A DNA stretch of 38,676 bases, taken from NCBI GenBank assembly GCA_017405785.1, contig JAFQZR010000015.1:38360-77035 (forward strand), in the 5' to 3' direction. Below, piece after piece: positions 1 through 38,676 of this stretch. The notes under the pieces are model-generated. The model saw only the letters and a program-made list of their open reading frames with translations, had not been told where the DNA came from and made no database searches. A program made the translations under genes and the position numbers. Positions within the stretch are counted from its first letter, which is position 1; every line of letters starts with the position of its first letter. The DNA is from Erysipelotrichaceae bacterium (GTDB lineage: Bacteria; Bacillota_I; Bacilli_A; Erysipelotrichales; Erysipelotrichaceae).

Positions 1-331
<331 letters not shown>

Positions 332-342
332 TTAAAACGGTC

Positions 343-882
343 CTATATGACAGCGTCACACTGGTAGTCACGGTATTTGCCGGTGTAGATCTCCTTAAGA
401 TCCGGTATGAGTTCAAAGTCTGCCGGCCTGACATAATAATCAGGTTTAGGGAATGTATATATGCCTGAGACTCTGAGCAGACGGGCCACAAAGAAACTGC
501 AGACATATCTTCTTTTGAAAGATACCGGTATATGGAAATAGCGCAGCACTATACCGAGGTAATCGTAATTAAAAGTATGCATGCGGTATGCAATGTAATC
601 AAGAATGACATTGAGCTTCATGAACTGCTCATCAGTAACGTCAAGTTCATAGATCGTACATTCGGTTTCGTTGAAAATAGTGTAGAAAGGACCGTCTTTC
701 CGCTCTATTGTAAAACCGCCGTTCAATATTGATCTCGGCTTACGACGTCCGAAACTGTACAGAGTATGACAGTCCGGTGATAAGGCCATGGCTACATGAC
801 CGTACTTAAAACCGGTGATTTTGCGTATCACCGTATCAGGTAAGGTTTTTGAACTCATTAGTAGAATGTAAATCTGTTTCAT
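343..882 (-). CDS. Permuted papain-like (NlpC/P60-type) hydrolase, 179 aa
   Basis: This 179-residue protein has the residue order expected of permuted NlpC/P60 papain-like enzymes: a His in GHVAMAL near residue 29 comes before a Cys in RRYVCSFFVARLL near residue 127. That order resembles the YiiX/YebB-type group, whose members cleave amide or thioester bonds; the substrate here cannot be told. No signal peptide or membrane segment is seen, so a cytoplasmic role is likely. The start codon lies 3 bp after the stop of the histidine phosphatase gene with no good ribosome binding site of its own, which suggests translational coupling. tmk follows 35 bp later. Family assignment is by motif order and length and is moderately sure; function is not known. 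Confidence 0.65.
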   Translation of the reverse strand: MKQIYILLMSSKTLPDTVIRKITGFKYGHVAMALSPDCHTLYSFGRRKPRSILNGGFTIERKDGPFYTIFNETECTIYELDVTDEQFMKLNVILDYIAYRMHTFNYDYLGIVLRYFHIPVSFKRRYVCSFFVARLLRVSGIYTFPKPDYYVRPADFELIPDLKEIYTGKYRDYQCDAVI

Positions 883-885
883 GGA

Positions 886-1650
886 TTAATGTCTGGTGTC
901 ATCTTCAAAGACTTCACAGAAGCGGGCATTAAATGATGGTTCTTTATTCCGGATGGAAAGATGAGAAATGTCTCCCATGCGGGAAATACGGAAGATGACG
1001 GTTCCTTTTTCTCTTTCTTCAGTATAGATCTCAGTTATTGACGAGGTATTTATGGCAAAGCCGTGCCACAGGGCAAACGGGGAAACATTTATCAGATGGG
1101 ATATTAACAGGGTACCGATTCCCAGATGACAGAAGAATGTCAGGGTATCATGGTTTCCCTGTTCGGTTTTATAAAGATTGCCGTCTCTGTGATAACCGTG
1201 CCGTGCCAGCAGATCATCAAGCCGGCCCGTTCTTTTATCATACAGATCGCCCAGTTTGCCGGTTATACTTATCGCACTGTTACGCCAGTTTTCCGGATGG
1301 ATATACTCAGGATGAGTATAAAGATAGGAAGGCATGATGTCCCAGGTAATATAATGAGTTTCCTGTTTCTCAATGATGGAATTTCTGTAGGCGTGTTGAA
1401 GCTCCGGTAACCGGTACCGGTCAACAATGTTGCCTATTTCTTCCAGCCACCAGGCGGTATGAAGAGCATAGTCTTCGCCCCGGGCAATCTGAGCAGTCAG
1501 AGCAGCACGGCCTAAAGGAGAGACATATACCTCTCCCAGATCGGTTCTCTTCAGATATTCCTTTAACAGCCGGGCTTCTTCAATTCCCTTTTCAGTGAGG
1601 GAATCTTTCCGGTAATCAGGTTCCCGGTGTCTGATAAAAATCAAGCGCAT
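886..1650 (-). CDS. Histidine phosphatase superfamily (phosphoglycerate mutase-like) protein
   Basis: The protein of 254 residues starts MRLIFIRHREPDY, carrying the RH signature of the histidine phosphatase superfamily, followed by the usual SPLGRAALTAQ motif near residue 50 and a second catalytic His in FFCHLGIG. Such enzymes move or remove phosphate through a phospho-histidine; the substrate is not shown by the sequence. I chose the ATG at 1650 because it has a GAGGT site 9 bases upstream and starts right at the conserved core; an upstream in-frame ATG at 1806 would add a poorly conserved tail overlapping the divergent MATE gene. It is first in a minus-strand group with the papain-like gene and tmk. 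Confidence 0.85.
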   Translation of the reverse strand: MRLIFIRHREPDYRKDSLTEKGIEEARLLKEYLKRTDLGEVYVSPLGRAALTAQIARGEDYALHTAWWLEEIGNIVDRYRLPELQHAYRNSIIEKQETHYITWDIMPSYLYTHPEYIHPENWRNSAISITGKLGDLYDKRTGRLDDLLARHGYHRDGNLYKTEQGNHDTLTFFCHLGIGTLLISHLINVSPFALWHGFAINTSSITEIYTEEREKGTVIFRISRMGDISHLSIRNKEPSFNARFCEVFEDDTRH

Positions 1651-1773
1651 AAGTTTTACCTCGTTATAATAATAGCACAACATAATGTGTTTTTTCAGGA
1701 TAATAGCAGAATAACAGGATGGAATGATATGGCAATACCAAGTAGAATATAGATGGAAAAAGGAGAAGGTCAT

Positions 1774-3135
1774 ATGGAAAAGGATACCAGATATCTGTTT
1801 GAACACGAAAAGATCAGCAAAGCCATGATCACACTGGCTCTGCCTTCTATTCTTGTTTCCATGATCGACCTGATTTACAGTACCATTAATGCTTATTTCA
1901 TCGGCAAGCTGAATAACAGCGCCATGATTGCGGCCATGGATCCGTGCGGTTCAATAATGATGTTCATTGAATCAGTCGGTGTCTGTGTCGGCATCGGCGG
2001 GGCTACCTGTCTGGGAAGATATCTGGGAGCTCATAAGGATGATAAGGTTCAGGAAACCGTCCGTACGGCCATGACACTGTGTTTCCTTCTTTCACGGATA
2101 CACATGGTAATAGGATTCATCGTTCTGAAGCCGTTTATCAGATGGCAGACTCAGGATGAGGTTGTTGTTCATTATGCGGTTCAGTACGGACTGATAAGTG
2201 TCTTTACCGTTGTCTTCATGGTTGTCAGAAGCACAATAGTGCATCTTTTAAGAGCAGTTGGCGATGTAAAGTATTCAACCGTAGTAATCAGCTGCAGCGT
2301 AGTTCTCAATATCCTTCTTGACCCGTTATTCATGTTTGACTGGGGCCTGAATCTTGGAGTTATCGGAGCGGCTCTGGCCACAGCCATCTGCAATCTGATC
2401 ACCTGTGTATTATGTCTGGTAAGACTGAGAAGTCCTAAAACCGCTATAAACTGGAAACTGATGGATTTCCACATGGATAAAAGAATTACCCGCGAGATCA
2501 TGAAGGTGGGTGTCTCCTGCTACGCCAGAAACTGTTTACCGGCTGTAACTTCAGCCGTCTACAGCAAGCAGGTATTCCGGTTCGGAACCATATTCACGGC
2601 CGGATGTTCCGTAGGCCGCCGTGCTGCTTATCTGCTGAACTATTTCATCCAGGGCATGGTCAACGGCTATCTGCCTCTGGCTTCCTATCACTACGGGGCT
2701 AAGAACTATAAGCGCATGGAAGATACCATGAAGTGGTCACTGACTGTTCTGACAGTATATGCCCTGTGTGCCGACACTGTCATGTGGATCTTCTGCAAGC
2801 CTTACATCAGTCTGTTTGCGACTGATCCGGAAGTCATTAACTACGGCATGAAATATCTGCTGACAAACATGATAAGCTTACCGGCATACGCAGCTTATTA
2901 TATCTTCACCGTAACATTGCAGGCTGCCGGCAAGGGCAGAGAGTCAATGATCCTGTCATTAGCGAGACAGGGACTCATTTATCTGCCTATCGTCATCATA
3001 CTTCCTTCACTGATCCGGGAAAAAGGAATCTACTGGTCTCAGCCGCTGTCAGATTTCCTGACAGTAATTGTTGCGATACTGTTGAGCTGGCCTTTATTGA
3101 AGGAGATACATGAAGGAGCCAAACAATCGTATTGA
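1774..3135 (+). CDS. MATE family multidrug/Na+ antiporter
   Basis: This 453-residue, strongly hydrophobic protein has about 12 membrane segments in two similar halves. It starts with the typical cytoplasmic tail and 'LALPSILVSMIDLIYSTINA' of MATE exporters (NorM/DinF/MepA group), which swap Na+ or H+ for drugs and other organic cations. The ATG at 1774 is preferred over one seven codons upstream (1753) because GGAGAAGG sits just before it. It is divergent from the histidine phosphatase gene, with a 123-bp gap. No terminator is evident before the T-box of metG, so some read-through is possible. The transported substrate cannot be read from the sequence. Confidence 0.9.
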   Translation: MEKDTRYLFEHEKISKAMITLALPSILVSMIDLIYSTINAYFIGKLNNSAMIAAMDPCGSIMMFIESVGVCVGIGGATCLGRYLGAHKDDKVQETVRTAMTLCFLLSRIHMVIGFIVLKPFIRWQTQDEVVVHYAVQYGLISVFTVVFMVVRSTIVHLLRAVGDVKYSTVVISCSVVLNILLDPLFMFDWGLNLGVIGAALATAICNLITCVLCLVRLRSPKTAINWKLMDFHMDKRITREIMKVGVSCYARNCLPAVTSAVYSKQVFRFGTIFTAGCSVGRRAAYLLNYFIQGMVNGYLPLASYHYGAKNYKRMEDTMKWSLTVLTVYALCADTVMWIFCKPYISLFATDPEVINYGMKYLLTNMISLPAYAAYYIFTVTLQAAGKGRESMILSLARQGLIYLPIVIILPSLIREKGIYWSQPLSDFLTVIVAILLSWPLLKEIHEGAKQSY

Positions 3136-3159
3136 TTTTACTTTATAAATCTATTATTC

Positions 3160-3372
3160 TTAAGTTACAAAAGCGAAGAACAGAAGAGTACCGTTAAAGG
3201 GATTCAAAGAGAGATGCCGGTTGGTGTAAGGCATTATGAAAGTTGACGGGAACATGGCCTGGGAGCAGCCTGAAGGATAAGTTCAGGACGTAGTACGGCG
3301 TTAACGTATTGAGAAGCAAGTAAGGTGGTACCACGTTTTATGACGTCCTTTAAGGGTACCTTTTATTTTTAT
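3160..3372 (+). promoter_or_regulatory. T-box riboswitch, methionine-specific, controlling metG
   Basis: The leader has the T-box landmarks in order: an AGTA region near 3187, the AGAGAG bulge and GGTTGGTG distal loop at about 3208-3228, a specifier sequence GAAC-ATG with the Met codon at 3254-3256, and the conserved AAGGTGGTACCACG antitermination box at 3322-3335. The terminator follows as GGTACC/GGTACC and ACGT/ACGT arms ending in a T-rich stretch at 3361-3370. Uncharged tRNA(Met) should favour the antiterminator and switch on metG, 15 bp downstream. The specifier codon agrees with the gene. Confidence 0.93.
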
Positions 3373-3386
3373 GGGAGGTTAGTATT

Positions 3387-5324
3387 ATGGAAAACAAGGG
3401 AAAGTATTACATTACGACGGCCATAGCCTATGCCAGCGGTAAGCCGCACATCGGCAACACCTATGAGATCGTAATGGCAGACGCGATTGCCCGCTACAAG
3501 AAACTGGTCGGTTATGATGTCTTCTTCCAGACCGGAACTGATGAACATGGTCAGAAGATCGAAGAAAAGGCCAAGGCTGCTGGAATGACTCCGAAGGCTT
3601 TTGTTGACCGGCAGGCGGCGGAAATCAAGAGGATCTTTGACCTGATGAATACCTCCTATGACAAGTTCATCCGTACCACAGATGACTATCACGAGAAACA
3701 GGTCCAGAAGATCTTTAAGAAAATGTATGAGAAAGGTGACATCTACAAGTCTGAATATGAAGGCTGGTACTGTACACCTGATGAAGCTTTCTGGACTGAC
3801 TCACAGGTAGTCAAGCAGGAAGACGGAACGGTCTTATGCCCGGAATGCGGACGTCCTCTGATCAGAGCCAAGGAAGAAGCCTATTTCTTCCGTATGTCAA
3901 AATACGCTGACCGTCTGTTAAAGCACATCGAAGAGCATCCTGAATTCATTCAGCCTGAATCACGCAAGAACGAGATGGTCAACAACTTCCTGAAGCCGGG
4001 ACTGCAGGACCTCTGTGTATCACGTACCAGCTTCAAGTGGGGCATTCCGGTAGACTTTGATGACAATCATGTTGTCTATGTCTGGCTTGATGCCTTAAGC
4101 AACTATATTACCGGTATCGGTTATGACTGCGACGGTAACAGCACCGAGCAGTATAAGAAACTGTGGCCGGCTGATCTCCACCTCATCGGCAAGGACATCA
4201 TCCGTTTCCACACCATTTACTGGCCTATCTTCTTAATGTCACTGGGTGAACCTCTGCCTAAGCAGGTCTTCGGTCATCCATGGATGCTGGTAGGAGAGGA
4301 CAAGATCTCCAAGAGCAGAGGCAACGCAATCTACGCTGATGATCTGGTAAGATACTTCGGAGTCGATGCGGTCAGATATTATGTTCTGCATGAAATGCCT
4401 TTTGCCCAGGACGGAACCATTACCTGGGAACTGATCATTGAAAGAATCAATTCCGATCTGGCTAACGTATATGGAAACCTGGTCAGCCGTACCATCAGCA
4501 TGGCCAACAAGTACTTCGGCGGTATCGTCAATAGACCGGAAGCTCAGACAACCGAGTTTGATCAGGATCTGATCAGATGCGCTGAGGAAACCGTCAGGAA
4601 AGTTGATGCCAAGATGGATGAATTAAGAGTAGGTGACGCCATTGAAGCCGTTCTGGAGCTGTTAAGAAGATGCAACAAGTATATTGATGAGACAGAGCCA
4701 TGGAAACTGGCTAAGGATGAAGCTAACAAGTCCGAACTGAATAAGGTCTTATATGATCTGCTGGAAGCCATCAGGTATGCTGCCATTCTGCTGGCACCGT
4801 TTATGCCTGAAACAAGCACCAAGGTTCTCGATCAGCTGAACACTGAAAAGAGAGACTACGATTCAATTCAGAGTTTCGGTCAGCTGGAAGACAACCATAA
4901 GGTTGCTTCCGAAGTAAAGCCTCTGTTTGCCAGACTTGACAGCGCCAAGGTTCTGGAACAGATCCACAATGATCTGCACAAGCCGGAGGTAAAGCATAAG
5001 GATGAAGTCACCATTGATGATTTCGGCAAGCTGGAAATCAAGGTCGGCAAGATCTTAAGCTGTGAAAAGCATCCTTCAGCCGATAAGCTGCTGGTATTCA
5101 AACTGGATTTCGGTAATGAGGAAAGACAGATCGTCTCCGGCATTGCCAAGTGGTATAACCCGGAACAGCTGGTAGGCAAAAAAGTCCGGGCCATCGTCAA
5201 CCTGAAACCGGTCAAGTTAAGAGGCGTAGAATCTCAGGGTATGATCCTGTCAGCTGAAGATGAAAAGGGTAACCTGGAAGTTGTATCCGTAACGGATGTT
5301 GAACAGGGAGCAGAGATCAGGTGA
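3387..5324 (+). CDS. metG: Methionyl-tRNA synthetase with C-terminal tRNA-binding domain
   Basis: The 645-residue enzyme charges tRNA(Met) with methionine. It has the class I signatures PHIGN (residues 20-24) and KISKSRGN (about 306-313), the connective peptide with a CPECG zinc-type motif, the anticodon-binding helical domain, and from about residue 540 an EMAP/Trbp111-type OB-fold tRNA-binding domain (KVGKILSCEKHPSADKLL). This is the normal length for the Bacillus-type enzyme with the fused C-terminal dimer domain. A GGGAGG site lies ahead of the ATG. It is controlled by the upstream Met T-box, and its TGA stop overlaps the GTG start of rlmH by 4 bases, so the two are translated from one mRNA. 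Confidence 0.98.
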   Translation: MENKGKYYITTAIAYASGKPHIGNTYEIVMADAIARYKKLVGYDVFFQTGTDEHGQKIEEKAKAAGMTPKAFVDRQAAEIKRIFDLMNTSYDKFIRTTDDYHEKQVQKIFKKMYEKGDIYKSEYEGWYCTPDEAFWTDSQVVKQEDGTVLCPECGRPLIRAKEEAYFFRMSKYADRLLKHIEEHPEFIQPESRKNEMVNNFLKPGLQDLCVSRTSFKWGIPVDFDDNHVVYVWLDALSNYITGIGYDCDGNSTEQYKKLWPADLHLIGKDIIRFHTIYWPIFLMSLGEPLPKQVFGHPWMLVGEDKISKSRGNAIYADDLVRYFGVDAVRYYVLHEMPFAQDGTITWELIIERINSDLANVYGNLVSRTISMANKYFGGIVNRPEAQTTEFDQDLIRCAEETVRKVDAKMDELRVGDAIEAVLELLRRCNKYIDETEPWKLAKDEANKSELNKVLYDLLEAIRYAAILLAPFMPETSTKVLDQLNTEKRDYDSIQSFGQLEDNHKVASEVKPLFARLDSAKVLEQIHNDLHKPEVKHKDEVTIDDFGKLEIKVGKILSCEKHPSADKLLVFKLDFGNEERQIVSGIAKWYNPEQLVGKKVRAIVNLKPVKLRGVESQGMILSAEDEKGNLEVVSVTDVEQGAEIR

Positions 5325-5782
5325 TAACGATCGTCGCTGTCGGCAAGCTCAAGGAAAAAGCCTGGAAGGAACTTTCAGATGAATATGTCAAAAGGATAAG
5401 TTCCTACAGCAAGGTTGAGATCATTGAGGTCGCTGATGAAACAAACCGGCTGGAGGAAGCCAAGGTTAAGAAACTGGAAGGGGAAAGGATCCTCAAGGCC
5501 ATAAAAAAGGACAGTTTCGTTGTTCTGCTCGACTTACGCGGCAGAATGCTTAACAGCGTGGAACTGTCCATGAAAATTGATGAGATCAATACCTATCACT
5601 CCAGCAACATCACCTTCATTATCGGCGGTTCGCTGGGTGTAAGCGATGAAGTATTCGCCAGAGCTGATTATAAGTGGAAACTGTCAGATCTGACCTTCCC
5701 GCATAACCTGGTAAGAATACTGCTGCTGGAGCAGATATACCGCAGTTACAGAATACTTAACAATGAGCCATATCACAAATGA
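5321..5782 (+). CDS. rlmH: 23S rRNA (pseudouridine1915-N3)-methyltransferase RlmH
   Basis: This 153-residue SPOUT-class methyltransferase (family length about 155-159) methylates pseudouridine 1915 in helix 69 of 23S rRNA. It starts MITIVAVGKLKEKAWKEL, has the SAM-binding trefoil-knot segment FIIGGSLGVSDEV near residues 98-110, and ends with FPHNLVRILLLEQIYR and NEPYHK, all hallmarks of RlmH. The start is GTG at 5321 inside the last codon of metG (GTGA overlap), implying translational coupling and expression under the Met T-box. Its stop codon lies inside the terminator hairpin. Confidence 0.97.
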   Translation: MITIVAVGKLKEKAWKELSDEYVKRISSYSKVEIIEVADETNRLEEAKVKKLEGERILKAIKKDSFVVLLDLRGRMLNSVELSMKIDEINTYHSSNITFIIGGSLGVSDEVFARADYKWKLSDLTFPHNLVRILLLEQIYRSYRILNNEPYHK

Positions 5783-5796
5783 TATGGTTCTTTTTA
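5765..5796 (+). terminator. Rho-independent terminator of metG-rlmH
   Basis: An 11-bp stem (GAGCCATATCA / TGATATGGTTC, with one G-U pair) encloses a CAAA loop and is followed by TTTTTAT. The rlmH stop codon is in the 3' arm. Confidence 0.88.
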
Positions 5797-6186
5797 TATG
5801 CCAAACAGATAGCCGAAAGCCTTGAAGAGAGCTTCAGCGTTCTTCAGGGTTTCTTCAATGCTCGCGAAGTCAATCTCAGCGATCTGCCGGAAGGTATCAC
5901 CATAGGTATTAAAGGCATCGCCGACTCTCTGCATGGTAGCACCGTAGGTATTGATTACATTATTTATCTGCCGGTGCAGTTCTTCCGCATAGCTGACGAT
6001 TTCCTTATAGCTCTTATACGCGGCTATGACTTTCGGAGCAATACCAATAATGCCAAGCAGGAAAATGCCCACAAAAGCCAGAATGACTATCAGTATGATA
6101 CGTTCTATTCTTACTTTCTTTCTCTTTTCTTCCAGCAGTTCAAGCAGGATCTGATGGTCCTGTTCCATTCTTTCGATGTCGTCCAT
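5794..6186 (-). CDS. Small single-pass membrane protein with coiled-coil flanks
   Basis: I do not recognise a named family. The 130-residue product begins MDDIERMEQDHQILLELLEE, a charged helix likely to form a coiled coil, then has one strong membrane segment (about residues 30-50) and a soluble C-terminal part of about 75 residues rich in amphipathic helix. The start at 6186 is chosen for the very good AGGGAGGAAAT site before it; the ATG 9 codons upstream overlaps that site. It converges with rlmH and lies downstream of the surface amidase gene, from which it is separated by a terminator, so it is probably transcribed on its own. Confidence 0.8.
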   Translation of the reverse strand: MDDIERMEQDHQILLELLEEKRKKVRIERIILIVILAFVGIFLLGIIGIAPKVIAAYKSYKEIVSYAEELHRQINNVINTYGATMQRVGDAFNTYGDTFRQIAEIDFASIEETLKNAEALFKAFGYLFGI

Positions 6187-6246
6187 TATTATTTCCTCCC
6201 TTAAATATGTCAAATACAGTATAACTGTTTTTTATCTGCAGGTATA

Positions 6247-6270
6247 TTAAAAGACAGATTGCTCTGTCTT
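6247..6270 (-). terminator. Terminator of the surface amidase gene
   Basis: On the minus strand a 6-bp stem (AGACAG / CTGTCT) with a 6-base loop is followed by TTTTAAT, just after the amidase stop codon. Confidence 0.75.
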
Positions 6271-6276
6271 TGGGGT

Positions 6277-7935
6277 TTAATTGTAGCCTTCGACCTTTGC
6301 CAGCTTCTTATAGATGGCAGCCTGGGCACTCAGCGGATAGTTCTGCTGGTCGTTGGTATTGCCGCACAGCAGGAAGTCAATGATGTTGCCTTCCTCGTCC
6401 TTTACGACATCCGCGATCAGAATGACATGTCCCATGTCTCCATAATCATCCGTATAGGAGTCAACGTAAACGAAGTCTCCTTTTTCTCCCAGATAGAGGT
6501 TCAGGTTCTGGTCTACCACCATACCGTCGGAAATAGCATTCAGGTAGTTCTGGAAATAGTAGATGTGGATGAAGGCGTAGGAGAATCCTCTTTCCGCATC
6601 GGAATCATCATAATAACCGTGATAGTTCTTCCACTGGGCACTGCCTGTATAATCGTATGGAATGCCGCCGGCATGCATGCACTGGGAAACGAAATTCATG
6701 CAGTTGGAACCGTAATATGGATAGGTCAGATTTCTGACAGTGGCATACTGCTGAGCGTAAGCTACAGCCCGTTCTCTGTCATAGCTGTTGGCAGCTTTTC
6801 TGATGCCGCTGGTGTCAGCGGTACCGCTGTTGACGGCGATCCTGTCCTGATCGTAAGCCTGATGAGTTTCAGTATACTTTTCCAGATACTCTTTGCCTAT
6901 GTCATCGAGTTCCTTCTGATAATCTGATGAGTAATCAAAGTTCTTGTCAACATAGATGAAGGCGCCCTCAATGTGATTGACGGAAGTGATCTTGTATTCA
7001 TCGCCGTCCGGACGGAAATAGAAGTCAGTTTCAATGTTATGCTGCTTGGACTGTATACCGTTAAGGAAGTGGAAGTTGTAGAAACCGTCTTCCAGAACGA
7101 CCACTTCAATGGCGCCGGTCTCAGAGATTGATGAAGATGAGATGACCAGGTCATAATGACAGTCATCAAGAGTCAGGTCATTAATGCTGTCACGGCGGAC
7201 ATTTACGGTCAGTTCCAGACCTTTGGCAAATCTGGCGGCGTTTTCCGGATACTCTGAGTGGAATAAGTCAGAGGTGTCAAACACTTCTAGATATTTTAAT
7301 GAGCGGTAATAAGCATCAAAGAATCTTATGATCTTGATCCTCATCCGGTCTGATATTCCCGCATCATTGGATACACTGCCGACATAATTGAAGTTATCTT
7401 CCTGAACGTTGACCATTCTGATAACGGTGGATTCGTTCTTGCTGGAGTCGGTGGATGTGTAGATCACCTGGTAGGTTCCTGGTTTGGTAACGTCAACCTT
7501 GCCCGAAATCTTTACGGAAGAGGAAATGTCACCGTCATAGTTGTCAATGGCAGTAACTCCGGCTTCCTGGTATTCGCCGTTTACCGGCATCAGGATGTAT
7601 TCACGACCGTTAAGGCTGATTTCCGGTGCGGTCGTATCGACAACGCGGACCGTACGGGTAAAGCTCTGCAGCAGGGTTGAATACTTAAGAGTATACTTGC
7701 CCAGCTTTGAAGTATCTACCGAACCCTTAGGGGTAATAGGTTTCTTGGACAGACGCTTATAGGCTCCCGGGTCCACAAATTCAGAATGAACCTCAATAGT
7801 CATCTTTTTATCACCGTTCATTACCACAAATACCGGTACCTTTTTCAGAAACAGGAATACTGCCAAAAAGGCAGCCAAACCAATGACGGTATATATAAAC
7901 CATTTTTTATATCTTCTCTTTTTCTTTTTTGCCAT
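6277..7935 (-). CDS. Membrane-anchored cell-wall protein: two Ig-like domains plus amidase_6 domain
   Basis: The 552-residue protein starts with a Lys/Arg-rich stretch and one membrane helix (about residues 12-32), so the rest should face outside. Two bacterial Ig-like domains of the DUF5011 kind follow (about 35-115 and 115-195; note the VVDTTAPEISLNG joint). A linker domain of about 190 residues comes next, and the last 160 residues match the amidase_6 papain-like fold: YYGSNCMNFVSQC with the probable catalytic Cys near 412, then GHVILIADV with the His near 503. It probably cuts or recognises peptidoglycan. The start at 7935 has GGAGAAATAC ahead of it; an ATG nine codons upstream has no such site. 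The terminator behind it suggests a single-gene unit. Confidence 0.85.
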   Translation of the reverse strand: MAKKKKRRYKKWFIYTVIGLAAFLAVFLFLKKVPVFVVMNGDKKMTIEVHSEFVDPGAYKRLSKKPITPKGSVDTSKLGKYTLKYSTLLQSFTRTVRVVDTTAPEISLNGREYILMPVNGEYQEAGVTAIDNYDGDISSSVKISGKVDVTKPGTYQVIYTSTDSSKNESTVIRMVNVQEDNFNYVGSVSNDAGISDRMRIKIIRFFDAYYRSLKYLEVFDTSDLFHSEYPENAARFAKGLELTVNVRRDSINDLTLDDCHYDLVISSSSISETGAIEVVVLEDGFYNFHFLNGIQSKQHNIETDFYFRPDGDEYKITSVNHIEGAFIYVDKNFDYSSDYQKELDDIGKEYLEKYTETHQAYDQDRIAVNSGTADTSGIRKAANSYDRERAVAYAQQYATVRNLTYPYYGSNCMNFVSQCMHAGGIPYDYTGSAQWKNYHGYYDDSDAERGFSYAFIHIYYFQNYLNAISDGMVVDQNLNLYLGEKGDFVYVDSYTDDYGDMGHVILIADVVKDEEGNIIDFLLCGNTNDQQNYPLSAQAAIYKKLAKVEGYN

Positions 7936-8037
7936 ATGTATTTCTCCATAATCATTATACATTTCATCACAAGTAATGTGGAATAATTATCTGATACAGT
8001 ATAGAATAACATAAGTAAAGGAGACAGTCGGCAGGAA

Positions 8038-8505
8038 ATGATCAGATTGAACGAAAAAGAAGAAAAAAGATTCAGTGAACTGGCAGAAGAGATCATCAGT
8101 CATCCGGATTATCAGAAAATGAAGAAACTGATCGCTCATGGCAGGATCACGGTGTATCAGCACAGTCTGGACGTAGCCCGTTTCTGTTTCCGCTGCAACA
8201 GCCGCATGCACATGGGAATCGATGAAAGGGAACTGGTTACCGGAGCCCTGCTGCATGACTTCTATCTGTATGACTGGCATGATGCCAGCATCAGAGTACC
8301 GCTGTTCAAGATGCATGGATATACTCATCCGTTTACCGCCTGCAAGAATGCCAGTGAAAGATTCGACATTGACGCAAGGGTACGGAATGTAATAAAGAGT
8401 CACATGTGGCCATTGACGTTAAGGTCGCTGCCGTCAAATAAAGCCGCCTGGCTGGTCTGCATGGGAGACAAGATCGTAGCGACAAAGGAAGTGTTTGAAA
8501 GATGA
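8038..8505 (+). CDS. HD-domain phosphohydrolase
   Basis: The 155-residue protein has the metal-binding HD pattern: a His in QHSLDVARF near residue 42, the HD pair in GALLHDFYLYDWH near residue 75, and later H and D residues in SHMWPL and CMGDKIVA. HD proteins of this size hydrolyse nucleotides or other phosphomonoesters; the substrate is unknown. An AAAGGAGA site is present but about 13 bases ahead of the ATG. Its TGA overlaps the ATG of the next gene (ATGA at 8502-8505), so the two genes are coupled. Divergent from the surface amidase. Confidence 0.85.
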   Translation: MIRLNEKEEKRFSELAEEIISHPDYQKMKKLIAHGRITVYQHSLDVARFCFRCNSRMHMGIDERELVTGALLHDFYLYDWHDASIRVPLFKMHGYTHPFTACKNASERFDIDARVRNVIKSHMWPLTLRSLPSNKAAWLVCMGDKIVATKEVFER

Positions 8506-9131
8506 CTTTGGGAAAACTGTTCATATATTTCATACTTACCGCCTTCATCGGTTATGTCTATGAATGCATAGCCATGACGGTATGGAGCGGAAAGTGGGAC
8601 AACCGCGGATTCATGTTCGGCCCGATAATTCCCATCTATGGAGTGGGATGCTTGCTGGGACTGCTGTTTTTTGGCTATGTGATAAAGTCGTATACAGTAT
8701 TACAGGTCTTTCTGGCCGGCTTCCTGATGTCTGCCGTACTGGAATATCCGACATCATATATCATGGAGAAGATCTTCCATACCCGCTGGTGGGATTATTC
8801 CGTAGGACCGTGGAACATTGACGGCAGAGTAAGCCTGCTGTCTTCACTGGGATTCGGCATAGGGGCTGTTCTGATCGTTTTCGCGCTTAATCAGCTGCTG
8901 GTACCGGTCGTGGAAAAACTTGATAACGGTACTGCCAATATCTTTGCGATAATTCTGGCTGTGGTGTTTATTATCGACTTCATAGCTTCTGCTTATTTCA
9001 GCATAAAGAAGACTAAACCGCAGTTCTACATTGACTTCAATAACAGAGCCAGTGAGACGGTAGCCGCCATCAATCCTAAGGGATTAAGTCTGTATAAGTT
9101 CCTGAAGAGAACCACGGGACTGTTCAAATAA
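8502..9131 (+). CDS. CmpB-type membrane protein (putative ABC-transporter type IV family, PF06541-like)
   Basis: A 209-residue integral membrane protein with about five membrane segments. The N-terminal block 'FIYFILTAFIGYVYECIA', followed by WDNRGFMFGPIIPIYGVG, is the signature of the family called putative ABC-transporter type IV (CmpB). No ATPase partner is nearby, and the biochemical role of the family is poorly settled. It overlaps the HD hydrolase gene by 4 bases and is presumably co-expressed. A second member of the same family begins at 38595, at the other end of the window. Confidence 0.85.
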   Translation: MTLGKLFIYFILTAFIGYVYECIAMTVWSGKWDNRGFMFGPIIPIYGVGCLLGLLFFGYVIKSYTVLQVFLAGFLMSAVLEYPTSYIMEKIFHTRWWDYSVGPWNIDGRVSLLSSLGFGIGAVLIVFALNQLLVPVVEKLDNGTANIFAIILAVVFIIDFIASAYFSIKKTKPQFYIDFNNRASETVAAINPKGLSLYKFLKRTTGLFK

Positions 9132-9190
9132 GATAAATTGTGCACTAATAACGCAGAACTGTGTGAAATTCGGTATTGGTGCTAATATTA

Positions 9191-9219
9191 TTGAAAACCC
9201 TTACATTTTGATTTATTAT
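9191..9219 (+). promoter_or_regulatory. Sigma-A-type promoter of ptsH
   Basis: TTGAAA (9191-9196) and TATTAT (9214-9219) are separated by exactly 17 bases and lie about 30 bases ahead of the ptsH ATG. Confidence 0.75.
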
Positions 9220-9249
9220 AAAGTCAGATAAGTATGGGAGGTAAACACA

Positions 9250-9516
9250 ATGCAAGAAGTAAAAGTAACTGTAATCGACCCAGTCGGTTTACATGCTCGC
9301 CCTGCTACTGTTGCTGTTAACGCAGCCAGCAAGTGCAAGTGCAAAGTAAGCGTATCATTCAAGGGCAAGACCGTTGATATGAAGTCCATCATGGGCGTTA
9401 TGTCATTAGGTATCCCAACACAGTCAGAAATCACTCTTACCTGTGACGGCGATGATGAAGAGAACGCTTTAAACACAATCATTGAAACTCTGAGAGCTCA
9501 GAAAGTAATCGAGTAG
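9250..9516 (+). CDS. ptsH: Phosphocarrier protein HPr of the PTS
   Basis: HPr passes phosphate from enzyme I to the sugar-specific EIIA proteins; in Bacillota it also acts with CcpA in carbon control once phosphorylated on Ser46. The 88-residue product is full length. The active-site His15 sits in DPVGLHARPAT, and the regulatory Ser46 in KSIMGVMSLGI. A GGGAGG site is 8 bases before the ATG. The gene has its own promoter and terminator, and the enzyme I gene (ptsI), often next to it, is not here. The presence of Ser46 is seen; its use in catabolite control is inferred from the family. Confidence 0.98.
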   Translation: MQEVKVTVIDPVGLHARPATVAVNAASKCKCKVSVSFKGKTVDMKSIMGVMSLGIPTQSEITLTCDGDDEENALNTIIETLRAQKVIE

Positions 9517-9527
9517 AAAGAAAACAG

Positions 9528-9553
9528 GGAAGAGCAAGCGCTCTTCCTTTTCT
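9528..9553 (+). terminator. Terminator of ptsH
   Basis: An 8-bp perfect stem GGAAGAGC / GCTCTTCC with an AAGC loop is followed by TTTTCTT. Confidence 0.93.
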
Positions 9554-9571
9554 TACGGGGAGATAGAAAAT

Positions 9572-11257
9572 ATGATACAGGAAAAGTATGAACAGTGGTT
9601 AAATCATCCGGGAATGGATGAGGACCTCAAAGAAGAATTAGTTAACATGACACCGGAACAGAAGCACGATGCCTTCTATACTGACGCCGAATTCGGTACA
9701 GCCGGTATGAGAGGACTGCTTGGTGCCGGTACCAACAGACTGAATGTCTACACCATCAGAAAGGCTACAGTCGGTTTTGCGAAGTACCTCAACAGCATCG
9801 CTGAACATCCAACAGTAGCTATCGCTTATGACAACAGATTCAAATCAACGGAATTCTCTGTTGAAAGCGCCAAGGTTCTGGCTGCTTACGGTATTGAAAG
9901 CTATGTATTTGAATCGTTAAGATCAACTCCTGAACTGTCCTTCGCAGTAAGATATCTCAACTGCACCGGCGGTATCATGGTAACAGCTTCCCACAACCCT
10001 AAGGAATACAACGGCTACAAGGTTTATGATTCAACCGGATGCCAGATGATTCCGGAAATGGTACAGGGCGTTATCGATGAAATCAAGGCCCTCGGTGATG
10101 AACTGGTTGATTCACCGGTACTGACAGCTGAACAGGAAGCTCTGATCCACAGCATCGGTGAAGATGTTGATGAACCTTACATCAAGGAAGTTCTGGGCAT
10201 CCAGCTCAATCCTGATCTGGACAAGAGCAATTTCAAGCTGGTCTATACACCTCAGCATGGTACTTCCATCATGTCATTAAGACCTCTGTTTGAGAGAATG
10301 GGCTATGATGTAACTTATGTTGAAGAGCAGTGCACATTTGACCCTGCTTTCGGTGCAACCAAGATCCCTAACCCGGAAGATCCAAGAGCTTATGAACTGG
10401 CTATTGAATACGGTGAAAAGGTTGGAGCTGACATTGCCATTTCAACAGACCCTGACGGAGACAGACTTGGTGTTGTCGTCAATCAGGATGGCAAGTGGAT
10501 CCTGATGACCGGTAACCAGACAGGTGCCGTTCTGCTGGAATATGTATATTCCCAGATGAAGGAAAAAGGCTTAATGCCGGCTCATCCGGTAATGTTCAAT
10601 ACTGTTGTTACCAGCGACCTCGGTGAAGCAGTTGCCAAGAACTACGGTGTTGAAACCGAAAAGACCCTGACAGGCTTCAAGTACATCGGTTCCAAGATCC
10701 ACGGTTATGAACAGACAGGTGAAAAGGACTTTGTCTTCGGCTATGAGGAAAGCTATGGCTATCTGGTACAGCCGTTTGTCAGAGACAAGGATGCCAACCA
10801 GTCAACAGTACTGATCTGTGAATGCGCCAACTACTACAAGAAACAGGGTAAGACCTTAGTTGATGTTCTGGATGAATTATATGCCCAGTACGGTACATAT
10901 GATGAATCACAGCAGTCAATCTCCTTACCGGGCGAAGAAGGCAAGCTGAAGATCCAGGCCATGTTAAAGAACCTGAGAGAAAACGTTCCTGCTGATGTTG
11001 CTGGCTGCAAGGTAGTAAGATGGGAAGACTTCAAGACAGCCAAGCGGTATGAAAACGGTGAAGAACAGGATATCGTCGGATTCGACAGAAGTGATGTTCT
11101 GAAGTATTTCCTGGCTGACGGTTCATGGATTGCCGTAAGACCTAGCGGTACAGAACCTAAGTGCAAGATCTACTACTGCATTAAGGGTGCTGACAAGGCA
11201 GATGTAGCAGAAAAGAGAAAGAACTACTACGCTGCCATGACAGAATATACAAAATAA
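9572..11257 (+). CDS. Phosphoglucomutase / phosphomannomutase (alpha-D-phosphohexomutase)
   Basis: The 561-residue enzyme interconverts glucose 1-phosphate and glucose 6-phosphate (or the mannose forms), feeding cell-envelope sugar synthesis. The four family loops are present: the phospho-serine loop TASHNPKEYNGYK with Ser140, the metal loop DPDGDRLGVVV near residue 293, the sugar-specificity loop FGYEESYGY near 390, and the phosphate-binding loop RPSGTEPK near 525. Length and motifs fit the PgcA-like group of Bacillota, and GEESYG favours glucose but does not decide it. The gene starts 55 bases after ptsH, behind the ptsH terminator, with GGGGAGAT ahead of the ATG. Confidence 0.95.
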   Translation: MIQEKYEQWLNHPGMDEDLKEELVNMTPEQKHDAFYTDAEFGTAGMRGLLGAGTNRLNVYTIRKATVGFAKYLNSIAEHPTVAIAYDNRFKSTEFSVESAKVLAAYGIESYVFESLRSTPELSFAVRYLNCTGGIMVTASHNPKEYNGYKVYDSTGCQMIPEMVQGVIDEIKALGDELVDSPVLTAEQEALIHSIGEDVDEPYIKEVLGIQLNPDLDKSNFKLVYTPQHGTSIMSLRPLFERMGYDVTYVEEQCTFDPAFGATKIPNPEDPRAYELAIEYGEKVGADIAISTDPDGDRLGVVVNQDGKWILMTGNQTGAVLLEYVYSQMKEKGLMPAHPVMFNTVVTSDLGEAVAKNYGVETEKTLTGFKYIGSKIHGYEQTGEKDFVFGYEESYGYLVQPFVRDKDANQSTVLICECANYYKKQGKTLVDVLDELYAQYGTYDESQQSISLPGEEGKLKIQAMLKNLRENVPADVAGCKVVRWEDFKTAKRYENGEEQDIVGFDRSDVLKYFLADGSWIAVRPSGTEPKCKIYYCIKGADKADVAEKRKNYYAAMTEYTK

Positions 11258-11280
11258 ATAACATTCAACTAATAGAAAAA

Positions 11281-11308
11281 GGGATTACAGGCATGTAATC
11301 TCTTTTTT
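11281..11308 (+). terminator. Terminator of the phosphoglucomutase gene
   Basis: Stem GGGATTAC / GTAATCTC (one G-U pair) around a short loop, followed by TTTTTTAT. Confidence 0.92.
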
Positions 11309-11391
11309 ATAGGGATTATCAGGCAGATAATTAATGGAAAATACAAATAGAATTAAGTATTATACTAGTAGATGAGTGAGGTATATACCAA

Positions 11392-12234
11392 ATGAAAATA
11401 AAAGCAGTTCTGATTTTTCTGTTGGCATTCTCTCTGTTTTTGGGTGGATGCAGTTCTTCCAACAACAACAATACACCACAACCGGCACAACCTGATCCTC
11501 CGGTGGAAACTCCGGAAGTGTGGAGGCCAGAAACCGTCTACTATTCTGACCTGGGTGTATCCCAGCAGTCAAAGGATGACATGTCCAAAGCGGGAGTAAA
11601 GATTACAGCTTCACGATTCACTTATTACGAAGATGAAATAGGCCGTATTCAATATCATCTCATCATTGAGTGGCAGAATAATGGAAAAACACCACTTTTA
11701 GCCACTACAGCACATATCGTTCTGTATGATACCGATCATAATCAGGTGAATACTCCTGCTACCGTCGATGCTGTTTACGGAATCATGTCAGTTGGGCAGA
11801 AAGATTATCTGTACAGCAGTGGCTATATATATAAGGAAGATATGGAAAAACTGAACTATGATATCAGTAAAGGCCTAATTCCATATATGGAAGGTATGGT
11901 CCAGATTCAGGAATGTCAGACAAACACTTCAAATACTTACACTTTTGTCGAATGTGAGACAGACTTTACCAAGAGGACATTGGAGGATGGCCGAATTGCG
12001 TTTTCCGGAACGATAACTAACCCTATTGAAAAAGATTTCCCGATGTATAAGATACATTTTCTTCTGTACGATGCCCTTGGAAGTATCATCGCAGTACAGC
12101 CGGGATACATCAGGGATCTTAATGGAAAGCAGACGGCAGATATTCCAACAACAGTTGTCCTGAATTGGGCAATAACGCCGGACATGATAGCTGAAGTCAA
12201 AGTGGCAGCTCAGCAATGGTGGTATAATGTTTAA
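11392..12234 (+). CDS. Lipoprotein with FxLYD-like domains
   Basis: The 280-residue product has a lipoprotein signal peptide (lipobox LGGC, Cys near residue 20), then an Asn/Pro-rich spacer of about 25 residues as seen in surface lipoproteins, so it should be tethered to the outer face of the membrane. The rest looks like two beta-sandwich domains: about 60-175 (YHLIIEWQNNGKTPL, IVLYDTDHN) and 180-280 (FSGTITNPIEKDF, IHFLLYDALGSII). The second pattern is that of FxLYD domains, which are common extracellular modules of unknown binding partner. A weak GAGTGAGG site precedes the ATG. It is not part of a clear operon. Confidence 0.82.
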   Translation: MKIKAVLIFLLAFSLFLGGCSSSNNNNTPQPAQPDPPVETPEVWRPETVYYSDLGVSQQSKDDMSKAGVKITASRFTYYEDEIGRIQYHLIIEWQNNGKTPLLATTAHIVLYDTDHNQVNTPATVDAVYGIMSVGQKDYLYSSGYIYKEDMEKLNYDISKGLIPYMEGMVQIQECQTNTSNTYTFVECETDFTKRTLEDGRIAFSGTITNPIEKDFPMYKIHFLLYDALGSIIAVQPGYIRDLNGKQTADIPTTVVLNWAITPDMIAEVKVAAQQWWYNV

Positions 12235-12259
12235 AAAACATCTGTTGCTGAAACAGATG
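12233..12259 (-). terminator. Minus-strand hairpin with T-run after the lipoprotein gene
   Basis: An 8-bp stem CATCTGTT / AACAGATG (5-base loop) is followed on the minus strand by TTTTTT, so it could end leftward transcription from the 47-aa or prepilin peptidase genes. On the plus strand it has no T-run. Confidence 0.55.
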
Positions 12260-12678
12260 AACAGATAGAGAATGTAATTGCCGAGTTGGATGGATATTGA
12301 CTTATAAGAAAACTGCATGCCTTGAATTTGAATTCATTGAGCCACAACACGTTACAAGAGGGGAGAAATTAACTAAATAACAAACATAAACATCTGATCC
12401 TAAGTGGTTGGATGTTTTTCATGCTGTTTAAACTGTGGTTATAAGATTTTTTACACGGTAAAGGCCCTGGCAAAGATGTAGGGGTGGTTTGAAAAAGGAT
12501 TGCTGCTTCAAGAGAATACAGAAAATGAAGTGGAAACATCAAGAAAAACAATAAACAATAGTTATAAAACAAGTATAATGAAATCAGGCACATGACCAAC
12601 AGGAAAACAGGTAAATCTGCCAGCGATGAAATAGTGATGACCGTTGTAACATTAAGTGAAATTGAGCGTAAGATAATA
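12235..12678. other. Gene-poor stretch between lipoprotein and small minus-strand ORF
   Basis: I see no well-supported gene here. It holds the minus-strand hairpin at 12233-12259 and the plus-strand terminator at 12389-12419. A short plus-strand frame at 12592-12705 (37 codons, starting MTNRKTGKSASDE) has no ribosome binding site. The A-rich stretch 12480-12590 reads like decayed coding sequence but matches nothing I know. Confidence 0.5.
12389..12419 (+). terminator. Plus-strand terminator downstream of lipoprotein gene
   Basis: Arms AACATCTGATCC and GGTTGGATGTT pair with two to three G-U pairs around TAAGT and are followed by TTTTTC, 155 bases after the lipoprotein stop codon. Confidence 0.6.
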
Positions 12679-12822
12679 TTAAAGAGTAAGGCCGTGATAA
12701 GGTAAACCCTTCCTTATCACGGCTTTGCCGTATTGGCTTATCAGAGCAAGTGTTTCGTATTCTTCCAGGCCGGCTTTCTTCATCATGTCAATCATTAATT
12801 CCATTGCTACTTTTTCTTCCAT
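12679..12822 (-). CDS. Small protein, 47 aa, unknown
   Basis: I do not recognise this protein. It is supported by a near-perfect AGGAGG site 8 bases before the ATG at 12822 and an uninterrupted frame starting MEEKVAMELMIDMMKKAGLE and ending in PYHGLTL. The first 30 residues would form an acidic amphipathic helix. It lies downstream of the prepilin peptidase gene on the same strand but behind that gene's terminator, with a possible own promoter (TTGAGG, 17 bases, ATTATA at about 12845-12873). A 12-bp inverted repeat (12691-12702 with 12712-12723) lies inside its 3' part and may serve as a terminator, though its T-run is weak. Confidence 0.5.
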   Translation of the reverse strand: MEEKVAMELMIDMMKKAGLEEYETLALISQYGKAVIRKGLPYHGLTL

Positions 12823-12882
12823 CGCTCTTTCCTCCTACTATTTCTATAATGGGCAAAATGCATTTTTCCTCAAAATTTCTCG

Positions 12883-12904
12883 AAAAAAGTTGCGACTGTC
12901 GCAA
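12883..12904 (-). terminator. Terminator of the prepilin peptidase gene
   Basis: On the minus strand TTGCGA / TCGCAA with a 3-base loop is followed by CTTTTTTC, 4 bases after the stop codon. Confidence 0.85.
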
Positions 12905-12907
12905 TAA

Positions 12908-13330
12908 TTACATAAAAACCGTGACAATTACCGTAACAATAAACAGTGCTGGACCAAATGGTAGGACTTGCTTCATTGTATATTTGAAAGCTGTTATCTG
13001 GAGCAATGATGCGACGAATAGAATCACTAAAGTTTCCATCGGAGAAAGGTAAAAACCAAGCAAGGCTAAAGTTTTTAAGTCTCCGCCTCCGGCACCGTGT
13101 TTCCCAGTTTTCTTCTCATATGCCACCGTCATCAGCAACAACGGCACAAAGATCAGCAGGGCAGAACCCAGACTTTTCAAGATATTTATATAGCTTTTCA
13201 AAAAGATTAAATACAGGATCCTGAAAGTAATTCCGGCCAGAATATAGGCATCCGGAATGACCGCTCTTTTGTAATCGCTGATAGCAATACACAGCAAAAA
13301 TATCAGTAAAACGATCAAATCAAATCTCAT
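12908..13330 (-). CDS. A24 family (TadV/TadA-subfamily-like) prepilin peptidase
   Basis: The 140-residue membrane protein is a short aspartic prepilin peptidase that cuts the leader from type IV pilin-like proteins at the inner membrane. Catalytic Asp19 lies in ISDYKRAVIPD and Asp84 in GAGGGDLKTLALLG (the GxGD motif); about five membrane segments surround them. The N-methylating domain of full-length PilD is absent, as is usual for the short class. The start at 13330 follows an AAAGG site in a small hairpin loop. No pilin or secretion ATPase genes are in the window. Its first ~22 codons and upstream region occur twice more, at 15099-15204 and 19116-19218, so this gene seems to be the target of integrating elements. 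Confidence 0.9.
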   Translation of the reverse strand: MRFDLIVLLIFLLCIAISDYKRAVIPDAYILAGITFRILYLIFLKSYINILKSLGSALLIFVPLLLMTVAYEKKTGKHGAGGGDLKTLALLGFYLSPMETLVILFVASLLQITAFKYTMKQVLPFGPALFIVTVIVTVFM

Positions 13331-13367
13331 AAAAACGACCCGCCTTTCGACGGGTCATTATAGTGTG
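13264..13367 (-). repeat. Copy 1 of the ~104-bp prepilin-peptidase 5' repeat (att-like)
   Basis: This segment, from a TATAAT-like box through codon ~22 of the intact gene, is repeated at 15099-15204 and 19116-19218 in the same orientation. The block around TTGTAATCGCTGATAGCAAT is identical in all three, which makes it the best candidate for the crossover core. Copies 1 and 2 also share the extra bases CTC on the left. Confidence 0.85.
13334..13359 (-). promoter_or_regulatory. 5' hairpin or palindrome holding the ribosome binding site of the prepilin peptidase gene
   Basis: On the minus strand AATGACCCG pairs with CGGGTCGTT (one G-U pair) around a loop containing GAAAGG, the presumed Shine-Dalgarno, with ATG 3 bases after the stem. 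In the copy at 15170-15195 the arms are AATAATCCG / CGGATTATT: two pairs changed on both sides and pairing kept. The upstream arm overlaps a TATAAT box (13357-13362). If that box is the real -10, the element would work as a DNA palindrome rather than an RNA hairpin. Confidence 0.55.
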
Positions 13368-13711
13368 AGCTTGACGGATTAAATAAAATCCAATTGAGAT
13401 TTGGCATAGTTTACCTTAGCATAGAATTAATGTAATATGTATGTAGATAGACAATTTTATGATGTACTTAAATCTGCTGGTGTTTCAAATACGAGCAGAG
13501 AAAAAATAGGCAGCGGGAAGTATGGAGAATTGGTTTGTCAGACATAGTAGCAGGCTTAATCTATTACTAATGATAAATACTCGTTTTCAGAAGTGAGAAA
13601 GTGTTAGTGTCTTCTAGGTAAGATCTCATTGATAAAGTGCTGTTACACATAAATAAAGCGCAGAATGATCTGCGTTGTTATTGATGTGTAATGGCTAATA
13701 ATCAAATTTGT
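13368..13711. other. Gene-poor stretch left of the Asn-rich microprotein
   Basis: I see no supported gene. A 36-codon frame at 13437-13547 (starting MYVDRQFYDVLKSAG) lacks a ribosome binding site. A small hairpin GCGCAG / CTGCGT lies at about 13660-13676. Confidence 0.45.
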
Positions 13712-13743
13712 CCCATTCACATCATAACGAATGGGATTTTTTG
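13712..13743 (+). terminator. Terminator or attenuator just ahead of the Asn-rich microprotein gene
   Basis: A 7-bp perfect stem CCCATTC / GAATGGG with a 10-base loop is followed by ATTTTTTG. It ends 26 bases before the ATG at 13770. No gene lies just upstream on this strand, so a leader-attenuator role is possible. Confidence 0.65.
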
Positions 13744-13769
13744 TGCTTTACTGGAAAGGAGGTGAAAAG

Positions 13770-13931
13770 ATGTCAAAAGGAAAAGTGGTTTCAGGTAATA
13801 CGCATAGTAGACAGCAAATGAATAACTATGCAAACCAGAATAACAGGAACAACCCGGCAAACAGAGCAAACAATAATAATCACTCTAACCAGTTGAATCC
13901 TAACAATTCGAATTACAAGGGAAAAAACTAG
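13770..13931 (+). CDS. Asn-rich microprotein, 53 aa
   Basis: This 53-residue hydrophilic protein is nearly one third Asn (NQNNRNNPANRANNNN, QLNPNNSNYKGKN). The start at 13770 has a perfect AAAGGAGGTG site 5 bases upstream; the longer frame from 13731 overlaps the terminator-like hairpin and is not credible. Similar short proteins with the NANQ.NPNN pattern are widespread and multi-copy in Bacillota, often listed as hypothetical and sometimes mislabelled alpha-amylase. The function is not known. It has a terminator directly behind it and a hairpin before it, so it looks like a self-contained unit. It sits in the segment between repeat copies 1 and 2. Confidence 0.75.
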   Translation: MSKGKVVSGNTHSRQQMNNYANQNNRNNPANRANNNNHSNQLNPNNSNYKGKN

Positions 13932-13941
13932 ATTGCTGAAA

Positions 13942-13973
13942 TTGGAGGCTATAACAAGGTTGCCTCCTTTTTA
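13942..13973 (+). terminator. Terminator of the Asn-rich microprotein gene
   Basis: Stem GGAGGC / GCCTCC with a 12-base loop, followed by TTTTTAT. Confidence 0.85.
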
Positions 13974-14124
13974 TAATCAATATATACGTTAAGAAAGATT
14001 ATTTAGAATAGGTAATAACAATAATGCAATTAAATGGGTGAAAAATGTAAGCAAAGAGTATAATTATATTAGATAAAAAAGCGATTTAAAAAGGAAGACC
14101 GCTAATATAATATGGTAAGATAAA

Positions 14125-15051
14125 ATGGAACAATCAGAGATAAAAGTTAATCATATAGAAACCAAGAGTGTAATGACTAAATCGAATACACCATTAGGCG
14201 GTTATTCGCTCAACCCATATGTGGGATGTCCTCATGCCTGTAAATACTGTTATGCATCTTTTATGAAGCGTTTTACAGGGCATAGCGAACCCTGGGGTAC
14301 TTTCATGGATGTGAAACATTGGCCAACCATTAAAGTTCCAAAGAAATATGCAGGGCAGAAAATAGTTATCGGCACTGTCACGGATGGTTATAATCCTTTG
14401 GAAGAGACTTATAAGAATACCAGAAAGCTGCTGGAAGAGCTGAAGGACAGCGGTGGTGATATCGTAATATGTACGAAGTCGGATCTGGTATTACGAGACC
14501 TGGATCTTCTGAAAGAAATGAATCAGAAATGCCGTCTTACGATTTCCTGGTCAATCAATACACTGGATGAAGAGTTTAAAAATGACATGGATGATGCAGC
14601 AAGTATTGAAAGACGTCTTTCAGCCATGAAGGAGGTCTACGATGCCGGAATTCGAACCATCTGCTTCATCTCTCCTGTATTCCCTGGTATTACGGATATT
14701 GAAGCTATTTTCAAACGTGCAAAAGATCAGTGTGATCTGATCTGGCTGGAAAATCTGAATCTTCGCGGTGGCTTCAAAGCTGATATCATGAATTATATTG
14801 CAGAGAAATATCCGGATCTGGTACCGTTGTATGATGAAATCTACAATAAGAAAAACCGCAGTTATTTTGAAGATCTTGAAAAGAAAGCTGAAAAAATGGC
14901 GAAGAAATACGACTGTCGTTTTGTGGATAATGTAACACCATATGAGCGTGTTTCCAAGGGACATCCTACCATTGTGAACTACTTCTACCATGAAGAAGTT
15001 CGTGGTACTGAGAACAGCGGTCAGAGAAGAAAAAACAAAGAGCATGAATAA
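14125..15051 (+). CDS. Radical SAM protein, 'mobile pair protein B'-like (SPL/Rv2578c-type)
   Basis: The 308-residue protein has the radical SAM cluster motif CPHACKYCY near residues 35-43 inside NPYVGCPHACKYCYASFMKR, which ligates a 4Fe-4S cluster used to split S-adenosylmethionine. The block ETKSVMTKSNTPLGGYSLNP ahead of it resembles the group named radical SAM mobile pair protein B, related to the spore photoproduct lyase-like COG1533 family. The reaction is not established. The expected partner (pair protein A) and its MarR regulator are not nearby. The ribosome binding site is weak (GGTAAGA). The gene lies alone between repeat copies 1 and 2, about 50 bp from copy 2, consistent with carriage on a small mobile segment. 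No Cys of the motif is missing. Confidence 0.82.
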   Translation: MEQSEIKVNHIETKSVMTKSNTPLGGYSLNPYVGCPHACKYCYASFMKRFTGHSEPWGTFMDVKHWPTIKVPKKYAGQKIVIGTVTDGYNPLEETYKNTRKLLEELKDSGGDIVICTKSDLVLRDLDLLKEMNQKCRLTISWSINTLDEEFKNDMDDAASIERRLSAMKEVYDAGIRTICFISPVFPGITDIEAIFKRAKDQCDLIWLENLNLRGGFKADIMNYIAEKYPDLVPLYDEIYNKKNRSYFEDLEKKAEKMAKKYDCRFVDNVTPYERVSKGHPTIVNYFYHEEVRGTENSGQRRKNKEHE

Positions 15052-15060
15052 ATCTTTATT

Positions 15061-15165
15061 TTATACTATGGATAGTGAAGATATATATGTGACAATACCT
15101 CTTTTGTAATCGCTGATAGCAATACACAGCAAAAATATCAGTAAAATGATCAAATCAAATCTCAT
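15061..15165 (-). pseudogene. Displaced 5' end of a prepilin peptidase gene (34 codons)
   Basis: Reading left from ATG at 15165, the first 22 codons match the intact gene at 12908-13330 (MRFDLIILLIFLLCIAISDY, with one Val-to-Ile change), then the frame leaves the match right after ...DYKR and stops 12 codons later. It still has the leader hairpin and ribosome binding site. It is best read as the part of the gene left behind after an insertion. Confidence 0.85.
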
Positions 15166-15204
15166 AAAAATAATCCGCCTTTCACGACGGATTATTATAG
15201 TTTG
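15099..15204 (-). repeat. Copy 2 of the prepilin-peptidase 5' repeat (att-like)
   Basis: Nearly identical to copy 1 from CTCTTTTG through the start codon. It differs in the hairpin stem by changes on both arms (AATAATCCG / CGGATTATT) and has two extra bases in the loop. It separates the radical SAM segment on the left from the recombinase segment on the right. Confidence 0.85.
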
Positions 15205-15264
15205 GCTGATGACGGTGGCACTTATGATAGTTTAAGATAGTCATGTAGATAAATTGGAAATTTG

Positions 15265-15789
15265 TCACTCTTCTGTATACCGATACCCATCCGGAATTCG
15301 AATATACGCGCGAATATGCTCATCGATAGAGCGTTCGATAATTCTGGATATATTGTTCACATTTCCTTCTGCAACAAGGATCGTACACTCCCGTTTCTCA
15401 AGGACGATCCCTATATGGTCGTGTTCTTTGTTCTCGAATACCCTGTCATAGAGTACGATGTCTCCCGCTTCCGGAACATAGCCTTCCGGCCCTTTATGGT
15501 ATTCGATCCGCCGATCGCCTACGGCAAACTCCTCCCAGCCAAGACATGCAGCCAGATGACAGGTTTTACATTCCTCTGGTCTGTATGGGATTTCGAATCC
15601 CGTTGCCATGCAGCAATAATAGACAAACGCCGCACACCATAACCCGTCAGCTTCCTTGAGATTCCATGTTGGAAACAATCGCACAATCGGCGCTAGATTG
15701 GAAGCCATCCCATCAACATCTCCGTGAAACGGAACCTGCGCCATATCCTTTGCAATCTCGGCTAGTTTTTCTCTTGTTGCTTTTTCCAT
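15265..15789 (-). CDS. CHAP-like (papain-type) amidase/peptidase, 174 aa
   Basis: The pattern is that of CHAP-type cysteine hydrolases: WCAAFVYYCC (probable catalytic Cys near residue 52), EAGDIVLYDR, DHIGIVLE with the His near residue 124, and a late VAEGNVNN. Such domains cut peptidoglycan cross-links or gamma-glutamyl bonds. No signal peptide or membrane helix is seen, so if it acts on the wall it needs another exit route; an intracellular substrate is also possible. A GGAGAGGC site precedes the ATG. It is the leftmost gene of the segment between repeat copies 2 and 3, and its base composition is richer in GC than its neighbours, which points to separate transfer. Confidence 0.75.
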   Translation of the reverse strand: MEKATREKLAEIAKDMAQVPFHGDVDGMASNLAPIVRLFPTWNLKEADGLWCAAFVYYCCMATGFEIPYRPEECKTCHLAACLGWEEFAVGDRRIEYHKGPEGYVPEAGDIVLYDRVFENKEHDHIGIVLEKRECTILVAEGNVNNISRIIERSIDEHIRAYIRIPDGYRYTEE

Positions 15790-15832
15790 ATATGCCTCTC
15801 CAAACCCCGATTTGTATCTGGAAACAATGTCA

Positions 15833-16089
15833 CTATTTATTCTTCTTCATATGTCTTCCCTGAGTTTCATAATTCACCACGATATGTCGATCCGCCTGTT
15901 CGGCTTTCCGCCAAAGAAGGACAACCGTCTCCACATGCCTTGGGACAATAGCGTGAATAAAAAGGCACATATTTACGCTGTTGCCGCGACCGTCCTCGTG
16001 GAGCAGTTCCCACTTTCTAAAACGGTCGAGTGGGCAGCGTTAATGGAATTACTTCGGCAAACCGGAATATGTCGATCCGGATTACAGTT
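15833..16089. other. Unresolved, possibly decayed coding stretch
   Basis: This GC-richer stretch reads like protein in more than one frame but none is whole. On the minus strand a 45-codon frame (15833-15970) starts MCLFIHAIVPRHVETVVLL without a proper ribosome binding site. On the plus strand a frame with RLFGFPPKKDNRLHMPWD and later, after a frame change, GKPEYVDPDYSFKLV looks coding-like. I take it as remnant sequence and assign no function. Confidence 0.4.
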
Positions 16090-16521
16090 TCAAACTTGTT
16101 TTTTACTGTTGTTTTTGCTCAGTTTTTTATAAAAAATGATTTCAAGCGGTTCTTTGGGCAATACCAATGCTCCCCTGTCCGTATAGCCGAGTTTTCTGTA
16201 AAAGAACTGAGCTTCTTCGTCCGACTGTGTTGAAGTCAAAACAAATTTGTAGCCTTGTTCTGCCATCTCGTGCTCCCAGAACTCAACCAGTGTTCTGCCG
16301 TATCCTTTTCCTCGTTGTTCTTCAGTAACGTACAGCAAATTCATAAACGGGATGTTGTCCCAGAACAGATTGAATCTCAGCCAACCTCCGTATTCGCCGT
16401 TAATGAACAGAAGAATGATCCTTTTCATTTTGATCGAGTTCTTCATTTCTTCCTTTGAAATGTGCTCATCGTATTCCGAAACCATTTCAAGGTCGCCCGG
16501 TTTTGCGTATCGGATTTCCAT
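16090..16521 (-). CDS. GNAT family N-acetyltransferase
   Basis: The 143-residue protein begins MEIRYAKPGDLEMVSEYDEH and has the acetyl-CoA binding motif A as VTEEQRGKGYGRTLVEFW (residues about 70-87) and motif B as EEAQFFYRKLGYTDRGALV, which together define GNAT enzymes. They move an acetyl group from acetyl-CoA to an amine; the acceptor (antibiotic, peptide or metabolite) cannot be told. AAGGAGA lies 6 bases before the ATG. It is in the cargo of the element between repeat copies 2 and 3, behind the serine recombinase and with the same orientation. Confidence 0.92.
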   Translation of the reverse strand: MEIRYAKPGDLEMVSEYDEHISKEEMKNSIKMKRIILLFINGEYGGWLRFNLFWDNIPFMNLLYVTEEQRGKGYGRTLVEFWEHEMAEQGYKFVLTSTQSDEEAQFFYRKLGYTDRGALVLPKEPLEIIFYKKLSKNNSKKQV

Positions 16522-16621
16522 ATTTTTTCTCCTTGTATAACGTATATTTCTGCTCTCGGACAGTTTTTACCATTCCGGATTTGACTGTCAAAAGATCATC
16601 AAATCCCGATTTTCTTCTCCA

Positions 16622-17239
16622 TTACTTTCTGCTCTCCAGTTTACCGCGCTTGACCTCCTCAGGCTTTGTTATCCTGCCCTCGGCAGCCAGCCTGTTGAGA
16701 TGCTTGTTAAGAGTCGTGCGCGAAATGCCGAATTCCTTCATGATCTTCTTCTGGTAAATGTAATTGTCCTTCCATTCATTATACATCTCAACCAGCTTGT
16801 CATCGTTGATGACTTTTTTCTTTCGGCCAAGCTTCTTGCCTTTGGCCTTTGCTATGGCGATGCCCTCAGCCTGACGCTCAAGTATCACCGATCTCTCGAA
16901 TTCAGAGAGAGCCGCAAATATTGTTAATACTAATTTGCCTGAAGAAGTAGTGGTATCGACATTCTCCTTTAAGGACTTGAACTCAACATTCTTTTCGGTC
17001 AGCTGCTCAACAAGAGATAAAAGGTCTTTGGTGCTTCTTGAGAAACGGGAGAACTCGGTAACGATGACGGTATCACCCTCACGGACGAAGTCCATCATCT
17101 TCTGCAGCTCAGGTCTTTTGGTGTCCTTGCCGCTTAACTTATCCAGGAAGATCTTTTCGCAGCCGTATTTCTTTAAAGCTTCCATCTGGCGGTCTTCATT
17201 CTGAGAAACAGTACTTACTCTGGCATATCCAACTAACAT
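16622..17239 (-). CDS. Serine recombinase (resolvase/invertase type)
   Basis: The 205-residue protein starts MLVGYARVSTVSQNEDRQ, with catalytic Ser9 in YARVST, followed by the conserved EFSRFSRSTKDLL and the dimer-helix segment FAALSEFERSVILERQAEG, and ends with a helix-turn-helix (YQKKIMKEFGISRTTLNKHL) that binds DNA. It cuts and rejoins DNA through a phospho-serine link as a site-specific resolvase or invertase. The ATG at 17239 has GGAGGG 7 bases upstream; an ATG 15 codons further upstream has none. It is divergent from the ribbon-helix-helix gene, and the palindrome at 17318-17329 may be a shared control site. No obvious invertible segment was found. Confidence 0.95.
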   Translation of the reverse strand: MLVGYARVSTVSQNEDRQMEALKKYGCEKIFLDKLSGKDTKRPELQKMMDFVREGDTVIVTEFSRFSRSTKDLLSLVEQLTEKNVEFKSLKENVDTTTSSGKLVLTIFAALSEFERSVILERQAEGIAIAKAKGKKLGRKKKVINDDKLVEMYNEWKDNYIYQKKIMKEFGISRTTLNKHLNRLAAEGRITKPEEVKRGKLESRK

Positions 17240-17317
17240 GGGCCTACCCTCCATTATCATGTTTTTTATTTCTTCATATACCATATTTTAACACATAAAT
17301 GATGCTCAATATAGATG

Positions 17318-17340
17318 TTATGCGCATAATAATGTATAAT
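17318..17340 (+). promoter_or_regulatory. Palindrome and -10 box between divergent recombinase and RHH genes
   Basis: TTATGCGCATAA (17318-17329) is a perfect 12-bp palindrome, and TATAAT (17335-17340) follows 5 bases later. A palindrome just upstream of a -10 box is a usual repressor site; the RHH protein encoded next to it is the obvious candidate to bind. No convincing -35 box is visible. Confidence 0.5.
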
Positions 17341-17631
17341 ACTGTCAGAAGGAGGGGAAAAGTTATCATTACTGACGAAGAGAGCTCTTTTGAAGTCGTT
17401 GATGAGAAGGAAATAGGTAAGGATACCATAGAAAGGAAGATAAAGACTTCCCATGGCAAATACATCTATGAATACATGAAGAGACACTATACCAGGGTAA
17501 ATTGCCTAATCTCGAAAGAAGAGGAGGAAGTGTTAAGGAAGCTGGGCATAGTACCCAACAAGTCCCAGTACATAGTGGAGCTCATCAAGGCCGACATCGA
17601 GCGTGAGAAAAGAGAAAAAGGTGAAAAATAA
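17332..17631 (+). CDS. Ribbon-helix-helix-like DNA-binding protein (start uncertain)
   Basis: The C-terminal 45 residues (YTRVNCLISKEEEEVLRKLG, then NKSQYIVELIKADIEREK) fit a ribbon-helix-helix fold: a short strand, then two helices. Such proteins repress promoters as dimers. The start is unclear. The ATG at 17332 has no ribosome binding site and touches the TATAAT box, while a perfect AGGAGGGG at 17350-17357 points to GTT (17362), ATC (17365) or ATT (17368) in the same frame, which would give about 89 residues. It is followed by a strong terminator and then the integrase, so it may control element excision or its own promoter. Confidence 0.65.
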   Translation: MYNTVRRRGKVIITDEESSFEVVDEKEIGKDTIERKIKTSHGKYIYEYMKRHYTRVNCLISKEEEEVLRKLGIVPNKSQYIVELIKADIEREKREKGEK

Positions 17632-17632
17632 A

Positions 17633-17669
17633 GGTCAGCTGCCTATATCTTGGCGGATAACAGCTGACC
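17633..17669 (+). other. Hairpin after the RHH gene
   Basis: GGTCAGCTG pairs perfectly with CAGCTGACC over a 19-base loop, directly after the RHH stop codon. It has no T-run of its own and could protect the mRNA end or bind a protein. Confidence 0.5.
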
Positions 17670-17681
17670 CGGATACAAATT

Positions 17682-17712
17682 ACCATATCAAAAATTTGAT
17701 GTGGTCTTTTTG
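17682..17712 (+). terminator. Terminator between RHH and integrase genes
   Basis: ACCATATCAA / TTGATGTGGT (one G-U pair) with a 4-base loop is followed by CTTTTTG. Confidence 0.85.
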
Positions 17713-17763
17713 TAATTCTCATTTTAACACCTAAGACGGAAGTAATACAACAGAGAGCGTGAA

Positions 17764-18963
17764 ATGGCAAGCTATCTTAAAAAGAAACCGTATGTGTATA
17801 AGGACTGCCCCGGATACATCGGGGTGACACTTCTGTATCCGTATTATGTATGCGGCAAGAGATACCATAAGGTCAAAAGGTTCCGCATACCGCTGGACAT
17901 GGACGAAAAGGAAAGGGAGATATTCTTAAGAAATAAGAAAAGGGAGATGATAGAGAAATGGCAGTCAGAGGGGTATGTTACAGTGAGGGATAAATCAAAC
18001 AGATATCTGGAGCACGTCGAACTTAAACAGGAACCTGAGACGTTTGCTGAGGTCGCAAAGCATTACCTCAATCACAAGAAGAAAGAAGTTTCGGTGATGG
18101 CATACAAGGCCAAATACAATATCTACTGCGAGTTATGCAATGCAATGGGTGAGATGAAGATGAAAGACTTACGAGGGCTGGACATCCAGAACTATCTTGA
18201 TAAGTGCTTTGAAAAGGGTCTTACGTATAATACGGTCACCGTATATTTCGGCAATATCAAGACCCTGTTCAACTACGCAGAAGTGCTGGGGATCATCGAA
18301 AGAAATCCCATCAGCAAGATGAGGAGGCCGAAAAAGCAGAAGGACATGGCCAACAGCATGCCATTTGTGATGACACTGGAGCAGGTTGAGGAAATGCTGA
18401 AGGCAATTGAGAATGATCCGATCTTTGATAAGGCCATGATCTATGTGCCACTGTATACCGGAATGAGGATAGGGGAGATAACAGGTCTTAAGTGGAAAGA
18501 CATCGATTTTGAAAACAGAAAGATATACGTGAGAAGAGCACTGCATATTTGGGAAGGCAGAGTAGTAGAACACAGTCCGAAGAACGGTGAGCAAAGAGTG
18601 GTACCGATATTCTCAGATAGATTTCTCAACGTATTGAAAGAATACAAGGAGTCATTGCATGAGATGGAAAGAGATGGGGAAGAGGAACTGGTATTCATGA
18701 CAGTGAAAGACAAACCGCTTTTTGATCCGGCATTTGGAAAAAAACTGAAGAAGATGAAGGCAAAGCATCCTGAGATACCGGCAGAGATGCATGCACACGC
18801 ATTCAGGCACACGTTTACCAGCATAATGATAAACAGGAAGAATGTGAACCCGGTGTACGTGGCAAAAATACTGGGGCATAAGAGAATAGAGATCACATTA
18901 TTTACATATAACCACACAATGATAGAGGATATAGAGAGGGCTGTGAAAGGCCTGGAGTTTTGA
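17764..18963 (+). CDS. int: Tyrosine recombinase / integrase of a mobile element
   Basis: The 399-residue phage/ICE-type integrase has an N-terminal arm-binding region (about 1-80), a SAM-like core-binding domain (about 90-190) and a catalytic domain with all expected residues: Arg235 in TGMRIGE, Lys273, His345 and Arg348 in HAFRH, His372 in LGHKR and the nucleophile Tyr382 in FTYNH. It cuts and joins att sites during insertion and excision. The gene ends about 150 bp from repeat copy 3, the usual place of an integrase beside its att site. The ribosome binding site is poor (GAGAGCGTGAA), which suggests low expression. The fit between this integrase and the prepilin-peptidase repeat is inferred from position. 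Confidence 0.95.
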   Translation: MASYLKKKPYVYKDCPGYIGVTLLYPYYVCGKRYHKVKRFRIPLDMDEKEREIFLRNKKREMIEKWQSEGYVTVRDKSNRYLEHVELKQEPETFAEVAKHYLNHKKKEVSVMAYKAKYNIYCELCNAMGEMKMKDLRGLDIQNYLDKCFEKGLTYNTVTVYFGNIKTLFNYAEVLGIIERNPISKMRRPKKQKDMANSMPFVMTLEQVEEMLKAIENDPIFDKAMIYVPLYTGMRIGEITGLKWKDIDFENRKIYVRRALHIWEGRVVEHSPKNGEQRVVPIFSDRFLNVLKEYKESLHEMERDGEEELVFMTVKDKPLFDPAFGKKLKKMKAKHPEIPAEMHAHAFRHTFTSIMINRKNVNPVYVAKILGHKRIEITLFTYNHTMIEDIERAVKGLEF

Positions 18964-19115
18964 CGGTAGATCCAGCATATAGAGAGATCTGCAGAGGGAT
19001 ATCATATAAAAATGGGATTTAGATCTAGAGAGGTTTACCAGATCTATGGATCTTGTTTTTTCTCATTTTTTCAGTTTGAAGATTTCCTAAATATCTTTAA
19101 GCACCTGGAAGCAAA
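18964..19115. other. Integrase-to-att interval with repeated AGATCT-rich motifs
   Basis: No gene. AGATCTGCAGAG, AGATCTAGAGAGG and CAGATCTATGGATC recur within 80 bp; they could be arm-type integrase sites, though the last two also form the terminator at 19021-19060. Confidence 0.4.
19021..19060 (+). terminator. Probable integrase terminator
   Basis: AGATCTAGA pairs with TCTA-TG-GATCT (2-base bulge) and is followed by TGTTTTTTC, 58 bases after the integrase stop codon. Confidence 0.6.
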
Positions 19116-19181
19116 TTTTTTGTAATCGCTGATAGCAATACACAGCAACAATATCAGCAAAACGATTAAATCAAATCTCAT
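19071..19181 (-). pseudogene. Displaced 5' end of a prepilin peptidase gene (36 codons)
   Basis: From ATG at 19181 the first 21 codons match the intact gene (MRFDLIVLLILLLCIAISDY) with two synonymous changes and one Phe-to-Leu change, then leave it at ...DYKK and stop 15 codons later. The pattern of mild, mostly silent change says this was once a working gene start. Confidence 0.85.
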
Positions 19182-19218
19182 CAAAACAACCCGCCTTTCG
19201 ACGGGTCATTATAGCGTG
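19116..19218 (-). repeat. Copy 3 of the prepilin-peptidase 5' repeat (att-like)
   Basis: It matches copy 1 from TTTTGTAATCGC through the GACCCG / CGGGTT stem and the TATAAT-like box. The hairpin arm has two G-U pairs in place of Watson-Crick pairs. It lies next to the integrase gene and is the outermost copy, hence probably the original upstream end of the target gene. Confidence 0.85.
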
Positions 19219-19388
19219 GGACTTATCAGGCTGAGAAAAAGTCGTCTGCAAGGCGACCATTTTCATGCTACGAGAATGCATATTTATATTGTAGAAACAA
19301 ATGTATTATTAAAAAAGACAAAGTCCGTTTTTTTGGACAGTATACTCTTAATAGTATGTCAGAATATAGTTGTAAGGAGGATATAACG

Positions 19389-19844
19389 ATGGGACAGGGA
19401 TATTTGGTTAAGTGTAGGAATTGTAATTATGAAGAATTGTTGAATCTGGGAGTTGGCATGTTTTTCCCAGGTGAATACAGAAAACTGATCAAGATGATAG
19501 AAGATGGTGAATATGGTGCTGAACCGGCAGAGTACTTTCTCAATAATCCGGGAGCAGTAGTAGATGCTCAGCTGGAACTGTACTATTGCTCTGAATGTCA
19601 TAACTATGAAGTTGATTACAATCTTTCTTTATACAGACATAAAGATAACAGGGAAATAAGCAACGGTTATTGGTTAAAACAGGAAGATTATGACAGGGAA
19701 TATGTATTTGTCAAAGCATACAAACACATTTGTAATAGATGTGGTAAGCATATGCATAAGATCAGAGAATCAGAAATGAACAACTTGGTTTGCCCTGAAT
19801 GTGGGAAACCGTTAGAAGTGTCAACAGGAGTGATGTGGGACTAA
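19389..19844 (+). CDS. Double zinc-ribbon protein, 151 aa
   Basis: I do not recognise a named family. Two metal-binding pairs frame the protein: CRNCNY (near residue 9) with CSECHNYE (near 67), and CNRCGKHMHK (near 121) with CPECGKPLEV (near 140). These are typical rubredoxin-knuckle zinc ribbons. The segment between is acidic and has no membrane helix. The ATG at 19389 has a perfect AAGGAGG site; an earlier in-frame ATG at 19356 overlaps it and is rejected. The stop is only 2 bases before the start of the RHH gene, so these are co-transcribed and may be a regulator with its partner. Confidence 0.8.
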   Translation: MGQGYLVKCRNCNYEELLNLGVGMFFPGEYRKLIKMIEDGEYGAEPAEYFLNNPGAVVDAQLELYYCSECHNYEVDYNLSLYRHKDNREISNGYWLKQEDYDREYVFVKAYKHICNRCGKHMHKIRESEMNNLVCPECGKPLEVSTGVMWD

Positions 19845-19846
19845 AA

Positions 19847-20026
19847 ATGAGAGATAAAACAAAGACATCCACTGCCGCAAAACGCAGATATAACGAAAAG
19901 ACATATACAATGCTGGCAGCACAGTTGCCCAAGGAACTGGTTGCTGAATTTAAAGCAAAATGTAAGAGACAGGGTGTGTCGCAGGCTAGTATACTTAAAG
20001 TAGCACTAGAAACCTACCTTGCATAG
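19847..20026 (+). CDS. Ribbon-helix-helix (CopG/Arc-type) small DNA-binding protein
   Basis: The 59-residue protein has a basic N-terminus and a textbook RHH pattern: a strand (TYTMLAAQLP), helix 1 (KELVAEFKAKCKRQG) and helix 2 (SQASILKVALETYL). Proteins of this size are often antitoxins or plasmid-type repressors. The start is chosen at ATG 19847; GTG at 19835 lies 4 bases after an AGGAG site and is an alternative that adds four residues. It sits 2 bp after the zinc-ribbon gene and 12 bp before the nucleotidyltransferase gene. RHH plus nucleotidyltransferase would fit a toxin-antitoxin-like pair, but this is inference only. Confidence 0.8.
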   Translation: MRDKTKTSTAAKRRYNEKTYTMLAAQLPKELVAEFKAKCKRQGVSQASILKVALETYLA

Positions 20027-20038
20027 GGCGGTGATAAT

Positions 20039-20800
20039 ATGGAAGAAATAATCAAAAACAAACTCAAAGAAATAGAAGAGAAAGAAAATATCAGGATCAT
20101 TCTGGCAGTAGAGTCAGGTTCCAGAGCTTGGGGTTTTGCCTCGCCGGACAGTGATTATGATGTCAGGTTTATTTATGTCAGGCCAAAAGAAGAATACCTG
20201 AAATTAAGAAAGAGAAGGGATGTCATTGAATATCCCATCAATGATGAACTGGATATCAATGGATGGGATCTGGATAAAACACTCAGATTACTCCATGACA
20301 GTAATCCTACACTCTTTGAATGGTTCAACAGTCCGATAGTATATAAGGAAACTGAAGAAGCTGATAAGATCAGAGAACTATTCGATAGTCACTTCTCCGT
20401 AAAGAAGAGCCTGTATCACTACCTCAACATGTCTACAAGAAACTACAGAGAGTTCATTAGGGATCATGAACTGGTAAAGGCAAAGAAGTATTTCTATGTA
20501 CTAAGACCAATACTGGCAGCCAGATATATTCTTAGAACAAAGAAGATACCGCCAATTGAATTCGATGTATTAAGAAAAGAAGAACTTCCGGAGGAACTGA
20601 ATGAACCGGTAGATTACCTGCTGGATATCAAGATCAATAATCCGGAAGTAAAGAAGATCAGACCGGTTGTCAAACTTAATGAATTTCTGGAGAAGGAGCA
20701 CATAACGTTGAAACTTCTGGCAGAAAGCATTGAGGATGACAGAAATAAGGATTGGAGAGACATAGACGATCTGTTTATCAGATTACTGGAAAGGAGATAA
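20039..20800 (+). CDS. RlaP/YcgL-type nucleotidyltransferase
   Basis: The 253-residue protein has the polymerase-beta nucleotidyltransferase signature VESGSRAWGFASPDSDYDVR (residues 24-43), with Gly27-Ser28 and the metal-binding Asp39 and Asp41. The following pattern (WDLDKTLRLLHDSNPTLFEW, SPIVY, then YRILRTKK-like helices) is that of the YcgL/RlaP family (COG3541), named for a predicted RNA-repair role. Length is normal for the family. The GGGCGGTGAT ribosome binding site precedes the ATG. It lies in a row with the zinc-ribbon and RHH genes upstream and a Sel1-repeat protein 5 bp downstream. Target and reaction are unknown. Confidence 0.88.
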   Translation: MEEIIKNKLKEIEEKENIRIILAVESGSRAWGFASPDSDYDVRFIYVRPKEEYLKLRKRRDVIEYPINDELDINGWDLDKTLRLLHDSNPTLFEWFNSPIVYKETEEADKIRELFDSHFSVKKSLYHYLNMSTRNYREFIRDHELVKAKKYFYVLRPILAARYILRTKKIPPIEFDVLRKEELPEELNEPVDYLLDIKINNPEVKKIRPVVKLNEFLEKEHITLKLLAESIEDDRNKDWRDIDDLFIRLLERR

Positions 20801-20805
20801 GTACA

Positions 20806-22332
20806 ATGCCAATAACAAAGGAAACACTAAAGAAGTTTGCTGTCTATGAAATATCAGGTGATATTTTTAATGATGATTACAGTTTTGAAGACTCATATGA
20901 GATGACTCTTGATGATTTCAAAACCGTGGTAAGAAAGATAGAAGCAAATAAAGATCAGTCATATGATCAGTTCTGGGAAGACTGGGTTGGATGGATTATT
21001 GATGATGAGGTTGCAAAGCACTTATGCATCGATGATGTAGTGTTTGGTTCATGGTTGCCGGAATCAGGGTTGATCAGAAACGAAAGAGAACTGATTGGAT
21101 ATCTCATTGATGCCCTGGACCATTACTGCAATGATTTTTATACCATTGATCAATCACTAAATTTTGAGGAGATCAGGGAAGTCTTGGCTGACTATGAGAT
21201 CAATCAGTCAAAGCCACTTACGGAATGGGAATTCCCGGACAGAATCAAGGAGATCTTTATTAAATATGTTGACCAGAATGTTAATACACCGGAAAAGATT
21301 TCTGAAGATGAATTGGTTCTGTTCAAAAGATATATTGATGAGTTAATTGAGAAAGATAATGTCAATGCATTGGATATTAAAGGCTATCTGTGTTATGGTG
21401 GATCACCATTCTATGATTGCGACTGGTATACCAGCAGAGACTGTATTACTAGAGCATTTGAGCTCACAGCAGACGCACAATACGCAAATACGTTGGGCTA
21501 TATTTATTATTACGGGCGCTGCAATAACGGCGTGCCGGAGTATGAGAAAGCTTTCAATTATTATGTATTTGGTCATGTCAATAACTGGTATGAATCGTCC
21601 TATAAACTGGCTGACATGTACAGATCCGGGAAAGGTGTTATAAAGAGTGAAAAAACGTATGAGGAAATGATCAAAGAACTCTATTACCATGCTTATAGAG
21701 ATTTCTGTATGGATAGTTCTCTGAAACTGGCAGATGTTGCTTTGAGAATGGGCAGTATATACGAGGAACACCATCCGCATAGTGCATATCATTACTATCT
21801 CATTGCAGACTATGTCATGAAGAAAAGATTACCTTTCCACGAATACGGAGATGCTAAGGTTTCTCAAAGCATCAATGAAGCACTCGATAGAGTAAAGGAA
21901 AAGGTAGATCATAAATCCCAAAAGACTATAACATATGAAAACGCCGGTTATATTCGCAATGCGTTGGCTTACAATGGTGTATGTAAGGCAAAGGTAAAAC
22001 AACTGTCAAATGGTTATAAGATGTCAATAACCAGGATAACAAGAAATGAGCCGGAAAAGATGTTGATTGCAATACCGGAATGTGACTTCTGCACTTTAAC
22101 GGATGAACTTGTGTTGTACTTTGATGGCGAACGTCCTTCAAAATTACCGGATGAATTTGTATTTAATAATGTTTATAACAGTTATGCTTCCAATAATGGT
22201 GATGTATCAATCTTTAAGTTTGGTGATGACATAGTTGCTATGGCAGGAGTTAAATACAAGGTTAAACTTAAGCATTCAAAGTATGATACTGCAACGGAAT
22301 TCATTTATCTTGAGGATGATAAATTAATTTGA
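20806..22332 (+). CDS. Sel1/TPR-like repeat protein, 508 aa
   Basis: The middle of the protein (about residues 200-350) shows Sel1-type helical repeats, for instance ANTLGYIYYYGRCNNGVPEY and SSYKLADMYRSGKGVIKSEK. These usually form a scaffold for protein binding. The first 180 residues are acidic and helical; the last 130 look like a beta-rich domain. No signal peptide or catalytic motif is seen. The ATG at 20806 has an AAAGGAGAT site; an earlier start would overlap the nucleotidyltransferase gene. It is the last gene of a four-gene run ending in a terminator at 22409. Its function is not known. Confidence 0.82.
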   Translation: MPITKETLKKFAVYEISGDIFNDDYSFEDSYEMTLDDFKTVVRKIEANKDQSYDQFWEDWVGWIIDDEVAKHLCIDDVVFGSWLPESGLIRNERELIGYLIDALDHYCNDFYTIDQSLNFEEIREVLADYEINQSKPLTEWEFPDRIKEIFIKYVDQNVNTPEKISEDELVLFKRYIDELIEKDNVNALDIKGYLCYGGSPFYDCDWYTSRDCITRAFELTADAQYANTLGYIYYYGRCNNGVPEYEKAFNYYVFGHVNNWYESSYKLADMYRSGKGVIKSEKTYEEMIKELYYHAYRDFCMDSSLKLADVALRMGSIYEEHHPHSAYHYYLIADYVMKKRLPFHEYGDAKVSQSINEALDRVKEKVDHKSQKTITYENAGYIRNALAYNGVCKAKVKQLSNGYKMSITRITRNEPEKMLIAIPECDFCTLTDELVLYFDGERPSKLPDEFVFNNVYNSYASNNGDVSIFKFGDDIVAMAGVKYKVKLKHSKYDTATEFIYLEDDKLI

Positions 22333-22408
22333 CAGTCGAAGCTAACAGCTTGTAGCAAAACAAGCAAATTAGATTTCAAAGTTTTTGTGATATTAATACA
22401 GAGGTAAG

Positions 22409-22430
22409 ACCAGATTGATTTCTGGTTTTC
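22409..22430 (+). terminator. Terminator behind the Sel1-repeat gene
   Basis: ACCAGA / TCTGGT with a 6-base loop, followed by TTTTCTTCGTTTTT. Confidence 0.75.
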
Positions 22431-22503
22431 TTCGTTTTTGCACTAAAGCGAGACAAAAACAGGATTTTCAGGAATTATGAACCAGATATCTTCTTTGGAA
22501 TAT

Positions 22504-22533
22504 TTACGACAATTTACTTGTAAATGGTATAAT
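22504..22533 (+). promoter_or_regulatory. Promoter of the zinc-ribbon nuclease gene
   Basis: TTACGA (22504-22509), 18 bases, TATAAT (22528-22533). A start of transcription near 22540 supports ATG 22576 rather than the earlier in-frame ATG at 22477. Confidence 0.6.
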
Positions 22534-22575
22534 AGTGTTAGTAGATTATTTATACAACGAAAGGCGGCTATTATT

Positions 22576-24696
22576 ATGCCGGTAAAAAAGACAAACGAAG
22601 AATTTATAGAGGAATTAAAGAATAAAAAACCATCCATAAAACCACTTGAAGACTATACGAATTCTGCATCAAAGATTAAATTCGTTTGTTTGGTCTGCGG
22701 CAATGAGTGGGTTGCAGCACCTTCACAGGTTTTAAGTGGAAAAGGTTGTCCTGTGTGCGGGCGAAAAACAGCTGCAGATAAAAGAAGGAGTTCAAGAGAA
22801 GAGTTTATAACAAAATTGAAAGATATTCAGCCGAACATTGAAGTAATAGGTGATTATGTTAATAGTGTTACGAAAATTGAAGTTCGTTGCAAAACTTGCG
22901 GAAATCAATGGAGGGTGGTGCCGGCCAGTTTACTTAGGGGGACTGGTTGCCCAAAATGTAATAAGAGATATCGTAGAAATACTGAAGAGTTTGCTGAGGA
23001 GTTGAAAACCATAAGTCCACATTTAAGTGTTATTGGTGAATATATAAATGCACATGAAAGGATAAAAGTTAAATGTGGAAGATGTGGTACAGAGTGGATG
23101 GCAGAACCTAACGGATTGCTTAAAGGGAATGATTGTCCTGTGTGCGGCCATTCACAAACCTCTGTTGTTGAGCAAATACTATTTAGATCTTTCGTATTGT
23201 TGGTTGGGAAAGACAACGTTATAAACCGCGATAGGAAAGCAATAGGCAAAGAATTAGACATATACGTCAAGAAATTAAATCTGGCCGTTGAATTTGGAGC
23301 TTGGTACTGGCACTCTGCAAAAATACGGTTTGATGCTGAAAAAGAGAGACTGTGCGAAAAAGTAGGAATTCATCTGATCACAATATACGAGGGATGCCCA
23401 ATTGGCACGACAATAGACGAGCTGAAAAATGCTGTTTGTTACAGTAATGTTATAAGTGGTGAGAAAGATTTCACAACTATAAAAGTATTAATTCTTTCAT
23501 TATGCGAGCAATACTTACTTGATGGAACAATTATTGAGACGGAATGGAATAACATTCTTAAGTTTGCTAGGGAAGAATCCAGAAAAAAAGACTCCGAAAA
23601 GTTTAAAAAAGATTTGGAAAAGGCAAATAATAATATTAAATATATAAGTGGTTATTTTGGATCAAAAGCACAAGTTTATGTAATGTGCAAAACGTGTGGA
23701 ACTAAATGGAAAGCTTCATCTGCATACGATTTGCTGCACGGGCATGGTTGTCCTGTGTGCGGCAGGCAAAAAGCAAACGAGTCTATGCGAATGAATACTG
23801 AAGAATTCAAAGAAAGGATGAAGAAAACTAATCCTCATATTCTTGTTTTAGGTGAGTATAAAAATAGTTTGACCGGGATTTTATGTCAATGCAAAAAATG
23901 TAAAACAAAATGGTATCCAAAGCCAGCTAATATAATTAATAAAAGAATTTACTGTCCAACTTGTTCACCAGTAACAAAGCTGACTAACGAAGAATTTCTT
24001 GCAAGATTGAAGAATAAGTTTGAAACCATCATACCTTTAGAAGAATACCGTAATAATGGTACTCCAATTAGGTTCAAATGCCAGATATGTGGTTATGAGT
24101 GGAAAGCAAGACCACATGATATATTAATAGGAAACGGCTGTCCAAAATGTGCAAAAAAAGTTGCCGTAACACAGGAAGAGTTTCTAGACCGCATCAAAAA
24201 AAGCAATGTTGAGATCATTGGAGAGTATAAGAACACTAAAACTAGAATAAAATGTCGTTGTAAAGTATGTGGGTATGAGTGGATGGCAATACCGAGTAAC
24301 CTGATGAGAGGAGCAGGATGCCAAAAATGTGCGGGTACATTAAAATTAACAAATAAAGAATTCGTTGAAAACTTGTCAGTTGTAAATGCAGATATAAAAC
24401 CCTTAGAACAATATGTAAAAAGAAACGAAAAGATTCTTTGTCGATGTAAAAAATGTGGCTGGGAATGGAGGGTAACTCCTGGAAACTTGCTGAATGGTCA
24501 TGGATGTCCAAAGTGTAAAGGGGCAAAAACAAAAGTCCTGAAATCAAAAGGAGTTATATGTATAGAAACTGGGGTTTTTTATGAATCAGTTAAGATTGCA
24601 AAAGAAAGAACAGGTATAACCTCAATTAGTGATTGTTTACATGGGAGAACAAAGACTGCTGGAGGATTACACTGGGTGTATGCTAATGAACAATGA
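22576..24696 (+). CDS. Eight-repeat zinc-ribbon DNA-binding protein with inserted Vsr-like nuclease and NUMOD1 tail
   Basis: The 707-residue protein has eight repeats of about 60 residues (three before and five after an insert), each of the DUF4379 treble-clef type: EEF..L, EY.N, C..CG.EW...P..LL.G.GCP.CG. Between repeats 3 and 4 (about residues 195-285) lies a PD-(D/E)XK-like nuclease resembling Vsr/homing enzymes: GKELDIYVKKLNLAVEFGAW then YWH, with Glu226, Asp228 and Glu239. The last 50 residues (GVICIETGVFYESVKIAKER ... LHGRTKTAGGLHWVY) match NUMOD1, a DNA-binding motif of homing endonucleases. Start 22576 has AAAGGCGG ahead of it. It stands first in the R-M island, 18 bp before the DUF3883 gene. 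DNA cutting is inferred, not shown. Confidence 0.85.
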   Translation: MPVKKTNEEFIEELKNKKPSIKPLEDYTNSASKIKFVCLVCGNEWVAAPSQVLSGKGCPVCGRKTAADKRRSSREEFITKLKDIQPNIEVIGDYVNSVTKIEVRCKTCGNQWRVVPASLLRGTGCPKCNKRYRRNTEEFAEELKTISPHLSVIGEYINAHERIKVKCGRCGTEWMAEPNGLLKGNDCPVCGHSQTSVVEQILFRSFVLLVGKDNVINRDRKAIGKELDIYVKKLNLAVEFGAWYWHSAKIRFDAEKERLCEKVGIHLITIYEGCPIGTTIDELKNAVCYSNVISGEKDFTTIKVLILSLCEQYLLDGTIIETEWNNILKFAREESRKKDSEKFKKDLEKANNNIKYISGYFGSKAQVYVMCKTCGTKWKASSAYDLLHGHGCPVCGRQKANESMRMNTEEFKERMKKTNPHILVLGEYKNSLTGILCQCKKCKTKWYPKPANIINKRIYCPTCSPVTKLTNEEFLARLKNKFETIIPLEEYRNNGTPIRFKCQICGYEWKARPHDILIGNGCPKCAKKVAVTQEEFLDRIKKSNVEIIGEYKNTKTRIKCRCKVCGYEWMAIPSNLMRGAGCQKCAGTLKLTNKEFVENLSVVNADIKPLEQYVKRNEKILCRCKKCGWEWRVTPGNLLNGHGCPKCKGAKTKVLKSKGVICIETGVFYESVKIAKERTGITSISDCLHGRTKTAGGLHWVYANEQ

Positions 24697-24714
24697 ATAA
24701 ATGGAGGGCAGCTT

Positions 24715-25479
24715 ATGCATTCAGAGGGAGATATAAGAAGAGCAATCAGACCATTAATTGAACGATACGGTAAATTAACTATTAGTGAAGTAAAAGATAA
24801 GTTGAATGATGTTTTGGAGTTTGATGATGAGGACCTTGAACCATCACCAACGAGGCCAGGTGAAACAAAAATTATACAAAGAATAGGAAACATTGTATCA
24901 CATCAAGCAGAGAGCGAAAGACTATATCCAGAAGGCTTTATTGTGAATAAAAACGAAGTGCCGGCAGTATTTATTGCTGTCCATGGGTTTGGAAATAATC
25001 TTGTTCCAATAACAAAGAAAGAGATATTAATTAGAAACAAAAAAGCTCAAAATACAAATCAAAAAGCAGATTGGGGAAAAATTAATGAAGAAAGATCTGA
25101 TATTGGAACAAAAGGGGAAGAATTTATTTTTCAATATGAAAGAGATAATGTTGCTATGCTCGACCCAGCGGCGGTATCTAGGGTGATATGGGTTAGCCGT
25201 GATTTAGGAGACAGTTACGGTTATGATATTCTATCGTTAGATAGTCAGGGTAATGTAAAGTTTATAGAAGTAAAAACTACAACCGGAAAAGACACTCAGC
25301 CATTCTATCTAACTAAAAACGAAAAGGAGTTTTTAGAGAATAACGATAATGTAGTAATATATAGAGTATATGATTTTGATAGAGAACGCGGATACGGGAA
25401 AATATTGGAGATTACAAGCACACAATTATTAAGCAACTATTTGCTTGACCCTGTAACGTTTAAAGTCACACACAAATAG
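24715..25479 (+). CDS. DUF3883 nuclease-like protein with Mrr-type N-terminal domain
   Basis: The 254-residue protein has an N-terminal winged-helix region like the Mrr N domain (about residues 5-65) and a C-terminal DUF3883 domain, which is a PD-(D/E)XK-type nuclease fold. The putative active site is GYDILSLDSQGNVKFIEVKT with Asp171, Glu185 and Lys187, preceded by GTKGEEF (Glu135-136). Proteins of this design are found in restriction systems, often for modified DNA, or as accessory nucleases. The GGAGGG site is ideal, and the gene is followed after 10 bp by the adenine methyltransferase, so the two are very likely one operon with the zinc-ribbon nuclease. The target sequence or modification is unknown. 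Confidence 0.8.
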   Translation: MHSEGDIRRAIRPLIERYGKLTISEVKDKLNDVLEFDDEDLEPSPTRPGETKIIQRIGNIVSHQAESERLYPEGFIVNKNEVPAVFIAVHGFGNNLVPITKKEILIRNKKAQNTNQKADWGKINEERSDIGTKGEEFIFQYERDNVAMLDPAAVSRVIWVSRDLGDSYGYDILSLDSQGNVKFIEVKTTTGKDTQPFYLTKNEKEFLENNDNVVIYRVYDFDRERGYGKILEITSTQLLSNYLLDPVTFKVTHK

Positions 25480-25489
25480 GAGGAGTTGT

Positions 25490-26599
25490 ATGATCGGAAC
25501 ACTAATTAAGTGGCCTGGAGGAAAATCAAGGGAAATCATTTATATAAAAGATATTATTCCAGATGAATATGATCGCTATGTCGAACCATTCTTTGGGGGA
25601 GGCGCGATGTATTTCTATTTGGAGCCAAAGAAAGCGTTAATTAATGATATATCTCAGCAATTAATGATGTTTTTTACGCTAATTAAAAAGAACGATAGCG
25701 GTTTTAAGGGTTATCTATACGAATATGATTATCTGATAAAACATATAATAGATATATGTGAAGACAATTATTCGGAGCTACATGAGATATATATTAAAAA
25801 GCGTGATTTTTCAGAAAAGGCCGATTTAGCAGTGAATAGTTTTGTGCATAACCATTTTGAAAACAACATAACAAACAATCTGATTCTGGACTATAAAATC
25901 TTTTTGAATCACTTATATAAGAATTCATTAGATAAGATTAATAGGACGGTGAAGAATGAACAGAAGACACCATATAATGCCGAAGACCTTAAGGAAAACC
26001 TTATTACAGGCTTTGTAAGTGGAATGTATATGTATTTCAGAGAGATCTATAACGATATTGCTCTAAAGAGACTGACAAATATAAGTGTTCAATATGAAAT
26101 TGCTAATTTTTATTTCATAAGAGAATACTGCTATGGATCTATGTTTAGATATAATGCAAAAGGAGAATTTAATATTCCTTATGGTGGCATGTCATATAAC
26201 CGCAAAGACTTTTCTGCAAAGATAAAACAAATGTTTGATGAAAATGTAATTAACCAGCTCACCGGTACCGAAATATATAATATGGATTTTGAAAAATTTT
26301 TTAATAGCATTAATCTTTCAGAAAATGATTTTATGTTTTTAGATCCGCCATATGATACAGAGTTCTCAGATTATGAAGGAGTAGATTTTACTAAGAGTGA
26401 CCAAATACGATTAGCTAACGCGTTAAAAAAGACGAAAGCCAAATTTATATTGATAATAAAAAATACAGATTTCATTTATTCGTTATACAAAGACTATTTC
26501 AATATTCTGTATTTTGATAAAACATATACTTATAATGTTCGTAGCCGAAATGATAGAGATGTAGAGCATCTGATAATAACAAATCTCCCTATTAACTAG
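25490..26599 (+). CDS. DNA adenine N6-methyltransferase, D12/Dam class
   Basis: The 369-residue enzyme of the MethyltransfD12 family (alpha class) moves methyl from SAM to adenine N6 in DNA. Motif X is KWPGGKS at residues 8-14, the SAM-binding motif I is VEPFFGGGAMYFYL near 32-45, and the catalytic DPPY (motif IV) is in FMFLDPPYDTEF near residue 285. It is longer than Dam (about 280), the extra length being in the target-recognition part (about 60-190), so specificity need not be GATC. AGGAGG precedes the ATG. It converges on a second methyltransferase across a shared terminator and probably protects DNA against one of the nucleases here. Confidence 0.92.
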   Translation: MIGTLIKWPGGKSREIIYIKDIIPDEYDRYVEPFFGGGAMYFYLEPKKALINDISQQLMMFFTLIKKNDSGFKGYLYEYDYLIKHIIDICEDNYSELHEIYIKKRDFSEKADLAVNSFVHNHFENNITNNLILDYKIFLNHLYKNSLDKINRTVKNEQKTPYNAEDLKENLITGFVSGMYMYFREIYNDIALKRLTNISVQYEIANFYFIREYCYGSMFRYNAKGEFNIPYGGMSYNRKDFSAKIKQMFDENVINQLTGTEIYNMDFEKFFNSINLSENDFMFLDPPYDTEFSDYEGVDFTKSDQIRLANALKKTKAKFILIIKNTDFIYSLYKDYFNILYFDKTYTYNVRSRNDRDVEHLIITNLPIN

Positions 26600-26613
26600 G
26601 GAGATTATTTTGT
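26582..26613. terminator. Bidirectional terminator shared by the two converging methyltransferase genes
   Basis: A perfect 10-bp stem AATCTCCCTA / TAGGGAGATT with a 5-base loop, followed by ATTTTG. The stop codons of both genes (26597-26599 plus; 26605-26607 minus) are in the right arm and its edge. Compact convergent genes of this kind leave no room for loss of either end. Confidence 0.88.
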
Positions 26614-27300
26614 TTCATTAATTCTTTGTTGTGCAGCAGCGAAATATTGTGAATCAATTTCGCAACCAATAAATGATCTGTTAAGTGATTTTGCAGCAAC
26701 GCCAGTAGAACCAACACCCATGAATGGATCAAAGACCACATCGTTTTCGTTGCTTGCAATCTTGATTAAATGACTAAGTAGTTTAACAGGCTTTTGAGCT
26801 GGATGTTTAGGGCTTTTTAATCTTTCTTTTCCCATACAAATAGGTGATTCAAAGAAATTATGCATTTCATTCTGGGTTGAGAAATTCCATGTGTGTCCTT
26901 TGTCCCACATACATACAATGAGTTCACAGCTGTTTAAAAAGCCGTTTTTATAAATCTTTGGAGTAGGATTTGTTTTATGCCAAATGAAGTATTGGAAAGT
27001 ATCATATTCCGGATCAAAAGCCTCGTGCCACTTTCCGATGAGATTATAACTGGTGAAAACAAATATATTACCTGTTGGCTTAAGAATTCTCTTAAATTCG
27101 TCTACAAATGATATTGGTTCAATTGTTTTTTCATCCCAAGATCCAATATCGTTATTAAGTTCTGTTCTTCCTGGGAGAGGGATATTTCCTGTAGAATACT
27201 GAGCAATATTATATGGTGGGTCAGTAAGAATTAAGTCAACAGAATTACTCTCGATAGTTTTTATAAACTCTAGGCAATCTCCATTATATAAATCAATCAT
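26605..27300 (-). CDS. DNA methyltransferase, N4/N6 (beta) class
   Basis: The 231-residue enzyme has DPPY first (LTDPPYNIAQYS, residues 27-30) and the SAM-binding FxGxG late (FDPFMGVGSTGVAA, about 195-208), the order of beta-class amino-methyltransferases that modify adenine N6 or cytosine N4. The SPKHPAQKPVKLLSHLI block before motif I is typical of type II enzymes. Its start codon overlaps the stop of the endonuclease gene by one base (TAATG), which links the two in one transcript; the pair is the natural R-M unit of the island. It does not contain a separate target-recognition domain of size, as usual for this short class. Confidence 0.93.
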   Translation of the reverse strand: MIDLYNGDCLEFIKTIESNSVDLILTDPPYNIAQYSTGNIPLPGRTELNNDIGSWDEKTIEPISFVDEFKRILKPTGNIFVFTSYNLIGKWHEAFDPEYDTFQYFIWHKTNPTPKIYKNGFLNSCELIVCMWDKGHTWNFSTQNEMHNFFESPICMGKERLKSPKHPAQKPVKLLSHLIKIASNENDVVFDPFMGVGSTGVAAKSLNRSFIGCEIDSQYFAAAQQRINETK

Positions 27301-28166
27301 TATTTATCCTCAATAGTGTTTTTAATCATATCGTTGATGTGTTTGTTAAGATCGATTTCCATTAACGCTTCTTGATAAATAGAAACAAAATCACTAAAAT
27401 CTATGTCTTCTGGTAGAATTCGGTTCCAGAATTGAGAACCAATTAGAAACATGGAAGGATAGTTCAGGTGAGCCTTTACTATCCCTTTCCATTGATTGCC
27501 TTCGCCATCTTTGTTGTATAAAGTAGCAAAATACGCAAGGCAGTTATCTATGCCCATGTCTACATATAAGTTCAGCAGTTTTTCTACGTTTGATGGAGCA
27601 TTTGAACTATCTAAATCTCCTCCTGCTTTAATTTCCATAATGTTCCAGTTATCACCATCAAAAAAAGCTAAATCAACTGGTTTGGTATGTATCTCATCAG
27701 TTTTATATTTCTGTGCTAGAGGGTTTAGGTAAGTGTGAATAGTATACTGTGTTGTACCGCTCTCCACTCTGTTTTTGCCTGATCCGTGAGCCATATTTCT
27801 TTGTCTAAATGCAGCGATTTCTCCGCGCAAATCCGCATTGGCAGAATCAACGTCAGTCACAACAATTTGGCCAGTTACAGTGGATGGATCTATGTTGCAG
27901 GGAATATGTCTAGGATTAACAATTTTTGGAACATTCTCTTCCCCATACCTTAGAACAGCAATTCTTTTTGCGACAGTTTCAATTGTGTTGCCACTTTTCG
28001 ATTCAAAACTGCTTACAAACACCATACTTGCTGTGATGGTTTTATCCATTTGATTAAGAAGAAAATTATTTACTTTCTTGTTATAGTTCTTTTCAAAATC
28101 ATTCTCGATGGTTTCTGTTAATTTGCTGAATTCTTCAATTATGATAGTCTTAATCTGCTTTTTCAT
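27300..28166 (-). CDS. Probable type II restriction endonuclease
   Basis: The 288-residue protein has a PD-(D/E)XK-like active site KPVDLAFFDGDNWNIMEIKA with Asp165, Glu178 and Lys180. The helical N-terminal region holds FESKSGNTIETVAKRIAV, whose Glu is also a common catalytic-fold residue. No helicase or ATP site is present, so a type II rather than type I or III enzyme is expected. It is translated just ahead of, and overlapping by one base with, the beta-class methyltransferase, which supports an R-M pair. I could not place it in a named specificity family; the target site is unknown. The 215-bp gap upstream carries the divergent promoter of the GHKL operon. Confidence 0.78.
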   Translation of the reverse strand: MKKQIKTIIIEEFSKLTETIENDFEKNYNKKVNNFLLNQMDKTITASMVFVSSFESKSGNTIETVAKRIAVLRYGEENVPKIVNPRHIPCNIDPSTVTGQIVVTDVDSANADLRGEIAAFRQRNMAHGSGKNRVESGTTQYTIHTYLNPLAQKYKTDEIHTKPVDLAFFDGDNWNIMEIKAGGDLDSSNAPSNVEKLLNLYVDMGIDNCLAYFATLYNKDGEGNQWKGIVKAHLNYPSMFLIGSQFWNRILPEDIDFSDFVSIYQEALMEIDLNKHINDMIKNTIEDK

Positions 28167-28301
28167 GTTGTGTCTCCTAGAATACTATCATTATAATTCA
28201 TTATTGACTGTTTTTCATTCGAATTTGCACAGTATTCTATGCAATGTTTATCATAGGATTCGCAATAATAAACAGATATAAATGTATAAATAATTGATAT
28301 A

Positions 28302-28330
28302 TTGACTTATATAACCCAATTCAATATACT
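28302..28330 (+). promoter_or_regulatory. Strong promoter of the GHKL operon
   Basis: TTGACT (28302-28307), 17 bases, TATACT (28325-28330), in AT-rich DNA. Just downstream AAAATATAG occurs twice in a row (28339-28347, 28351-28359), a possible operator in the early transcribed region. Confidence 0.8.
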
Positions 28331-28381
28331 ATATATGCAAAATATAGATAAAATATAGCAATACATGGAGGATTTGTAGTA

Positions 28382-28606
28382 ATGGAAAGCAAACACGAAA
28401 GATTCATTAGATTGGGTCAAGCAAGAACTAATAGAATAATAGAACAGATTAATCTCATTGGAAATCTAGCGAACAGAGGTAATTATGAATACTCTGATGA
28501 AGAGGTCAATAAGATGTTTAAAGCAATAGAGGATGAGCTTAAGGAGGTAAAGAACAAATTCAAAAAAACTAAAGATAGAGAAATAAATTCTAAGTTCACT
28601 TTTTAG
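28382..28606 (+). CDS. Small helical protein, first gene of the GHKL operon, 74 aa
   Basis: I do not know a named family. The 74-residue protein is charged and helical: FIRLGQARTNRIIEQINLIG, then NRGNYEYSDEEVNKMFKAIE and a Lys-rich tail. Similar short proteins with the 'RLGQ/EKRVNRILEDLRLIGNLSNRSNYEY' type of sequence are familiar from R-M and defence loci, so an accessory role with the ATPase behind it is likely (inference). GGAGG lies 9 bases before the ATG. A 12-bp gap leads to the next gene. No DNA-binding fold is obvious. Confidence 0.75.
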   Translation: MESKHERFIRLGQARTNRIIEQINLIGNLANRGNYEYSDEEVNKMFKAIEDELKEVKNKFKKTKDREINSKFTF

Positions 28607-28618
28607 GAGGTAATAATA

Positions 28619-30562
28619 ATGAGTCTTACAAATCTAGTTATAAAAATGCCTGTAACAGAAGAAACAGGCAATTCTGGTATTGGTAATGGGAATATTGAAA
28701 CATATAACAACATCCCTATGAATTCCTTAGCTAAAGAAGAATTACAGAACTCTACGGATCAAAAGAGACAAAAAACAGAAGCCCCTGTTATTGTTGAGTT
28801 TAATGAGTTTTATATTGATACGAATACGTTACCAGATATTGCACATCTAAGACAGATCTTTTTGGAAGAAATAGAGTATTGGGATAATTATCTTGATAAC
28901 GACAAAAAGGCGGTAGAATTCTTTATGACAGGTCTAGAAATATTAAATAGAGAAAGCATTAGATGCTTAAGAATAAGTGATAACAACACTACGGGTTTAT
29001 GTGGCGTTGAATGCAAAAAATCTAGTCCTTGGAATAATCTTGTTAATAATATTGGTGTATCTGACAAACCAGGTAATAATTCTGGATCTTTTGGCGTTGG
29101 CAAAGACGCTGCTTTTGCCTGCTCACAATTAAGGTTTGTCTGTTACAACACAGTGTCAGAAGATGGAACCACTGCGTTTAAAGGAAGAATTAAATTGCCA
29201 TCATACAGTAAAGAGGATATTTACTATACTGGATTTGGGTATTATTGTGATTCTCAGGTAAAAAGCTTTATGCCTATTTACGAAAACATATCGTTGGATC
29301 CTAGCTATCAAAGAAACAATGGTGAAATTGGTATGGATAAATTCATCATAGGATTTGACGAAACAATATCTAATATCAAAGACGAAATTGTTATAGCTTC
29401 TTTGAACAATTATCTTGTTTCCTTTTTTGAAGGAAAACTAATTGTTAAGTTTAGAGATCTGGAGATATCTCAGAAGAATTTGGATGTTATTATTTCAAAG
29501 TATTCTGATAATCCTAAATTGTCATATTTAACTAAAGAATACTATGAGGTCCTAAAGGAAGAAGATTCTGAAAAGAGTAAGACATACATGATGTCGTTTT
29601 ACGACGAAAACGATGTTGAAATAAAGCTTGTTCTAAATCCATCATTTTCAAGACGTGCTGCTATTACTAGGCAAACTGGTATGAAGGTTTTTGATAAAGG
29701 AAATTTAAGTGGCTCCGTTGGTTTTGCAGGAATAGTTATTCTGAGAGGTAATAGTGTAAACAAGAATTTTAAGTTACTGGAAAACACAGAACATGATCGA
29801 TGGGCCACAGATAGAATAAACAAATATCCAGATATAAAGAAAAAGCATGATGAACTCTTTGATTTTATAAGAAAACAGATTAAGGAATTGCATTTGCAAG
29901 ATTATTCAGTATCAATGGATGCGGATGGAGTTTCTGATTATCTTCCTTTTGAATACATAACTGGAAAAAGAGATAAAGTTGAAACGATTAGTAATGCTAT
30001 TGATAACATTAGAAAGAAGAGTAGAAGAAAAACAAAACCCATTCCAAATATGAATCAACAAGAATCAGTATTTGTTGAAGACGAAAATGGTGAAACCATC
30101 GAAGTTTCAGCCGAGGAAGTTATGGAAACAGTATTCAGTCCTGATCCACTTCCAAATCCTCCAGGACCAGAGCCACACCCTTTTGATCAAACGAGTAGTA
30201 CTGCTTTTATTGAGAACTCACAAGGAGAAGCAAAAAAGGTTGCTAACGATAAGAACAAATATAAACAAATTAATAAAAACAATATTAGCTTTAAGTTAAT
30301 CAAAAAGCAGACCGGTTATAACCTCAGAGTCACGTTTAACAAAAATGTTTCTTCAGGTTTCATTAAAGTTAGTGTTTCTGGTGAACAAAGTAAAGCGCCA
30401 GTATATATTACAGAATGTTATGAGGATGGTAGGAAAGTACTTACCAACGATAATGCTATTGAAATAAAAAATATAAAAAGCAAGAGCAATCATACATATC
30501 AGTTTTCTATCAGCAAAGACTATGGTTTAGCATTGGAGGTGGAAGGTTATGAAAATAAATAA
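28619..30562 (+). CDS. GHKL (HSP90/MutL/MORC-like) ATPase
   Basis: The 647-residue protein carries a GHKL ATP-binding domain in its first 250 residues: RISDNNTTGL (Asp121, motif II) and NNSGSFGVGKDAAFAC (motif III, about 153-168). The N-box upstream is unusual: EEIEYWDNYLDN near 83-94 stands where MutL has ENSLDA. A middle S5-like part (about 250-460) and a Pro-rich linker (NPPGPEPHPF) lead to a beta-rich end. GHKL ATPases of the MutL/MORC type are known in R-M loci, where they are thought to act as ATP-driven clamps on DNA. It lies in a five-gene operon and overlaps the next gene by 14 bases. The specific function is unknown. Confidence 0.85.
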   Translation: MSLTNLVIKMPVTEETGNSGIGNGNIETYNNIPMNSLAKEELQNSTDQKRQKTEAPVIVEFNEFYIDTNTLPDIAHLRQIFLEEIEYWDNYLDNDKKAVEFFMTGLEILNRESIRCLRISDNNTTGLCGVECKKSSPWNNLVNNIGVSDKPGNNSGSFGVGKDAAFACSQLRFVCYNTVSEDGTTAFKGRIKLPSYSKEDIYYTGFGYYCDSQVKSFMPIYENISLDPSYQRNNGEIGMDKFIIGFDETISNIKDEIVIASLNNYLVSFFEGKLIVKFRDLEISQKNLDVIISKYSDNPKLSYLTKEYYEVLKEEDSEKSKTYMMSFYDENDVEIKLVLNPSFSRRAAITRQTGMKVFDKGNLSGSVGFAGIVILRGNSVNKNFKLLENTEHDRWATDRINKYPDIKKKHDELFDFIRKQIKELHLQDYSVSMDADGVSDYLPFEYITGKRDKVETISNAIDNIRKKSRRKTKPIPNMNQQESVFVEDENGETIEVSAEEVMETVFSPDPLPNPPGPEPHPFDQTSSTAFIENSQGEAKKVANDKNKYKQINKNNISFKLIKKQTGYNLRVTFNKNVSSGFIKVSVSGEQSKAPVYITECYEDGRKVLTNDNAIEIKNIKSKSNHTYQFSISKDYGLALEVEGYENK

Positions 30563-31409
30563 TACAAGACTATTTCCGTACCCAGTTTATTCAGAAGATA
30601 GAAATGACTATAGAGATGCGACTTTTACATCAGATTATTCATATTTTTATGAAGGTGATGAAGTTGTTATTAAATATTCTGTAAATATTAGTAATCAAGA
30701 ACTGATTGAGCTTATTCTAAGCGGGGTACTACAGTTATACATAAATATAGAATGTGGAGCCACCAAATACAGAGACACCTTTCCTATAAGCTATCCAAGC
30801 GGAGAGATAATGATAAATAACACCAGGTTAAATATTTCGGCGGAATTAATAACGCTTATAGTTGTTAGAGATGAGGTGGAAGAATATAAGAATTCTCAGT
30901 TAGATCCATTCTATGACATCCAAAAAATACGACTGATGAAGGGAACAATAGTTGGATATTCACCAATGCAACAAATAGTCATTCAAAAGAAGATTGAGAA
31001 TAATGGTCAAGTTCCATCGATTTTTAACATAAATATATCTGAAGAAGATTCAGATATGACATATTTGTTGGCTGATGAACAGATACAGGTTTTTCTCCCT
31101 CGTTCAACCTATGAAGTATACAACGATTTGAAGGGGCAATATATAAGGATAAAACAAGCAATGATAATACTACCGGTTTTACAGGCGGCATTAGAAGAAA
31201 TAAAAAAAGGCGAAGAATCTTTTGATGGAAAGATATGGTACATAGTAATTGAAGAGGCGATAAAAAAACTTGGCAAAGGTTATGAAGATGGGTTTGCCAG
31301 TGAAACTTTTAAAAATGCGGATTCTTTGCGGATTGGTCAGAGTATACTAAAGCAAGTTATTCCGGACAGTTTTTCAGAACTAAATGCAATTAATCTAAAA
31401 CTAGACTAA
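30549..31409 (+). CDS. Unknown protein, third gene of the GHKL operon, 286 aa
   Basis: I do not recognise this protein. The first ~140 residues look like beta-sandwich (FYEGDEVVIKYSVNISNQEL, LQLYINIECGATKY), similar in texture to the C-terminal domain of the ATPase before it. The last ~100 residues are helical (YNDLKGQYIRIKQAMIILPV ... IEEAIKKLGKGYEDG). It has no membrane segment or catalytic signature. It starts inside the end of the ATPase gene with GGAGGTGGAAGG ahead, so translation is coupled and the two products probably form a complex. It may be a partner that links the ATPase to target or effector (inference). Confidence 0.8.
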   Translation: MKINNTRLFPYPVYSEDRNDYRDATFTSDYSYFYEGDEVVIKYSVNISNQELIELILSGVLQLYINIECGATKYRDTFPISYPSGEIMINNTRLNISAELITLIVVRDEVEEYKNSQLDPFYDIQKIRLMKGTIVGYSPMQQIVIQKKIENNGQVPSIFNINISEEDSDMTYLLADEQIQVFLPRSTYEVYNDLKGQYIRIKQAMIILPVLQAALEEIKKGEESFDGKIWYIVIEEAIKKLGKGYEDGFASETFKNADSLRIGQSILKQVIPDSFSELNAINLKLD

Positions 31410-31422
31410 AGGGAGCAAGGAT

Positions 31423-32166
31423 ATGGAGATAAAGATAATGACATATGCTGCTATAGCATATGTAAAAAAGAATATTCACTTTGTAGCAAATCATTATAAG
31501 CAGAATGATCAACCAGAAAAATGGCTGCGTGAAGCACTTGGAGAGGCTCCGTTTGTTTCTATAGATATTGCAGAGATCCCTGATTTTGATCTGGAATTAT
31601 CGCAAGAACGATCTGATACTGATGTCAAAAACATAAAAACTCTATATGAAAATATGATTACTCTAAATGATAGTTTTGCATCAGATGAAAGATTGTGGGC
31701 AGGATTAGCACACACAAAGTTTTATTCATACATGATAAACAGATGGAAAATGCAAGATGCTGAAGGAACTAAATTGGAAAGCTCAATATTAGATCATTTT
31801 TTCTTTAATCACGGACAACAAAGGTCATATATGGTTAACTCTTTAGCTAGATTATGGTGGTATGGAAGAAAACTATATAAGGCCGATTCCAATCTCCTGT
31901 GGGAATATCTGGATTATATTAGTACGGATATTAATGGTGTGTTATTTACTTTGTTTGGATCTAATTGGGCTAATAATGCTACGTTAGTTTCTTCCTTTTT
32001 TGAAACAATAATAGATTATGAGAAAAGAAAAGGGAGACGCTTGACCAGAAAAGAGATAAATGAAGGGATGAGATTTATGCAATTATTGGGAGGAACTTAC
32101 TCTTTAGATGTGGTTGAAAAAGAGTTCATAGATCAACAATTACAAAACTATTACATGAATTATTAG
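31423..32166 (+). CDS. DUF6339-like protein, fourth gene of the GHKL operon
   Basis: The 247-residue helical protein has ERLWAGLAHTKFYSYMINRW (about residues 89-108) and SMVNSLARLWWYGRKLYKAD-like text (about 143-160), which resembles the DUF6339 group found in defence-type loci. It is rich in Trp and Tyr in these two blocks, suggesting a conserved binding groove. No known catalytic motif is seen. It begins 13 bp after the previous gene with a GGGAGCAAGG site, and is followed after 18 bp by a small membrane protein. The family name is from memory of the pattern and should be verified; the function is unknown. Confidence 0.7.
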   Translation: MEIKIMTYAAIAYVKKNIHFVANHYKQNDQPEKWLREALGEAPFVSIDIAEIPDFDLELSQERSDTDVKNIKTLYENMITLNDSFASDERLWAGLAHTKFYSYMINRWKMQDAEGTKLESSILDHFFFNHGQQRSYMVNSLARLWWYGRKLYKADSNLLWEYLDYISTDINGVLFTLFGSNWANNATLVSSFFETIIDYEKRKGRRLTRKEINEGMRFMQLLGGTYSLDVVEKEFIDQQLQNYYMNY

Positions 32167-32184
32167 AATAAGGAGGTATTTACT

Positions 32185-32544
32185 ATAAGACTATATTTAT
32201 TGATTTCTATAATATGCGGGTTTGCTAAATCACAATTAATTGGTAATCCTTTTGAAGTATTAGGCGACGGCATTTTGATAAATAAAGTATTACTATCGCC
32301 ACAATTATTAGGTATTCTTATCGAGCCCCTTTTACATGTTTTATCTTACACAATGGTAGGGTTGTTATACAAAGAACGATCAGCACCAGCATTAGGTTCC
32401 ATTCTCTACTTGATAATGTATGTGTGCAATAGCTTCATACTATACGTTATGAGCTTATTTGGGTTAAAAATATGGAGTAGTACTATTATCATTTTTGTCT
32501 ATTTATTCTTATTTATAATGGTTGCCAAAATAGTTAATGAATAA
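32185..32544 (+). CDS. Small membrane protein, last gene of the GHKL operon, probable ATA start
   Basis: The product of about 119 residues has three to four membrane segments (LYLLISIICGF, LLGILIEPLLHVLSYTMVGL, LGSILYLIMYVCNSFILYVM, IIIFVYLFLFIMVAKI). A perfect AAGGAGG (32171-32177) is 8 bases ahead of ATA at 32185 and no ATG is in reach; TTG at 32200 is too far (23 bases) from that site. So either ATA is used as a start, or an ATG decayed to ATA and the gene is now little expressed. In a defence operon a small membrane protein can be the pore-like effector (inference). A 46-bp palindrome follows its stop codon at once. Confidence 0.65.
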   Translation: MRLYLLISIICGFAKSQLIGNPFEVLGDGILINKVLLSPQLLGILIEPLLHVLSYTMVGLLYKERSAPALGSILYLIMYVCNSFILYVMSLFGLKIWSSTIIIFVYLFLFIMVAKIVNE

Positions 32545-32545
32545 A

Positions 32546-32591
32546 ACAAATGAAACGCGTTAATTGTGCACAATTAACGCCTTTCATTTGT
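32546..32591. repeat. 46-bp near-perfect palindrome behind the GHKL operon
   Basis: ACAAATGAAA, one mismatched base, then GCGTTAATTGTG and its exact reverse complement, then TTTCATTTGT: 22 of 23 pairs. It has no T-run and no loop. It could act as a bidirectional terminator, a cruciform, or a protein/recombination site. Confidence 0.85.
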
Positions 32592-32845
32592 ACGGGAATT
32601 CTATGTTTTTGAATTTGGTTACATTTAAAAGCGTCAAAATGTCTGCTTTTCATAAATAAAGAACACGATTATGCCTGGTAAATCAAGGTATGATTCTAAA
32701 ACAGATGCCGAAAGAGTTATCAAACTGGTTGATGAAATTGAAGAGTTGCTGAATAGGGAGATAAAGAATATATGAGGAAGTTGTTAAACTCCTGAAAACA
32801 ACTTGGGTAATGGTGATACAATAATATAAAGGAGAACACCATAGT
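32592..32845. other. Gene-poor stretch ahead of the 639-aa protein
   Basis: No supported gene. A 34-codon frame at 32671-32775 (MPGKSRYDSKTDAERVIKLV) has no ribosome binding site and may be a gene fragment. Confidence 0.45.
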
Positions 32846-34765
32846 ATGGAACAGTATAAGTGCAGGATTTATGCAAAGTTCAGAAAAGAAAATGATTGGC
32901 AGGAATTTATCAATAAAGTTGAGATTTATAAATTGGGTAAAACATATCCGCTTTCTGATTTTCAGCAGAATTTTGTCAAGAGATCGACAATCGTTCGAAG
33001 GGACACTGAGCCTGGTTATTACAGCATACGTATCAGCAGGAATGATTTAAGCTGTCTGATTTGCGACGCATTCTATGAAAACTCCGCAGAACTCAATGTT
33101 AAGAAGTATTTCAAGATGGTTGGCAACAAAGGAATCGCTTTGGCAGACTGTTATGTTGATTCTTCTGATCCGGCAATCAGTAAAGAGTTTTATTGTCTGG
33201 GAGAAGAATATCATAAGTTTCGCAGGAAGAAAGGGGCTGCTGAGCATTTTGAAATTGATATAACTGATTGCAGCAAATGGCTTGGTGAAGAAAGAATAAG
33301 TGAATTATCAGAAGACGAAAAGGAGCTGTTAAGTCAGATTAGTGAGGCAGGAAAGAATAAGGTATCAGAAGATGAGGCGGCCCTGTTAAGAAAGATCCAT
33401 AGGAAAGGAAAACAGATGAATCTCAGGGACATTTTCCCGCATTTGAATAAGAATCAGGATAATGGACTGGTCATAAAGAATGGGATCTGCACTGATTGGT
33501 ATGATTATCAGGAAAAGCTTCTGGACGTTGATTCATCTTCACTTCCTGATGGCGGTATACTAGTTGAAAACGACAATTGGTTTTTACCATCGGAAGTCTT
33601 AGAGATAGATAAGGACAATGACATATTCACTTCTGATGATGGATTTAATACGCTGGTATTTACAACAAATCTGAGAAGGATTGATCCATCGATTTTCAAA
33701 TGCAGAGGATTCGAACATGTATACATTATCGATGCTGAAACCGAAGATGTTTTGTTCAGCTCGGAAAAGTTCTATCTTGATGATCCAAATGGACAGTTGA
33801 AAGATGATGAATTATGGAATGAATTTGTTAAGAGTTACAATGAGTGGCCTGCTGTCGCCATGGCTAATCCATGTTTTTTCAATCCAAGATGGCAGAATAA
33901 TCCAAGATTAGATATGCTATATACTCTTAATAAGATAAATTGGAGAGATTGGGGAGAATATGTAACCCGTATAATGGAATGGGAAGATTACGTGGACCGT
34001 CTGGTAAACTGCCCTGACAGCGAATCTCATTATGACCATTTGAACAAGCCAAACCTGGAGCAGCCAGTTATACTGAACATGGAGTATCCAGATGGTGAGA
34101 TTCGTGAAATTGGCGGGGAAAAGGTCATGTTAGTACAAGTTAAATATGAAGCAAGTGCCACTTATGTACTGGATGTGGATGTTAACGCATTTTCAGAAAA
34201 GAACATATTCTTTAAAAAGCCACCTGTTATCCCTGAGGAACTGTTAAGGAAGTTTAGGGATTTGGACATAACGCTCTCTTCTGAGGAAATCATTAAATAC
34301 TTTGGCTGTGATATTGAGGCAGAAGATTGGTATATAGATAAACCTATTGAGATAAGAAAAGACCAGATAGTAATACATTGTAAGTCTTCTGTGTATTCCT
34401 GGCCTGAATTATGGGAAGAAATATGCAAGCGTTATGGATTAAGGCTGAGTATGTTTGCTCTATGTGATGATGACTCTAAATACTATTGGACAGAAGGGCA
34501 TTGCTTTGAAAATGCCGTGTTACTGTTCTATCCGAAGGATAACAGCGGGTATTATTACGATTTCTTTACAGACCTCAGTGAAGGAAAACTGTTCTACAGC
34601 ATACCGGAAGCACTAGAGTTTGCGGCGGACAGAAAGAACTGGACAATGGTCAAACCAACGATGGAGGTTTACTGGCGTACGATACTCAAAGAAGAGGAGT
34701 TTAAAAAAGATAAAATCTACAGCATTGAAGAACTTGAAGAGTTAGGCTATAAGGAAAAATGCTGA
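32846..34765 (+). CDS. Large acidic protein of unknown family, 639 aa
   Basis: I do not recognise this protein. It is cytoplasmic-looking, with no signal peptide or membrane segment. An approximate internal duplication near residues 158-190 (ELSEDEKELLSQISEAGKNK, then VSEDEAALLRKIHRKGKQ) suggests a helical hairpin. The rest alternates acidic, Trp/Tyr-rich strands (YDYQEKLLDVDSSSLPDGG, WRDWGEYVTRIMEWEDYVDR, YYDFFTDLSEGKLF). The AAAGGAGA site 10 bases before the ATG supports the start. It stands alone, with a long gap before it and a strong terminator behind it. Base composition is closer to the housekeeping genes than the R-M island is. Confidence 0.75.
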   Translation: MEQYKCRIYAKFRKENDWQEFINKVEIYKLGKTYPLSDFQQNFVKRSTIVRRDTEPGYYSIRISRNDLSCLICDAFYENSAELNVKKYFKMVGNKGIALADCYVDSSDPAISKEFYCLGEEYHKFRRKKGAAEHFEIDITDCSKWLGEERISELSEDEKELLSQISEAGKNKVSEDEAALLRKIHRKGKQMNLRDIFPHLNKNQDNGLVIKNGICTDWYDYQEKLLDVDSSSLPDGGILVENDNWFLPSEVLEIDKDNDIFTSDDGFNTLVFTTNLRRIDPSIFKCRGFEHVYIIDAETEDVLFSSEKFYLDDPNGQLKDDELWNEFVKSYNEWPAVAMANPCFFNPRWQNNPRLDMLYTLNKINWRDWGEYVTRIMEWEDYVDRLVNCPDSESHYDHLNKPNLEQPVILNMEYPDGEIREIGGEKVMLVQVKYEASATYVLDVDVNAFSEKNIFFKKPPVIPEELLRKFRDLDITLSSEEIIKYFGCDIEAEDWYIDKPIEIRKDQIVIHCKSSVYSWPELWEEICKRYGLRLSMFALCDDDSKYYWTEGHCFENAVLLFYPKDNSGYYYDFFTDLSEGKLFYSIPEALEFAADRKNWTMVKPTMEVYWRTILKEEEFKKDKIYSIEELEELGYKEKC

Positions 34766-34884
34766 CAAAGTCGCATTTTTCAGGAACGATATCAAATCCT
34801 ATTAAAAGAGACTTTTATCAAATTGTATATTAAAAACGAATTCGTTTCTTTTACGGTTCTTGCAAAGAATACCGTGCCCACATT

Positions 34885-34933
34885 ACGGCGTAAAATAAGT
34901 GCATTTCTAAGGCATTTATATACGCCGTTTTTC
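34885..34933 (+). terminator. Long-stem terminator behind the 639-aa protein gene
   Basis: ACGGCGTA pairs with TACGCCGT, continued inward by ATAAGTGC / GCATTTAT (one G-U pair), and is followed by TTTTTCG. About 16 paired bases. Confidence 0.88.
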
Positions 34934-35035
34934 GTTAAAAAATCACCTTCATATAAGAATATGAAAAAAATGCTCTAAGATGAAAAATCGAAAACGAGAA
35001 GAGAGGTTAATAACAATCAACCACTCCCTCGAGTA

Positions 35036-35854
35036 TTATTCCATGGATTTTAGCAGTTTTAAATTACATCTGTTCATTACTTCAACGAAATATATGTATT
35101 CTGCATCATTTATGTCTTTTTCCAATGCATCCATTTTCTCTTCATATTCTGTGAGCTTACCCATAAAACTCATGTAATCTGCCAGCATAGTTAATGAATT
35201 ATCAGATTCTTCATATTTCTCCATAAAGGAGATATATTCATCAATAAATGCCTCGTATGCATCTATAGCTTCCTTGATATCGGAACGGATTGAGTTAGTC
35301 TTTTCTTTTTCTGGTTCCTGTGTAGGCTCTGGTGTTGGTTCAGGCTCTGTTTCCGGTGCCGCCTCATCTTCTGCCAAATAAGAAAACGCAGCTGAAGATG
35401 TAATGTTACCGGTGACTCTGTCATATAATTGGGTAAGCCAGACTACCGGCATTTCGTATATATCACTATAACCATCATATACTCCTGTTACCAGTACACG
35501 ATGTTTTACTAAATCATCATATGCTTCTTTTGGTGTTAATGCGTCCACATCAAGCCCAAGCAACCATTCATGACCGTCAATATCTTTAAACACTGCTAAC
35601 AAAATCTTCATACCTTCAGAATCCAGGGTGTTAACTTCTTCGAATGATCCTTCCACCCAGATTTTCGTGCCAGCCAAGCCATTTTCCGAAGCATAGGAAT
35701 TAAACCTGTCAAAATCAGCTTTTTCAAATTTCTTATAAAAACCACTTGGCACAGTTTTTAAGGTTTCTTTTTCCAGTTCTGGTGTCTTAGAGCATCCAGC
35801 ACTTGTCATTATCAGCATTGCTGCCAATAGCATGCTAAGCAATTTCTTAATCAT
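35036..35854 (-). CDS. Lipoprotein with C-terminal DUF6591-like helical domain
   Basis: The 272-residue protein has a lipoprotein signal (LLSMLLAAMLIMTSAGC, Cys21), so it should sit on the outer face of the membrane. Residues about 40-160 form a globular domain (IWVEGSFEEVNTLD, LGLDVDALTPKEAYDDLV, RVLVTGVYDGYSD) with an OB-fold look. A Glu/Pro/Thr linker (PETEPEPTPEPTQEPEKEK) follows, and a helical domain (IKEAIDAYEAFIDEYISFME, then MLADYMSFMGKLTEYEEKMD) resembles DUF6591. It overlaps the MerR gene by 4 bases (ATGA), with AGGAGG inside the MerR gene end, so it is co-expressed with and perhaps controlled by that regulator. The function is unknown. Confidence 0.85.
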   Translation of the reverse strand: MIKKLLSMLLAAMLIMTSAGCSKTPELEKETLKTVPSGFYKKFEKADFDRFNSYASENGLAGTKIWVEGSFEEVNTLDSEGMKILLAVFKDIDGHEWLLGLDVDALTPKEAYDDLVKHRVLVTGVYDGYSDIYEMPVVWLTQLYDRVTGNITSSAAFSYLAEDEAAPETEPEPTPEPTQEPEKEKTNSIRSDIKEAIDAYEAFIDEYISFMEKYEESDNSLTMLADYMSFMGKLTEYEEKMDALEKDINDAEYIYFVEVMNRCNLKLLKSME

Positions 35855-36240
35855 CCTTCTGATCCTCCTTTGATTATTGTTAATACTTCATCCAGGTATT
35901 CATCCCTGGATTTTAAGTTATTCAGCCTGTTAATTTGGTTTAGCCGCCGTTCAATGGTTTCCTTTTCCCTCAGCAAAACTTCAGCTTGATTTGATATAGA
36001 ATTCTTGATGTCCTCTATGGGGCTGTCAATTAAGCTGCTTATATCGTTAATGCTGAAGCCAATCTCCTGGCTGAAGCGAATGAATGCAATTCTTTTGATT
36101 ATTTCTTCGTTATAAAGCAAGTGCCCATATTTATTCTTTGCTACTGGTTTAATGAGCTGCTTACTTTCATAACCTTGAATAGCTCGCCTAGAAACTTTCA
36201 ATTCGTTGCATACCTCCTTTAGGGTTTTAAAGTGTTCCAT
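35851..36240 (-). CDS. MerR family transcriptional regulator
   Basis: The 129-residue protein has the winged-helix N-terminus of MerR proteins (LKEVCNELKVSRRAIQGYES, with the YESKQLIKP wing) followed by RIAFIRFSQEIGFSINDISS and a coiled-coil dimer helix (VLLREKETIERRLNQINRLN). No Cys pair is present in the effector end, so it is not a metal sensor of the MerR/CueR kind. The wing motif 'Y-E-x-x-x-L-I' is intact. AAGGAGG precedes the start. Its own upstream palindrome lies right behind a TTGACT -35 box, as MerR operators do, so self-regulation together with the downstream lipoprotein is likely. Confidence 0.9.
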   Translation of the reverse strand: MEHFKTLKEVCNELKVSRRAIQGYESKQLIKPVAKNKYGHLLYNEEIIKRIAFIRFSQEIGFSINDISSLIDSPIEDIKNSISNQAEVLLREKETIERRLNQINRLNNLKSRDEYLDEVLTIIKGGSEG

Positions 36241-36265
36241 TTTTCTACCTCCTTAATCGTTAAAT

Positions 36266-36285
36266 TGCACGCAACGTGCAGTCAA
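36266..36285 (-). promoter_or_regulatory. Operator palindrome with -35 box for the MerR-lipoprotein unit
   Basis: TTGACT (minus strand, 36285-36280) overlaps by one base the palindrome TGCACG-TTG-CGTGCA (36280-36266). An operator in the spacer after the -35 box is the hallmark of MerR-controlled promoters. The -10 box is poor, consistent with activation by DNA twisting. Confidence 0.65.
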
Positions 36286-36335
36286 ACACTTTTCATAAAA
36301 GGCTGTGAAAAAATTGCGAATTACTCCTAAATAAA

Positions 36336-36358
36336 GAAAAACCTGCTTAAAAAGCAGG
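36336..36358 (-). terminator. Minus-strand terminator in the divergent gap
   Basis: CCTGCTT / AAGCAGG with a 3-base loop, followed on the minus strand by TTTTTCTTT. It would stop leftward transcripts before the MerR promoter, although no minus-strand gene lies to its right within the window. Confidence 0.7.
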
Positions 36359-36512
36359 CTATAAAAGCTCATCAATACTTAAATGGGATTAATAATAATG
36401 ATAAAATATATGTATTAGCAAGAAGATTATAATACTACCAATAACAGACAGCTAATAGAATTGAATTTATCAAAGAAGGAAAGCTCAGCAAAATAGGAGT
36501 TTAGAGGATTAT

Positions 36513-37589
36513 ATGGAAGACAATAAAAAAGAAGAAGTACTAGATAATATTGAAAGTGAATCTAACATTATCGTTAACGAGCCAAAGAAAAAAGCAAATT
36601 TAGGAAAGCTTAATCTTAAGGATGCTATGGCTTTAGCGAAAACTGTTGCTTCTAAAACTGGTGATGCAATTAAATCAACAGCAGAAGCAACCAAACCAGT
36701 CCTAAAAAAAGGGGGAGAAATTGCAGTTATCGCTAAGGACAAGAGTATTGATCTGGCTACAAAAGGAAAAGAGGAACTGGTAAAGGCTATTGATAAAAAC
36801 GGCAATGGTGAAATTGATATTGAAGATATTATCATCATCGGGATCAATTCTCCTGGAGTAAAGATAAATAGAGCAGATTTTCTGAAAAGAGAATTATCTA
36901 CTAAATATCCCGAATCGACAGTTAACAGAGCGATTGCAGAAACTCCTGCTTTAGCCGGAATTAAAACAGAAGATCTCGATAAAATTTGTGATGAGGTTAT
37001 AAAAAAAGAACGAAATATAGTTTCTGGCATTTCCTTTGCTCTAGGCGTTCCCGGGGGAGCTGCAATGTTAGCTACAATGCCGGCTGATATAGCTCAGTAC
37101 TATGGTTGCATGTTAAGGGTAATGCAGGAGGAGCTTTATCTATATGGTTTCCCGCAGATTAATGTCGATGGAAACGGATCTGTTCTTGATTCAGAAACAC
37201 TTAATTTAATTACGATATGTTTGGGAACTATGTATGGGGTTGCCGGTGCAAAGAATGCACTTCAAACTGTAGCTAAAGCATTATCAAAAGGTGTAGAAAA
37301 GAAGCTTATCAACATGGCTTTAACAAAAGGTACCATTTATCCGATTGTTAAAAAGACTGCTTCCTGGTTTGGTGTTAGAATGACGAAACAAATATTTGCC
37401 GGTGCCGTTGGCAAGGCTATTCCGTTCGTTGGTGGAGTAGTAGGCGGAGGTTTGACCTTTGTCTCTTTCAAACCTTGTTGTGATAGATTGAAGGAATCTC
37501 TAAAAGAGACCAGACTGGCAAATCCAGAACTTAATGATGACCCAAATATAATTGATATTGAAGTAGATTATGTTGAACAACAGCAATAA
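36513..37589 (+). CDS. EcsC-like protein with an EF-hand-type loop
   Basis: The 358-residue protein has a charged N-terminus (KKANLGKLNLKDAMALAKTV) and an EF-hand-like calcium loop DKNGNGEIDIED near residue 94. The large C-terminal region with Gly-rich amphipathic stretches (GISFALGVPGGAAMLATMPA, DIAQYYGCM, VGGVVGGGLTF) resembles the EcsC family, whose function is not well known. A conserved block between (IGINSPGVKINRADFLKREL) recurs in Bacillota homologues of this type (recalled, not searched). It stands 59 bp ahead of parB on the same strand, in the place where parA is usually found. A GAGG site precedes the ATG. Confidence 0.72.
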   Translation: MEDNKKEEVLDNIESESNIIVNEPKKKANLGKLNLKDAMALAKTVASKTGDAIKSTAEATKPVLKKGGEIAVIAKDKSIDLATKGKEELVKAIDKNGNGEIDIEDIIIIGINSPGVKINRADFLKRELSTKYPESTVNRAIAETPALAGIKTEDLDKICDEVIKKERNIVSGISFALGVPGGAAMLATMPADIAQYYGCMLRVMQEELYLYGFPQINVDGNGSVLDSETLNLITICLGTMYGVAGAKNALQTVAKALSKGVEKKLINMALTKGTIYPIVKKTASWFGVRMTKQIFAGAVGKAIPFVGGVVGGGLTFVSFKPCCDRLKESLKETRLANPELNDDPNIIDIEVDYVEQQQ

Positions 37590-37648
37590 TTATGCGTTCA
37601 AAGTGCTGAAATATTACTGATAGTAAAATGAAAGCGAGAGAGGATAAC

Positions 37649-38515
37649 ATGCCCAATAACAGCAAGCTGGGAAGCGGACTTGATGCGATCTTCGGATCTG
37701 ATATAAACAGTCTGCTTGATGATATACAGAACGGTAATGAACCGGAAGGTGTTACTACAAGTAATACCACTTTAGCATTGACCGATATCAAACCGAATCC
37801 ATATCAGCCAAGAGAGATCTTCGATGAAGAGAAGTTAAAAGAACTGGCTGACTCCATTAAGGAGCATGGTGTATTCACTCCTGTATTAGTTAGAAAAGTA
37901 ACCGTTGGATATGAACTCGTAGCAGGGGAGAGAAGAACCAAGGCAGCAGAGATTGCCGGTTTAACTGAGATACCAGCCATCATAGTTGATTTCGATGATG
38001 ATCAGATGATGGAGATCTCTTTGTTGGAGAATATACAGAGAGAAAACCTGACTGCCATTGAAGAAGCAAAGGCGTATAAGAACCTTATTGATAAAAGGGG
38101 ATATACCCAGGAAGAATTAGGAAAACGTGTCAGCAAATCCAGGGAACATGTTGCAAATACCTTAAGACTGCTATCCTTGCCGGATAAAGTACAGAAGCTG
38201 GTTGAAAACGGTTCATTAACTGCCGGGCAGGCCAGACCGCTGATCACGGTTGATCCTAAAGATATAGATCAGTTAGTTGATAAAGTAGTAAAAGAAAACC
38301 TCTCTGCTAGAAGAGTAGAGAAGCTTGTACAGGATTATAAAAATCCACCGATTAAGAATACTCCTGTTATCAGTGAAGCTGCCCAGGAACACCAGAAACA
38401 GTTACAGCACTATTTGCAGACAAGAGTAAAGATAGATGGAACAAAGATCACTATCAACTATGTTGATGAAAATGATTTGGAAAGAATCGTTGAAGCTATT
38501 TGTTCGAAGGAATAA
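37649..38515 (+). CDS. parB: Chromosome-partitioning protein ParB / Spo0J
   Basis: The 288-residue protein begins MPNNSKLGSGLDAIFGSD, the typical start of Spo0J/ParB. Motifs follow in order: DIKPNPYQPREIFDEEKLKE, AGERRTKAAEIAG (GERR box, CTP-binding core), LLENIQRENL, the helix-turn-helix YTQEELGKRVSKSREHVANT, and a C-terminal dimer domain (LQTRVKIDGTKITINYVDEN). It loads onto parS sites as a CTP-gated clamp and helps chromosome segregation with ParA/Soj. Start at 37649 has GAGAGAGG ahead of it; an ATG seven codons earlier has none. No parA is upstream, and I found no parS sequence in the window. Confidence 0.97.
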   Translation: MPNNSKLGSGLDAIFGSDINSLLDDIQNGNEPEGVTTSNTTLALTDIKPNPYQPREIFDEEKLKELADSIKEHGVFTPVLVRKVTVGYELVAGERRTKAAEIAGLTEIPAIIVDFDDDQMMEISLLENIQRENLTAIEEAKAYKNLIDKRGYTQEELGKRVSKSREHVANTLRLLSLPDKVQKLVENGSLTAGQARPLITVDPKDIDQLVDKVVKENLSARRVEKLVQDYKNPPIKNTPVISEAAQEHQKQLQHYLQTRVKIDGTKITINYVDENDLERIVEAICSKE

Positions 38516-38594
38516 GTATTATGCCAAAACTATTAACGGGTGTGCCCTAAAGAGGTGTATTCTGTGATAACAAAGTATAAAGGATGATGATCTA

Positions 38595-38676
38595 ATGAAT
38601 AAGGTGATAGTCATATTTTTCATGTTTGCCTTTCTCGGATGGGTCTGGGAAAGCATATACTGTACGGCAAAAGACA
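38595..38676 (+). CDS. CmpB-type membrane protein, start only (cut by window edge)
   Basis: The 27 visible codons begin MNKVIVIFFMFAFLGWVWES and go on IYCTAKD, the start of the same putative ABC-transporter type IV family as the gene at 8502-9131 (FIGYVYECIA there, FLGWVWESIY here). AAAGG lies about 10 bases before the ATG. It follows parB after 79 bp, with no terminator between. Confidence 0.75.
   Translation, partial: MNKVIVIFFMFAFLGWVWESIYCTAKD

Follow-up and report, generated by a model that had tools for sequence, protein, structure and literature searches.

The locus described here raises the question of why the start of a prepilin peptidase gene stands three times in one stretch of DNA whose only intact peptidase gene follows a single copy. 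We analysed a 38,676-nucleotide stretch of an Erysipelotrichaceae genome (the window), for which the first-pass annotation had proposed that elements insert near the beginning of this gene and bring with them a new 5′ end. Our comparison of the copies with one another and with related genomes makes it probable that site-specific insertion occurred at codons 17-22 of the A24 peptidase gene with replacement of its 5′ end, in which case the repeated gene starts would be attachment-site repeats.

Results

A gene start repeated in three direct copies

A repeat finder run on the window returned three direct copies in one orientation (13267-13367, 15102-15202 and 19118-19218), as first noted, and a 21-bp core, TTTTGTAATCGCTGATAGCAA, occurred exactly three times in the window and in none of 100 shuffles. 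Read in the sense of the gene, each block runs from a -10-like box, CTATAAT, through a short leader and an ATG to 21 codons, ending GATTACAAAA. The blocks measure 97, 99 and 97 bp for copies 1, 2 and 3, respectively, and both of their ends are sharp. Searches of the same genome detected these three (E values of 5e-49 to 3e-37) and no further copy, and a profile search gave the same result. The features of the array are collected in Table 1.

Table 1. Features of the triplicated gene start and its surroundings, in window positions
Feature	Position	Strand	Domain match
Intact gene for the A24 (type IV prepilin) peptidase (140 aa), the proposed target of insertion	12908..13330	-	PF01478, E 2e-12
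Common core ATCAGCGATTACAAAA, codons 17-22, copy 1	13267..13282	-	
Block copy 1, continuous with the gene body (CTATAAT, hairpin leader, ATG, codons 1-22)	13267..13363	-	
Segment A: genes for a small protein and for radical SAM mobile pair protein B	13364..15101		
Radical SAM protein, rSAM_mob_pairB	14125..15051	+	TIGR04470, E 7e-162
Block copy 2, orphan start, 34-codon stub	15102..15200	-	
Segment B (3.9 kb): CHAP protein, GNAT, serine resolvase, small ORF, tyrosine integrase	15201..19117		
Serine recombinase (resolvase N-terminal domain and HTH)	16622..17284	-	PF00239, E 2e-45
Tyrosine integrase, 399 aa, complete; proposed agent	17764..18963	+	Pfam Phage_integrase, E 1e-32
Block copy 3, orphan start, 36-codon stub	19118..19214	-	
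Anti-phage defence genes 5′ of copy 3: TdeIII-type R-M, D12 methylase, PDC-M33A/C candidate system	24715..32166		

Differences within the coding part of the blocks are few. Copies 1 and 2 are separated by one change (Val to Ile) and copies 1 and 3 by three, two of them silent and one Phe to Leu. An earlier description of the changes as mostly silent is fair for copy 3, although the changes are very few.

TATAAT is present in every copy, and of the three only copies 2 and 3 have a sigma-70 match of at least 9/12 in front of them. An 8-bp hairpin lies between the -10-like box and the ATG (13332-13357, 15167-15194 and 19183-19208, - strand), with a folding energy of -11 to -16 kcal/mol in every window copy and the ribosome-binding site within loop and stem. 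Three of its pairs are changed on both sides, but this degree of covariation falls within that of shuffled alignments (30/500). The hairpin could mask the ribosome-binding site in read-through transcripts.

The copies cease to match at codons 17-22 of the peptidase gene

Copies 1-3, together with a fourth block on a contig from another assembly (L065, described below), are identical through codons 17-22 and fall to chance-level similarity thereafter. In every pair of blocks identity ends at base +64 to +67 from the ATG, which bears out the original observation that the copies leave the match at the same codon and extends it to L065. On the 5′ side, identity is lost within 1-2 bases upstream of TATAAT in all copies. 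Despite these common ends, the flanks differ for each of the four blocks. An alignment of the three copies had been suggested for mapping the crossover; it delimits the common stretch through codons 17-22, and the points at which the copies cease matching mark only the outer limit of the crossover.

An intact A24 peptidase is present only downstream of copy 1. Copies 2 and 3 open stub ORFs of the lengths first reported for them, and no similarity to the gene body was detected past codon 22 in copy 2, copy 3 or L065. The breakpoint codons specify Ile-Ser-Asp-Tyr-Lys-Arg, of which Asp19 is invariant in all 12 of the aligned homologues; we take this residue to be the first catalytic Asp of A24 peptidases, and a GGGD motif lies further along the protein. 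Conserved sites of this type are what integrases use. A pseudo-palindrome around the core, TTGCTA-TCAGCGAT-TACAA, could represent an integrase-binding arm pair with an 8-bp overlap.

Segments A and B and their surroundings

The tyrosine integrase of Segment B ends 154 bp from the copy 3 core, in agreement with the distance of about 150 bp given at first. An integrase that lies within the insert and adjoins one of its ends is found in Segment B and not in Segment A, which has no recombinase gene anywhere in 13364-15101. The status of autonomous element cannot therefore be claimed for Segment A, and it may be a non-autonomous or trapped segment. A search of 392 genomes of the phylum found no homologue of the integrase at E≤1e-45, and a search for sister elements through the integrase returned relatives that were only 22-29% identical, which leaves no close homologue for comparing its choice of site. 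The segment ends have no arm-type motif of at least 10 bp in common.

Relatives of the Segment A radical SAM protein, 72-77% identical, occur in viral-collection contigs. The window gene lacks the regulator and partner A that precede its relatives in two other sequences (L141 and L142).

G+C content is 33-43% across the segments and the adjoining island (36% in Segment A) versus 45% in the left flank. Inside the defence region, 22477-24696 encodes a 739-aa protein with five treble-clef zinc-finger (DUF4379) repeats. Two further copies of a ParB/Noc-like gene (37628-38515) lie elsewhere in the genome, one on contig C20 with 90% identity and one on contig C23 with 57%; a plasmid-like element may include the right end of the window.

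Gene-start blocks in other genomes

We built a profile from eight blocks and searched it in 273 genomes of the family. Strong copies were restricted to this genus, with three in the window genome and one each in four relatives (G001, G003, G006 and G008). The G003 block starts an A24 gene with a body, which stops inside that body and is apparently truncated; G006 has a block and a decayed A24 gene; and G001 and G008 have the gene start without a body. A scan of 84,980 genomes revealed one more block site, L065, on a goat-ileum contig labelled Methanobrevibacter, where an orphan start 98% identical to copy 3 ends its match at the same base and has Ssp/Pbe phosphorothioate defence genes as neighbours. 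Apart from this contig (L065/L140) of a Methanobrevibacter assembly, the start block is known only from the present bacterial genus; the contig may be a contaminant. Orphan blocks are thus present in three other assemblies (G001, G008 and L065), all of which leave the gene at codons 17-22, and no integrase adjoins any of the three. Searches with the block and core patterns gave no matches in viral contigs, and the block gave none in phages or plasmids.

Among eight genus mates we found no genome with an empty site or with a single segment, because the window flanks are absent from all eight. Flanking pieces of G003 and G006, used as probes for an empty site, found none in the genus, and the gene loci are not collinear; the G006 flank is absent from the 95.8%-identical sister of G006, itself an incomplete genome. 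In all four relatives with a strong profile copy, the contig stops 0.14-1.2 kb past the 5′ side of the start, which would fit variable or repeated DNA at that position, although contigs may end there for other causes.

Sister genomes differ on the 5′ side of the breakpoint

A TfoX-neighbour search gave a close match only in G001 and G008, with distant homologues in other genomes. At three other loci, used as controls, G001 and G008 are 95-96% identical. On the 3′ side of TCATAGATTATATACAA, ten successive comparisons of 60 bases each gave 56-60 matches (93-100%). On its 5′ side about 80 of 110 bases match (~73%), and beyond 110 bases the two genomes are unrelated save for a distant acetyltransferase gene. 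High identity on one side and low identity on the other indicate that the 3′ side was inherited and the 5′ side exchanged, at the equivalent of codons 17-22, and the position of the switch, at the same codons as in the window, makes this a recurrent breakpoint. The exchange is the strongest new evidence, and it is independent of the window.

Discussion

A model for stacked insertion and its alternatives

In the model that we favor, a site-specific recombinase would act at codons 17-22 of the peptidase gene; the tyrosine integrase encoded at 17764-18963, or a relative of it, is the most likely candidate. The incoming element would bring its own -10 box, a leader with a ribosome-binding site, and the first codons. 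Recombination would rebuild the peptidase gene with this new 5′ end and move the displaced start to the far end of the insert, where it would remain as a stub. Two such rounds would give the order copy 1, Segment A, copy 2, Segment B, copy 3, and copy 3 would be the oldest start in the array unless an insertion had hit an outer copy. We infer the identity of the enzyme, the separate insertion of Segments A and B, their order and the restoration of expression from this arrangement. Of the original proposal that insertion supplies a new 5′ end, insertion or recombination at the codons around the invariant Asp is the part that gains support, as it recurs in independent assemblies and in the G001/G008 exchange; the absence of a recombinase from Segment A weighs against the proposal, as do the failure to find an empty site or a single-segment genome among the eight genus mates, the lack of an integrase next to any other orphan block and the lack of common arm-type motifs of at least 10 bp.

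A Segment A devoid of recombinase genes, and orphan blocks elsewhere with no integrase beside them, would be expected if the first block arose from a past integrase event and the present array and the exchanges in other genomes came about by RecA-mediated recombination between blocks during swaps of defence islands. We regard this as unlikely, but it has substance. Blocks of about 100 bp with mutual identities of 83-98% provide enough homology in principle, and copy 1 is a mosaic in which the stem resembles that of copy 3 and the U-tract and ORF resemble those of copy 2. Homologous exchange would not, however, break repeatedly within one and the same 16 bp, and the switch between G001 and G008 sits at the core rather than elsewhere in the block.

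Could the block instead be a self-spreading small mobile unit or a short-peptide gene, for which the full peptidase is only one setting? Both ends are exactly alike in four blocks whose settings differ, and in G001 the block can be read as the gene of a hydrophobic peptide of 34 aa, with a terminator-like repeat at its end. A unit of this kind is nevertheless improbable given how few strong copies the profile recovered, the frame shift that follows the core in G008, and the true A24 gene starts in G003 and the window. About as improbable, to our minds, is descent from old whole-gene tandem duplicates of the peptidase whose bodies were deleted. The state of the gene in G003 and G006 demonstrates that degradation occurs in the genus, but loss of this kind does not account for copies that all end at the same base with no trace of a body after codon 22, nor for upstream regions that have nothing in common beyond TATAAT. 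Misassembly of a draft or metagenome contig at a short repeat is hardly credible: the relatives' assemblies are fragmented and the longest exact run common to copies 1 and 2 is about 48 bp, but the three copies are not identical, and orphan blocks turn up in genomes that were assembled independently.

Relation to known 5′-end insertions

Insertion of the proposed kind, in which a 5′ end is replaced, has precedents, and the remark in the first-pass annotation that integrases restoring a 5′ end are less commonly described needs qualification in their light. In dusA-associated islands and prophages, such as A. baumannii D1279779_RGP05 and IMEVchUSA3 (PMC4482086, PMC8409611), insertion replaces the dusA 5′ end and the old 5′ end stays behind as a remnant (PMC4482086). 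The array shares with them a tyrosine integrase, imperfect direct repeats and a location at a conserved stretch within a protein-coding gene's 5′ end, as well as, in our proposal, an element that supplies a new promoter and N-terminal codons and leaves the old 5′ end at its far end. The islands differ in their target and are usually single and larger, and their excision and restored expression have been demonstrated, whereas here both are putative. The SXT/R391 ICE, according to the account of Hochhut and Waldor 1999 cited in PMC8409611, inserts at the 5′ end of prfC and provides a new promoter and N-terminus, as proposed here; it differs in being a conjugative element that targets another gene. 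As in the dusA and prfC cases, the common part of the repeats lies in the 5′ coding region of the target, with the intact gene at one repeat and a 5′ remnant at the other.

Prophages and other elements also insert in the competence genes comYC, comK, comFA and comM (PMC4774983). They resemble the present case in targeting the coding sequence of a competence or pilus gene, the competence role of the peptidase here being putative, but they disrupt their target, while here an intact peptidase gene remains. Our literature search found no paper with a prepilin (A24) peptidase as insertion site. Restoration of a 5′ end has already been described; what is apparently new is the gene that is targeted, together with the stacking and the presence of scars next to defence genes.

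Implications for the genus

Copy 3 and L065, whose blocks are the most alike, each lie beside anti-phage defence genes, in keeping with the idea that sites of this kind gather defence islands. We raise, as a tentative suggestion that we would sooner doubt than accept, that the A24 peptidase start is a standing recombination hub in this genus, at which defence islands and small cargo are swapped by exchanging starts at the catalytic codon. If so, scars would accumulate and sister species would differ in the DNA attached 5′ of the start, including cases in which the body of the gene has been lost. The Asp codons of the A24 peptidase would be an apparently undescribed addition to the few genes that are struck at their 5′ end and rebuilt, and stubs of the block might serve to tag such elements in draft genomes.
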